Shown piece after piece: positions 1-64,000 of a stretch of 64,000 nucleotides of DNA. The DNA comes from Yponomeuta sedellus (lineage: Eukaryota; Arthropoda; Insecta; Lepidoptera; Yponomeutidae): contig OW203724.1 of NCBI GenBank assembly GCA_934045075.1, positions 16,421,143-16,485,142 of the forward strand, written 5' to 3'. Under the pieces are notes generated by a model, which was not told the DNA's origin, searched no databases, and saw only the letters and a list, made by a program, of their open reading frames with translations. Position 1 is the stretch's first letter. Each line of letters starts with the position of its first letter. The translations under genes were made by a program, and so were the position numbers.

Positions 1-3000
1 AGATTGAGACATTCCATTTTTGTTTCCTGTGTGAATAAGTTTGACCGAGTGAGTTTGTATGTAAAAAATTATGATTTAATAATTAATTTACAACATACTT
101 CATGAGTTAAAATTAAAATCAATACCTGTCATCGAAGACGCGCCAGATTGAGACATTCCATTTTTGTTTCCTGTTTGAATAAGGTTGACTGAGTGAGTAT
201 GTATTTTAAAATAATAAGATTTAATAATTAATTTACAACATACTTCATAAGTTAAAATAAAAATCAATGCCTGTCATCGAAGACAAGCCAGATTGAGACA
301 TTCCATTTTTGTTTCCTGTTTGAATAAGGTTAACTGAGTTCGTATGAATATAAGAGAATATGATTTAGTAATTAATATTTACGACATAACTCAGAAGTCA
401 AAATAAAAATCATAAATAAAATGCCTGACATGGAATACGCGCCAGATTGAGACATTCCATTATTGTTTCATGTTTAAATAGGTTTGACTGGGTTTATATA
501 AAAAAATATGATTTATTAACTGATTTACAACATGCATCACATGTTCTTATTAAGGAAAATTACATACCTGCCACTGAAAATGCACCAGATTGAACCATTC
601 CATTTTTGTTCTCTGTTTAGATAAGTTTGACTGAGTTAGTATGAATATAAAAAAATATTAATATAATTAATTTACAACATACTTCATTAGTTAAACTAAA
701 AATCAGTACCTGCCATGGAAGACGCGCCAGATTGAGACATTCCACTTTTGTTTCCTGTGTGAATAAGGTTGTCTGAGTGAGTATGTATGAAAAATAATAT
801 GATTTAGTTATAAATTTACAACATACTTCATGAGTTAAAATAAAAATCAATACCTGTCATCGAAGACGCGCCAGATTGAGACATTCCATTTTTGTTTCCT
901 GTTTGAATAAGGTTGACTGAGTGAGTATGTATTTTAAAATAATAAGATTTAATAATTAATTTACAACATACTTCATAAGTTAAAATAAAAATCAATGCCT
1001 GTCATCGAAGACAAACCAGATTGAGACATTCCATTTTTGTTTCCTGTTTGAATAAGGTTAACTGAGTTCGTATGAATATAAGAGAATATGATTTAGTAAT
1101 TAACATTTACGACATACTTTAGAAGTCAAAATAAAAATCATAAATAAAATGCCTGACATGGAATACGCGCCAGATTGAGACATTCCATTATTGTTTCATG
1201 TTTAAATAGGTTTGACTGGGTTTATATAAAAAAATATGATTTATTAACTGATTTACAACATGCATCACATGTTCTTATTAAGGAAAATTACATACCTGCC
1301 ACTGAAAATGCACCAGATTGAATCATTTCATTTTTGTTCTCTGTTTAGATAAGTTTGACTGAGTTAGTATGAATATAAAAAAATATAAATATAATTAATT
1401 TACAACATACTTCATTAGTTAAACTAAAAATCAGTACCTGCCATGGAAGACGCGCCAGATTGAGACATTCCACTTTTGTTTCCTGTGTAAATAAGGTCGA
1501 CTGAGTGAGTATGTATGTAAAATAATATGATTTAGTAATAAATTTACAACATACTTCATGAGTTAAAATAAAAATCAATACCTGTCATCGAAGACGCGCC
1601 AGATTGAGACATTCCATTTTTGTTTCCTGTTTGAATAAGGTTGACTGAGTTCGTATGAATATAAGAGAATATGATTTAGTAACCAACATTTAAAAAACCT
1701 ATTTAGAGGCTAAAAATTTCACCCATGCTGGGATTCGAACCCGCAACCTCTGGCTATCCGTGCCAGCGCTCTACCAATTAAGCCAATGGGCGACTCACCG
1801 GCATCTGTGAAATTTCGAACCTCTTAACACTATTCTCTGTATTACGTACAGGCAGCGACATCTGGCTTAAGCAAATTGCATCACTTACAGCCCCGACTAC
1901 CTACTTTGCAGTTAGGTTTTACATCGGAATGATATCACTGTACCCACATGATTATACTATTTTTATTTTTAATGCAGCTGCAGCGGAGATGGCGGGACGA
2001 CCTTACAACCTTTCTGCCGGACTGGCAGGAAGTGGCCATGAACAGGGAGGAATGGAAGACAAAAGGGGAGGCCTTTGCCCAGCAGTGGGACACAATCGAG
2101 GCTACATAAAAAAAAAAAATCCTGACATAGAATACGCGCCACATTGAGACATTCCATTTTTATTTCATGTTTTTATAGGTTTGACTGGGTTTATATAAAA
2201 AAAAATGATTTATTAACTCATTTACAAGATGCATTACATGTTCTAATTAAGGAAAATAACATACCTGCCACTGAAGATGCACCAGATTGAACCATTCCAT
2301 TTTTGTTTTCTGCTTAGATAAGTTTGACTGAGTAAGTATGAATATAAAAAATATGAATATAATTAATTTACAGCATACTTTATTAGTTAAACTAAAAATC
2401 AGTACCTGCCATGGAAGACGCGCCAGATTTAGACATTCCATTTTTGTTTCCTGTTTGAATAGTTTGACTGAGTTAGTATGACTAAGACTTTTAGTTAAAA
2501 ATTAATTTACAGCATACTTCACGGGTCAAAATAAAAATCAATACCTGCCGTGGAAGACGCGTCAGACTGAGACATTCCATTTTTGTGTTCTATTTGAATA
2601 GGTTTAATATAAAATGTTATTCATTGATTTACAATAGGCTTCGTAAGTTGTAATTAAGAAAAAATACATACCTTCCACTGATGATGCACCAGATTGGACC
2701 ATTCCATTTTCGTTTCCTGTTTGAATAAGGTTGACTGAGTTCGTATGAATATAAGAGAATATGATTTAGTAATTAATATTTACGACATACTTTATAAGTG
2801 AAAATAAAAAATAAAAAACATAAATAAAATTCCTGACATAGAATACGCGCCACATTGAGACATTCCATTTTTATTTCATGTTTTGATAGGTTTGACTGGG
2901 TTTATATAAAAAAATATGATTTATTAACTCATTTACAACATGCTTCACATGTTTTAATTAAGGAAAATTACATCCCTGCCACTGAAGATGCACCAGTATC

Positions 3001-6000
3001 GGACATTTCATTTTTGTTTCCTGTTTGAGTAGGTTTGACCGAGTTAATAATAATAGATACTCGTAAATATAATTCATATTATTTCATTTTTAACATGCAT
3101 GAAATGTTGTGTTACAGTCAATTACTTATTTAGCTTAGATATTAAATTAAAAACTATATAGGTAGGTATTACTTTTTTTAGTATAGTGAAATATTTCATT
3201 CTTTTAATGGGAAATCAATTGAATTTTCCCGTTATTTTTAATTAAGTTAAAACTATTTAGAAAATTAATTGGAACGTTGCATATCTTTTATAATAATAAT
3301 AAACACTGGAACGACTTCAATTGTGGCTTTATTTGTAGATTTTATATTTTAATAAAACAGAAAACTGGATAAAAACGGATAAGCAGGTAAAATAGTCAGA
3401 TCTCGTCAAAGGGTAAAGTAGTAATGATGAAATATGAGGGAAATCGAATAATGTGTGACGTAATTTAAATATTTGAAAATGATACATAGAAAAAGAAATA
3501 AAAATGATGTGAAGAGGTTTGCACCGTTACAAACTATAATTATTATTAATATTTTGGACATACTTGCAGTAGAAAATGCGTCAGATTGGGACATTCCGTT
3601 TCTGTTTCCTGTTTAGGAAAGTTTCATTGATTTAATCTTCTCAATCTTGGCCTTGAAATTAACAATAGAAAACATTGTTTTTTTTTAAGCTCAGGACTGA
3701 AGAGTGTAAGGTGAATATTAATAAATATTTCTTAGTTATTGAAGGAAGCTGGAGTATTTCGGACATATTTTATGATGCGTACTAACAAGTACGCATCTAC
3801 GCTTCCGTGCTTAGCAAGGCACGTTAAGCCTTTGGAGCCGGCTGTAATATAATGGCAGTCGTTAAGCCATGTCAGAGGCCTTATGGGCGGCTTGATAACT
3901 TCTGACAGTAAGACCCGCCACTGTCTTACAATCCTCCACCAACCCGGACTTGGCCCCCGTGGTGGAGTATGGCCTAACCTTCCTGCGATGCAGGAAGAGA
4001 CCCGTGCCCCAGCAGTGGGGACATACAAGGGTTGATAACGAACTAACAAGTACAGCCTCCTCCCATCTATCCTTAACTTATCGTACAAGGAAAGATTCTA
4101 GGAAAAAGGGGACCTGGGAGACTAAGTATATCATGACTACACAACCTACGACAGTGGTTTCAATAGAGTACCTGTTCCTTGTTTGTATTGGCAACCTCAA
4201 AAGGGAAGTTAGCCGAATTGGTTCCAAACCCCCGATACATAAACTAGATTAACTAAATAATACAAATATAGTTATATATAAATATGTGTGCTGTGTGGGG
4301 TCGGCCCAGAGAATAGCACCAACCCAATTCTTCCCGCGGGTGTCGTAAAAGGCGACTTAGGGACACAAACCGGGGGATGGGCAGGGCGGGCTATGTCCAG
4401 CAGTGGACTAGTATAGCCTGACGATGACGATGATACAAATATGGTCTGAGGACGTCCTACACTACGAAGGAGAAGTAATTTACTAAAATATATTATGATA
4501 AGGCCGCCGTCTGTACTCTAAGGTCTAAGGTTAATTTTTATATCTGTGTAATTTCCTTTTTTGTGTATAATAAAGTGTTCTCTATCTCTATCTATCTATC
4601 AACCGTCTTCGTGCGTGTATGCTCTTTCGCAGTGCAAGGGTCTTTCCGGCACGGAAAAAGGCCTTGTTACCTGCTTTACGGAACTAACTTCATCAAAGTT
4701 GTTTTCCTTGGTGTTTGTACAAAATTTTCCCTCTATGTCTTTTACTCGTTAACGTGTAAAGCCTACCTTGCTGTGACAGTTCCCTTTAAGTTCATTATAA
4801 TATTGTTCTGCTGCCGTGAACATAATTTACATAATTTAATAAATATAATTTAATTTAAACATAGCATATTAACCCTCCTCTGGAACCTGTTAGTACTATG
4901 AACCAAATACCACTGTTAAGTAAAAGAAAAATGATGTTTCTACGTGCCTGCCGCAGAAGATGCACCAGATTGAGACATTCCATTGCCTGTGAAAACAAAA
5001 AAGGGAATTAGAAAAACATATTTAAGCCACGTTAATTAGTGCCGGCCGTCATGTAATGGCAGTTGTTAACCCATGTCAGAGGCATTATAGGCGGTTTCAT
5101 AACTTCTGACAGTAATGCCCGCCACTCTCCATCCTCCACCAACCCGGATTTGGCCCCCGTGGTGAAGAATGGCCTTACCTTCCTGCAATGTAGGAAGAGA
5201 CCCGTGCCCCAGCAGTCGTCGACGTCGTCAGGCTATACTAGTCCACTGCTGGACATAACTCTCCCCTAAAGAGCGCCACGTTGTGCTATCATAGGGGGTA
5301 ATGCCCATAATCCCCACGCTGGGCATGCGGTTTGGGGATCGCAGTTCGGTGGAATTGTACTGCAGGGGGTGCAGCTGCCCATCACCGGTCCCCAGCAGTG
5401 GGGACATACAAAGTTTGATAAGTTAAGACACAATATCACGAATTGAATAAAATATTTTTTACTAAAACACTTTTTTTTGTCTTTTGCGTATGTCTCCATA
5501 TAGGTACACAATATTGTATTTATTTCCTCATCGCGTAGATTGTTATTATGACGTTTTTATGCAAGTTTATCATAACTATGTATGTAACTGTTTATGTAGG
5601 TATATTGTTATTTATATAAGTAGTGTATTAATATATTTATATTTGCACCGACTACCCGTCTCTTATTTCCTTCAGCAACTTTCCGTCGTAAGGTTGTCTG
5701 GAAGAAATTGCATTTAGCAATAAGGTCGGCAATTGTACTTTGTATCTTTGCATGTTTTTACCCGACTGCAGCGAAGCCCAAAAGGAGGGTAATGTGTTTA
5801 GTTCGTATGTATGTATGTATGTATGTATGTAAGTATGTCCGATTCTATGTTCCCTCTTAACTCCTTAACCAATGGTCAGATTTTGTTAAACAAGGTGTCA
5901 TTCGATTCGGCATCCTTGCGCGGGTGTCATAGGCTATATAAAATCATAATTATGCGATCTGAACCGTGACGAAAAATAAAATTCGTTAAGAAGCTTCGTT

Positions 6001-9000
6001 AAAGTACAGCTAGGAGCTACTAGATGGCGCTGTTATATTTAGTTTATTGAATTCAAATACTAAATTTATTGAACTACCCCTAACAGGTGTGAAATATTTA
6101 AAACAGAATTTTGCGGATGACGTAGGTTACATAAAATCAGTATTAATAATAGAGAACCAACGGAACATAAAATAACATTTACTTCTAAGCAATTAAAGTA
6201 CTACTTTTAGCCACTTGATGGCGCTGCTATATTTTATTTATTCTAATACATGTGTATACATAATTTCGGCTTTGGTCTACATGTAAACAAACCATTTATA
6301 GAATCGATACAAATGCGGAAAGAAATAATTCCTATAAAGTGGTTTGATCCTTCTAGACATTCATTTAATTAGAAAATATAATTTTGTTTAACTACGCCTA
6401 ACACGTGCAAAGTATTTAAAAGAGAATTTTGCGGGTGTCGTTGATTACATAAAATCAGCATTAATAGAGAACAAACGCAACACAAATAATATTCACTTCT
6501 AAGTAATTAAAGTACTGTAGCATTAGTTCCTCTACCCAACCACAGATGGCGCTGTTTGTGTTCTAAATTGCGGTATGGTTTTGTCCGAAGGCCCTACATA
6601 ATATTAAACAAAATTGGATAGTATTTGAGTTACATCGGGACATGGAAATCCCAACCATGCAGCAATTTATTAGGTCCCTCTCAGAGACGTTCTTCAGCAC
6701 TGCTGAAGAACATCCCAACCCCCTGATCCGCGAAGCAGCGGCTTACTCTCCGCCCACGACGGACCCACGTTACCTGGTGCGCAGGCCCAGGAACGTACGC
6801 GTTGACCCGCCCGACAAATTGTCGTCTGACCTGAACCACCTCTTAGAGGCTCGGTCTCAGTCAGACGCACCCCCCTCCTCTGCCAGTGTCCCCCCTAGGG
6901 GGGGCACTGCTCTTTCATAGCATTTTTGTAATATAAACTCTTCTAAGCGGACGCTCCGCTAGGGAGCTCCGCTGTGCGCCCTCCTCGGCCTCGAAGGGGG
7001 TCGCTCCCGATGTGGGTTTAGGGGTCTCTAAGGACCAAAACCAGTCCCAAGGTGGTGTTTAGTGGGTAGGCGCACTTCTTGTGAGTCCCACATTGGCAGC
7101 ACGGCCGGGTCCGTGCTGTTATGCATGAGCATTCACCACCTGCCTCCCCCGTGTCCTCCGGAGGGTGCCCTTTATAGGTTTAAAAAAAAAAAAAAAATAG
7201 TATTTGAGCGTTTGCGAATCACCTCGACCAATACTGACTGACCACTAATAATTGGCACGACTAGTGACGGAGGTAATATACCTCGCTTTGCGCTGTGGTG
7301 CGAGTAGTACAGTTGCTGTAATCCTTAGTTTCATATTGCTACAATAAATAGATCCCTAAGTACGTGCTGTCGTGCTAAAACAACGTTTCTCTTCTTGTCT
7401 GCTGAAACCCTGTCCTGTCCTGTCCATGTAAACAAACCGTCTATAGAAACGGTATTATGTGCTGAAAGAAATAATGCCTATAAAGTGTTTATTTCTTTCT
7501 ACGCCATTCGTTTATCTCATTAATTTAAGAAATATCAACCTCATAGGGGGTAAAAATAATTATTTTTTAACACTGGTATTAATTTCCTACTGACACTTAG
7601 ACCAAAAGTAACTGAACAAAATATATAAAGTGTAGCATGTAACTCCTTTTCCCCTGTGCGCTTATAGTCAGACAAGCTGGGTTCAAAGAAGAAACAATAA
7701 ATGATAAAAAAATATTTGAACGCTCTCACTGGTAACCGAAGACGGATCCTCCGTGACCTCGTATCGTTAGGACCCATGAAATTTTAAAAAATTCTAGCTC
7801 TATTCATCTTAACGAATTTTATCTCGTTTCCTCCGAAAATAAGATTATGATTTTGTGTTAGGTTTCCTGTTCACTTGTGAGACCAAAGATTGCTTATATA
7901 CACCTAAATATTCAGTAAAATTTTTCAATGCTTTAAGGGGCCACCTCAAGATGAATTTTTTATAGTTTCATTTTAATACCGGTAATATTTTGGCATTCAG
8001 AAAACCAAGATTTTGTGTGTCTCCACGCCGATGCTACAACTCTAAATAACTACGCCAGGCCGAAGGCCGAGCCCCATCATGCGGGTGCGAGGAAACTTGC
8101 CGCGACGAGGTTGAAGGCCGAGCTCAATACAGGTCGCGGCACGGCCGAAGGCTGTGAAGCGGGCTAGAGGAATACTCCCACGGCGATTCCAAATGCTGAG
8201 CTCTATTTACGCTGATGCCAAATGGAGAGACTATTAGCGCGGCTGAAGGCCGCGACAGTTACTTAAAGTTGCTGTTAGGAGTAAACCTGTCGCGCCTCTG
8301 TACAGGCCGCGGCTGAAGGCTCAGACCATTTATGTTCCCATTTACAAGTCCTTATTCTAAGTAATTAGCGAGACCGAAGACTGGGCCCAGCAATGCAAGC
8401 ACGAAGAATTCTACTCTGGACATGTCGAACGCTGAGCGCCGTTCAGGTCGAGGACATAATTTGTGACTATTCCAGTCCCCACCTACAATCGTTAACATTA
8501 AATAACTAGGTGCAGTGAAGCGTTTTTAGGCTACATAAAAAACAGACAATTTATGTAAGGATGATAAAGAAAAAAATCTGTCGTTTCCTTTGCAAATATT
8601 CTAGATAGTTTAACACCATTAGACCATATTCATTATACTAGCTAAAAAATATCATACGACATAAATTTTTAATGCAGGCAGGTGGTACCTATGACTATAT
8701 CAAACAAGTACATCAGTAAAAATATTTATGATTTGCCGAGACATGTCCATTGTCGAACAAAAGAAAATAAAGCAATAAACTAAAATTCATTTAGGAAATA
8801 AAATAATATAACGATTTAAAGCATGTAAGCAGAACAGGATTGACCTTTAAATTTTATCGTTTTACTGAGTCACTAAAAGGTCAAAAATAAAAAAATATAT
8901 TTAAAAAAATAAAAGAACCCGACTGCAGTTATAAATCAACTGAAAGGGAAAAAATAAGATAATTTTATTTTCAAATGCTAATGTCGAATCAGAAGAGTTC

Positions 9001-12000
9001 ATGCTGCTTTACTTGAGGGACCAAATAATATAACTTTATAAGCGTTATTTGCTCAAACTGTTGCATTTATTATTTTATATAAAATGTTGCAGTCGGGACC
9101 CATTACTGTTTGTTTAAAGTCCTCTAATGGGTCCCGACTGCAACATATTATAAAATAATAAATGCAACAGTTTGAGCAAATAACGCTTATAAAGTTATAT
9201 TATTTGGTCCCTCAAGTAAAGCAGCATGAACTCTTCTGATTCGACATTAGCATTTGAAAATAAAATTATCTTATTTTTTCCCTTTCAGTTGATTTATCAC
9301 TGCAGTCGGGTTCTTTTATTTTTTTAAATATATTTTTTATAATATGTGCTCTGGTGTACAATACAGAATATTGTTATCTTATCTTAAAACAGTAATTATT
9401 ATGCACCAATTCAGCAATAACATACGGTTTCGCCATCAACACGATAGGAGGAAAACAAATGCATTTATAAGTATCTGGAGTGCAGCACTGGAAACAGCTG
9501 CCTAGATACGTTCCACTGCAGAGCACATGGCTCCTCTCAGAGCGACAGTATGCCCATCCAACGTCAATCAATCAATCAAATCAATTTATTTTAACGTAAA
9601 GAACTTACATTCGGTTAGCTGAATGTCTATGTAAAATGTAAGCGACGTCGATTGGGGATTTAAAATCGCGCTTTGAGTCCTAGACCTACGAGCATAATAA
9701 TATGCTACGTGGTTTTTACCTCGGATCGACGTCATCGGTGACACAGCTTTACTTGTGTCGCCGACAACGTCGAGCGGTCAATGGATTCCTCCATTGACTT
9801 TGATAAGCTACAAGCAAAATTTCCAACCTGTTGGAGTAGCAACAATCTTACTTGCCGGTTTTAAAGTACTTATAAGAACGTCGTCGAGCCACAAGTTTGC
9901 GTACATACTTGTCTACACCCAGTTAAAGGCTGGGAGCACCACAGACGCTTTCTACTATGTTGAAATTTCTATTATCCTTTTTCATTGTATATAATTTTAT
10001 TTGTGTATTTTGTTTCTTGTGTGCAGTAAAGAATATTTCATCAGCTTTCCAGTGGTATCGCTACTAAAATCCACAAATGTAACATAGAAAACAAAAGGAT
10101 TCGAACAAAACCATCTCTTTAATTGAGGCCAGTTTTCTACCGACGTGCTTTCACCATCGGTATATAATTATTTATAATTATATATGGTTAATCTACAATT
10201 TTTCTCATTTTCTCAGACCTAAGTATATGCTTAGGTCTGAGAAAAATATGTTTTAAGTTCATTAAATTTGAAAGAAATCTTATTTGTTGTTACTCAGCTC
10301 AAAGTTTTTCTTAAGAATTACGATGATGTTTGGGAACGTTCATTGCCCGTTTCATTTACTTAAACTACAAAGATGATTTTAGGGGCGTGATTTAGGAACG
10401 GTTCGTAACGCGCATTCTTGCCATATCCATACCTGAAGAAGCCAGAGCAACGGCCGTTGAAGCTGCGCCGTTACTCGCTGCTGGAATAAGTGGTATCAAT
10501 TTCACTACAAAATTATGCTTACTTAAAGTTACTTCAGCATTTCATTTAACATACCAGCAGCGGCTGCACTTGCAGCACTTTGTGTACGTCCATCTTTCCC
10601 TTTTAAATAAAATTTCATTTAGTGATAAATAAAAGGCAAAAAAGGTAAACAGACCAGTCAAGTAGGAATCGAATTCACAGGGGATTCATAGCTTCCATAA
10701 ATATAATATTACGTAAGCGATGCAATTTACTTGAGCCAGATGTCACTGCCTGTACGTAATACAGAGAATAGTGTAAAGAGGTTCGAAATTTCACTGATGC
10801 CGTTGAGTCGCCCATTAGCTCAGTTGGAAAGAGCGCTGGCACGGATAGCCAGAGGTCGCGGGTTCGAATCCCGGCATGGGTGGAATTTTTTGCCTCTAAA
10901 TAGGTTTTTATAATATTACGTGTTTAGATAAACTATATTTTCTTCCAGTCAGTTCAACAAAGTTATCGGGAGTCTGATTTACAATTGACCACCTTTTTTA
11001 AGGTTCCGTAAGAGCGGTGGTAGCGTAGCGGTAGAACGCCGGCTTCTCAATGACTTTGTTTTCTAAGTTATGTACATTTGCGAAGTTATAGTAGGAATAC
11101 CACTCGCTTACATACCTAATCTTGCGCCTGAAGTATTAACATACCTGATCGCTTACTACGACAATAATCCAACTATGAGCCTAAGTGTGGAAATCTCAGG
11201 CTAACTAACTAATTAGGGTTCTGTAGTCAACAAATAATCCTTATGATTTCTCCTTATGTTCGTTGGTTTTCATTTACGACAGCCAGTGAGACACAGCTCA
11301 CGAAAAGGCAGCCAAACTGATAGATAGCATAGGCATGCTAAGACAGTCCAGTTTGAATATTTAGAGTATGGAATCCTAGAAACAAAACAAAAAAAACTTA
11401 ATCAACTCACCAGTTTGTGACATGGCGCCTGAAGACGCTGCAGATGCACCTCCTTTGGGACCACCTAATGACATTATATAAATTATTACACATTATTATA
11501 AATGAACATCAATCCGTATGTAAAAAAGGCAAAAGTGATTGACTGATACATCAACGCACAGGCCAAACCCTTTTGGCTAGAAAAAATAATTTCGCTCACG
11601 TATTTTTTTTAATGTAACTTTTTTAATGAAACTTTTTATTCCTCAAACATATTTGATGAAACTTCGCATAAATTGAATACGGTAAAAATATTTTTTTACG
11701 TACGTCAGCGTTTTCCTAAATTCAACCCCCAATAGGGTGAATTAGGGGATAAAGTGTGTACGAAACATCTTACTCCTGGACATATTTGCATGAAACTTCG
11801 TATGAATTGAGTGCGTCACAAATAATGAGTTACGTGTTTTCTAAAATTCAACCCCTTAGAGGTAAAATAGGGGATGAAAGTTTGAAGTAAACGGGCAAGC
11901 CAAGCCTCTAGAAACTTGAAATTACGCCCACGTATTTCTCATAATTGACGACAGCATCCACTAAAATAGGATTTCACAAAATGTAACCCTTGCCCAAGGC

Positions 12001-14458
12001 GGTGAAATAGGTGACAATAGTTTATATGAAACTTTATATTCCTTGGTCATAATTGCATAAAATTTTGTGCAATTTGAGTATGGTAAAAATAATGAGATAT
12101 GTACTTTAGCTCTTTCTAAAATTCAACCCATAAGAGGATAATATAGGGGACGAAAGTTTTTACCAAAACGCACAGGCCAAGTCTTTATTTAAAGCTAGAA
12201 ACTTGAAATTTCACACATCTATTACTTATTCTGACGACGGTGTCTATTAAGAAATTATTTTTGCAAAATTCAACGCCAATAGGGGTGAAATAGGGGAAAG
12301 GCAAAAAAAATCGTTTTCAAAAATTCAACCCGCAAGAGGGTAAAATATGGAATGAAAGTTATCTCGCATTTACGTGAAACAATGTGTTCAGATACCTACA
12401 CAAAGATCTGAATTGACACATACTTGATATCGTTTCTGTAGGATACAGACGTTAGTAATACAGAACTAAGAACTCTTACCACTGGATGCAGAATTGGAGA
12501 AGCTTCTTGACATGGCCCCATTTTCTTTTTCTGAAAGTTGTTCAAAAAGTTTGTGGCTTGTACTACTTATTAAAGTTTAAACAAAACTATTAAAGAAAAA
12601 ACATTATAAGCTACTTATTTCATTACTCTGTTTCAAAGTAGCTAGTGTCAATTAGTCAGTTTAAGATATAGATTTTTACCAACATTGCTGTATGATATGT
12701 AAAAAGCCATATCTAGTTTCGACAGCATTCAATTTACAGCAATTAACCACAATTTTATTTAAATTTATTTAGATGTCTGTCTACCGTTACAAGTAGAACA
12801 AAAGTTTTTTATCATTGAAAAAATTCATCTTAACATTTAGTTTCAAAATAAAATCGTTGCCTTTTATTAAATTATTTAAGAAAAGTAAATTGTACTTTAT
12901 TTTTGTAAGACCAGCTACTAGTCTTGAAGCCTCCACCAATTCTTACTTGGTCCTCTTGTGGAGTATGGCCTATGCCTTCCTCAGGGAGGAGACCCCTCTG
13001 TGAGGTCATAATGGGTTGATGATGATGAACTTACTTGATCCACATATATCCTGATTAATCCGGATATATGTGGTGGTTATGAATGTTTTAGTACAATAGT
13101 TATGGTAATTTTGTGTCGTAGTCATATTAGTATATTTCCTTCAATACTCCTTTAATTACAAAGCGCCCGACTTAAATCGGCTTCGAAACTGATTTTTCAA
13201 CTTCCTGGAGCTTAAACGACAAAAATGTGTTGTGAAATTTTTGTAAAGTACATAAAACATGCAAACAAACCTTCATTAGAGCCCGCAGAAGAATTATCTG
13301 TATCGTTACCAGGATTGAGGTCATTGTAATCGGGCGAGACCTCACCGTAGTCTGCAAGAAGAAGCCCCAGGTACTAAATTAACTTAAAGTACCAATTAAC
13401 GCGTAAAATTGTAATAAATCTTCCAGTAAAGGATTTAGAAGATGTGTTTGAACTTCATCGTCATAAAGACCACCACCATCCCCTAAATGGAAGAATAGCG
13501 AATGTTGTCATCAGCGCCTGAATTTTGATCGACTTGTTTAACCTTTACACTTGCACTGGAAAAGATCTATTCTCAGTACTAAAAACGCGGCTGCATGGTG
13601 AGTAATCTATTCTGCAAACCTTATATCTACTGTAGAAGTAACTTAAGTATTGAGTTGAGGTCTTTTTCAGGCCCGAGCGGAGAGGTTAACTTTAATATTT
13701 CAATCGCGATGGTCACACATTGTTATTTAAACGGGTGTAATCGCGAATTTTTATTAGGTAAAACGTAATTACCTTAATTTCCGACTTTTCGACAGTGTTC
13801 ACGGGTAGACTGAAGTGGTGAGTACAGTCAATTATTGTAGTGAAGGTAGGTGGTTTACCCTCAAGTCACTTTTAGTTTTATACGTGACCACGGCAACTTC
13901 AACGCCGTCGTAACGTCGGGAATTAACATAATTACGTTTTACCTAATAAAAAATAGCGATAAGACCCGTTCAATAAATAACCATAAGGTTGAGTTTATTA
14001 ACTGTTTTTTGCTCACCATCGATTTCGCTTTTATTAGCTTCATCAGCATCTAATACGCTTGGCTCAATATAATCGTCTTTGTAGTTGGTGTCTTCTCCTG
14101 AATTATGAGAAAAATATAACACTTAGACACATTTTAATACTTCATATTGATCACATATTATCATCCTACCGGTAGGTGACTGTGAATGTTGATGAAGCTA
14201 TTGAAGCAAAAGGGACTTGTTATGTTCGTGGCAAATGATAAACCTTGAATTTTGTCTTTTCTGCCAGAATACAGGCATGAATTTATTATGTATTTATCAA
14301 TGTGTGTAGTAGGTTAGATAAAATTGGATTAAATTATTTGTGCGATATTTACCGTATCCAAAATATAGGCCTCTGTCAATATCTTCCTGATTTTGGGCTA
14401 AAACACTTTGCGCCGAAATAAATAAAATAGACAAAAACCAATACTTGAGTCGGCTCAT
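1..14458 (-). CDS. secreted Ser/Ala/Gly/Asn-rich repeat protein encoded by symmetric microexons (3' end outside window)
   Basis: Seen: a minus-strand chain of exons with conventional splice borders. In transcription order they are 14458-14353, 14097-14017, 13351-13271, 12530-12480, 11464-11411, 10599-10555, 10477-10433, 4986-4948, 3608-3564, then a tandem microexon array from 2716 to the window edge. Exon 1 begins with ATG and a hydrophobic leader (FLSILFISAQSVLA) typical of a signal peptide. Exons 2-3 are acidic (Asp/Glu/Asn). Later exons are Gly/Ala/Ser/Asn-rich repeats. Every junction is phase 1 and usually splits a Gly, Glu or Asp codon (G|GN), so the frame stays open across all joined exons. 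Inferred: a secreted structural or low-complexity protein. Sericin- or silk-like proteins are the nearest analogy, but I recognise no family. No stop codon or polyA signal falls inside the window. A gap in the exon chain between 10433 and 4986 is filled with transposons and may hide exons I missed. Confidence 0.77.
126..1581 (-). repeat. 728-bp higher-order repeat, two tandem copies (126-853 and 854-1581)
   Basis: Five microexon units (126, 271, 425, 568, 710) recur 728 bp later (854, 999, 1153, 1296, 1438) in the same order and with only scattered substitutions, introns included. Unit 1582 starts what would be a third copy, but its following intron matches the second unit's intron, so the third copy has lost sequence. 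This is block amplification on top of the single-exon repeat, most simply by unequal crossing-over. Confidence 0.9.
425..469 (-). pseudogene. splice-dead microexon subtype (also at 1153-1197, 2122-2166, 2833-2877)
   Basis: In all four copies the base triplet before the exon on the coding strand is CAT instead of CAG, so no acceptor AG exists at the expected place. Donors are GC in the two left copies and GA in the two right copies. The frames remain open (for example NNNGMSQSGAYSMSG). Unit 2976-3020 has a good acceptor but a GG donor. Because all units are phase 1, skipping these leaves the protein in frame. Confidence 0.65.
1691..1976 (-). mobile_element. tRNA-derived SINE, family A
   Basis: On the minus strand it carries a tRNA-like block (GCCCATTGGCTTAATTGG, then GGTTCGAATCCC) with A- and B-box-like promoter elements, followed by a tail containing GCCTCTAAATAGGTTTTT. 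It interrupts the microexon array. Confidence 0.75.
1977..2119 (+). mobile_element. non-LTR retrotransposon 3' end with polyA
   Basis: One frame encodes the C-terminus of a reverse-transcriptase ORF: RRWRDDLTTFLPDW, then EEWKTKGEAFAQQWDTIEAT and a stop, followed by an A-rich tail. The WRDDL...W...GEAFAQQW pattern is the common C-terminal signature of insect non-LTR elements. It is heavily 5'-truncated. Related ends lie at 52030 and 62574. Confidence 0.8.
3564..3608 (-). CDS. microexon gene, exon 9 (45 bp)
   Basis: This 45-bp phase-1 exon has acceptor CCTAAACAG|GAAACA and donor TGCAA|GTATGT. It encodes NRNGMSQSDAFSTA. It is the first unit of the dense array, about 540 bp upstream of the next recognisable unit, and differs from the consensus at several positions, as expected for an older copy. 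Confidence 0.75.
3793..4041 (+). mobile_element. 5S-rRNA-derived SINE, 5'-truncated, with 12-bp target-site duplication
   Basis: The body of the 5S-SINE family lacks the 5S head in this copy. It is flanked by the direct repeat ACTAACAAGTAC at 3781-3792 and 4042-4053, which proves retroposition and fixes the element's end at GTTGATAACGA. Confidence 0.82.
4290..4436 (+). mobile_element. SINE-like family F copy with (GATGAC)n tail
   Basis: It begins around TCGGCCCAGAGAATAGCACC and ends CCAGCAGTGGACTAGTATAG followed by CCTGACGATGACGATGAT. It shares its middle and 3' end with the copies at 5216, 15839 and 28590 in reverse orientation. Confidence 0.65.
4437..4600 (+). mobile_element. retroposon 3' tail, family G
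   Basis: It contains ATAAGGCCGCCGTCTGTAC and TAATAAAGTGTTCTC followed by a TCTA repeat. The same tail recurs at 30430 and 36449 (minus), 55385 (plus) and 52752 (minus). It is probably the 3' UTR of a non-LTR element. Confidence 0.55.
4948..4986 (-). CDS. microexon gene, exon 8 (39 bp, GC donor)
   Basis: This 39-bp symmetric phase-1 exon encodes NGMSQSGASSAA, the array consensus lacking its first two residues. The acceptor TTGTTTTCACAG|GC is strong. The donor is CAG|GCACGT, a GC rather than GT dinucleotide. GC-AG introns are a known minority class and usually have a good CAG exon end, as here. Confidence 0.68.
5039..5421 (+). mobile_element. 5S-derived SINE split by a family F insertion
   Basis: The SINE body runs 5039-5215 and resumes at 5390. 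The interruption (5216-5389) is a separate element, and CCCCAGCAG is duplicated on both sides (5207-5215 and 5390-5398). Confidence 0.8.
5216..5389 (-). mobile_element. SINE-like family F, complete insertion with 9-bp target-site duplication
   Basis: A 174-bp element nested in the 5S-SINE. On the minus strand it ends with CCAGCAGTGGACTAGTATAG and a short GAC/GAT tail. The duplication shows that family F is mobile in its own right. It encodes no protein. Confidence 0.8.
5628..5756 (+). mobile_element. retroposon 3' tail fragment
   Basis: It contains GCACCGACTACCCGTCTC, GTCTGGAAGAA and ATAAGGTCGGCAATTGTAC. The same order of motifs occurs at 58060-58160, so this is the 3' end of a dispersed element. 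Confidence 0.5.
5756..6617 (+). repeat. unclassified dispersed repeat with internal duplication
   Basis: It starts CCCGACTGCAGCGAAGCCC and includes a short (GTAT)n run at 5806-5830. Within it, 6085-6225 and 6398-6535 are diverged copies of each other (shared AAAAGAGAATTTTGCGGGTG-like core). No ORF of note. The opening CCCGACTGCA also appears at the ends of the hairpin element at 8887-9340, which suggests a related non-autonomous family. Confidence 0.45.
6630..7196 (+). mobile_element. 5'-truncated Jockey-like LINE with 3' UTR, polyA and 12-bp TSD
   Basis: The frame 6642-6920 encodes the last 92 residues of a non-LTR reverse transcriptase: a conserved HPNPLIREAAAY stretch, then RRPRNVRVDPPDKL, before the stop. 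A GC-rich 3' UTR of about 260 bp and an A-run end at 7196. The flanking direct repeat ATAGTATTTGAG (6618-6629 and 7197-7208) marks the insertion exactly. It is too short to be functional. Confidence 0.85.
7209..8040. other. intron sequence without recognised feature
   Basis: AT-rich sequence within the long intron between exons 7 and 8 of the microexon gene. Part of it (7420-7530) resembles 6285-6370 (shared CATGTAAACAAACC and GAAAGAAATAAT), so it continues the repeat that the LINE interrupted. No exon of the gene could be found here. Confidence 0.4.
8041..8510. repeat. GC-rich interspersed repeat with recurrent GAAGGCC motif
   Basis: Short phrases such as GGCCGAAGGCCGAG and GGCTGAAGGCCGCG recur about every 50-70 bp between AT-rich flanks. 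There is no long ORF. It is probably part of a non-autonomous transposon; class not determined. Confidence 0.4.
8887..9340. mobile_element. foldback element: arms of about 217 bp, near-perfect inverted repeat
   Basis: The left arm (8887-9105) and right arm (9125-9340) are reverse complements with very few mismatches, around a 19-bp spacer. Each arm is itself bounded by ACCCGACTGCA-type ends. A transcript would form a long double-stranded hairpin. It lies in an intron of the microexon gene. Confidence 0.85.
9341..10150. other. mixed repeat remnants, no gene recognised
   Basis: It holds a retroposon tail motif (ACAGAATATTGTTATCTTATC, 9362-9382 region), a second tail type at 9575-9650 (CAATTTATTTTAACGTAAAG, also at 19275 and 56650) and otherwise unplaced sequence. 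The short open frames here show no protein-like pattern. Confidence 0.4.
10208..10245. repeat. perfect hairpin, 16-bp arms
   Basis: TTTTCTCAGACCTAAG and its reverse complement are separated by TATATG. Intronic. Confidence 0.8.
10433..10477 (-). CDS. microexon gene, exon 7 (45 bp, NAGNAG acceptor)
   Basis: This 45-bp exon encodes ASNGAASTAVALASS (the first Ala codon is completed by the G of the previous exon), with donor TCAG|GTATGG. The acceptor is CCAGCAG, a tandem NAGNAG. Use of the upstream AG would lengthen the exon to 48 bp and add one Ala codon, still in frame. Confidence 0.75.
10555..10599 (-). CDS. microexon gene, exon 6 (45 bp)
   Basis: This 45-bp symmetric phase-1 exon has acceptor TTTAAAAG|GGAAAG and donor GCTG|GTATGT. 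It encodes KDGRTQSAASAAAA: the same 15-codon length as the array units and the same layout (x-K/D-N/G-G-x-x-Q-S-x-A-S). Confidence 0.78.
10690..10912 (+). mobile_element. tRNA-derived SINE, family A
   Basis: A GCCCATTAGCTCAGTTGG block, then GGTTCGAATCCCGGCATGGG and the tail GCCTCTAAATAGGTTTTT. It is not a functional tRNA: the acceptor stem is imperfect and the anticodon arm (loop ACGGATA) lacks T33. Confidence 0.8.
11011..11215 (+). mobile_element. tRNA-derived SINE, family B (internal deletion)
   Basis: It begins AGAGCGGTGGTAGCGTAGCGG but lacks the B-box half of the tRNA region present at 17096, jumping directly to CAATGACTTTGTTTTCTAAG. The rest of the family B body follows. Confidence 0.75.
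11411..11464 (-). CDS. microexon gene, exon 5
   Basis: This 54-bp symmetric phase-1 exon has acceptor GTCATTAG|GTGG and donor AACTG|GTGAGT. It encodes GPKGGASAASSGAMSQT. The acceptor tract is only moderate, but length, phase, composition and the strong donor all fit the series. Confidence 0.77.
12480..12530 (-). CDS. microexon gene, exon 4 (first repeat-like exon)
   Basis: This 51-bp symmetric phase-1 exon has acceptor CTTTCAG|AAAAAG and donor CAGTG|GTAAGA. It encodes KENGAMSRSFSNSASS. The KENGAMSRS core lines up with NKNGMSQSG of the downstream array, so this looks like an ancestral, longer form of the repeated microexon. Confidence 0.8.
13040..13073. repeat. hairpin, 12-bp arms
   Basis: CCACATATATCC and GGATATATGTGG flank a 10-bp spacer, within intron 3 of the microexon gene. 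Confidence 0.75.
13271..13351 (-). CDS. microexon gene, exon 3 (acidic)
   Basis: This is an 81-bp symmetric phase-1 exon. The acceptor (CTTCTTCTTGCAG|ACTAC) is a textbook polypyrimidine tract, and the donor is GAAG|GTTTGT. It encodes DYGEVSPDYNDLNPG and then NDTDNSSAGSNE. NDT and NSS are possible N-glycosylation sequons. The exon has the same length and phase as exon 2, with a similar Asp/Asn-rich composition. Confidence 0.8.
13724..13980. mobile_element. MITE, family M1 (TIR AACGGGTCTAATCGCGATTA type)
   Basis: The terminal inverted repeats (AAACGGGTGTAATCGCG ... TAGCGATAAGACCCGTTC) lead into GGTAAAACGTAATTACC on both sides. Family members occur at 17768, 34697, 40716 and, partially, 35175, 41195 and 60690. 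It encodes no protein, and sits in intron 2 close to exon 2. Confidence 0.75.
14017..14097 (-). CDS. microexon gene, exon 2 (acidic)
   Basis: This is an 81-bp symmetric phase-1 exon. The acceptor is a pyrimidine-rich stretch ending in TTCAG at 14098-14100, and the donor is CGATG|GTGAGC. It encodes EDTNYKDDYIEPSV and then LDADEANKSEID, strongly acidic and probably extended. Length and phase match exon 3, so the two may be an old exon duplication. Confidence 0.8.
14353..14458 (-). CDS. microexon gene, exon 1: start codon and signal peptide
   Basis: The start codon is at 14458-14456. The 106-bp coding part gives 35 residues plus one base: a short basic start (MSRLKYW), a hydrophobic core (FLSILFISAQSVLA) and a likely signal-peptidase site at VLA-Q, then NQEDIDRGLYFGY. 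The donor reads ATACG|GTAAAT on the minus strand. The open frame continues only briefly into the intron, as expected at a true exon end. An upstream in-frame ATG at 14566 is less likely, because it would put non-hydrophobic sequence before the leader. Confidence 0.82.
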
Positions 14459-14499
14459 CTTTTGCCATACTAAAAATTCACAATATGTTTTAAACAATG

Positions 14500-14511
14500 G
14501 TCTTATAAGGA
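14500..14511 (-). promoter_or_regulatory. possible TATA box of the microexon gene
   Basis: The minus strand reads TCCTTATAAGACC, about 45-50 bp upstream of the start codon at 14458. A start site about 30 bp downstream would leave a very short 5' UTR, as in many abundant insect secretory-gland transcripts. This is a motif match only. Confidence 0.3.
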
Positions 14512-14779
14512 AAGTACAAACATTAAATATTATTTTATTGTTCGTAAATGACAATAACGTGATCAAAATAATAGAACGGTTTCACGATTTTTCTATATTC
14601 TTATTATGTTAGGCAGTTAAACAGAATATCCACATACTCTTATTTCTATTTTATTTAACGATGTTATGAAAACCCGATTTCTCTACATTCTAGGCTATGC
14701 ATTTGAATTGCATTTGAAAGGTGTTCTATAATTATACTATTATTATTTTTAATGCACTAACCTGTGCTAAGGATAATTT

Positions 14780-14912
14780 TAAAAACCTATTTAGAGGCTA
14801 AAAATTCCACCCATGCCGGGATTCGAACCCGTGACCTCTGGCTATCCGTGCCAGAGGTCGCGGGTTCGAATCCGGGCATGGGTGGAATTTTTAGCCTCTA
14901 TATAGGTTTTTA
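14780..14912. mobile_element. foldback arrangement of two SINE-A 3' halves
   Basis: The SINE-A tRNA 3' half and tail occur as an almost perfect inverted repeat: AAAAACCTATTTAGAGGC at the left, its complement at the right, meeting near CCAGAGGTC. The unit could snap back into a hairpin with arms of about 60 bp. Confidence 0.8.
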
Positions 14913-15400
14913 GGTGTTCTATAGTCTAGAAAACTTTTTAAATGCAATTTAAATAGTTTGTCGTAAAGGGAAAGATCCAATCAAACTGCACTTGAGGCGT
15001 GTTTTAGTAAATCATATTTTAATGAGATATATTAGTTTTTTTTACATATTGGTAAGTTATTAATTGAAGCCTCTTTCCCCGCTCATAAACTTCTTTAAAG
15101 TATTGTTTCATGTAAGTATAACTATATTTAGTATTATGGTCATCGTCACCGTCGAATAATATGATAATATATTTTTTTTATTTGATATAGGATCTTTTAT
15201 ATATCTACGTTGTCTCTACGACCAACAATCTGTCAAGAAATATCGAGCGTACACAAATCTTTGCTCAAAATTATTGAAATATAAAACAAAAATGCCCGCA
15301 TATATGATTGCAATAACGTCCATTACCTACTCGTGTCAATAAGTAGAGATCACGATATTGCGATTAAACATTCTATGGGGTTTTTCACTCGAAACTAAAA
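14913..15400. other. no feature recognised
   Basis: AT-rich sequence upstream of the microexon gene, beyond the foldback SINE. No ORF, repeat or motif I can support. Confidence 0.3.
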
Positions 15401-15403
15401 TCC

Positions 15404-15643
15404 ATAGGTACAGCGCCACCAAGTTATCTGTTCAGGTGGGCAAAATTGTAACTACGGCCTTTTCATCCGCCATATTGAAAAGCAAAATATTTTATTTACA
15501 TTTAAAGACATTTACATTTAATGACAATTTAAATTGACTTTAAATTTTCCATTTTTTTTGAGCAAATTTCCTTAATGGCATCCCCAAATTCTCCGCTAGC
15601 GCCGCTATCACCTGAACAGATAAGATGGTGGCACTGTACCTAT
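15404..15643. mobile_element. 240-bp MITE with TIRs of about 35 bp
   Basis: ATAGGTACAGCGCCACCAAG...CTGTTCAGGTGG at the left matches the reverse complement of CACCTGAACAGATAAGATGG...CTGTACCTAT at the right. No coding capacity. Confidence 0.75.
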
Positions 15644-15838
15644 ACTGTTCTCATACGAAAAATAGAAAACTGCCAAAATTATTAAAAAAAAAATTATGTA
15701 AGCAAAAAGTTAGTAGCTATATCAGTGACAGCTCAGGAAATGTATGAAACAACTGATACATTTATGCAGGTTCTACACAGTTAGTTTCATATTAAATGAC
15801 TCACTATCCGTGATCAAACCCTCGTTTCATAGTTTCAT

Positions 15839-16049
15839 CATCATCTTCAGGCTATATTAATCCACTGCTGGACATAGCCCTCCCCTAATGAGCGCCATAG
15901 CGCAAGGTTGTGCCATCATTGGGGGGTAATGCCCATAATCCCCACGCTGGGCAGGCGGGTTGGGGATCGCAGTTTGGTGGAATTGTACTGCAGGGGGCGC
16001 TGCTGCCCACCCCCCGGTTTGTGTCCCTTAGTCGCCTTTTACGACACCC
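15839..16049 (-). mobile_element. SINE-like family F, longest copy
   Basis: On the minus strand it runs from GGGTGTCGTAAAAGGCGAC through a CCCCAATGATGGCAC block to CCAGCAGTGGATTAATATAG and a (GAT)n tail. This copy defines the family (about 210 bp). Confidence 0.75.
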
Positions 16050-16242
16050 ATTTCATAGTTTACCTGACTAATTTGCTGAAACGCAGATGTATTTAACATT
16101 TTTTAGTGTTTAAACTTATTATGTAGAATGTACCAGGAGATGTCATGTCAGCAGAGTCGACAGGGTTGCGAGCTTACATATCGCGGGAGTGAAAGTTAGA
16201 TGCTGATTTTGATGACAGTATTTATTAGCAACGAATCGAGCA

Positions 16243-16402
16243 CTAACAATAATTAACATAACATAACATTTACATAAAGGTACATACATTGCTACTGGCC
16301 GCACACTAGGATACTCTATGTCGTAAGAACTAGAAATAACAACATCACAAACATATGTAAACATCCAAAACCTGGAGTTTTTTGTTTGTCTCCAGCTGGA
16401 AT
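16243..16402 (-). mobile_element. tRNA-derived SINE, family C (diverged, partial)
   Basis: It shows ACATTTACATAAAGGTACAT and AACAACATCACAAACATATG with the family C order of motifs, ending in a T-run next to CCAGCTGGAATTC. The tRNA half is mostly missing. Confidence 0.65.
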
Positions 16403-16709
16403 TCTAGGAATTAAAACCGCAATAGAGCAAATTATCATTGCAGGTTGATTCAAAATAATAATTCGCTCTAAAATCTTGAAGTATAAGACCATAAGAAACT
16501 AATTTATTTATTTATTTCCTTCTCACAGAGGTATCTATACACAAAATATAATACAATTTGAGCAATCACGACCAGAAAAATAGGTACACAATAATTCGTA
16601 ATGAAATTAGACAGAGTACCGGTGTAGAACGATACCAGAATACACTATAATGAGCAGGGATCAAGATACAGAGTGCCAAGGTCAGCATGGGATATATCCC
16701 AAGAGAGTA

Positions 16710-17425
16710 AGGCTGGGCGCTTGCTGAGACGCAGGCGACACAGCACAGCGCAGCGCAGATTTTGTAAAGCATGGAACGTCATTGAACTACGTACGCTGCG
16801 GCACAGGCACGTGCGACGCAGACATGTGTCTGCCCTGCTCTGCGTCTCGTTGTAGTGCCGGCACAGAATTCTGCACGACGCGTGCACGACGAGGCGCGTT
16901 TACTAACAATTTTGTTGCAATGACAGAACATTTAATTGAATTAGTTCGCTGTGAACCTTTGTGTATGATACAAATCATCTAGACTATTCAAAAAAAGACA
17001 TTGGAAGAGTTATTATGGGTGAGAATTGCCAAGGAATGGAGCAAATAGTCGCAGCATGCGGTGGGGGCCTATGTCTGCCTTAACTGCCCTGCCCTAGAGC
17101 GGTGGTAGCGGAGCGGTGTAGAACGCCGGCTTCTCAATCGGGAGGTCGTGGGTTCAAACCCCATCATGTACCAATGACTTTGTTTTCTAAGTTATGTACA
17201 TTTGTGAAATTATAGTAGCAATACTACTCGCTGACGGTGAAGGAAAACATCGTAAGGAAACCCTAGTGTCTGAGGTGTTAGCGTACCTCAGCGCTTGCTA
17301 CGTACAATGGCCCAACTATGAGGCTAAGTGCGGAAATCTCAGGTCTAACTAACTAACTGCCCTGCCCTGTACTGAACTGTGCTGCGCTGTGCTGCGTCGC
17401 CTGCGTCTCAGCATGCGCCCAGCCT
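16710..17425. mobile_element. MITE with TIRs of about 44 bp, split by a SINE-B
   Basis: The left end AGGCTGGGCGCTTGCTGAGA...CAGCACAGCGCAG is mirrored at the right end (17383-17425, reverse complement AGGCTGGGCGCATGCTGAGA). The short overlapping open frames on both strands at 16645-16982 come from this GC-rich palindromic end, not from genes. Confidence 0.78.
17096..17354 (+). mobile_element. tRNA-derived SINE, family B, full copy with 14-bp TSD
   Basis: The tRNA-like head AGAGCGGTGGTAGCGGAGCG, the B-box GGTTCAAACCCC, and a body with GGTGAAGGAAAACATCGTAA ending GGTCTAACTAACT. The direct repeat AACTGCCCTGCCCT at 17082-17095 and 17355-17368 gives exact borders (259 bp). It is nested inside the MITE. 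Confidence 0.88.
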
Positions 17426-17767
17426 ACACGACGGGATTGTCGAGAGCTAGTTAGTGCTCGATGTTTGAATCGAATCTTTTTCGACTGATTTGACAAAGCG
17501 TGGGTACGCTACATAGAGCTTGTCACTATCTCTCGCACTAGACAACAAGTCTGTCCAACGGCGACCATCTGCTACGTGTTTACTCACTTTAACATTGCAA
17601 AGTTATTATTCTGACAAAAACAACACTCAGTGTATTACAGAATAGCGCTAAATAAATCTATTTGTCTGGTAACGTGCAGATAACAACAATCTCCGACATA
17701 TATCAAGGTCTAAATCAGTTATGTTAACTTAGAACATAATTGTTACAAGTGTCCATAGAAACTTAGT

Positions 17768-17941
17768 TATATATTGAACGGGTCTAATCGCGATTATTCA
17801 TTAGGTAAAACGTCACCTTACATATTTCCCAACGTTTCGGCAGCGTTACAGTTGCGGTGGCCTCGGGTAGACTGAAGTGGCGAGTACAGTCAATTTTAAT
17901 TTACCTAATAAATAATCGCGATTTGACCCGTTTAATATATA
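17768..17941. mobile_element. MITE, family M1
   Basis: The ends TATATTGAACGGGTCTAATC and GATTTGACCCGTTTAATATA are near-perfect inverted repeats. The centre carries the family's CGTTTCGGCAGCGTTACAG and GACTGAAGTGG stretches. Confidence 0.8.
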
Positions 17942-18263
17942 ACTATGTATGATTAACGCGATTCATTAAGAAATACTTTTCCATAGAAACTTTGATCTTC
18001 TATTTATTAACTTAATTACTTACGAACGCCAGGTGTTTTAAAAATCCTTTCTTAGTGCTAACCTAAGTTTTCTAATTAACTTCTCTGCAAAAATTTCGAC
18101 TAAACGTTATATTTTAAGTGTTTCACAATTTTCTTTAAATGTGGTAAAATAGTTTGTACCTAAGTGTAACGTGGGTGGTACTCATATTTACCTGCATATA
18201 TGTTTCCTAAACACTACAATTTGCAATTACGAAGCAATTTATGTGTGGCACATATAACAAAAA

Positions 18264-18320
18264 CTAAGGTTCATATACAGTGTGAAGGAGATTGAATAAA
18301 CGGTATGCAGTCACGATCAT
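18264..18320 (-). CDS. odorant receptor exon 5 (C-terminus)
   Basis: 57 bp including the TAG stop. The acceptor is TTTATTTTCAG|ATG. It encodes MIVTAYRLFNLLHTVYEP, matching the usual 'aY..f.lL' C-terminal end of ORs. The ATG is internal, not a start. Confidence 0.88.
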   Translation of the reverse strand: MIVTAYRLFNLLHTVYEP

Positions 18321-21300
18321 CTGAAAATAAAGTAATAATTTTATTATTAGATCAATATCATTATCATAAAAATCAAATTATCATTTTATTACTAAATATA
18401 GTCTACGTAGATACCACAAAAAATGAATATCTCTAGCGAGAAGTGCGATGGAGTTTCTTGTCCGATTTTATCCATAAAAATCTAGATCTTGCTTGAAATT
18501 GATACCCATGTTAATTTATAACATATCTACAGTAATGTTTATTAAATAAGTGGTTATTCAATTGTAGTTTTAATATAACGAAGAAAATGCTGAAAACGTA
18601 AATTTTTAAGCTTTTCCTTTAATTGGTTTATTGTATCTTAGGCTGACTTGAGACTTTTTTTTAAATTAACTGTTACGAAGCAGCGATAGCCCAGTGGGTA
18701 GAACAACGGACTCGGAAGCGAGAATGCCAGGTTCGATTCTCAGTGCGGGCATGTACCAGTGACTTTGTTTTCTAAATTACGTACATTTGTGAAGTTGTAG
18801 TGGTAGTAATACCACTCGCTAATGTAAAGGAAGACACCGTGAGGAAAGCTTTGTATCTGTATCTAAGGTGTTCAAATACCTCAGCGCTTGAAATTGCCAA
18901 TCCGCGAAGGGAACGCGTCGTAATTAAGCCCATACTCTCTCTCTCTCTCTCTCTCTCTGAGAGAACTCCTGTGGCCTGGAGTGGCACGTTTATACGCTAC
19001 ATCAAAAAATAGATTGAGCAGTAGAGAGAATTAAATAGATATTGAAATATTCATCGACTTATTACACAGATCTCGTTAGCCCTATACTAAGTATAGGGCT
19101 AACGAGATACAACTAAATGACTTGTATAGATTTAATACAATAAATACATAGATATCATCCAAGACCCGAGACAAACTAGAAAAGTTCGTTTCCTAGTTTG
19201 ACCCGGCCGGGGGTCGAACCCGAGACCTTCAGTTTTACACTCAGCGTGCCAAACCGCTGCGCCACCTAGGCCGTCAAATCAATTTTCTTTCAACGTAAAG
19301 AATTTACATTCTGTTTTCTGAATGTCAATTTATACAATGTAGAATCTAAGCCGCTAATGAGTATAGGTAATACTTACACTAGTAAAAGTGTTCAAGTTCA
19401 TGTCAACAAAACCACTCGCTGTCAGTTTGAAAGGCTGCTGCACTCTCATTAATAAAATCAAGAGAGACTTTTTAGTCTTCTGATCCGCGTAGATCCATTG
19501 CGACTCATAAATATCTTGGGCCAGGTGGATGCTCTGAATATGTAGGAGTATTTTGTGAATACGCATTGAAAAACATCAAGCGTCTTACTACAAAAAAAAT
19601 TGTTAGGTGTGGAGCTAGTGTTTAAAATATTTAGTGTGTTTATCACAGTACGTACAAGCATATTTAAGCTATATTTGCTAAACAAGAGTTTTCGTGACTA
19701 AATATAGACCATGCCTAAGCCGTGTCTTGGTCTTACCTATCATAAAAACAGTATTGTGGTAAACAAAAGGATTTGGTAAACATTGAATTACTTGCTCAAC
19801 ACCTGTTTAAATTTTTTGAAAGAGTTTCTTGTTTACAAAAACACGATGCCACTAAAACACACTCTTAGAGGCATTTTATTTAATATGTGGTGTCCTTTCC
19901 TTGTAAAATCTCCACCACATGCTATTTTACTAAGCCTTTTTGGAGTGTTTTATTGTTTTACTATTTTTATTTTTAATGCACTAACCCGTGCTAAGGAACA
20001 AATTTAAAAACCTATTTAGAGGCTAAAAATTTCACCCATGCCGGGATTCGAACCCGCAACCTCTGGCTAGCCGTGCCAGCGCTCTACCAATTGAGCCAAT
20101 GGGCGACTCACGGCATCAGTGAAATTTCGAACCTCTTTACACTATTCTCTGTATTACGTACAGGCAGCGACATCTGACTTAAGCAAATTGCATTACTAAC
20201 AGCCCCGACTACCTACTTTGCAGTTAGGTTTAACATCGGAACGATATCACTGTACCCACATGATTATACTATTTTTATTTTTAATGCACTAACCCATAAT
20301 AGTGTTTTATTGTGTTTTTATAAACAAGGTTGTTTATTTTTAATAAGAACTTTGGAGTTTTGTTTTAGTTATTATGAGCTATTTCCAGTTTTTTTTATTT
20401 TTTTTATTTGTACTGTCGCGTTGTGTGCAATAAATCGTACTTATTTAATGTAATACAAAGATCAGACTGCGACGTTACGAATTTTATAACCCTTCTTGTA
20501 CAACAATTCATAAAACAAAGCTTCAAACCTTTGAACAAAAAATACTCGTACGAAGCAAATTGGAAATATTCGTTTTTTTTTTAAAAAAAGATAGTGCACT
20601 TTATTTTGTAATTTATTTCTTGAGTTTGCTGTTTGCTTAAAATTTACCGTAATAAGCTGCTCATGGTTTGCCGTGTCATAAATTTAGTGGGTTTGTCCTA
20701 CTTACATGGTCGCTCATAACCTGCCCAAGACAGCAATGGTAGATTGCGTCTAAAACCAAAGACAAAAAGAAGCAGGAACATCGAATCGTTTGGTAGGTGT
20801 TATCAGCAACCTAAAACAAAGCATCGTCATATTAAATGCCTGCGGAAGACGAACTTATCTACAAAATCGGCTAAGTGCAAGTTGAACTTGTGCACCGAGG
20901 GTTCCGTAGTCACGCTTGGCTGTTTGTTATTATTTATCGTTAGAATAAATAGTGCCCTCAGTCTGGGTGATTCTACGTCCTTGCCTGGTAATCATGGCAC
21001 AGGGTATCCTAGTTTGGTACCAGGCCAAGTCATTGTGTTATAAAGTAGTTATATAAAAATGTATCCCACAATCACACCAAGATGCCTGCATATATTATCC
21101 TTTTTGTGATAGAACATAATTATGTGAACCATGGAAACAAATAACGGCAAAAATACAACTTTGTCCTCCTACCCTCCTTAAATTTTTTTTTTTTTTTATT
21201 ATTTATATTTAAGGTGAATTCAGAACTAAATATGCTGTGTATATTTCAAGCGCCCACAAATTGCCGTTTATATAGAGCAAAAATTGACAAAAAATTACGT

Positions 21301-22834
21301 CGGTTGTAGATGAGTACCACTTTATTTATTGTACGCTGGGTTTGTTGTTATAATGAAAACAAAAATACATCATATTATAACATTTCAACTGTCTTGCTTT
21401 CACGCTTTATGAGATAAAGCCTGGCGAAAGACAGACAAACGGATAGTGAACTCTTAGTAATAGGGTCTCATTTTTACCTAAACGTACTTACAGTTGAAGT
21501 GAAAGCAGTGAGGCAAATAAGAGCCGATCCCATGGAATAGACACCAAACATAGTAATGCCGATCATTCTGTCCAAATCTTTACAAATGCTGTAAACAATA
21601 AGTTGACACTTAGAACTACCAACTTACAATCCTAATTCAGTAATTTCGACATAAAACTCGGGGTCTTCCTAGCGATAAAATATTACATATTATGTTCTGT
21701 AGTATGTATTTTATTTATTTTTGTCTCTTACTCGCTTTTTATCAATACACAAAAAAATATTTTGAATGCGTTAAACATTATTTAGATGTGCTTAATTTGT
21801 TTCGTTAAAAGTGACATAAATTTCCCGGTTTATCGGAGGCTCTGTCAGATGCTTTTTCATGTGCAAAGTTGACCAACCGATAGCTGTTACATTGTTTTAT
21901 GTAAAGATTTTACCCTTGAGTTACAGGCGTGTGTGTAGCCGCAACATCACCAACGACTTCGCAAATAAAAAACAGCCTCTAAATAGGTTTTTTAAAATAA
22001 AAAACAAACAAGTTCTTACCGAGCCAAAGCATTATGCCTCGTAATAATGTCCCTGAGCTTGTATTTGATTTTATCATTAACTCGAGACTTATCCGCAGAA
22101 TTCTGGATATCATTAATATCGCTTTCGCTAATAAGGTTCTTAATGCTATAGCCAAGAACCCTAAGTTCCATACAAATACAAAGAATTATGAACAAGTTAA
22201 TCATAGCTGAGTACATGTAGACGATAATTACGATCCCAGTCATTAGACTCTCCCATAAGTAGATTGTGTAATACCACTCGATCTTGTCAAAAGGGTACCA
22301 CCCATCAAAAGGGTACAAGTGTTTCAGCTCCTTTCCAAGTATTTTGTTTTCAAACATCATTAGTATATACGGCAAAAAATCGACCATGCTAATTAATGGT
22401 ACACAATAATAGAGTTGCACTCTGTTTAAAATTTTTCCAGCAAACATGTAAGTGTCTACTATCTTTTTTATTTCTGGATTGTTGTCCGGTTTTGATCGAT
22501 AGAATACTTTATTGTAATGGTTGAAAAATGTATTGAGAAGTTTCTTGTTCTTATGGATGATTATGTACTTTGCCAGGGTCATGAGGCAGATGCCCAAGTT
22601 CGATGAAACGTTGCTGAAATCTGACAAACTATTGAAACCCGTAAAAACAAAGGTTAACATTAGCTGCAATGTAGTAATACTCTGTAGCAATACGAGGAAA
22701 TAAAATCCAAAAAGTATTTTCCAATTCAAATTTTCACAATGAGGATACAGGAATATGTTCCTTGCAATTTTGTTTAATAGGTTTTCTTCAGTTTGGAATT
22801 TGGTCTTAAACGCTGATACTTCCGTGGTGACCAT
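18264..22834 (-). CDS. insect odorant receptor (7tm_6 family), complete five-exon gene
   Basis: Exons 22834-22020, 21588-21492, 20810-20706, 19533-19378 and 18320-18264 join in frame (phases 2, 0, 0, 0) to 409 codons plus stop, the normal size for an insect OR. These are odorant-gated membrane proteins of olfactory neuron dendrites that work with the co-receptor Orco. Seen: the long first exon has several hydrophobic segments and a typical YPFDGWYPF extracellular stretch. Exon 2 reads ICKDLDRMIGITMFGVYS then a membrane segment. Exon 3 has CSCFFLSLVLDAIYHCCLG followed by QVMSDH. Exon 4 carries the diagnostic C-terminal pattern HLAQDIYESQW...LLMRVQQPFKLTASGF then NLNTFTS. Exon 5 ends AYRLFNLLHTVYEP. 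The LA.DIYES.W and P..L.A..F..LNL.TF patterns are hallmarks of moth ORs. All splice sites are GT-AG. Ligand and subfamily cannot be told from sequence alone. SINEs occupy introns 3 and 4. Confidence 0.94.
18681..19012 (+). mobile_element. tRNA-derived SINE, family B variant
   Basis: The head CAGCGATAGCCCAGTGGGTA and B-box GGTTCGATTCTCAG are followed by the family B body, with a (CT)n run near the end. It lies in intron 4 of the odorant receptor gene, antisense to it. Confidence 0.75.
19040..19275 (-). mobile_element. tRNA-derived SINE, family D
   Basis: On the minus strand: GGCCTAGGTGGCGCAGCGG, GGTTCGACCCCCGGCCGGG, then AAACTAGGAAACGAACTTTT. Compared with the copy at 53853, a perfect 19-bp-arm palindrome (19070-19108, CTCGTTAGCCCTATACT and complement) replaces part of the tail. 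In OR intron 4. Confidence 0.75.
19378..19533 (-). CDS. odorant receptor exon 4
   Basis: 156 bp, phase 0. Acceptor ACATATTCAG|AGCATC, donor ACTAGT|GTAAGT. It encodes 52 residues with the conserved HLAQDIYESQW and MRVQQPFKLTASGF motifs of the last intracellular loop and final membrane segment. Confidence 0.93.
19958..20290 (-). mobile_element. tRNA-derived SINE, family A, in OR intron 3
   Basis: Full tRNA-like block (GCCCATTGGCTCAATTGG, GGTTCGAATCCCGGCATGGG) on the minus strand. The phrase TTTTTATTTTTAATGCACTA lies at both ends (19961 and 20270 regions), either a long target duplication or part of the element. Confidence 0.75.
20706..20810 (-). CDS. odorant receptor exon 3
   Basis: 105 bp, phase 0 at both ends. 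Acceptor TTTGTTTTAG|GTTGCT, donor GACCAT|GTAAGT. It encodes 35 residues, VADNTYQTIRCSCFF through AIYHCCLGQVMSDH: the membrane segment and the position where moth ORs have a Cys-x-x-Gly stretch before the conserved IYES.W loop. Confidence 0.9.
21492..21588 (-). CDS. odorant receptor exon 2
   Basis: 97 bp. Acceptor TGTTTACAG|CATTTG, donor TCAACT|GTAAGT. It completes the split Arg codon and encodes ICKDLDRMIGITMFGVYS followed by a hydrophobic segment ending ALICLTAFTST. Confidence 0.92.
22020..22834 (-). CDS. odorant receptor exon 1
   Basis: 815 bp, from the start codon at 22834-22832 to donor GGCTCG|GTAAGA (phase 2). It encodes the cytoplasmic N-terminus and roughly the first four to five membrane segments. 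A single long open frame with no competing start upstream. Confidence 0.94.
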
Positions 22835-23190
22835 GGTGTAAGAGTGCTGCTTTTACATTGTTGGGTCAGGCATAGACGACTTGCAACGTGTAAGAACTAA
22901 GCACCGTTGGCAAAACAAGATTCCGAGAAGAAAACCGTTTCAGTAAATTCTGTATTTTTTATCGATAATAGCATTTTTCTTAATACTTTTTTAAGTATGT
23001 TTATTTTGCTACGCTGCACAAAAAGTGTTTATAACTTCAATACGAGGTTACCAAAAAAGTAAGCAACTCCTGAAACATTCTAATTAGAGATTTTGTTTTA
23101 TACTTTTATATGTATCAGAGTTTCCACACTTTACGAACGTCATAATTTGAGGTAAAATTTTGAGGTAACTTTTTATAAGTGTTAACTGTT
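22835..23190. promoter_or_regulatory. upstream region of the odorant receptor gene
   Basis: No transposon and no convincing TATA box or other motif is visible. It is listed because it must contain the promoter if the start codon is right. Confidence 0.35.
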
Positions 23191-23283
23191 TATATTCTGT
23201 TATGAATGGCATGCAGTTTCTCTGGACCCCTATTATGAATTTATTTATTTATACGTTTTACTTACAGACAACACGATCCAGTG

Positions 23284-23612
23284 ATTCGCTATCAACGGTT
23301 GTATGTTCCCACTGCTGGAGCATGGATCTCTTCCTGCGTAGCACGAAGGTTAAGCCATACTCCACCACGGGGGTTAAGTTCGGGTTGGTGGAGGATTACA
23401 AGACAGTGGCGCGCCTTACTATCAGTAGTTATCAAGCCGCCCATAAGGCCTCTGACATGGCTTAACTATTGCCATCACATGACAGCCGGCTCCAACAGCT
23501 TAAGGTGTCTTCCTAAGCACGGAAACGCCCGGAAAAATGCCACTGGCTTTAGTCACTGGACGGCCACCCATTCTGCACCTGACCGCGCCTCAAGTGAATG
23601 ATTCCAATTACT
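23284..23612 (-). mobile_element. 5S-rRNA-derived SINE, nearly full
   Basis: On the minus strand: a 5S-like head (GGAATCATTCACTTGAGGCG, GCGGTCAGGTGCAG, TGGGTGGCCGTCC), then the body (CCATGTCAGAGGCCTTATGG) and the tail with CCAGCAGTGGGAACATAC. The head lacks a few bases present at 63090. Confidence 0.78.
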
Positions 23613-23689
23613 TTTAGCTTTGTTCGCTTAGTTACCACTAATCCAACCAATCTCGTAAGTACAAAGTACATTCAATTAAAGTCGTTGCC

Positions 23690-23782
23690 AAAGTAGTATT
23701 TTAAAGAGTCGTGATGATCGCGCATAGTTGGTTTATATAACCAACTATGCCTGATCATCACGACTCTTTAAAATACTACTTT
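23690..23782. repeat. long hairpin, arms of about 43 bp
   Basis: AAAGTAGTATTTTAAAGAGT...GCATAGTTGGTT and its reverse complement, with one 2-base mismatch and a 6-bp loop region around TATATA. Confidence 0.85.
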
Positions 23783-24038
23783 AAAAACATAATGGCGATT
23801 ATACCCATTGAATATTGTTAAGCACCGTATGGTGCCCTACCTTTCTGTTTTAATAATAGGTTAATTATTTATTTATAAATCCGTGTTTATTTGATAATAT
23901 TTTCAAGACAACTTTTACAAGAACAGACATCGAACTGAATTTTAAAAACTAACACAAGTAAAAAAAGACAATAATATGTACAAAAAGTCAAAACAATAAA
24001 AAAGGTCTGTCATAATCATGTCATAACCATAACAGAAG

Positions 24039-24650
24039 TTAGGCGACAGTCGGCAACGGCACCAGCTTTCTGACTGGGCGACGCAAAGTTCCGCCTTGTG
24101 TTGCCACGTCAGCGCATCTGATGACTCCACTTGAGCCGGGCCAGACGGCGGTCACTCTGCCTCGTGGCCAGGTTCCCCTCGGGAGAGATCCGTCAGCGAT
24201 CAAAACGAAATCTCCAACTTTTAGCTGCACCTTGGGTTGAGGAGGTATGCTGCGCCTCGGTATCAAAGTTGGGAGATATTCATCTACCCAACGCTTCCAA
24301 AAATGGTCGGATAATCTTAGACCCTTTTTCCATTGGGTGCGTCCCCACAGGTCGGTTTCAGCAACAGGACCCACGGGTGGTTCATTAGTAGCTGACCCAA
24401 TCAAAAAATGAAACGGCGTCAGAGCCTCGTCTTCTTGTGGATTTACGGGAACATGAGTAAGGGGGCGCGAATTAACTAGAGCTTCGGCTTCCAGCAGAAG
24501 CGTTTGTAGAGTTTCCTCGCGTGGTGACTGCTCTTTTAGAGTCACATGTAGAGCGGACTTCACTGATCGTACAAGTCTCTCCCAGGCGCCTCCCATTGAT
24601 GGTGATGCTGGGGGAATGAACTTCCAGGTAATTTTCAGGTTAGCGACGAA
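24039..24650 (-). pseudogene. BEL/Pao integrase C-terminal part with DUF5641-type domain
   Basis: It starts out of frame with gag at KITWKFIPPASPSMGGAWER, followed by the SVKSAL...VNSRPLTHV integrase tail and a C-terminal domain with GDFVLIADGSLPRGTWPRGR. That arrangement is typical of BEL/Pao pol ends. The catalytic DDE residues lie in the deleted part, apart from downstream sequence. Confidence 0.88.
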
Positions 24651-25549
24651 ATCGTATAATTAGTGAAATCAAAAGTTCTTTTAAATAGTAGCCAGTCCTG
24701 GACTCGCCCATCAAACAACGGAAGATTTAGATCACTCACCCGCGGCGACTGCTGCTGCTTCGATGCTGCAAGGCTCGTGATAGCTTCTGCTAGTTGTTGT
24801 ATATCAGTAGGTGTATCTTGGATATAGCTAGTTTTATTAATGTTGTTACATAGTTCGCGTTGAGTATGTGTACCTAAAGGCTGTGCATGTTTAGTAGGAT
24901 ATGGTTTCGGCTGAGGTAGGAACTTAGCTGGGGCACTTCCAGTAGGCGGGGGTGGCTCCAGCCGCACGGTAGCCGGCGCGGCAGTGCATCTCACTGCCTC
25001 TATAAGCGTCGGTGACCCTTGGTGCGTCTTTGAGTCGTCTGCGAGCGATGGAGGTGCAACCGTTGTTGCAGTGCCGGGTAATAGTACCTCCCTGGGTACC
25101 GACACTGACGGTAATAGTACACCCTCATCAACATCTTTGTTTAGCCCGGATGCCTGGAAATTAGGATCAATATTACTACATGAATCCACCCAATCAGCTG
25201 TTCTACTGTACCGGCTACTAGAACCACTGTGTGCCTTGATGGCAGCGAGCGCGGCCTGCACCGCGAGCGTCTGTGCCACGACGGTCGCGCTGGAGCGACT
25301 CGAGCGCCCCGAGGTGGACGAAGGTTGTGTAGTTTGAGGCAGATCTGGTAACGTTGCGGACGAATCCGAACCAACCGGCTCTAGCGATGTAGCGGTTTTC
25401 TCGGCCGTTTTCCTAATGCTGCTTTGGCTTCTCGTAAGCATCATAAACGTGGGAAAAAATTTAGTACGAAAATTGTTAGTAGGTAATACTACACGAAAAA
25501 ATATATAAAGCTGTTCAATACTTACGCTCGAAGGACCATTGTTAAGCAC
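24651..25549 (-). pseudogene. BEL/Pao gag, N-terminal part
   Basis: The open frame has a Ser/Thr/Pro-rich N-terminal region and then DLNLPLFDGRVQDWLLFKRT, a pattern found in gag polyproteins of this superfamily (the LP.F.G....W..F...F motif). It ends at a stop just after the deletion junction near 24655. Truncated; no zinc knuckle is present. Confidence 0.8.
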
Positions 25550-25742
25550 CGTATGGTGCCCTACCTTTCTGTTTTAATAATAGGTTAATTATTTATTTAT
25601 AAATCCGTGTTTATTTGATAATATTTTCAAGACAACTTTTACAAGAACAGACAGCGAACTGAATTTTAAAAACTGATACAAGTAAAAAAAGACAATAATA
25701 TGTACAAAAAGTCAAAACAATAAAAAAGGTCTGTCGCCTACA

Positions 25743-25850
25743 AATATATTCAATGGGTATAATCGCCATTATGTTTTTATTAGGTAAATTGAAATTATCT
25801 TAATTCCATTTCCAAACTTCTAATAAACGGAATAATATGTACAGTTTTTG
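25743..25850 (+). mobile_element. diverged MITE M1 end
   Basis: ATATTCAATGGGTATAATCG...CCATTATG followed by TATTAGGTAAATTG parallels the M1 terminus. The mirror image lies left of the BEL element (23784-23815). Confidence 0.6.
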
Positions 25851-27690
25851 TTGGCTCTACAAATGATACCACTGTTTTTCCTGTCAATCAAAGTCAATAT
25901 TTCTCAGTAATCCGGTTCAGGCCACATGTGTTTAGCCCAACAATGAGACTGGTAGAGCTACACCATAGCTATAATTTGAGTGCCTTTGTTCGCCTTCAAA
26001 TCACATGAGGGCATACTTGACAATACGTCCCTTTGATGAATGTCTAATATGAGATTTAATCCGGATACGAGTGCGCCGTCTACTTAATTCTAAAGTAGGT
26101 TGAGTGCAGGTTTATCATTCCCTTTGCAATTATTAGAGTTACGTATTAGCCAAAGGGTTGTGTTTCATTGATATTCTAAAGCGGATTATTTTAAATGTAA
26201 CGCAGAACAAGAGCATATTATATAAAAAATACCCAAGGGCAAGTCAGATTAGTGCATCGACCGCAAATGATGAATTCTCTCCAGGGTGGCCTCATATAAA
26301 TTTGGTTACAATCTTTTTTAATAAAATGAATGAAATAAATTTAAGCAACTTAGTATTGAGACAAAGTATTGTCCCAATACTCTCAATACTTAAACAAAGG
26401 GACAGGAGAACTATTTGCATCTCATTTCTGTAATAAAGCCGTAAATAGTATGTGAGAGAGGGGCAAATAATTATTCAATAATAATAATTTTGTACTTAAC
26501 TTGAAAAAAATATCCCATCCCTTTCACCTACTAACATGTATAACATTGCTACTAACATGTTATAAAATTGCTATAAGTAATTATTTCTGAACAAACGTAC
26601 AAAGATATACGGACAAATTAAGAACCTCCTATTTGTACTCGTATGTAAAAAAAATATGTTTCCTTTCATCCAGTTCGGAAGTGTTAGCGGTTATACGACT
26701 CATATTTGGCTAGGTATCACTGTTTCTTCTTATACTATAGAGACAGTAGTCTACAAAAAGATCAAGTTTAAGGCCTGCACATCCATTGGTGGAGAGGCAC
26801 AAGAGAAAAAATCCGCTCCGAATAAAAGGTATTAAAAATAAAACTACCTACTCATAAGACAAAACCTTTTCAAGGTCTGACAGACACACTTTCTAGGCAT
26901 TGTGATTTGGTCCCTCTGATCGCGGTGTGGTTAAAACTTTGCCTTTTTAACCGAAACTACAGTTAGTTACTATCTTAGCGCTACATATCTTCAGCGTTTA
27001 TAACTTTAACACAAAGATAACAATCCGTTTACCAAATAACAATTTTGAATAAAGGACACGCGTAATGACGTCATCTCGATTGAATCAAGCGCACCAAATG
27101 CTCATTGAAATTGGAAATCGTGCGCCGCATCCGTCTCCGAATTGTGTTCATTTCGGGAAATGCGTTCGGAATCTTTACAAATGCGTATTTCCGTACGATT
27201 GTCGTATCATAAAGACGCCACTGTAAGCAGAACTCCCTTAACCATATAGTTATCTTTTAAAATATAGGTACCGTAAAAAATCGGGAGATATCTTCCAAAC
27301 TGGTTGCAAGGTAGGCACGGCACTTTTTTGAGGAAGGGTGTGGGTTTCTCCTTTTCAAATAATATGGATTCATATTATGAACAATTTATACAGAGCTGTC
27401 AGATTTCACACAATTGTACATATTGTATATTTTTTTAGTAAAAATATCCAGAATAATATTACAAATATGAACAACAAAAATTATGTGCACCATTACTACG
27501 AATAAATTGTTAGCGCGTGCCTTTTTAGAGTTATAATGAAGTCTGTGACTTAATAGTTTTTTTATTATTGAATTAAGTCGTAGCTTCCGTATTAAACACT
27601 TTCTGTGCCAGAAAAAACCCGGGCCACCACAGAATCTGCTACTACATATCACAAGTTCGTAGCTTGGACCGTGCATAAAAATACTTCCTA
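25850..27690. other. no gene recognised
   Basis: A long stretch without clear ORFs, known repeats or splice-bounded exons. The open frames at 26158-26433 and 27386-27676 have no protein-like pattern. A TGACGTCA octamer (CRE-like) occurs near 27065-27072, of unknown meaning. Confidence 0.4.
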
Positions 27691-27701
27691 GCTGACATTG
27701 A

Positions 27702-27936
27702 ATGTGTTTGTTTGTTTGTTTGTTTGTTTGCTTGTTTGTTTGTTTGTTTGTTTGTTTGTTTGTTTGTTTGTTTGTTTGTTTGTTTGTGTGTGTGTGTGTT
27801 TGTTTGTTTGTTTGTTTGTTTGTTTGTTTGTTTGTTTGTTTGTTTGTTTGTTTGTTTGTTTGTTTGTTTGTTTGTTTGTTTGTTTGTTTGTTTGTTTGTT
27901 TGTTTGTTTGTTTGTTTGTTTGTTTGTTTGTTTGTA
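27702..27936 (+). repeat. (TTTG)n microsatellite, about 235 bp
   Basis: An almost pure tetranucleotide tract with one GTGTGTGTG interruption near 27785-27800 and a single TTGC variant at 27728. Open in three frames only because of the repeat. Confidence 0.97.
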
Positions 27937-27943
27937 AGTGTTG

Positions 27944-28065
27944 ATGTATAAAGGCGGACTTATTTCAAAAGAAATTTCTTCCAGCTAGCCTAAGAAAGAT
28001 TCTGACCAAAAAACAGAGAGCGGGAGATGGCAAATATAGCTGAACAAGAAAAATAAAATCTAAAA
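27944..28065 (-). mobile_element. retroposon 3' tail fragment
   Basis: ATAAAGGCGGACTTATTTCA and TTCTTCCAGCTAGCCTAAGA are shared with 51370-51420 (minus-strand 3' UTR type). It abuts the (TTTG)n array. Confidence 0.5.
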
Positions 28066-28589
28066 TCACCTATTTCAAGTGTGTGTGAAGGTTAAAAAAA
28101 TAACTGTATCGTCTTCTTCTCGTAATACAGCTCATAACCTAGTGTTGTCCTTTTATAAATTGTGAAATTTCGTAATTAATTAATATTCTGTTCAATTTTT
28201 TTTAATTCATTATTTCCCAGAGGTGTTTGGGAATAACAAAACTTTTTATCATTATTCTCCGTCACAGCTCTATGGAAATCCTAACAAGTTTTCCATGTGA
28301 AATGAAGACGCTGCGAAGAATAATGGGGCGAGGCAAGGTTATGAGGTGGATATGTTCCACCTTTTGGCCCAACACAATGGCAGTTCGGAAGAAAAGCTTC
28401 GTTCGAAGAGGCTCACACGTCAAATTTCACATCGTGAATGGAGTGCTACGAGTACGTACGCTACCCGCCACCCTCGGTGGGACGCGCAATCTTTATAAAT
28501 AGTTTCGTCTCACGGACGCGTAGCATGACTCCAACCAAATTTTGTGCGCTCTTTTATTACCTTGTTTTTAACCCGTTTCTTCTTTTTCT
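28066..28589. other. no gene recognised
   Basis: One frame (28227-28502) is open for 91 codons but has no recognisable domain or splice context. The GC-richer part (28300-28520) may be a transposon remnant. Confidence 0.35.
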
Positions 28590-28736
28590 TCAGGCTATAT
28601 TAGTCCACTGCTGGGCATAGCGCTCCCCTAATGAGCGCCATAGCGCAACGTTGTGCCATCATTGGGGGGTAATGCCCATAATCCCCACGCTGGGCATGCG
28701 GGTTGGGGATCGCAGTTTGGTGGAATTGTACTGCAC
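28590..28736 (-). mobile_element. SINE-like family F
   Basis: AGGCTATATTAGTCCACTGC at the left (3' end on the minus strand), then the CGCCATAGCGCAACGTTGTG and CCCACGCTGGGCATGCGGG blocks of the family. Confidence 0.75.
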
Positions 28737-30308
28737 TTAACCCGTTTGGTTTTAAGCAATCTAAGAAATAACGCAACAATCAAGAAGGCGTAAAAGAATA
28801 TAAAAAAGTATATTAAGAAAAATGCTTGGAATTAACTCTAATACACTGGCAACAGTGGTCGAAACGACGAAATTAAATAAGCTAAATAAGTCGTGGAAGT
28901 CTGGACGTAGTTGTGTAGTAGGTAATTTAGTTTTCCACAAGTGGTCAGTTTTATGAAGCCAAAGGTACTTCCACAATTATTTAAAGAAAAGAAATTAATT
29001 AACAGAGTTTACACCGATTTTACAATGATTAAATGTTTTTGTTATTATTACTTTATTGAACTTTTGTATTACACAGGATTATGAGGATAATGTCGAAATG
29101 CTAATGTGATTTAAAGAAAATAATTGAAATACAATCATACTTAGTACGGTTGATACTCTTATTTAGTTACTATCAAAGCACAAATTGTGTACAAAAACTC
29201 ATGGACTCCAGGGTCTCCATCTAAGATACAAAAAATAAACCTTAAGGTTTATTTTAGGAGTGAATGAGAATGAAAGAGACGCTGACACAATTAAACCTCA
29301 GCCAGAATTTCATGACAAAGAAATCGTCTTTAATTTAATAATAATTTCAGATTGGGTTGGGAACATAAAAAATACAAGATCAGCAGTGAAGGAATTCAAA
29401 ATTGATACATTTAAAGAGCCATAGTTGTTATAAAAGATGTGGTTTAGAAATTGTGATAATCTGAAAATAAACCTTAAGGTTCATTTTAGGAGGGAATGAG
29501 AATGAAAGTGACGCTGACGCTTTCATTCTCATTAATTTCCTATCATGCTACGCCGGCTGGATGCTTAATTTAATGGAAATCCTTTCTTCGGGTGAGCGCA
29601 TACCAGGAAATCAGCGGATTGTGAGAAGTTGAGTGGATTACGCGACTTAATTGTGACGCACGGGCTGAGCCAAAGACGCCCTGTTTGTGTCACTGGGTAA
29701 GGCTAAAGGGAGTAAACGGATTATTTTCTAATAAATTAAATTGATAGGTAAGTAAAATGCTTGGTCTACTAGCATATTTTTATTGAAAACCCTGACGTCA
29801 AGAAAACCCGCGATAATTGTTATTGTTCGATAATTATCTCATAGACCATATCGATAGAACTTGACACAGTGTATTTTGTTTTTGTTTTTGTTTATGCTCT
29901 TTTTGTGCTGTGACTTCTAATTAGATTTCTATGGCTTCACTTTGTGTACGAGTGTGTCTTATGTGAATAAATGATTTATCTATCTATCTATTTAAGACCA
30001 CTTTGGGTTAAGTTTTATGCGATTTGACCTACTGCCAGTGGTTAATAGCAGATCAAGAAATTGTTAGTGTGCGAGAAACCGAAGCTAAGACAGATTTATG
30101 ATAAAGAAAGATAGATTTATGACCAATTGATATAAATAGTAAAGAATATTTTTGTTTGTCTCGTGACCTGCGTCTTTTTGTGATTAATGCGATAAATTTC
30201 AAAACATTGAATGTTATTAAATCTGGTTTTACGAAAAGAAATGCATTTATTGTCATCATATTGTTCTTAGGGGCTTCGTGAATTTAGCAAAATGTACCAA
30301 AAGCAGTT
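28737..30308. other. largely unannotated; one internal repeat pair and one retroposon tail
   Basis: 29229-29285 and 29467-29520 share AAATAAACCTTAAGGTTTAT-like sequence and GAATGAGAATGAAAG.GACGC. 29880-29992 ends in AATAAATGATTTATC and a (TCTA)n run, a retroposon 3' tail. No exon can be supported. Confidence 0.45.
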
Positions 30309-30429
30309 CAGTGTACGTGGAGAAAGACGTAGATTTTTTTTTTACTTTTTATTTAATTGTTAAGAAAAGTTACTGAAACTAATAATGACTTTTTACTATA
30401 TCATGTACTGTATCATGAAGTGAGACATA

Positions 30430-30560
30430 GATAGATAGAGATAGAGAACACTTTATTGTACATAAAAATGGAAATTACTTTAGTATAAGAAAAAGCTGAA
30501 AAGATATTTCTTAACCTAAGAGTACAAACGGCGGCCTTATCACTAAAAGTGATCTATTCC
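30430..30560 (-). mobile_element. retroposon 3' tail, family G (copy 2 at 36449-36579)
   Basis: (GATA)n, GAGAACACTTTATTGTACAT and CAAACGGCGGCCTTATC on the plus strand are the reverse of the tail at 4437-4600. Confidence 0.6.
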
Positions 30561-30809
30561 AGACAACCTTTATATAGATAATACATAAACACCTCTTTTC
30601 AGAGAACGCAAATTTTACTTATAATTACACTTTAACTTGCGAATTATTCGCGCTGACGTAAAAACGAATGCGCCAGTGGCAGTACCTATAAAATTAGGTA
30701 CTGAAATCCGCAATACAAAAATAGACACTATAGACAGTTAAGCACAGTGCTCAATTGGACAACTTATATCCCGGTTGCTCTTTATATATTCATTACTCTC
30801 TTAAGGGTC

Positions 30810-30942
30810 AGCGGCCACACAGAAAGGACGTGGGTCGGAGGCGCGAAAGAGAGAAAGAGCCGCTGCTGTGTGGGCTTCGTCTCGTCCCTTCATTACATTT
30901 TGTATGAAAAGTCTTCTTGTACGCGCCTTCCATGTGGCCGCT
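30810..30942. mobile_element. 133-bp MITE with 17-18 bp TIRs (copy 2 at 36829-36961)
   Basis: AGCGGCCACACAGAAAGG and CCTTCCATGTGGCCGCT are imperfect inverted repeats. The short open frames here are incidental. Confidence 0.65.
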
Positions 30943-31021
30943 AGCTGAATAAAGCCGCGCTAGTGAATAAAGAAATAATAAATACGAAAACCATATCTTA
31001 GTGAAGCGACTTCATAGAAGC

Positions 31022-31366
31022 GCTCGTGTTTGGAATCAATCACTAGAGTTAAGCAATTACAGTCGCGATCAGGTGCAGGATGGATGACCGTCCCGTGAAT
31101 ACCATTAGTGGCATTTTTTCCGAGCGCTTCCGTGCTTCGCAAGGCACGTTAAGCCGTTGGCGCCGGCTGTCATGTAATGGCAGTCGTTAAGCCCTGTCAG
31201 AGGCCTTATGGGCGGCTTGATAACTTTTGACAGTAAGAACTGCTACTGTCGTACAATCCTCCACTAACCCGGAGTTGGCCCCCGTGTTGTATGGCCTAAC
31301 CTTCCTGCGATGCAGGAAGAGATCTGTGCTCCAGCAGTGGGGACATACAAGGGTTGATATCGATAT
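31022..31366 (+). mobile_element. 5S-rRNA-derived SINE (copy 2 at 37041-37385)
   Basis: The head GGAATCAATCACTAGAGTTA, then GGATGGATGACCGTCCCGTG, then the full family body and tail (AAGGGTTGATATCGATATCG). Confidence 0.8.
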
Positions 31367-31824
31367 CGAATATCTAAGTGAAGTGAATATATCTGGTACC
31401 AAAATACGAATACTATATTTTGGTCTCCTTCTTCGTTGTATCCTTATGGCTGCAACCTCCGCAGCTTCCGCCGCCAGCGCTCTCCATGCGTTCCGATGGA
31501 GACTGTATTTTGGTTAAATTATAAAAACCGGTTGTGTGAAAATATCCAAACATAGGCCATTTAAGGACTTACATTACATTAAATTAGCAACTAGACAGGA
31601 ACAAAGGTAGACTTACATAATTTAAGTTATAGAAACAGATTTTACAAATTTTACAGCGGAATAAAAAGAAAAAATAGGCTATGACCTTACATATTTAAAA
31701 CTTATTTGTATATAGAAACAGAGTGCTGTAAAATTTCATGACTGCATAGTGTGTGCGTGTGAGGGTGTGTTTGAGAGTGTGAGGGTGTGTGTGTTTATTG
31801 TAATATTATAAAATATACTAATAC

Positions 31825-31990
31825 TAGCTGACACAACAGACGTTGAACTGCATGTAACGTCATCTGCCGGGCTGATTTGTGAATCTAAACCATCCAGGGC
31901 GCCACCCAAACGCATATGAAAAATTCATTCATATCTGTCCAGCCGTTTAGAAGGAGTTCAGTGACATACATACGCTTAGTAGAATTATAT
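31825..31990. repeat. dispersed repeat with ACTAGCTGACACAACAG start (copy 2 at 37844-38009)
   Basis: The CTAGCTGAC...CGTCATCTGCC...CATACATACGC layout is a common non-autonomous lepidopteran repeat type. The opposite end (GGGTCAGCTAGTT) appears at 49145-49157. Class (possibly Helitron-like) not proven. Confidence 0.4.
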
Positions 31991-31998
31991 ATACAGGG

Positions 31999-32613
31999 TG
32001 GATTTTTGAGAGGGGTCAGTAAGGGCAGGCACCTTTATGGTTATAGTTACAGAAAAACCTTCCAATGAGACCATCCCCAACATAGGTAATTGCCAAAATA
32101 AAGAAGAATTTCGAGTTGCTTGTAGTTTTTCAGTACAAAATGTATGAAAAAAGATTTTCTGTCATTTCTAGAGCTCAAACCTTAAATGGTCCCATAGAAT
32201 CTTTTGATCCCCACATGAAATAACATAACATAACATTTACATTCAGGCACATACATTGCTTCTGGCCCCACACCAGGATACCCTGTGTCGTGGGAACCAG
32301 AAACAACGACATCACAAACATGTAAACATCCAAGACCTGGACTTTTTTTTTTGTTTCCAGCCGGGATTCGAACCCGGGACCTCTTGCATGGTAGGCAGAC
32401 GCGCTACCGCTACGCCACAGAGGTCGTCAATAGGATCGATTAGCATAAAAATATGTTTTTGTATTTCAGCATTTTGTTCGCTGACTGTAAATTTTCTCCA
32501 AAGTATGTGAATGCAGTTCATAATATCTTAAACAGTTGGGGATGAATTCCTAGGAAGGTTTTCATGTAACTATAACGATTACCTTCCCTTACTGAACCGT
32601 CTCAAAAATCCAT
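31999..32613. mobile_element. TIR element with inverted repeats of about 85 bp, carrying a nested SINE-C
   Basis: TGGATTTTTGAGAGGGGTCA...CCATCCCCAACATAG (31999-32085) is mirrored at 32534-32613. A family C SINE sits inside. Second copy at 38018-38632. Confidence 0.75.
32224..32432 (-). mobile_element. tRNA-derived SINE, family C, full copy (copy 2 at 38243-38451)
   Basis: Minus strand: CTCTGTGGCGTAGCGGTAGC, CTGCCTACCATGCAAGAGG, CCGGGTTCGAATCCCGG, then an A-run and GTCTTGGATGTTTACATG, ending AATGTTATGTTATG. The tRNA part resembles tRNA-Gly. Confidence 0.85.
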
Positions 32614-33293
32614 GGATATAAGGATATGAATACGTATTTTATTCAGTTCAAAATATTAAGTAAAATACAAATCCGAAGATTTGTAACTGTCTCTGTAGGC
32701 GTTTTTACATCATTTGAGATGCACTACGCTTTGAAACTTAGAACTTTTACACTTAAAAGTCTATTTGTTGCGCAGGACCAGTATAATTAATACACGAGCA
32801 GTAAACAACTGAAGTCAAACAGCATTCGGAGAGGCCTCGCCGACTTAACAAGCACTACTTAAAGCAGTAAGTACGTACTGGTAGTAGATATTTACAGAAG
32901 TACATCTTCGTCATTTTTTCCCGACCGACCGGTATTGAAAACTTGTCCAGTAAAAAGTGAAAGTTTTTTATAACAATCCAAAGTTGTAACAGATTTTTTA
33001 TAACAATCCAAAGGACTTGAGAGATTTTGACAAAATATGTAGTGTTGAATTACGTGACGAAAATTTTAATAGTGAACATCAGCTCTGCTGTCTTATAGTG
33101 AGTAAACATATGAAAAGTCTGTGATTGTAAAATCTTTTATTTACTCGTATTTGTCGTTGGTTGGTAAAAGATACTTTAAAAAGTAGAAAATAAGACATGC
33201 TCGATGGCTAAACCGGAATGACTGGGGATTTATTAAAGGCTACATTTATTAAGATTATTAAGAAGTTAAACAAACAAACGTAGTGTAGGATGC

Positions 33294-33425
33294 CCTCCGA
33301 CCAGGTGGGATGACGATCTGCGAAAAACTGGCAGATGCTGGATGCGGCAAGCTGAAGACAGGGCGCTATGGTCCTCATTAGGGGAGGGCTATGTCCAGCA
33401 GTGGACTAATATAGTCTAAAGAAGA
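33294..33425 (+). mobile_element. non-LTR retrotransposon 3' end (copy 2 at 39313-39444)
   Basis: One frame encodes RPPTRWDDDLRKTGRCWM, then DRALWSSLGEGYVQQWTNIV and stop: the C-terminus of a reverse-transcriptase ORF. Its last 50 or so bases match the 3' end of the SINE-like family F. Confidence 0.8.
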
Positions 33426-33547
33426 ACAAAAAGTTAAGCAAATGGTACCAACAAAAGAAAGTTTAATTTTTTTATAATTGAATTAATTTTAATTAGTTAT
33501 AATCAAGTAATGATCAGATATTAAACTATTAGGTATATTATGTTGTT

Positions 33548-33604
33548 GCAGAAGTAGGCAGAGACCCGAACCCCAGCAGTGGGGATGTACAAAGAGTTGA
33601 TACC
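33548..33604 (+). mobile_element. 5S-SINE tail fragment, diverged (copy 2 at 39567-39622)
   Basis: GGCAGAGACCCGAACCCCAG, then CAGTGGGGATGTACAAAG and AGTTGATACC correspond to the last 55 bases of the family. Confidence 0.55.
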
Positions 33605-33824
33605 ATAATATAGTTGCTGCGTTTAAGTTTTAGTAACTGTCATCTTAACTGTAATATTCATATGGTAACAAAATAATATATGGCTGATATAATAAAACTA
33701 TCAAAAAACTTATAAATAATCGGGCTGTGCTCTACAGATTTTGTGAAGGATCACGTGTCAAGTAGCTATTTAATAAGTAGCGATTTCTTATACTACAGTA
33801 AAGAAAAACTTCAATTAAAACTTT

Positions 33825-34158
33825 TAAAAACCTATTTAGAGGCTAAACATTCCACCGATATCATTCCGATGTAAAACCTAACTGCAAAGTAGGTACTCAG
33901 GGCTGCAGCCATTACTTGCAAGTAATGCAACTTATTTCAGCCAGATGTCGATGCCTGTACGTAATACAGAGAAAATTGTAAAGAGGTTCGAAAATTCACT
34001 GATGCCGGTGAGTCGCCCATTAGCTCAGTTGGAAAGAGCGCTGGCACGGATAGCTAGAGGTCGCGGTTTCGAATCCCGGCATGGGTGGAATTTTTAGCCT
34101 CTAAATAGGTTTATTTAAAATTGTCCTTAGCACGGGTTAGTGCATTAAAAATAATATA
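33825..34158 (+). mobile_element. SINE-A with an inverted copy of its own tail at the 5' end (copy 2 at 39844-40176)
   Basis: It begins AAAAACCTATTTAGAGGCTA (reverse complement of the tail), followed by the normal SINE-A 5' region, the tRNA block and the tail GCCTCTAAATAGGTTTATTT, so the element carries terminal inverted repeats of about 20 bp. Confidence 0.75.
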
Positions 34159-34537
34159 ATCAATTAAAACTGTTTATTAGTTCGAGGTCAACGAAAGATA
34201 AAACAGCGAACAAGCTTGTGGTGTTTCTTGGTCTGGAGCCTTCTGCTTCAGCAAATGATAATTATGCGCATTGTACTAATTAGGACCGTAAATACAGCAT
34301 TGAAGAGCCTCAGAGAACATTATTAAAACTGGCTTTTCAGCAAATGAAGTTGAAGGTCTACGCTTTGTGATTCGCTTTCTGAATACGACACGCTATATTG
34401 TTACAAGTATCTGGCCAGGACAATGCAGGGTAGTTTCAATTTCATTTGCTGAACAAATAATATTTACAACTTATAAGTTCTTATTTTTTTACTTATTTAC
34501 TTATACAACCGAAGCGATCGTGGTCTATAATCTGAAC

Positions 34538-34570
34538 AGAGTGATTGGAATCAATCACTTGAGTTAAGCA
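34538..34570 (+). mobile_element. 5S-SINE head fragment (copy 2 at 40557-40588)
   Basis: Only GTGATTGGAATCAATCACTT and GAGTTAAGCA remain, from the 5S-derived head. Confidence 0.5.
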
Positions 34571-34696
34571 CAACTTTCATCTTGGAGATTAATTATAGAA
34601 CGTTCTGTAAAAGTAAACGTGTAAATTCGGGATCGGTATACATTGTGACAAAGCCGAGGTAAACAAGTGACTTGAGAATTAAGTCCGTACTTATTA

Positions 34697-34854
34697 TATA
34701 TTAAACGGGTCTAATCGCGATTATTTATTATGTAAAACGTAATTACCTTATTTCCCGACCTTTCGGCATCGTTACAGTTGCCGTGGTCTCGGGTAGAGTC
34801 TACCCGACACCACGGCATAACCTAATAAATATGATTAGACCCGTTCAATATATA
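34697..34854. mobile_element. MITE, family M1, short version (copy 2 at 40716-40872)
   Basis: The TIRs TATTAAACGGGTCTAATCGC and ATGATTAGACCCGTTCAATA. The centre is shortened to a GGGTAGAGTCTACCC palindrome. Confidence 0.75.
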
Positions 34855-34857
34855 ACT

Positions 34858-34917
34858 ATTCGTATTTCTTAATGATTTACGATACTCATGTATCGCGAAT
34901 CATTAAGAAATACGAAT
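34858..34917. repeat. hairpin, arms of about 28 bp (copy 2 at 40877-40936)
   Basis: ATTCGTATTTCTTAATGATT... and its reverse complement, with one or two mismatches, directly after the M1 element. Confidence 0.8.
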
Positions 34918-35174
34918 GAAGTCCAGATAAACAACAGTCAAAGTTACGTAACTACAACATGAATTAGTCGGAAAAACTTGCCAAATTGACCAAATAACAA
35001 GAGGACACGGGAAACCATCTTCATGTATGAGTCACTCAAACCTCAAACGCACGGTTGGCAACACCCCAGTGTCGTCAAAACGTAGGTATAAACACTAACA
35101 ATTTCAGTTTTACTCCAAGTATTTTTTTGTAGTATTTCTTAATAACTTACGATACTCACTCAGTCATAGTTATG

Positions 35175-35345
35175 TTTTAAACGGGTTTAATAGCGATTAT
35201 TTATTAGGCAAAACGTAATTACCGAATTCTCGACGTTTCGGCAACGTTGCAGTTGCCGTGGTCACGGGTACGAATACTTGCTTTTATTACAATAATTGAC
35301 TGTACTAGCCACTACAGTCTACCCGCGATATATTTAATAATGGTA
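35175..35345. mobile_element. MITE M1, one-ended copy (copy 2 at 41194-41364)
   Basis: The left end GTTTTAAACGGGTTTAATAG and the centre CGACGTTTCGGCAACGTTGC are present. The right terminus ends in TACCCGCGATATATTTAATA without a matching TIR. Confidence 0.55.
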
Positions 35346-35353
35346 AAACTGCA

Positions 35354-35610
35354 AGAGCGGTGGTAGCGGAGCGGTAGAATGCCCGCTTGTCAATCGAGGG
35401 CTCGTGGATTCGAATCACGGTATCGGAAAACAATGACTTTGTTTTCTAAGTTATGTATATTTGTGAAGTTATAGTATCAATGCCACTCGCTAACTCTGCT
35501 AACTGAGGGAAAACATCGTGAGGGAACCCTAGTGTCTGAAGTGTTAACATACTTCAGCGGTTGTAAAGTACCGAGGCCAAACTATGAGGCTAAGTGCGCA
35601 AATCTAGAAA
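35354..35610 (+). mobile_element. tRNA-derived SINE, family B (copy 2 at 41373-41625)
   Basis: AGAGCGGTGGTAGCGGAGCG, then GGATTCGAATCACGG and the family B body. Confidence 0.8.
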
Positions 35611-35744
35611 GAAAGAAAGACATTTATTATACAAACAAGAAACAAAATAACCAGATAAACTAACATACCTATAATATGAGCACAACAGAAATAAACGAAA
35701 TATACAATAAACAAAACAAAAAAAAATACAGGTTTAGCCTGTGG

Positions 35745-36327
35745 CACAGATTAGATAATAGTTACTACGTAACAGATACATCACTCCCATACTAAAGCGA
35801 AAATACCTACGCTATAATAGCCTACAAAATCTTAATAATAATAACTACTGTTCACAGCGAGGAGAAATATACCATAAGTACCCGCTCAAAGAGTCGAGAT
35901 TGTGTTGCACACCGTGCGACTCACGTGCAAGCGCGTCATCGCACGAATGCGCTAGGGTTGTACCTATGATGATTATTACTGTAATAAAACGAATGTTGTG
36001 AAATAACCATATTTATTTGTCAAAAACATGTAATATAAAATGTCAAGCTGACTTTCTTTGAGTTGTTATTAGATCAGGCCTCCCTATTATCTCAAGCCAA
36101 TTGCGGCGTCTGAAAAGCAAACATTAAGGTATAAAACTTAATTTTTCGCCAATGTGGGCGATTTTGACCGCCACGTTTAATCCTGAAAATGGAATGGATT
36201 CTATTTGTCCCTTTTTATTCCTAGACAAATATCTAAAAAGAAGGGGACAGACAAAACTGATTTTAGTTTTTGGATTGGGTGGATTGTGGCGGTCAGAGTC
36301 GACCACATTATATTGATAGTAAAAAAG
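35745..36327. other. spacer between the two duplicated segments
   Basis: 583 bp with no match in either copy and no ORF of note. Its first 25 bases (CACAGATTAGATAATAGTTAC region) recur at 56582-56604. Confidence 0.5.
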
Positions 36328-39300
36328 CAGTGCACGTGGAGAAAGACGTAGATTTTTTTTTTACTTTTTATTTAATTGTTAAGAAAAGTTACTGAAACTA
36401 ATAATGACTTTTTACTATATCATGTACTGTATCATGAAGTGAGACATAGATAGATAGAGATAGAGAACACTTTATTGTACATAAAAATGGAAATTACTTT
36501 AGTATAAGAAAAAGCTGAAAAGATATTTCTTAACCTAAGAGTACAAACGGCGGCCTTATCACTAAAAGTGATCTATTCCAGACAACCTTTATATAGATAA
36601 TACATAAACACCTCTTTTCAGAGAACGCAAATTTTACTTATAATTACACTTTAACTTGCGAATTATTCGCGCTGACGTAAAAACGAATGCGCCAGTGGCA
36701 GTACCTATAAAATTAGGTACTGAAATCCGCAATACAAAAATAGACACTATAGACAGTTAAGCACAGTGCTCAATTGGACAACTTATATCCCGGTTGCTCT
36801 TTATATATTCATTACTCTCTTAAGGGTCAGCGGCCACACAGAAAGGACGTGGGTCGGAGGCGCGAAAGAGAGAAAGAGCCGCTGCTGTGTGGGCTTCGTC
36901 TCGTCCCTTCATTACATTTTGTATGAAAAGTCTTCTTGTACGCGCCTTCCATGTGGCCGCTAGCTGAATAAAGCCGCGCTAGTGAATAAAGAAATAATAA
37001 ATACGAAAACCATATCTTAGTGAAGCGACTTCATAGAAGCGCTCGTGTTTGGAATCAATCACTAGAGTTAAGCAATTACAGTCGCGATCAGGTGCAGGAT
37101 GGATGACCGTCCCGTGAATACCATTAGTGGCATTTTTTCCGAGCGCTTCCGTGCTTCGCAAGGCACGTTAAGCCGTTGGCGCCGGCTGTCATGTAATGGC
37201 AGTCGTTAAGCCCTGTCAGAGGCCTTATGGGCGGCTTGATAACTTTTGACAGTAAGAACTGCTACTGTCGTACAATCCTCCACTAACCCGGAGTTGGCCC
37301 CCGTGGTGTATGGCCTAACCTTCCTGCGATGCAGGAAGAGATCTGTGCTCCAGCAGTGGGGACATACAAGGGTTGATATCGATATCGAATATCTAAGTGA
37401 AGTGAATATATCTGGTACCAAAATACGAATACTATATTTTGGTCTCCTTCTTCGTTGTATCCTTATGGCTGCAACCTCCGCAGCTTCCGCCGCCAGCGCT
37501 CTCCATGCGTTCCGATGGAGACTGTATTTTGGTTAAATTATAAAAACCGGTTGTGTGAAAATATCCAAACATAGGCCATTTAAGGACTTACATTACATTA
37601 AATTAGCAACTAGACAGGAACAAAGGTAGACTTACATAATTTAAGTTATAGAAACAGATTTTACAAATTTTACAGCGGAATAAAAAGAAAAAATAGGCTA
37701 TGACCTTACATATTTAAAACTTATTTGTATATAGAAACAGAGTGCTGTAAAATTTCATGACTGCATAGTGTGTGCGTGTGAGGGTGTGTTTGAGAGTGTG
37801 AGGGTGTGTGTGTTTATTGTAATATTATAAAATATACTAATACTAGCTGACACAACAGACGTTGAACTGCATGTAACGTCATCTGCCGGGCTGATTTGTG
37901 AATCTAAACCATCCAGGGCGCCACCCAAACGCATATGAAAAATTCATTCATATCTGTCCAGCCGTTTAGAAGGAGTTCAGTGACATACATACGCTTAGTA
38001 GAATTATATATACAGGGTGGATTTTTGAGAGGGGTCAGTAAGGGCAGGCACCTTTATGGTTATAGTTACAGAAAAACCTTCCAATGAGACCATCCCCAAC
38101 ATAGGTAATTGCCAAAATAAAGAAGAATTTCGAGTTGCTTGTAGTTTTTCAGTACAAAATGTATGAAAAAAGATTTTCTGTCATTTCTAGAGCTCAAACC
38201 TTAAATGGTCCCATAGAATCTTTTGATCCCCACATGAAATAACATAACATAACATTTACATTCAGGCACATACATTGCTTCTGGCCCCACACCAGGATAC
38301 CCTGTGTCGTGGGAACCAGAAACAACGACATCACAAACATGTAAACATCCAAGACCTGGACTTTTTTTTTTGTTTCCAGCCGGGATTCGAACCCGGGACC
38401 TCTTGCATGGTAGGCAGACGCGCTACCGCTACGCCACAGAGGTCGTCAATAGGATCGATTAGCATAAAAATATGTTTTTGTATTTCAGCATTTTGTTCGC
38501 TGACTGTAAATTTTCTCCAAAGTATGTGAATGCAGTTCATAATATCTTAAACAGTTGGGGATGAATTCCTAGGAAGGTTTTCATGTAACTATAACGATTA
38601 CCTTCCCTTACTGAACCGTCTCAAAAATCCATGGATATAAGGATATGAATACGTATTTTATTCAGTTCAAAATATTAAGTAAAATACAAATCCGAAGATT
38701 TGTAACTGTCTCTGTAGGCGTTTTTACATCATTTGAGATGCACTACGCTTTGAAACTTAGAACTTTTACACTTAAAAGTCTATTTGTTGCGCAGGACCAG
38801 TATAATTAATACACGAGCAGTAAACAACTGAAGTCAAACAGCATTCGGAGAGGCCTCGCCGACTTAACAAGCACTACTTAAAGCAGTAAGTACGTACTGG
38901 TAGTAGATATTTACAGAAGTACATCTTCGTCATTTTTTCCCGACCGACCGGTATTGAAAACTTGTCCAGTAAAAAGTGAAAGTTTTTTATAACAATCCAA
39001 AGCAGTAACAGATTTTTTATAACAATCCAAAGGACTTGAGAGATTTTGACAAAATATGTAGTGTTGAATTACGTGACGAAAATTTTAATAGTGAACATCA
39101 GCTCTGCTGTCTTATAGTGAGTAAACATATGAAAAGTCTGTGATTGTAAAATCTTTTATTTACTCGTATTTGTCGTTGGTTGGTAAAAGATACTTTAAAA
39201 AGTAGAAAATAAGACATGCTCGATGGCTAAACCGGAATGACTGGGGATTTATTAAAGGCTACATTTATTAAGATTATTAAGAAGTTAAACAAACAAACGT

Positions 39301-41758
39301 AGTGTAGGATGCCCTCCGACCAGGTGGGATGACGATCTGCGAAAAACTGGCAGATGCTGGATGCGGCAAGCTGAAGACAGGGCGCTATGGTCCTCATTAG
39401 GGGAGGGCTATGTCCAGCAGTGGACTAATATAGTCTAAAGAAGAACAAAAAGTTAAGCAAATGGTACCAACAAAAGAAAGTTTATTTTTTATATAATTGA
39501 ATTAATTTTAATTAGTTATAATCAAGTAATGATTAGATATTAAACTATTAGGTATATTATGTTGTTGCAGAAGTAGGCAGAGACCCGAACCCCAGCAGTG
39601 GGGATGTACAAAGAGTTGATACCATAATATAGTTGCTGCGTTAAAGTTTTAGTAACTGTCATCTTAACTGTAATATTCATATGGTAACAAAATAATATAT
39701 GCTGATATAATAAAACTATCAAAAAACTTATAAATAATCGGGCTGTGCTCTACAGATTTTGTGAAGGATCACGTGTCAAGTAGCTATTTAATAAGTAGCG
39801 ATTTCTTATACTACAGTAAAGAAAAACTTCAATTAAAACTTTTAAAAACCTATTTAGAGGCTAAACATTCCACCGATATCATTCCGATGTAAAACCTAAC
39901 TGCAAAGTAGGTACTCAGGGCTGCAGCCATTACTTGCAAGTAATGCAACTTATTTCAGCCAGATGTCGATGCCTGTACGTAATACAGAGAAAATTGTAAA
40001 GAGGTTCGAAAATTCACTGATGCCGGTGAGTCGCCCATTAGCTCAGTTGGAAAGAGCGCTGGCACGGATAGCTAGAGGTTGCGGTTTCGAATCCCGGCAT
40101 GGGTGGAATTTTTAGCCTCTAAATAGGTTTATTTAAAATTGTCCTTAGCACGGGTTAGTGCATTAAAAATAATATAATCAATTAAAACTGTTTATTAGTT
40201 CGAGGTCAACGAAAGATAAAACAGCGAACAAGCTTGTGGTGTTTCTTGGTCTGGAGCCTTCTGCTTCAGCAAATGATAATTATGCGCATTGTACTAATTA
40301 GGACCGTAAATACAGCATTGAAGAGCCTCAGAGAACATTATTAAAACTGGCTTTTCAGCAAATGAAGTTGAAGCTCTACGCTTTGTGATTCGCTTTCTGA
40401 ATACGACACGCTATATTGTTACAAGTATCTGGCCAGGACAATGCAGGGTAGTTTCAATTTCATTTGCTGAACAAATAATATTTACAACTTATAAGTTCTT
40501 ATTTTTTTACTTATTTACTTATACAACCGAAGCGATCGTGGTCTATAATCTGAACAGAGTGATTGGAATCAATCACTTGAGTTAAGCACAACTTTCATCT
40601 TGGAGATTAATTATAGAACGTTCTGTAAAAGTAAACGTGTAAATTCGGGATCGGTATACATTGTGACAAAGCCGAGGTAAACAAGTGACTTGAGAATTAA
40701 GTCCGTACTTATTATATATTAAACGGGTCTAATCGCGATTATTTATTATGTAAAACGTAATTACCTTATTTCCCGACCTTTCGGCATCGTTACAGTTGCC
40801 GTGGTCTCGGGTAGAGTCTACCCGACACCACGGCATAACCTAATAAATATGATTAGACCCGTTCAATATATAACTATTCGTATTTCTTAATGATTTACGA
40901 TACTCATGTATCGCGAATCATTAAGAAATACGAATGAAGTCCAGATAAACAACAGTCAAAGTTACGTAACTACAACATGAATTAGTCGGAAAAACTTGCC
41001 AAATTGACCAAATAACAAGAGGACACGGGAAACCATCTTCATGTATGAGTCACTCAAACCTCAAACGCACGGTTGGCAACACCCCAGTGTCGTCAAAACG
41101 TAGGTATAAACACTAACAATTTCAGTTTTACTCCAAGTATTTTTTTGTAGTATTTCTTAATAACTTACGATACTCACTCAGTCATAGTTATGTTTTAAAC
41201 GGGTTTAATAGCGATTATTTATTAGGCAAAACGTAATTACCGAATTCTCGACGTTTCGGCAACGTTGCAGTTGCCGTGGTCACGGGTACGAATACTTGCT
41301 TTTATTACAATAATTGACTGTACTAGCCACTACAGTCTACCCGCGATATATTTAATAATGGTAAAACTGCAAGAGCGGTGGTAGCGGAGCGGTAGAATGC
41401 CCGCTTGTCAATCGAGGGCTCGTGGATTCGAATCACGGTATCGGAAAACAATGACTTTGTTTTCTAAGTTATGTATATTTGAGAAGTTATAGTATCAATG
41501 CCACTCGCTAACTCTGCTAACTGAGGGAAAACATCGTGAGGGAACCCTAGTGTCTGAAGTGTTAACATACTTCAGCGGTTGTAAAGTACCGAGGTCAAAC
41601 TATGAGGCTAAGTGCGCAAATCTAGAAAGAAAGACATTTATTATACAAACAAGAAACAAAATAACCAGATAAACTAACATACCTATAATATGAGCACAAC
41701 AGAAATAAACGAAATATACAATAAACAAAACAAAAAAAAATACAGGTTTAGCCTGTGG
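36328..41758. repeat. segmental duplication, copy 2 (5.4 kb)
   Basis: Near-identical to 30309-35744. Every repeat listed for copy 1 recurs: MITE at 36829-36961, 5S-SINE at 37041-37385, TIR element at 38018-38632 with its SINE-C at 38243-38451, LINE end at 39313-39444, SINE-A at 39844-40176, M1 at 40716-40872, hairpin at 40877-40936, SINE-B at 41373-41625. Confidence 0.95.
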
Positions 41759-42520
41759 TGTGTCTAAGTTGCCACAAAAGGCAGCTGACTCAGCGTTGTG
41801 CTGAGGGAGTGAGCCCTCAGCGCTGATTTTCAATCAGTGCCCGAGGGAACCGATGATGGTGCAATTAATCTCCGGTCTACTAACTCCACTAACTACATGG
41901 TGACACTGCTTGTTTTTTTGAATCGCATTAAAACCTGACTTTAGATATACCGCGTCGCATCCTAGACCCCTAGATTGTATCCCGCGGAATAGTTTCATTA
42001 CTTTATTTTAATAGCCAATAAAGTTTGCTCAATTTATTGCCGCTATTACGTGTGGGGAATCAACCGCGACCGACTCTATCCGAGGTCCATGAATAATGGC
42101 GCGGACCTTTAAACTTTAATAAGGTCCTCCCTTCAGATAGGATGTGTGTAATAGTTGTAGAGATGCTATCAAAATAACTAAACAAAATGGATCGGAATAA
42201 ATACAAAACCTGAAGTTTGTTATACAATTATTACTGCGGCAGATAATTTTGAGAGCGTTTTTTTACAATCTTGATACTAAGCGTAAGCGATCTGAGTGAT
42301 AATACTTTTATTGTTTGATGGGATTAACTTTGAGAAATAGTACGCTTAAGATAAGATTAAAATTGTGTAAGACTAATGTAAATGCTAACTTCGACGGTAC
42401 AGTGTGATTGCTGCTTTCAGAATTTCTTTATACAGCTGTTTTTTCACTTGAATGATTATTTGCAATCTTTAAAACTCACTACTCACTTTTTTATGTAGCC
42501 TAGTATGTATTTTTGCAGGG
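41759..42520. other. no gene recognised
   Basis: Begins where the duplication ends. No exon or repeat that I can support. Confidence 0.3.
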
Positions 42521-42600
42521 CACAGACCTTCATCCAGAAAGAGAGTGTATGGGCTTAATTAGCACGCGAACCCACCGCGGATTAACAATTTCAAGCACTG
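42521..42600 (-). mobile_element. SINE-B 3' fragment
   Basis: GAGAGTGTATGGGCTTAATT and GCGGATTAACAATTTCAAGC belong to the distal part of family B (compare 52140-52210). Confidence 0.5.
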
Positions 42601-42609
42601 AGGTAGTTA

Positions 42610-42850
42610 AACGTGCTTTGCAAGGCACGTTAAGCCGTTGGTGCCGCCTGTCATGTAATGGCAGTCGTTAAGCCATGTCAAAGGCCCTATGGGCTCCTTG
42701 ATAACTTCTATAGTTATAACAACAGAAAGGCCCGCCACTGTCTTACATTCCTCCATTAACCTGGATTTGGCCCTGTGGTGGAGTATTACCTTCCTGCGAT
42801 GCAGAAAGAGATCCGTGCCCCAGCAGTGGTCACATTCAAGGGTTGATATC
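42610..42850 (+). mobile_element. 5S-SINE body, head lost
   Basis: CGTGCTTTGCAAGGCACGTT, CCATGTCAAAGGCCCTATGG and the CCAGCAGTGGTCACATTCAA tail of the family. Confidence 0.75.
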
Positions 42851-43029
42851 GAGGTAGTTGACCACCCTTGTGTTGTTTTTATTCACAGTTAACGAGTGGT
42901 GGGTATTACTACTTTAACTTAACAAAGTAAATAACTTAGAAAACAGTAGTCATGGTTACGTGCCGGTCTTCTCCGCTTATTCTCTTATTAGAAAAAAAAT
43001 ACTTTTTAAATACTGACTATTGAAGTTTT

Positions 43030-43250
43030 AATGACCTGTAATAATAATAATTTGGCCTTTTTGCATCTACTTAATGAGATGATTTATACAGGGTCCTGTG
43101 GTATCCTCACTCACACTAGATGGTTGAAGGGACCACTCCGACGCTGTAGTGCCTGGGACATGGTTTTATAGATGGTTTTTAGGCTTGCCCAGCACCTATA
43201 CCATCCTGAAAGCCTAGTCGGCCTAGCCCACAGTAAAGACTAGTCAATAC
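43030..43250. repeat. unclassified dispersed repeat (second copy at 59545-59690)
   Basis: Both copies share TTTTTGCATCTAC.TAATGAG, CACTCACACTAG and CTGTAGTGCCTGGGACATGG. No ORF. Confidence 0.65.
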
Positions 43251-43261
43251 GTGTGGAGCCA

Positions 43262-43447
43262 ACCAAGCCGCGGGTTTCCTCACGATGTTTTCCTTCACCG
43301 TTAGCGTGTGGTATTGCGACTACAAATTCGCAAATGTACGTAACTTTGAAATTAAACAAAGTCATTGGTACATGCCCGCACTCGGGATCGAACCTGGGGC
43401 TCTCGCTTGCCAGTCCATGGTTCTACCCACTGAGCTACTCCCGCTAC
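43262..43447 (-). mobile_element. tRNA-derived SINE, family B variant
   Basis: Minus strand: AGCGGGAGTAGCTCAGTGGG, GGTTCGATCCCGAGTGCGGG, then the CATGTACCAATGACTTTG-type body and AAACATCGTGAGG. Confidence 0.75.
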
Positions 43448-43809
43448 AGTGACCTGTGCACTCCAATAAAATATCGCAAGTACTCGTTCGAAATCGTGTA
43501 TATCGTGTATGTGTTCGCACATCATTGACTTTTTTCTTTTTCCAACAAAAACTGTACCCCACCTAAAATACAAGCATAAATGAGACAACAGAAGGTGGTT
43601 TACGCTCTATTTCATAAAATATTCGTTCATATTTCTCCCGTATAAGATTACCTCATTGAGTTTAATGAAATTCACCGAGCGTAGTAAACACATCAGTCCT
43701 TGTAATAATAAAAATAAACAAGCCAACTAAATCATTCTTCCAGGCAATCACACTCCAGCAACCCTCTTCTTCGTATTTACTGGAACAGATTTCGGAATTA
43801 GTTACACCT

Positions 43810-43898
43810 GCCTTTTTTAATGTGATAATAAATAAAATATAGTTTATTTGCCAATTACAATTAAAAGAATAATATAAAAAAATCACATTAAAAAAGGC
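43810..43898. mobile_element. 89-bp MITE with perfect 16-bp TIRs
   Basis: GCCTTTTTTAATGTGA and TCACATTAAAAAAGGC bracket AT-rich sequence. Confidence 0.65.
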
Positions 43899-43918
43899 AC
43901 GTGAGATATACATGTTTA

Positions 43919-43978
43919 TATCTCACGAAGTAGAAATTGTTTAACCGTGGAGTTAAACAATTTCTACTTCGTGAGATA
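43919..43978. repeat. perfect hairpin, 27-bp arms
   Basis: TATCTCACGAAGTAGAAATT... and its exact reverse complement around a 6-bp loop (CGTGGA). Confidence 0.9.
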
Positions 43979-44390
43979 GCTTGAGATCTCCACACTAGGC
44001 TCTCCACAGTAGCCTGTAACGTGGAGACCGCACGACAATTGTGCGTATTTTATGTAGGTACAGCGTCCAACTGTGAAATAATTACAATAAAATAAGAATT
44101 AAAATAACAATTACATCGCAATTACTATTGATATCGAGTACAACACGGAAAAATCATCTTAAAACAAGGTTAACATTTATGGATTAAAATAGGTTCAAAT
44201 GTGATCTAAAGGACATTGTAAGTCAACGATACATTATAAAGGGTGTAACAAAATCTACAATTATTTGCGTGGGAGGTTCTACTTGACAATACAAATAACT
44301 TTTACTATGGGGAAAACTTTTGTATCGTGAAAAAACATGTTAGTTTTTCACTTACTTCACTATAATATTATGTATTTAAAACCAAACATT

Positions 44391-44541
44391 CGGCTTGATA
44401 ACTTCTGATAGTAAGGCCCGCCACTGTCTTAAAATCCTCCACCAACCCGGACTTGGCCCCCGTGGTGGAGTATGGCCTAACCTTCCTGCGATGCAGGAAG
44501 AGACCCGTGCCCCAGCAGTGGGGACATACAAGGGTTGGTAT
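44391..44541 (+). mobile_element. 5S-SINE, 3' half
   Basis: CGGCTTGATAACTTCTGATA through CCAGCAGTGGGGACATACAA and GGGTTGGTATCGA. Confidence 0.78.
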
Positions 44542-45009
44542 CGAAAATCAAAAAAATTTACCTGCTCATTCCAGATTATTTTCTATAAGTACCCAAATTA
44601 GAATTATCAACTAGCAACTAATTAAAATATAATATGAAAGGCTAGGCTACAATGTTTCTAGGTAGTTAAGGCATCGCAACGTCCCCGAAAACGTCTTTCG
44701 CACCCACAGAGCCTGAATTATGACGCGAGTATAGCGACAGATTGCCAGCATTACAATAATGAATTGCCGCAGACTGGGCAGACGGGGGTCAGTGAACCAG
44801 CGATATAAACGTGGTAGGTTGTCTAGTCTATAAAATTATTAGTCTATGTTTTGTACTGTTACAATTTCGTTGTACTTCAAATGACAACCAGCGGGATCGT
44901 TGAAAGTATTATTTATACTTTTGAAAATTTCGAAAAGAGAATCATTATTGAAAACTCACCTGTGCTTTAAGACGTTAACCCCGTGTTTGTTCCACACATA
45001 CATACAGCG
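44542..45009. other. no gene recognised
   Basis: A consensus-like splice donor (AGCACAG|GTGAGT on the minus strand near 44955) stands alone, without an acceptor or open frame that I can pair with it. Confidence 0.3.
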
Positions 45010-45326
45010 CTCGTAGCCTAGGCAAACCGAGTGATTGGAATCAATCACTTGAGTTAAGCAACGACGGGCGCGGTCAGGTGCAGGGTGACCGTCCTGTAAC
45101 TACCGCTAGTGGCATTTTTCCGAGCGCTTCCGTGCTTCGCATGGCACGTAAAGCCGTTGGTGCCGGCTGTCATGTAATGGCAGTCGTTAAGCCATGTCAG
45201 AAGCCTTATGGGCGGCTTGATAACTTCTGATAGTAAGGCCCCCGTGGTGGAGTATGGCCTAACCTTCCTGCGATGCAGGAAGAGACCCGTGCTTTAGCAG
45301 TGTAGACATACAAGGGTTGATAACGA
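45010..45326 (+). mobile_element. 5S-rRNA-derived SINE, clear 5S head
   Basis: AATCACTTGAGTTAAGCAAC, GACGGGCGCGGTCAGG and GGTGACCGTCC align with the internal promoter part of animal 5S rRNA. The family body follows, with a deletion before CCCCCGTGGTGGAG. Confidence 0.82.
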
Positions 45327-45500
45327 TACATACATACATAACCTCACGCCGGTATCCCAGAGGTGTAGGCAGAGTCCAGGGACTGCCTCTTGCCACGATC
45401 CTGACAGATCACCTTCGCTTCTTCAACGTTCATAAGTCGTTGCATGCTCGCACGCCGGTTCCGGGTACTTTTTATCTTCGCCTTTGCTAATACATCCCCT
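45327..45500 (-). mobile_element. non-LTR element 3' fragment
   Basis: CATAACCTCACGCCGGTATC and GGACTGCCTCTTGCCACGAT match 61005-61060, the 3' end of the reverse-transcriptase fragment at 60990-61442. Confidence 0.65.
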
Positions 45501-45782
45501 ATTTGTTAATACACATAATCTTTTAATTCATTTTTAACATTTGTCAGCTGGTCAAAGCGTAATTTGAGTCATCGAGCCAGACAGAATTACGAGAACGTTG
45601 TTAACTAACAGCCTCATTTACAAATATACTATTACTCAAAAACACTTCTCAGAGACACTTTAAGTCTGTGGTTACTTCTTTCTCTTTACCACGGATTATT
45701 TGAACTGCATCTGAGAAATGTTTTGAGGAATCGTTTTCTTATGAACAAGGCTGTAAATAAATAGTAAGTACATAAATAGGAT

Positions 45783-45982
45783 ATAACATAACATTTACAT
45801 ACAGGCACATACATTACTTCTGGCCCCACACTTGGATACCCTGTGTCGTGAGAATCGGAAACAACGACATCACAAATATGTAAACATCCAAGATCTGAGG
45901 TTTTTTTTTTGTCTCCAGCCGGGGTTCGAACGCGGAATCTTGCATGGCAGATGCGCTACCGTTACGCCACAGAGGTCGTCAT
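45783..45982 (-). mobile_element. tRNA-derived SINE, family C
   Basis: ACATTTACATACAGGCACAT, the A/T-run, and CCGGGGTTCGAACGCGG with the GCGCTACCG-like A-box side shortened. Confidence 0.75.
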
Positions 45983-46033
45983 ATACGTATCTTCATTGAA
46001 GAACTTATGTATCTTGAATGAAGATACGTATAT
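45981..46033. repeat. hairpin, 17-bp perfect arms
   Basis: ATATACGTATCTTCATT and AATGAAGATACGTATAT around a 19-bp loop, just upstream of the candidate exon at 46134. Confidence 0.8.
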
Positions 46034-46133
46034 CTTTTTCTGAAGAAATCCTAACGCATTGTTTTTACAGGCACAATCACCTTGAAAATATTAACAGTGT
46101 TCATTTGTTTATTAATTAACTGTGTCTCTATTC

Positions 46134-46392
46134 AATTTAGAAACAATGCGAGTCATAGAACGCAATATGAATTGTGTCTACGCAGAGGTTAAGGGACGAC
46201 TACCCCGCAACGACCTATACGAAATTCGTGTGGTCGAGAAGGAATTCGCTGAGCACATTATATTGAAAATCCCTAGACCAGGATTAGCGCGTTTTCTGAC
46301 TACAGCCACGGGTTTGACTCGATGAAAACAATTTTTTTAAATTATTATTGTAGTAACAACACTTTTTTTTATTGTTGCAGAAGGCAACTAGC
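46134..46392 (+). CDS. candidate terminal exons of an unrecognised gene
   Basis: After a possible acceptor (TCTCTATTCAATTTAG at 46118-46133) an open frame of about 60 codons reads TMRVIERNMNCVYAEVKG, then RLPRNDLYEIRVVEKEFAEH and PRPGLARFLTTATG. The composition is protein-like and more GC-rich than its surroundings. It could end in place at the TGA at 46323. Alternatively it could splice from CACGG|GTTTGA (weak) to a strong acceptor TTTATTGTTGCAG at 46380, adding a few residues and a TAG. I know no family for it. No upstream exon was found, so it may be a decayed gene or a retrocopy. Confidence 0.35.
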
Positions 46393-47330
46393 TCAGCATT
46401 GTGTAGAGAGCATTCGCCAAAATCTCTGATATTCAGCCTGCGGCAATAGTAAAATGTGCCCTGTGGCTTTCTTGATTATTATTTACTGTGTGTAATCCTC
46501 TCTAAAACTTATTAATTTGATTATGAACCTACTGTGTGTAATCTTTTGTAATGTGGTTTAACAAAGTTTATTCTTCTTCTTCTTCTTTATGTGCCTGACT
46601 TAAACTAAAATTTAATCTTAAAACGACAATACGAAAATCACCGCTGGATGTCACTGAGTAAATACTAAAATATTTACACAATAAAGCTCTCGTTCTATTA
46701 ATTGAAAATGTAGGGAAAATATTATATTCACAAATTAAAGACGGCATTGAAAAATTTATCTACCTATAAAATATCAACAAAGAACCCCTCCAAACTTCCC
46801 ATCTGTATGAAACCCAACTTCATTATAATACTTGATATTATGTCCGTAACAACGTTATCTACTCCTTGCCGCAACCGCCATCATAATACAGTGTAGCCAT
46901 CGTACAATCTGGCCGGATTAAGGGGCTTGTAGACTACAGACTGATTTCAAATTTAGTCACTATTTTGAAGGAGACATTCTTACCAAGATTTAGTAGTTAT
47001 CATAAATTATTTTACTTAAGCAAACAATATCAGGAAACAATTTTTTGTTCCAAATGTGGAAGCGTCTTAAAGTTCAATCAAATGTAATATTATTTATAGC
47101 ATCTATTGCTATGGTGTGAATTCTGGTACTGCGAGTTTTCTGACTCGTCTTTATTATTATTATTTATTTATTCAAAAGATTACATAAAAAACAAAACACT
47201 TACACAATTTGCCAAACTGCTAATGCAGTTTATCGACAAGCTTTTGGTATATATTCCTTATATAAACTTACACAACCAACAGTGTCAATAGTGAAATGAC
47301 ATGAAATTAAATGTTTCTTTCACATGCTGA
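46393..47330. other. no gene recognised
   Basis: AT-rich. CACAATAAAGCTC near 46677 could be a polyA signal for the candidate above. Otherwise nothing supported. Confidence 0.3.
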
Positions 47331-47339
47331 TATGAAATG

Positions 47340-47860
47340 AAATAAAAAGGTTTTATTCAAAGTAGCGCAGAAACTGCGGCATAATGAACGTTACAATTCA
47401 AACTAGGTGTCCATTTCAAAATCTAGATCATTTTGGAGAAAAAAAGGACAAAAAATCTTCAAACTTAGTCTTTTCAAAGTCCTTAATTAACAGAGTTTAC
47501 ATAATTATTATAAAACATAGAACTCATGCATTGCACTGGCTTTCATTCCAGACATAATTGTCATCTAAATAATCCTTTATGTTATAGTAGACCCTTTGGC
47601 ACAAAGTGCACTTAACACATTTTTTGAACCGCGTTTTAAGCAAGCTTAATATAATATCTTCAGGGATGTTGTTATAGAAACCTGTACAATGCCCCATGGA
47701 CGATATATTAACCATTGCCAGCCTAAATAGTGGGAACGTTTTATGTTTATTTCTAGTATTTACATTGTGTTGACTATCTAAAGTTTTAAAGTTACTGATA
47801 TTTTTCCTGACGTATATAATAGCACTTTCTGCATCTGAAGCATAGGACAGGATTTACAAG
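47340..47860 (-). mobile_element. non-LTR (CR1/Jockey-like) reverse-transcriptase C-terminal fragment
   Basis: The minus-strand frames read SQHNVNTRNKHKTFPLFRL, then GFYNNIPEDIILSLLKTRF and VYYNIKDYLDDNYVW. The order 'TR.KHK...FYN.IP.DI......F......YY.I.DYL' is the usual end of these polyproteins. Stops and a 5' truncation make it inactive. Confidence 0.8.
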
Positions 47861-48355
47861 CTGCTTAAGACAAATTAGTTGACCGTTTAGCACTATGCCT
47901 ATAGTCTTGTGGGCAGCACATTGCCGTGAAAGTGCCGCTCGTTTCAAACACCCTTAAGGGTACTATAAGATTCAATAAATTCGGACAGTGGGGTGGCCAC
48001 ACGTCAGGCCCTCGTGCGGAAACTTTTGAATCGCCATCAACGTCTGTTCGCTAAGGGGCATCCTTTTGTCCGCGAAATTGCCTTATTTCGTGTTCCTTAA
48101 TAAGGGTTGTCCCGCAACTATAAATTCGAAATTGAAATCGAATCTTTTCTTTGTGGTCCTTTTGATATCGTCCGCTTACTAAGAAAGTAATTTGTTTGGT
48201 CAAAGGGTTGTTAGTTTTGTATACATTTCAAATTATAGTTATGCTAATGTTTCTTCCGTATTTTGTAATAATAGTGTAACGATAACCGGATAGCGCAGCC
48301 TTCTTTAAATTTATGATAAAATGTGTGAAAAGAGGAAATTTCTTTAAAATCCCAG
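47861..48355. other. no gene recognised
   Basis: No repeat match within the window and no splice-bounded exon. Confidence 0.3.
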
Positions 48356-48470
48356 CCCTTAATTGGATGTTTACATATTTGTGACGTCATTGTTTCTGGT
48401 TCCCACGACACAGGGTATCCTAGTGTGGGGCCAGAAGCAATGTATGTACTTGTATGTAATGTAATCAGAG
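48356..48470 (+). mobile_element. SINE-C, body only
   Basis: TGGATGTTTACATATTTGTG and GTTCCCACGACACAGGGTAT, ending in GTATGTAATGTAAT. The tRNA head is missing. Confidence 0.7.
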
Positions 48471-48984
48471 AATTAACTGGAATTTATTTTGCTTAGCAAA
48501 GTGAAAATTATGCAGAGCTGACGATCAATGCCAGTATTGGAGTGACGCTAAAAGAAGCAGAAAAAGTGGATACAAGTAGTGGAAAAAACAAAGATCTTTA
48601 AGAAATTCCAGAAAAAAAAAGGTTTAGGATTATAACTGAAGATTACATGTTCTGAATACAGAGCTATATCTACGTAATATCTACCCTACAGTATCACTCC
48701 CACAAGCAATAACATTATAACGTCCCATGATCTTGAGGCCCACCGGAATTAGGTATCAACCTCATCGAATTTACAATTAGACCTTCCGTCATGTCATGGA
48801 GCAGAACAAGAACAGCTATTTAACTACATAAGTAAATAATTCACCACCACCAAAATGTATGATGTGAAATAAAAAGTATTAATGTACATAATCTAATATC
48901 ATTCAAAAAAATTACGTGCGTGGCAAGGCACTGTGATACATGATGAAAGGGAAGGGACAAACCAATCAGTCGGGAAGCTTATAT
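48471..48984. other. no feature recognised
   Basis: AT-rich, no supported element. Confidence 0.3.
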
Positions 48985-49157
48985 TTATAATATAAAAATG
49001 AATCGCTGAATGTGTTGGTAAGCGCAAATCTCAAGAGTAGCTGGACCGATTTCGCTAATTCTTTTTTTAGACTTAAAGTACGAGGATGGTTCTTACGGAG
49101 AGAAAAAAAAAATAAGAATCGACTGTTAGGCGGTATGAAGTTTACTGGGTCAGCTAG
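48985..49157 (+). repeat. dispersed repeat ending GGGTCAGCTAGTT
   Basis: ATAAAAATGAATCGCTGAAT, GGACCGATTTCGCTAATTC and the terminal GGGTCAGCTAG are a common lepidopteran repeat type, related to the CTAGCTGAC end at 31829. Confidence 0.45.
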
Positions 49158-49189
49158 TTGTTGATGAAAACTTTAATTGAGACAGTGAT

Positions 49190-49366
49190 ACATTACCTTG
49201 CAAGAGGTCCTGGGTTCGAATCTCGGCTGGAAACAAAAAAAAAACCTCAGGTCTTGGATGTTTACATGTTTGTGATGTCGCTGTTTCTGGTTCCCACGAC
49301 ACAGGGTATCCTAGTGTGGGACCAGAAGCAATGTATGTGCATGTATGTAAATGTTATGTTATTAGA
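49190..49366 (+). mobile_element. tRNA-derived SINE, family C
   Basis: GGTCCTGGGTTCGAATCTCG, an A-run, GTCTTGGATGTTTACATG and GTTCCCACGACACAGGGTAT, ending ATGTTATGTTAT. Confidence 0.78.
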
Positions 49367-50100
49367 CAGCATATTGTAATTTACAAGCGTTCCTCTAATT
49401 TTAGTTGCGTCATAAGTGACTTTTCTACTGAAATGTATCAGTTCATATGACGTCGTCTTCAAGTGCATTACTTTTCGATGATGTCTGGGCCGAGATTCTG
49501 TGAATGCACGCTGTTAAACATCGCAATTTAATTTCGTTGTTACTTCAAGTCTACGCGCGCACATACAACGAACCTTCTAGGCATCAATGGTAAGCAAACC
49601 ACCCCACGTGACCCGATCATGTATCTGTCATAATCACAGACAACATAATTATCGTAATGCACTAACAGAATGAGGCCATGATTAAATGTCTAAATTATTA
49701 ACTTTACTCAAAAACTCGTACTAGACATTAAGTTTTTAACGGAATCCAAAAGAACAAAATGACTTTTGTGAAATATGTGAAATATGTTTTTAATGACAAG
49801 ACAAAATAATAAACCTTACAAAAAAGAACTTAAAACTTGCAATGATTATCAACTAAAAGAACCTATCGGTCGTGTCGTTACTATAATAGTCCAGTGTGAA
49901 ACTACAGTTTATAGAAGCTGTGGTAGAGCAACAGCTGTTTTTGCTAAACCGATGAAGCCATCGTGGTCCTTTATCCAGCCCTTGGGGAAATCTCGGAGGG
50001 CCTCGAAATTGGCGTCGTGACTTGGCATGAATTAACAACGGTAAGTGTGAAAACTTGTTATGCTGATTTCGGGAAATGTTTGTGACGCATCCGATATTGT
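49367..50100. other. no gene recognised
   Basis: The two overlapping open frames at 49784-50020 and 49853-50170 are in opposite directions and protein-unlike; the second ends in SINE sequence. Confidence 0.3.
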
Positions 50101-50281
50101 ACGTTATCAGGGGCATGGGTCTCTTCCTGCATCGCAGGAAGGTTAAGCCATACTCCACCACGGGGGCCAAGTCCGGGTTGGTGGAGGATTGTAAGACAGT
50201 GGCGGGCCTTACTGTCAGAAGCTATTAAGCCGCCCATAAGGCCTCTGACATGGCTTAACGACTGCCATTATATGACAGCCG
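50101..50281 (-). mobile_element. 5S-SINE body
   Basis: Reverse orientation: CTTCCTGCATCGCAGGAAGG, CCACCACGGGGGCCAAGTCC and GCCTCTGACATGGCTTAACG. Confidence 0.78.
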
Positions 50282-50494
50282 AATCTGATAATTAATTTAA
50301 TTTAAAAAATATATATAGTTTAAGGGCCGCTTACACAATTACCTTAAATCTAGGTTTAGTAAAATATTGATAATTTTTTTTCTGAGAGTCCGGTTTAAAT
50401 TGTTTTAAATCAGGATTTACGGGCTTGTGCAAGTGGCTCTAAGTTTCTAAAATGAAATTTAATTTACGATGAAATTTAAGTTAAGGAAATTTGT
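50281..50494. mobile_element. MITE-like repeat (second copy at 55174-55388)
   Basis: The two copies are almost identical over about 214 bp. An inner inverted repeat (GGGCCGCTTACACAATT ... TTGTGCAAGTGGCTC) suggests a MITE inside conserved flanks. Confidence 0.75.
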
Positions 50495-50517
50495 AATATT
50501 TCTGAAATTAGCGCATT

Positions 50518-50714
50518 TGCATCATATAATAGCAGTCGTTAAGTCATGTCAGAGGCCTTATGGGCGGCTTGATAACTTCTCACAGTAAGGCCAGCCACAG
50601 TCTTACAATCCTCCACCAATCCGGCCCCCGTGGTGGAGTATGGCCTAACCTTCCTGCCATGCAGGAAGAGACCCGTGCCCCAGCAGTGGGGACATACAAG
50701 GGTTGATTACGAAC
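50518..50714 (+). mobile_element. 5S-SINE body
   Basis: GCAGTCGTTAAGTCATGTCA, CTTATGGGCGGCTTGATAAC and CCAGCAGTGGGGACATACAA, with a deletion in the CCCGGACTTGG region. Confidence 0.78.
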
Positions 50715-50825
50715 GATTACGAACTGTTGGAGCCGTAGAGTGAGAATTTCAAATAGTTCAAACAAACATATACTACGATACATTCGTTAAGTAAATTAAC
50801 CTAATAAATAAATAAATAATAAATA

Positions 50826-51046
50826 TTCATGGACATATTACACAGATATACTAAGTACAACTAAATGACTCGTGTTATAGGTGCTAACTTGACGATAGAT
50901 TTTATACAATAAATACATAGATAACATCCAAGAGAGACCGAGACAAACTAGAAAAGTTCGTTTCCTAGTTTGACCCGACCGGGGGTCGAACCCGAGACCT
51001 TCGGTTTTATAGCCAACGTGTCAAACGGCTGCGCCACCGAGGCCGT
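50826..51046 (-). mobile_element. tRNA-derived SINE, family D
   Basis: Minus strand: CGGTGGCGCAGCCGTTTGAC, GGTCTCGGGTTCGACCCCCG and AAACGAACTTTTCTAGTTTG. Its 3' end runs into a short (TTTA)n tail at 50803-50825. Confidence 0.8.
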
Positions 51047-52029
51047 GGATGAATGTACCGTAGCATTTATTCGTCCTAAAATAACGTGACTTGATTAGGG
51101 ATGATTAGGATAAACAAGCACCATTATAAGCACTAAGAGTTTGAACCTAGCTACCACTTTACCTGTATGTGAAACTACATTTGCTACGTGCTTACAAAGC
51201 TTAAGCAGTGCCTTTATGTCTCGGCTCAGGGCACAGGCTTTCTCTCGGAGAGAAAAATAATGAAAACCACGCAAGCGCACCACATTCTTACACGGAGCTA
51301 ATTATATGCTTTTATGATACGCTTTATTGCCCAAAGAATAACTTAAATGACAGGTAAGTGTAGATATACAAAGGCGGACTTATTTCAAAAGAATTTTCTT
51401 CCAGTCGGCCTAAGAGACTTTTTGAAAAATAAAACAGCAAGCGGGGGATGGCAAATGAAGCTAACCAAAAAAAAAGGACTGAAAATCTAATACTTATTTT
51501 AATATTTATATGAAACTGGCTGACTCTTATTATCTCTCTCGTATTAAGCCTATGACTCATTCTCAGACTTACCAAATATATTATAAGGGTACAAGGGAAG
51601 AACATGGTATGTCCGACCGACATTGAACTGAGATAATGTCCATAATAGATTTCAAACCTCTATAAAATATTCATTACTTATGTGATTTATTACACTAATG
51701 TCTTGTTTTTTAATAAATAGTATTAGTGTTCAGTGACAAAGGTAGAAATGAACCATGGACAACACATTTTTTTCCGTGTACGACTACGACCTTGCATGTT
51801 TTTGCATTGTAGTAGTATTTTTATAAGGCGATTACTCAGAGACTCTGCATGTTTTTCCCAAGAGCGTTTTTGCGTTTCGGCCTACCACTTTTACACTACA
51901 AAATGGCATTATCAGTTTAAAAAAACTAAAAATGTGACATTGCATGTTCTTCCCCTGTGCCCTTGTGTTCAAAATCCGTTTCGGAAGAACATTGTGACAC
52001 GAGTTTTTTTGTATGTAGCCTATATACGT
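51047..52029. other. mostly unannotated; one retroposon tail
   Basis: 51318-51480 carries ACAAAGGCGGACTTATTTCA and TTTTCTTCCAGTCGGCCTAA (compare 27950). The 100-codon frame at 51733-52035 has no recognisable motif. Confidence 0.4.
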
Positions 52030-52109
52030 TCATGAACAGGGAGGAGTAGAAGAGAAAAGGGGAGGCCTTTGCCCAGCAGTGGGACACAATCGAGGCTACA
52101 TAAAATAAT
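52030..52109 (+). mobile_element. non-LTR 3' end fragment
   Basis: AGGGGAGGCCTTTGCCCAGC then AGTGGGACACAATCGAGGCT, identical in type to the tail at 2050-2106. Confidence 0.7.
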
Positions 52110-52124
52110 ATACGTTCGCAGGCA

Positions 52125-52295
52125 TACAGAGGTGCAGATTTTTTCTGACAGAGAGTATGGGCTTTATTTCTACGCGTGCCCGCCGTGGATTAACAATTTC
52201 AAGCGCCGAGCTTTTTGAATACATTTAATACTTCCTCACGATGTTTTCATTCAAAGTTACTATTCAAAGTTAGTATTGTTATTATAACTTCACAG
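52125..52295 (-). mobile_element. SINE-B distal part
   Basis: GAGAGTATGGGCTTTATTTC, GTGGATTAACAATTTCAAGC and CCTCACGATGTTTTCATTC are all family B motifs in reverse. Confidence 0.6.
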
Positions 52296-52511
52296 ATTTT
52301 CATATATTACGAGTATATTATATCTAAACTCTCTCCTTCAACATAATAGCATACCAGTGCTGAGTGTAGGTCTCCTTCAATGAATAACACTAAACTTTTT
52401 ATGTTGAATATTTTGTACGTCGACATAATGCCCAAAAACAAAAATTAACAAAAATCCGTGCAGCCGTCGGGATGAGTTTGCGATAAACGCCCAAGAGATT
52501 TACATTTCGTT

Positions 52512-52638
52512 ACCAACCCTTGTATGTCCCCACTGCTGGGGCACGGGTCTCTTCCGGCATCGCAGGAAGGTTAGGCCATACTCCACCACGGGGGCCAAGT
52601 GATTGATTCCAATCACTCGGTTCACCTAGGCCACGAGC
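52512..52638 (-). mobile_element. 5S-SINE with large internal deletion
   Basis: The tail (CCCCACTGCTGGGGCACGGG) is joined at CCAAGTGATTGATTCCAATC directly to the 5S head (AATCACTCGGTTCACCTAGG). Confidence 0.72.
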
Positions 52639-52751
52639 GAGATTTACTTTTATTATTAGTTTTAATTTGACTGAACTAAAGTAGCTGAATGCGACAAGGC
52701 CGGAAAACCACGAGGGAGATCTATATCCTGCGAGGCGTCAAATGGCTGATG

Positions 52752-52922
52752 ATAGATAGATAGAATATTCTTTATTGTACACAGAAATTACAGTAACAGA
52801 AATTATTAAAAAAATATAGTACAAATGGCGGCCTTATTACTAAGAGCATTTTCTTCCAGGCAACCATAGACGGAGACATGAAAGAAATTAGAGACGGGTA
52901 GTCGGTGCAATACAGAAATATT
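52752..52922 (-). mobile_element. retroposon 3' tail, family G
   Basis: (GATA)n, TTCTTTATTGTACACAG, ATGGCGGCCTTATTAC and TTTTCTTCCAGGCAACC in that order. Confidence 0.6.
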
Positions 52923-52980
52923 GAAATTAGAAATTGAACGAAATGTATGTAAACTTACTTAAACCACATACATAAATAAT

Positions 52981-53852
<872 letters not shown>

Positions 53853-54034
53853 TATGGACATATGACGCAGATCTCGTTAGCCCTATACTAAGTGCAACTA
53901 AATGACTTGTGTTATAGGTGCTAACTCGACGATAGATATAATACAATAAATATATAGATAACATCCAAGACCCGAGACAAACTAGAAAAGTTCGTTTCTT
54001 AGTTTGACCCGGCCGGGGATCGAACCCGAGACCG
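53853..54034 (-). mobile_element. tRNA-derived SINE, family D, 3' part
   Basis: TCTCGTTAGCCCTATACTAA, GTTCGTTTCTTAGTTTGACC and CCGGCCGGGGATCGAACCCG. The A-box half is missing. Confidence 0.78.
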
Positions 54035-54690
54035 AATAAATTAATAAATAATTAAGATGTACATACATACTAATAAATTAATTATATATTGGAAGAGGAA
54101 ATAATATAATATACCTACGTAATATTTAAGTACTGATGATGTTGATAACGACGAAAGTCTGAAGGATTCATCTAAGGCACATCTCGTGTCCCCCGCCAAT
54201 ATTTTAGTACCCATTTCCATAATATTAATTTCTTCAGCGGATACACTTGGTCATGTGTGTGTATGCCAGTGTCTTATAATTTTTTTCTTTTGTTTTAATC
54301 CATACCTACTCTTTTGCTATGGATAAGGGAAACCGTGAGACGTGTCTTGTATGTTAATAACCTTATGCTTTTAATGATTCCTGAGGAGCTTGTTTCTGAA
54401 AAGCCCAACCTAATAATGTAGGTATTCCAAAATTGTTGTGCCCAACATTTCTAAGCTTAATTACGGATAGCCACTGGACTTTGAAAAGGCATCACTCTGC
54501 CAATTGAAAGGGGCCAGTTATTATATCATACGTAGCAACTATTGTGAAATTTTGATATAATTGGGACATGTTGCAGAGGGTAGGCCGCCCTAATTAGGGA
54601 TCGCAATATTGACTGCCCCAGAGGCAGCGGTTACACTGACCGCCGTAGGACACACGGGATTATAAATCTGCAAAGAATTTACGTACCGTA
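54035..54690. other. no gene recognised
   Basis: AT-rich unique sequence with no supported feature. Confidence 0.3.
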
Positions 54691-54692
54691 AA

Positions 54693-54760
54693 ATTGTAGA
54701 CTTTTAGTCCGGATCTACTTAACAACACCCGTAAGTAGATCCGGACTAAAAGTCTACAAT
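54693..54760. repeat. perfect hairpin, 29-bp arms
   Basis: ATTGTAGACTTTTAGTCCGG...TACTTA and its exact reverse complement, loop ACAACACCCG. CCGTAAAATT occurs just before the hairpin and again at 54795. Confidence 0.9.
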
Positions 54761-55173
54761 GTGTTGTGTTTACAAAAGTTTTAGTTCAAAAATACCGTAA
54801 AATTCTCACTTTTACGAAGATTGACTCAGCAATTGCCAGCCCACTCCAATATTCTAAAAAAAATTGGCCGGAGTTATTAAGTAAAGTGACTATCATGAAC
54901 ATAGATAATTTAAAACTTAATTGAAAAACACATTCACGGTGTTTTTGTTTACATGAAACGCACATTGTTTTTGATCTAGAATTATTGCATAGTTTAGTCG
55001 TAGGATTAGAATGTCAATCCGTCCATGCCTTTTGCCCATAGATAACCAAAGCTAGATTACAAAGATAAATAAACAAATAGTCATTATTATTAAGTATCCC
55101 TTTAGGTGGGTTAGAACCACAAAATGACTTCCAAACAGCAGATTTAGTTATTTTTACATATTGCGCATTAATT

Positions 55174-55445
55174 GAATCTGATAATTAATTTAATTTAAAA
55201 AATATATATAGTTTAAGGGCCGCTTACACAATTCCCTTAAATCTAGGTTTAGTAAAATATTGATATTTTTTTGTTCTGAGAGTCCGGTTTAAATTGTTTT
55301 AAATCAAGATTTACGGGCTTGTGCAAGTGGCTCTAAGTTTCTAAAATTAAATTTAATTTACGATGAAATTTAAGTTAAGGAAATTTGTGTAATTTACTTT
55401 TTTATGTACAATAAAGTGTTCTCTATCTATCTCTATCTATCTATC
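55174..55445 (+). mobile_element. MITE-like repeat, copy 2, followed by a retroposon tail
   Basis: 55174-55388 matches 50281-50494. 55389-55445 is a family G tail (TACAATAAAGTGTTCTC and (TCTA)n). Confidence 0.7.
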
Positions 55446-56233
55446 AATGCCCTGAAATCTCACAAAGCACGAAGAAACGGGACCCCGTCCGTCCCCACCC
55501 ATATGAAAGGAGCAACCAGAGGTGAGGCAAGTGGGCCCAGTATTGTTACACCCGGGATTTGGATCCGAGATAATCCGAGATGAGAGGGTTTCACGCCGGA
55601 CACTGCCAGGTCTATTGTTAATGACTAGGGAGGCAGCCGCTGATGATATTGCTGATGCGGCGGATGGCGTTTTTTCGTAGAAAAAAATGGCTATTTAGTG
55701 GCGGTGCTCAGCGAGTTTCGGGAAAATAGAGGAGAATAAATCCTTCAATATTAGTTTTGATTTATTCGATAGACAGATGACTTCATTATACACAAAGAAA
55801 GAAATTACGCAGATTTGTTTTGTAAGTACAAAGAAGATAGACATTGGTTGGTGATTCTTCGGGGACACACTTTATAAAGTTGTGATGTGTAGATATCGCT
55901 TTATTGCACACCAGTAATAGACAGAAATAAGATATAGTAATAAAATATCTTAATACCTTTATAAATGTCCGTTTAAAACGATAAGTTTCTAACCTCCTGT
56001 TTCTCGTAGACTAACGTTCTGTTCATCTACTGTTAACAGTGGTCAGTTGGTGTTTTGTATCCACTTTAGCCAAATGATAGATGATATTGATAACAGTTAA
56101 TAAAAATGTACTTAGTATAGTCTTCAGTACATTAATGGATGGAAAGTTCCCGATAAGATTATAAATATGCAAACTGTCAGTCAAACATAATCAAGGTTAG
56201 ACATATATTATTAAACACATACATATTGCTATT
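55446..56233. other. no gene recognised
   Basis: A GC-richer part (55480-55700) has no open frame that I recognise, and the remainder is AT-rich. Confidence 0.3.
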
Positions 56234-56480
56234 AGCGGAGGTAGCGGAGCGGTTAGACCTCTGCCTCACATTCGCGAGGTCATAAGTTCAAATCTCGGCA
56301 GGTACCAATAACTTTGTTTTCTTAGTGCCCTACATTTATAAAGTTGTAGCAGTAAGACCACTCGCTAACGTTGGAGGATAACGTGAGGAAACCTGAGTGT
56401 CTGGGAGGATTACATACTTGTGCCTCAGCATACTGAAATTACTATTTCACGGGGAAATTACTCTCTCTCTAAGAGAAGTC
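56234..56480 (+). mobile_element. tRNA-derived SINE, family B variant
   Basis: AGCGGAGGTAGCGGAGCGG, GAGGTCATAAGTTCAAATCT and the ACCAATAACTTTGTTTTC-type body. Confidence 0.72.
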
Positions 56481-56649
56481 ATGTACAATAATACGTAAAG
56501 AGGTTACATAAAACATACTATAATGTGCCAATTAAATACTACGAAATGTTTTAATTTATGTTAATTATTGAGGAACTCAAACCACAGATTAGATAATAGT
56601 TACAAACAGTGCACTGTACAATCTTTTCTTAATCTATTGCATATTCAAA

Positions 56650-56722
56650 TTCAAATCAATTTATTTTAACGTAAATAATTTACATTCTGTTTGCTGAATG
56701 TCTATGTAAAATGTAAGCCGCT
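56650..56722 (-). mobile_element. retroposon tail (also 9575 and 19276)
   Basis: CAATTTATTTTAACGTAAAT, TACATTCTGTTTGCTGAATG and TCTATGTAAAATGTAAGCCG recur at the other two sites. Confidence 0.5.
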
Positions 56723-57229
56723 GTCTTCGGGTCCTATTGTAGTGGAGAAAAATGCAGCGCAGCAACAAACGTAATTCAGCTCTTTTCTCAAATCATCTAA
56801 AAACCAAATACATATAAGTGTATATGCATTCTCGAAATTCACTGAAATCAACATTAAAGCATTTTTGATATTACGTAAAAATTGGTTGAGATGCCTCAAA
56901 ATTCTTTACAGCTCTTTGTCATTCTACAGCTTCATCAACACAATACTAGACATAACAAAACCAGATAATGCTCCCGTTCAGTAGCAAGTTGGAGTAGTTT
57001 TGTCTCGTACAAAGCTTCGCTGACAAAGCCGAGTAAGGCGGACGAACGGTTACGTGCCGTTTGTTCTCTTGTAAAAATAGAATAAAGGAACAAAACAAGC
57101 GTTCGACAAATCGCTGGAGAGTGAAAAACGTGAAGTCGGTCTGAGCGGAGCTTAAGAACAACAGCTCTAGAGCTAACACGAAACACTAGCCACGTTTACA
57201 AACTCGCCTGCAAATTTAGACCAATTGGT
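56723..57229. other. no gene recognised
   Basis: The overlapping frames at 56702-57186 have no protein-like features that I can name. Confidence 0.3.
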
Positions 57230-57487
57230 AGATAGTTAGTTAGACCTGAGATTTCCGCACCTCATAGTTGGGCCATTGTACGTAGCAAGCGCTGAAGTAC
57301 GCTAACACCTCAGACACTAGGGTTTCCTTACGATGTTTTCCTTCACCGTCAGCGAGTAGCATTGCTACTACAATTTCACAAATGTACATAACTTAGAAAA
57401 CAAAGTCATTGGTACATGCCGGGGTTCGAACCCACGACCTCCCGATTGAGAAGCTAGAGTTCTAAACCGCTCCGCTACCACCGCTCT
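57230..57487 (-). mobile_element. tRNA-derived SINE, family B, full copy with 8-bp TSD
   Basis: Mirror image of 17096-17354, with CAATTGGT duplicated at 57222-57229 and 57488-57495. Confidence 0.85.
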
Positions 57488-57635
57488 CAATTGGTCGATT
57501 ACTTTTTTACATTTCGTGATCGTACGTAGATAATATTGTAACATGAGCGACATAAATTTATCAGCCAATTGTACCCCTTGTTTTGTAACTGTTTTCTCTG
57601 TAGTTATTTTCTGGTGTGTACAGAGAAAAGAGTGT

Positions 57636-57772
57636 TAAATAACATAACATTTACATACTGGCACATACATTGCTTCTGGCCTCACACTAGGATACCCTGT
57701 GTCGTGGGAACCAGAAACAACGACATCACAAACATGATTGTAAACATCCAAGACCTGGGGTTTTTTTTTAAA
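57636..57772 (-). mobile_element. SINE-C body, head truncated
   Basis: AACATAACATTTACATACTG, GGATACCCTGTGTCGTGGGA and CCAAGACCTGGGG, ending at a T-run. Confidence 0.72.
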
Positions 57773-57777
57773 TGAAT

Positions 57778-58230
57778 GAATGAAAATTCTTTATTGCACT
57801 AAAAACAAATTTGTGCAAAGGCTAGCTTAATACTATATAGTATTTTCTTCCAGCTAACCCACGATAGTGCGGACAGTGGAAGGGGTAGTGCCAGTAAACA
57901 ATATAATATAGGAGTGATTTATTAGATAACCTAGGTTAACTAAATAATACAAATATCATTTAAATACACATACGTATATAAAATAGCACGAAAAATATAA
58001 AATAATACTCAAATACATATTTGCTATATTTAGTTTTCTTATCTTTTCTCTATTGTTTTTTTATTTGCACCGACTACTTCGTATCTATTTGTCCCCAGGA
58101 GAATCTCCATGAAATTGTCTGGAAGAACATAAGCCATAAGGCCGCCAATTGTACCTTTTATTTTGTAACTGCTTTTATTGTAACTGTTTGCTGATGTACG
58201 ACAAAGAATATTTTTATCTTATCTTGAAAA
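57778..58230. mobile_element. two convergent retroposon tails
   Basis: 57778-57910 (minus) has GAAAATTCTTTATTGCACTA and TTTTCTTCCAGCTAACCC. 58040-58230 (plus) has GCACCGACTACTTCG, GTCTGGAAGAACATAAG and CATAAGGCCGCCAATTGTAC. Confidence 0.5.
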
Positions 58231-59544
58231 ATATCTAAATCCCAGTTAGGTCAATTAAATAAATAAATTAAATAATAGTAGTTTATGATACTGTTGCATA
58301 ATAAGGGTTCTTATAAGACGAGTGTGTTTTTTTATAGTATCACACGAGTGTTCTAAGTCTAAGTTATGTACCTACACTACTTTATCTACTCTCATGCTAG
58401 GTATAATACATAAAATAATATTCAACAGAACTAGACTTTGTTTAAATATTGAAAAGTTTTTTTAAATACGTGATTGCTTATGCGTGTTGCGTCGCCGCGG
58501 ACTCGTTCATTGAAACCTTTTTTTTAAAGTAGAGGTTCAACCTTCTTGGTCTAGCTGGAGGTTGTACAGGTGTATCGTTATTATTAAAAAGTTATATTAT
58601 GATACAGTTGTCCATACCTGTATCGTAATAAAACTTTTTAATTTTTGGCCTATGCGTAATGTTTGTCATAAGAGTTTTGTTTTCAGTTTTATAATCTTGG
58701 TATTATAGTATCAGAGTAGATAAATTAAATTAATTATTTACCTAACTATGTTTTGTTCAATGCTTTGTGTGCAATAAAATATAAGTATACGTAAAGTGTA
58801 AGTATGGATAGTCTAAAAAAAAATCCACTGCACTTAAATAAAAAGACTACAAAACTAAAAGACACGCTTTTAGTCCCTTATGTACTAAAATTAGAAGTTG
58901 AAACAGATTTCCTAGTTACGTAACACTAGCGTGAATGAAAAACGTGAGGCATTTTTAACTATTTTTTATCGTTTCTGTTCTCAGTGTCTCAGTACAGTCG
59001 TTAGCTTCTAGAATATACCTCAAGCTCTAGAGTAGGCTTCGGTTTTCGCCGAAAGTACACGAGTGTTATACTACTTCCTGCCCTGTATAAAACTTTTCTT
59101 CACTATTTTGTAAAGTTATAAATAACAATGCAAAAAAAACCTTACCTTATTGCAATATCCGATTCTATCCGATAGTAGCCGAGGTATATTCTAAAATCAC
59201 ACAGAATGTAGCTGTTATACTCCGAGCTAATCTTTATTCCGTCGCGGTCAATCCGGCTCTTGCGCTACCTATTTATCACGTGCCGGCTCGTTTGTTAGGA
59301 TATTCGTAAATATTTCAAGCGTTATTGCCGCCATCAACATAATGTTATGGGGCGAAATTTTACAAAACGGAAACAAAAGATATAAAGCAACTGCGTGGCG
59401 GAGAATATCTCTGTTTCGATATTAATGTTGTGGAGCGAGCGGAAAATATTATTTACAATTGGTTCGCAGCCTGGAATCCGAAGGCGTCTTATGGTTGGCG
59501 GTTAAAGTAACGGCTTCTTTGCCACGCCTTTGTTATATTATTAT
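58231..59544. other. no gene recognised
   Basis: Unique AT-rich sequence. No supported exon, repeat or RNA gene. Confidence 0.3.
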
Positions 59545-59690
59545 ATTCGCCTTTTTTGCATCTACGTAATGAGATGATTTATACAGCGTCCAGTGGCATC
59601 TTCACTCACACTAGCTGGGTGAAGGGACCACTCTGACGCTGTAGTGCCTGGGACATGGTTTTATAGATGGTGTAGGCTTATATGTGTTAT
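59545..59690. repeat. dispersed repeat, second copy of 43030-43250
   Basis: Same motif order (TTTTTGCATCTACGTAATGA, CTGTAGTGCCTGGGACATGG, TTTTATAGATGGTGTAGGC). Confidence 0.65.
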
Positions 59691-59775
59691 ATATGTTACG
59701 GCTAAAACAAATAAAATACTCCTACTTTAGTAAAAGTGAATTATGAAATTAAATTCGTTGATATTTCTTCTTCTT

Positions 59776-59825
59776 CTTCAGACTATATTAATCCACTGCT
59801 GGACATAGCCCTCTCCTAATGAGCG
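59776..59825 (-). mobile_element. family F 3' end fragment
   Basis: AGACTATATTAATCCACTGC, then TGGACATAGCCCTCTCCTAA and TGAGCG. Confidence 0.65.
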
Positions 59826-60060
59826 TTGATATTTATTTATCTATTTTCTTTTAATTAAGTTTTTCTAAATATTTTACATTAGATCAGAAATATGTGGCTT
59901 GTAGCCAGCGATTGGTGGAATCTAATTGTAACCTGCATGGTATCGGCTAGATCTAGTGGTTGGACCCAGTTTTAGCGACAATGATACGAGCTAGACCTAG
60001 TTTTAACCGAAACCAATCAGCTTACCTATACTAGATTTAACTCAGAGTAAGTGGCTACAC

Positions 60061-60084
60061 CTAGTTTTAACCGGTTAAAACTAG
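60061..60084. repeat. perfect 24-bp palindrome with related half-sites to the left
   Basis: CTAGTTTTAACCGG and its complement. CTAGTTTTAACCG also occurs at 59998-60010 and variants at 59957-59975. Confidence 0.7.
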
Positions 60085-60469
60085 GCGTGACCGCACTTCG
60101 GGTTCTACCCGCAACAAACCTTTTTCGAACGAAAATTGATCTAAAACGTGTACATTTTTAACAACATGTAAGCAATTGCATTTTTCCCACCGCTTCAAAA
60201 CCATGTACTCAATGGAAAGTGTGAGAAATTGCGCGAAAATCCTTTCCAGACGATGTTCAAGTAGTTTTTCCCTACAAAATGCACGTGAATTCAAAACAAA
60301 TTGCTGCCGGCGCAAATGGAGCGCGCGTGGTGCATTAAATCGCGCCGAGAAACAAATGATGCGAAATTGTTCCGATGCATAGAACAAACGTAATACTATA
60401 GTCGTCACTATCAACCTTAAACGGTCTAGAAGGGACCAACGGTTAATTAGTATGTTGCCGAGGTTGGCA

Positions 60470-60640
60470 CCAATAACGCAGACTATACACGGTGAACGAA
60501 AACATCGTGAGGAAAGGTTTCCTCACGATGTTTTCGTGGACATGTGCATTGCCAATCCACTGTAGGCACGCGTAGTGTTTAAGCCCATACTCGCTCTGTC
60601 TCTGAGAGATGGCCTAAGATGGGATGTAGTGAGTGTGACG
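60470..60640 (+). mobile_element. SINE-B fragment containing a perfect hairpin
   Basis: Family B motifs (AAACATCGTGAGG, GCCCATACTCGCTC) surround 60497-60536, a 19-bp-arm hairpin of CGAAAACATCGTGAGGAAA. Confidence 0.65.
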
Positions 60641-60689
60641 TGTCGGCCTGCTGCGAAACACTAAAACTGATTTGAGGGAAGACTACCTA

Positions 60690-60815
60690 CGTTTACTGCA
60701 ATAATTGACTGTACTCGCCACTTCAGTCTACCCGTGACCACGGCAACTGTAACTTTACCGAAACATCGGGAATTTAGGTAACTACGTTTTACCTAATAAG
60801 TAATAGGAATTTAAC
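60690..60815. mobile_element. MITE M1, partial
   Basis: GACTGTACTCGCCACTTCAG, GACCACGGCAACTGTAAC and ACGTTTTACCTAATAAGTAA. The outer terminus is degraded. Confidence 0.6.
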
Positions 60816-60989
60816 TGTATATGAGCATTGCGAGTCAAAGAAATAAATACTATGGCCTTTTTTTCAATAAAATCTAGAGGGGATTGAGCTGTAAGTCATA
60901 TGGAGATAGAACTTATTCTTAAGAAGAACTAGTTTAAGAAGACAAAAGCGTCTTGAAAAACACACTAAATTGAAACTATTTTTTTATTT

Positions 60990-61442
60990 ATACATACATA
61001 CATAACCTCATGCCTGTATCCCAGAGGGGTAGGCAGAGACCAGGGACTGCCTCTTGCCACGATCCTGACAAATCACCTTCGCTTCATCAACGTTCATAAG
61101 TCGTTGCATGCACGCACGCCGGTTCCGGGTACTTTTTATCTATCCCTTTGCTGATACATCCCCCATTTGGTCGATGTGTGTCCGTCTGGGACGTCCCTTA
61201 CCAGCCCTTCCACTCACATTTGCAATATATATTTGTTTCGTCAATCTTTCTTCCTTCATCCTCTCCACATGTCGAATCCAAACCAACGCAACATTCCTTT
61301 CTCAATTCTAGTCACTACATCCTGTTTCAGTCCACAACGTTCTCTAATCAGACTATTGCGTATCCTGTCATTCAAAGTAACCCTACACATACTTCTCAAG
61401 GACCTAATTTCTACTGCATTAATTCTACTTTCTTGCTACTTT
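60990..61442 (-). mobile_element. non-LTR reverse-transcriptase C-terminal fragment
   Basis: The minus-strand frame reads RINAVEIRSLRSMCRVTL, RIEKGMLRWFGHVERMKEE and GRAGKGRPRRTHIDQM, then hits a stop where the family normally continues. 'RWFGHVERM' and 'GRPR..W/H.D' are characteristic of insect non-LTR elements. Confidence 0.82.
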
Positions 61443-61520
61443 TGCCTATTTATGTAGCCTATAAAGGTCCCACTGCGGGGCACAGGCATTCATTCGGAAA
61501 AAGAGTATGAGTTTGATTTC
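61443..61520 (-). mobile_element. SINE-B distal fragment
   Basis: GGGGCACAGGCATTCATTCG and AAAGAGTATGAGTTTGATTT resemble the end of family B at 62950-63010. Confidence 0.45.
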
Positions 61521-61715
61521 CACATAATAAAATAACCCACTAGGTTTCAGAACACTTTTATTCTCTTTCCACAAATATCACACTTCGTAAAACTCTGACA
61601 GAACCCCCTCGCTTGGAGTCCAAATTCGTAATGGCCGGTCGGTCCATCCAACCGACGACGTCACCCCACTCTTCAATTTTGTCCAACGCTGGCACCAATC
61701 GTCAAATCGTCAATC

Positions 61716-61746
61716 CAATATATTTAGGGAATACCTAAATATATTG
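61716..61746. repeat. hairpin, 13-bp arms
   Basis: CAATATATTTAGG and CCTAAATATATTG, loop GAATA. Confidence 0.75.
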
Positions 61747-61906
61747 CCAAATACACACGTAGTAGCACGTAAAAGAGGTTTTGCCTTGCTTTTCTCGTGT
61801 CTTGACAAAGGAGTGGTATAGACTAGAGACGAAAAAACTTTTACGCTGTCAGACGTGTTTACAATTTTGTTAGACGTTTTATTTTTATGTTTTCCTTGGT
61901 TTACAG

Positions 61907-61948
61907 GAATATTATGGCTGAGAGAAAAGGCTGCGTCAGGTTTTCGAG
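61907..61948 (+). CDS. possible 42-bp exon with start codon
   Basis: CCTTGGTTTACAG precedes and GTGAGTGAAG follows a 42-bp segment whose ATG opens MAERKGCVRFSR. Both splice signals are good by eye, but no partner exon is visible in the remaining 2 kb, so this is only a candidate first coding exon of a gene to the right. Confidence 0.25.
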
Positions 61949-62240
61949 GTGAGTGAAGTTGTTTTATAGTTTTCCTTTAAAAACGGTCGAGTAACATCTG
62001 TTCAAGATTGGCTTCGCCCAGTCTGGGATTCTTTTTAGGATTCCGTACACCAAGGTTGTCCAACGGGACCCTTTTGCTCGGCCTCCGCTGTCTGTCTGTC
62101 TTTCCATAGGACATTTAAAGTGCTCCATCTTTTGACCCAAATAGGAAGCCAGTTGAAATTTTATATGCTCGTATACAGTATATGTTATAACGACCATTTA
62201 GCTAGTAAATACCTAACTTAAGAAATATGTAAGTTACTTT
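61949..62240. repeat. dispersed repeat remnant
   Basis: AGGATTCCGTACACCAAGG, ACGGGACCCTTTTGC and CTCCGCTGTCTGTCTGTCT are phrases common in insect repeats. The open minus-strand frame here is incidental. Confidence 0.4.
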
Positions 62241-62350
62241 GCTTTACTTTATTGCACACAAAAAACACAAAAAAGAAATACAATTTAAGAAAATATTTGT
62301 ACAAAGGCGAGCTGATCTCTGTAAGAGATTTCTTCCAGCAAACCTCGGGG
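62240..62350 (-). mobile_element. retroposon 3' tail fragment
   Basis: CTTTACTTTATTGCACAC, ACAAAGGCGAGCTGATCTC and GATTTCTTCCAGCAAACC. Confidence 0.5.
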
Positions 62351-62573
62351 AGTTATTATAATGTTAAGATTAAGATTGGCCAGCGGGCAATAGAGCGTAG
62401 TATTATAGGTGTAAAACGAATTCGTAATACAATGCTGCGGTCCAGAACCGAAATTGTCGATGTCAGAGCTGCAACCGCTAACTGAATCGGGTGGGCCACC
62501 TAAGCCGTATGGGCCCAGAAAGGTGAGCAAAAATCGTCACTGACTGGGTTCCGCGCGACGGAAATCTCAAACG

Positions 62574-62712
62574 TGGCCGACCCAAGCGGAGATGGCGGGA
62601 CGACCTCACGAGGTTTCTGCCGGGCTGGCAGGAGGTGGTCATGAACAGGGAGGACTGGAATGAAAAAACGGAGGCCTTTGCCCAGCAGTGGGACGTAATC
62701 GAGCCTACATAA
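62574..62712 (+). mobile_element. non-LTR retrotransposon 3' end
   Basis: One frame reads RRWRDDLTRFLPGWQEVVM, then EAFAQQWDVIEPT and stop: the same C-terminus as 1977-2119 from a different copy. Confidence 0.8.
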
Positions 62713-62720
62713 AAAATATA

Positions 62721-63025
62721 GCGGCTTTAGCCAAGTGTGCAGAACAACGGCTCGGAAGCGAGAGCAAGACCTAGGTTCAATTCCTAGTGCGTGCATGTAC
62801 CAACGACTTTGTTTTGTAAACTATGTACCTTTCTGAAGTTATAGTAGCTATACCACCAGCTAACTGTGAAGGTAAACATCGTGAGGAAACCTGACTGTCT
62901 GAGGTGTTCGAATACCTCAGCGCTTGGAATTGCCAATCCGCGGTGGACACGCGTGATAATTAAGCCCATACTCTCTCTCTGAAAGATTCCTGTGCCCTGC
63001 AGTGGAACATTTATAGGCTGATAGA
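62721..63025 (+). mobile_element. tRNA-derived SINE, family B variant, near full
   Basis: GCGGCTTTAGCCAAGTGTGC, GGTTCAATTCCTAGTGCGTG, AACATCGTGAGGAAACCTGA and GCCCATACTCTCTCTCTGA. Same subtype as 18681. Confidence 0.75.
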
Positions 63026-63084
63026 GTCGGACGACTATGGGTGAGTCAGACTCACTAAATTTATTAACTGCACTATCAATGTAA

Positions 63085-63446
63085 GAAGCACTCGTGGCCT
63101 AGGCGAACCGAGTGATTGGAATCAATCACTTGAGTTAAGCAACAACAGGCGCGGTCAGGTGCAGGATGGGTGACCGTCCCGTGACTACCGCTAGTGCCGT
63201 TTTTCCGAGCGCTTCCGTGCTTCACAAGGCAAGTTAAGCCGTTGGTGCTGGCTGTTATGTAATGGCAGTCGTCAAGCCATGTCAGAGGCCTTATGGGCGG
63301 CTTGATAACTTCTGACAGTAAGGCCCGCCAATGTCTTACAATCCTCCTCCTACCCGGACTTGGCCCCCGGTGGAGTATGGCCTAACCTTCCTGCGATGCA
63401 GGAAGAGACCCCAGCAGTGGGGACATACAAGGGTTGATAACGAAAC
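63085..63446 (+). mobile_element. 5S-rRNA-derived SINE, most complete copy
   Basis: The head GAATCAATCACTTGAGTTAA, GCGCGGTCAGGTGCAGGATG and GGTGACCGTCCCGTGACTAC aligns with the 3' half of animal 5S rRNA, including its internal promoter. It continues into the body (TTATGGGCGGCTTGATAACT) and ends CATACAAGGGTTGATAACGA. About 360 bp. Confidence 0.88.
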
Positions 63447-63715
63447 GATCAGTGTAAATGAATATTAGTTTTACCACCGAACGTGCGATGGTGTAACTGG
63501 TACGGAACCCTCAGTGCGTGAGTCCGACTCGTAATTGGCCTTCTTTATTTATATTTACGCCCCAACGAGGTTTTTATTTTGTTAAGACTTTATTCGCAAC
63601 AAGTTACCTGCTCTTGCAGTGTTTGTATTTACTTATTAACAAACTAATAACTGGCGTGTAAGCACACAAGACTTTGAAAATTATGTATTTATGTACCTAT
63701 GTATTATTAATAGTA

Positions 63716-64000
63716 AGTAAGTAAGTGAGTGAGTGAGTGAGTGAGTGAGTGAGTGAGTGAGTGAGTGAGTGAGTGAGTGAGTGAGTGAGTGAGTGAGTGA
63801 GTGAGTGAGTGAGTGAGTGAGTGAGTGAGTGAGTGAGTGAGTGAGTGAGTGAGTGAGTGAGTGAGTGAGTGAGTGAGTGAGTGAGTGAGTGAGTGAGTGA
63901 GTGAGTGAGTGAGTGAGTGAGTGAGTGAGTGAGTGAGTGAGTGAGTGAGTGAGTGAGTGAGTGAGTGAGTGAGTGAGTGAGTGAGTGAGTGAGTGAGTGA
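63716..64000 (+). repeat. (GTGA)n microsatellite, at least 280 bp, reaching the window edge
   Basis: A short GTAA run (63714-63725) turns into pure GTGA/GAGT repeats that continue to base 64000. The true length is unknown. Confidence 0.97.

Follow-up and report, generated by a model that had tools for sequence, protein, structure and literature searches.

Short symmetric exons and a 45-bp exon array in a putative silk-coat-type gene of Yponomeuta sedellus

Does a row of 45-bp repeats on the minus strand of a moth genome belong to a gene for a secreted protein, and if so, what kind of protein would it encode? We addressed this in a stretch of 64,000 nucleotides from Yponomeuta sedellus (GenBank assembly GCA_934045075.1, contig OW203724.1), referred to here as the window. 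A sequence-only reading of the same DNA had proposed a signal-peptide exon followed by at least 20 short minus-strand exons. We found this anatomy, with a signal peptide judged by eye, but five of the 19 complete array copies cannot be spliced in their present form. Our analysis makes it fairly probable that the window contains the 5' part of a lepidopteran gene whose product is a secreted protein of low complexity, structural or adhesive in nature. Within that reading, the silk-coat (sericin/silk-mucin) type is the most likely. The 3' end and the stop codon would lie to the left of base 1.

Gene anatomy upstream of the array

The features upstream of the 45-bp array, with the basis for each in brackets, are the following.

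14502..14508, minus strand: TATA-like TTATAAG, possible promoter (sequence, suggestive only)
14353..14458, minus strand: exon 1, start codon and signal-peptide-like MSRLKYWFLSILFISAQSVLA... (signal peptide judged by eye)
14017..14097, minus strand: exon 2, 81 bp, phase 1-1, acidic (splice sites and kept phase)
13393..13482, minus strand: possible extra exon, 90 bp open, phase 1-1 (doubtful)
13271..13351, minus strand: exon, 81 bp, phase 1-1, acidic, Asp/Asn/Tyr (splice sites and kept phase)
12480..12530, minus strand: exon, 51 bp, phase 1-1, EKENGAMSRSFSNSASS (splice sites; leave-out scan)
11411..11464, minus strand: exon, 54 bp, phase 1-1, GGPKGGASAASSGAMSQT (splice sites; leave-out scan)
10555..10599, minus strand: exon, 45 bp, phase 1-1, GKDGRTQSAASAAAA (splice sites; leave-out scan)
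10433..10480, minus strand: exon, 48 bp, phase 1-1, AASNGAASTAVALASS (leave-out scan)
4948..4986, minus strand: 39-bp array-like exon GNGMSQSGASSAA with a GC donor (sequence)

Exon 1 ends in the donor G|gtaaat, and its last base is one base of a codon. At least seven exons lie between it and the 45-bp array, all of them open, in phase 1-1 and 39 to 81 bp long. Every exon after exon 1 is a multiple of 3 in length and all borders are in phase 1, in agreement with the earlier description of symmetric exons that start with two bases and end with one base of a codon. Since all exons are in phase 1-1, the gain, loss or skipping of any of them keeps the frame. The exons ending at 14017, 13271 and 12480 combine AG and GT sites with a multiple-of-3 length and phase 1-1, and three exons (11464-11411, 10599-10555 and 10480-10433) are additional to those reported before. 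In the segment 13482-13393, the acceptor is acceptable, whereas the donor (G|gtactt) is weak; the segment is possibly an optional or dying exon, and because of that donor the joined protein was built without it.

The TTATAAG element ends 44 nt upstream of the start codon, a distance that would give a short leader, as in silk genes. Two features count against our main reading. One is a gap of ca. 5.4 kb without a recognized exon, from 10433 to 4986; the other is an out-of-frame ATG at 14468 on the minus strand, 10 nt upstream of the start codon. This ATG has A at -3 and G at +4 and opens a 30-codon overlapping frame.

Whether the upstream exons and the array form one gene was evaluated with a leave-out scan, in which five array peptides plus the array consensus were the only training data for a composition scorer. 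The scan set comprised 3,194 open AG..GT segments, 30 to 102 bp long and in phase 1-1, from the two strands, with GC donors outside the scan. Exons 12530, 11464, 10599 and 10480 scored 11.7, 17.2, 9.1 and 10.2, respectively. Counting overlapping variants, the top 40 rows included 19 from the array, 14 from these four upstream exons and 7 from elsewhere; the best segment outside the gene scored 11.6, and four outside segments exceeded exon 10599. The acidic exons 14097 and 13351 were absent from the top 40, as expected given their different composition, and so were some array copies. An earlier composition scan had been trained on the exons that it recovered and was not used as evidence. As far as these four exons are concerned, the leave-out scan supports a single gene comprising upstream exons and array.

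Structure and constraint of the 45-bp array

The array and its notable units are as follows.

3564..3608, minus strand: first 45-bp array exon (sequence)
1..3020, minus strand: 18 further complete 45-bp copies and one cut by base 1 (26-1) (sequence)
2976..3020, minus strand: unit with GG replacing the donor GT (sequence)
425..469, minus strand: example of an unspliceable unit, AT replacing the acceptor AG (type recurs at 1197, 2166 and 2877)
171..898, minus strand: higher-order repeat copy 1, five 45-bp units, 728 bp (alignment)
899..1626, minus strand: higher-order repeat copy 2, 715 of 728 positions identical to copy 1, no gaps (alignment)

The 19 complete copies run on the minus strand from 3608 to 126, and all of them are open and exactly 45 bp long. 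Their consensus, GNKNGMSQSGASSMA, is a 15-residue repeat and corresponds to the previously noted repeat in another register. The sequence supports the claim of one 45-bp exon per repeat; spliced copies would give joint peptides of the type GNKNGMSQSGASSMAG. The repeat pattern matched 18 times in the window, versus 0.00 times on average across 100 shuffled sequences. A search of the window for copies with up to 20 mismatches gave no match on the plus strand, and a further minus-strand row at 60992 was dropped as spurious (20 mismatches).

The splice dinucleotides were AG..GT in 12 copies and AG..GC in 2 (1043 and 315; the 39-bp exon also has a GC donor), while 5 copies had no usable site. Four of these five, at 2877, 2166, 1197 and 469, are of one type, with AT where the acceptor AG is expected, and the fifth is the unit at 3020. 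Usable exons are thus fewer than repeats, and the proposed equality of exon count and repeat count fails. Along similar lines, the Gly described at the junctions is only a majority state: read with the preceding G, the first codon gives Gly 15 times and Glu 4 times among the 19 array copies, and joints outside the array give Asp, Glu, Ala or Arg.

Introns between neighboring array copies (n = 17) measure 82 to 116 bp, and the unit is ca. 144 bp long (Tandem Repeats Finder [TRF]; consensus unit of 144). An insertion with a tRNA-like piece separates copies 2166 and 1626. One unspliceable unit is found in each 728-bp block (469 and 1197). Retention of any array intron brings in a stop (17 of 17), although AT-rich DNA often has stops. 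Because of exon phase and length, intron retention would lead to a stop and exon skipping would keep the frame.

From this structure, a plausible history can be drawn. The repeat region would have grown by tandem duplication, probably through unequal exchange, of ca. 144-bp units in which a single 45-bp exon is paired with a short intron, and in a later step the five units of a 728-bp block may have been copied together. As adding, losing or skipping any phase 1-1 exon keeps the frame, a copy with a decayed splice site could simply be absorbed into a longer intron, a state in which 5 of the 19 copies would now be. The 45-nt exons are predicted to be spliced by recognition across their short introns. 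Along the protein, an acidic N-terminal segment would lead into a repeat region rich in Ser, Gly, Ala, Asn and Met, the array part of which would be basic.

We then considered selection on the copies. Alignment of 17 units gave nine distinct indel sites, none of them inside the exon (P of 0.034 under uniform placement). The mean pairwise difference (136 pairs) was 0.166 in the exon and, depending on the filter applied to gapped columns, 0.212 to 0.228 in the intron, with an exon/intron divergence ratio of 0.78 (bootstrap 95% confidence interval [CI], 0.50 to 1.12). Among distinct changes, 26 were nonsynonymous, 11 synonymous (9.4 expected; P of 0.30) and 1 at the edge, and zero stops in the copies is unremarkable (0.84 expected; P of 0.35). 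The pairwise pN/pS ratio of the 19 copies, which are not independent of each other, was 0.55. In the five unspliceable copies, pN/pS (0.113/0.271) did not exceed that of the remaining 14 copies (0.141/0.273), and the coding signal therefore fails to separate live from dead copies. Copy length and frame look constrained, while the residues of single copies are not clearly so. We gave up the idea that each copy is under strong purifying selection, given a CI that spans 1, near-neutral changes and unspliceable copies that behave alike.

Predicted product, surroundings and alternative readings

The joined product has 22 exons and 378 residues. After the first 22 residues, it contains 21.6% Ser, 14.6% Gly, 12.6% Ala and 10.4% Asn, with a GRAVY of -0.78, which bears out the silk-like composition noted before; Met, Thr and Pro make up 7%, 3.4% and 1.1% of the joined protein. 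Its pI is 4.75 overall, 4.05 for residues 23 to 110 and 9.8 (basic) for the array part. The signal-peptide-like start and the Ser/Gly/Ala/Asn-rich composition fit a secreted structural or adhesive protein. We would expect the locus to be transcribed and its product to be secreted and to serve in silk, possibly with lengths that vary between individuals.

The proposed search with the joined repeat protein was run against a protein database and gave no relative at an E value of ≤10 among the scored word-sharing candidates; these were ca. 208 to 661 aa long in one set and ca. 530 to 1685 aa in another, of which the 7,987 with the most words in common were scored. No Pfam family was above the cutoff (weak Tom37_C, E value of 0.14, 12.7 bits versus a cutoff of 22.5), a viral-contig scan with 26 pattern matches gave no relative, and tblastn with the joined protein as query found nothing in the window past base 14500. 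The two empty database searches with the joined protein gain some weight from an odorant receptor query that did recover lepidopteran proteins. This receptor fragment (22016-22852, minus strand as the repeat gene, 278 residues, 7tm_6 E value of 7.9e-12) has 40 protein relatives, and each organism-named one is lepidopteran; the best identity is 63%, and the nearest organism-named relative is from Plutella xylostella (42%). The receptor thus places the window in Lepidoptera, and these identities would fit a thinly sampled lineage.

Several other elements surround the gene. A direct duplication of ca. 5.4 kb (30309-35744 and 36328-41758, 99.7% identical, offset of ca. 6,019 bp) is either a recent segmental duplication or an assembly duplicate. 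A retroelement remnant with DUF5641, presumably of the BEL/Pao type, occupies 23814-25735 on the minus strand, with direct repeats at 23814-24011 and 25538-25735 (98%). A tandem satellite with mostly 8-bp copy spacing (52792-54051) has minus-strand open frames of YLFI-type repeats. At the gathering score, Rfam gave five tRNA matches and nothing else: 1718-1793 (minus), 10808-10884 (plus), 20031-20106 (minus), 32358-32420 (minus) and 38377-38439 (minus). These tRNA-like pieces are perhaps heads of short interspersed elements (SINEs), and the first two sit in introns of the repeat gene. Its large intron also holds an inverted repeat (8890-9338) with arms of 190 nt, 99% complementary and 69 nt apart.

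A skeptical account would accept the upstream gene as real, now or in the past, and see the array as a tandem repeat drifting without selection, in a pseudogene or past the end of a shorter gene. We consider this unlikely. It would explain why 5 of 19 copies are unspliceable, with the broken type in both 728-bp blocks, why the CI of exon/intron divergence includes 1 with substitution classes near neutral, and why unspliceable copies are as constrained as the rest; it also draws on 10 stretches of the gene region (1,877 of 14,458 bp) that recur elsewhere in the window like interspersed repeats and on the inverted repeat at 8890-9338 with its 190-nt arms. However, drift would have to leave 19 of 19 copies at exactly 45 bp and open while 17 introns vary from 82 to 116 bp, with exon columns free of indel sites (P of 0.034), and the pairwise pN/pS of 0.55 (again for nonindependent copies) and the match of the upstream exons in composition and phase argue in the same direction. 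That the array or its blocks are an assembly artifact seems very improbable: the 98.2% identity of the two blocks and the 5.4-kb duplication at 99.7% within the same window would suit it, but copies differ from each other at 0.166 of exon and 0.212 to 0.228 of intron positions, differences that an assembly error would not make, and we rejected it as the main cause on these grounds.

Other alternatives concern the identity of the protein. It might belong to a named silk-coat family (Mucin1-like, P150-like or sericin 4) from which it has diverged, and not be a separate gene, which we regard as a minor though credible prospect. Many exons with whole-exon duplication in Yponomeuta Mucin1, the 34 exons of Bombyx sericin 4 and hydrophilic Ser-rich repeats point that way, and silk-coating proteins are described, in a passage of PMC9684489, as changing even more than fibroins. 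The lack of a relative at an E value of ≤10 among scored candidates, in a database that holds lepidopteran proteins, argues against it, and so do Thr and Pro contents (3.4% and 1.1%) that are low compared to mucin repeats. That the protein is secreted and repetitive but has its place elsewhere (eggshell, accessory gland, cuticle or saliva) is improbable, even if composition and a secretion signal alone do not indicate silk and the 7% Met looks unusual; nothing favors any of these tissues, and, in the sources as far as cited here, it is for silk that many-exon repetitive genes are documented in Lepidoptera. A fibroin heavy chain was rejected on gene layout (many small exons), and a mucin in the strict Pro/Thr/Ser sense was rejected on the low Pro and Thr contents.

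The silk-coat type of gene, our preferred reading, leads to a more specific and tentative proposal: a lineage-restricted silk-type protein, the length of which would depend on how many copies there are of a 45-bp phase 1-1 exon still spreading in five-unit blocks. As losing or skipping an exon leaves the frame intact, broken exons would travel with each block, and steps of 15 residues between individuals, as well as tuning by splicing, would be possible. If spliced as predicted, this would be an unusually clean one-exon-per-repeat structural protein, with amplification steps, frame-safe symmetry and tolerated dead exons visible in one locus. It would also offer a test case for the fast divergence of silk coats, with exon copy number versus in-exon repeats as the size setter. 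A locus of such mini-exons shows why genes of this kind could be missed or split in annotation. The earlier expectation that gene finders would miss 45-bp exons is plausible in this light; the 34 exons of Bombyx mori sericin 4, for instance, were divided among three models in one gene set (PMC8228281).

Comparison with known repetitive-protein genes

No family had been recognized in the earlier reading. This stands at the level of sequence, among the scored candidates and in Pfam, but the kind of gene is known, as the account of Yponomeuta Mucin1 in PMC9684489 indicates. Silk Mucin1 of Yponomeuta cagnagella has 32 exons, is inclined to whole-exon duplication and encodes 3,262 residues with 22% Ser and a pI of 4.4 (PMC9684489). 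Our gene resembles it (and Mucin2) in being lepidopteran, predicted to be secreted, hydrophilic and repetitive, with whole-exon duplication, while its basic array differs from the pI of 4.4 in Mucin1 and no sequence match was found. The scored database candidates of ca. 208 to 661 and ca. 530 to 1685 aa held no relative at an E value of ≤10, a result that bears on Mucin1/P150 only as far as members of that group fall among these candidates, and the low Pro and Thr contents do not give Pro/Thr/Ser repeats of the Mucin1/P150 type. C-terminal cysteine motifs are described for these silk proteins, CXCX in the Ser1 group and CXCXCX in the Mucin1/P150 groups (PMC9745057).

With sericins in the broad sense, the predicted protein shares Ser richness, hydrophilicity, repetitiveness and a signal-peptide-like start (judged by eye). 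Its 21.6% Ser is near the low end of the silk Ser contents given in the portions of PMC9684489 and PMC9745057 used here. Yponomeuta sericin repeats are tandem and inside large exons (PMC9684489), unlike the one 45-bp exon per repeat found here. Since Bombyx sericin 4 has 34 exons, the large-exon rule for sericins is apparently not general. Our gene is, like sericin 4, a many-exon gene, with no sequence match to it found here; sericin 4 itself is stated to be absent from cocoon silk (PMC9745057). In a basal moth family, large repetitive silk genes with few exons are described (sericin-like, 2 to 4; mucin-like, 4 and 10; PMC11906653), and the fibroin heavy chain has a very short exon 1 and a very large repetitive exon 2 (PMC9684489).

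Outside silk, schistosome MEGs have short symmetric exons of 6 to 36 bp and mostly encode secreted proteins (PMC5825161), and exons of 3 to 81 bp with introns of up to 5 kb are also given for them (PMC10526429). The likeness is in architecture only (short symmetric exons and a predicted secreted product), in a different phylum, and homology is not claimed; tandem copies of a single exon do not figure in the descriptions of MEGs cited here. Fibrillar collagen genes are rich in 45- and 54-bp exons that hold whole numbers of repeats and start with a complete Gly codon (phase 0); unlike them, the array has no Gly-X-Y repeat. The human tropoelastin gene, with 34 exons and phase 1 borders, also encodes modules of an extracellular structural protein (PMC3458006), although this unrelated protein alternates hydrophobic and cross-linking domains, versus a single repeated 45-bp unit here. 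Within the class of symmetric-exon repeat genes, our locus has 19 of 19 copies at 45 bp and in phase 1-1, with usable splice dinucleotides in 14 of them. Overall, it is probably a new variant of an already known type of many-exon silk gene.
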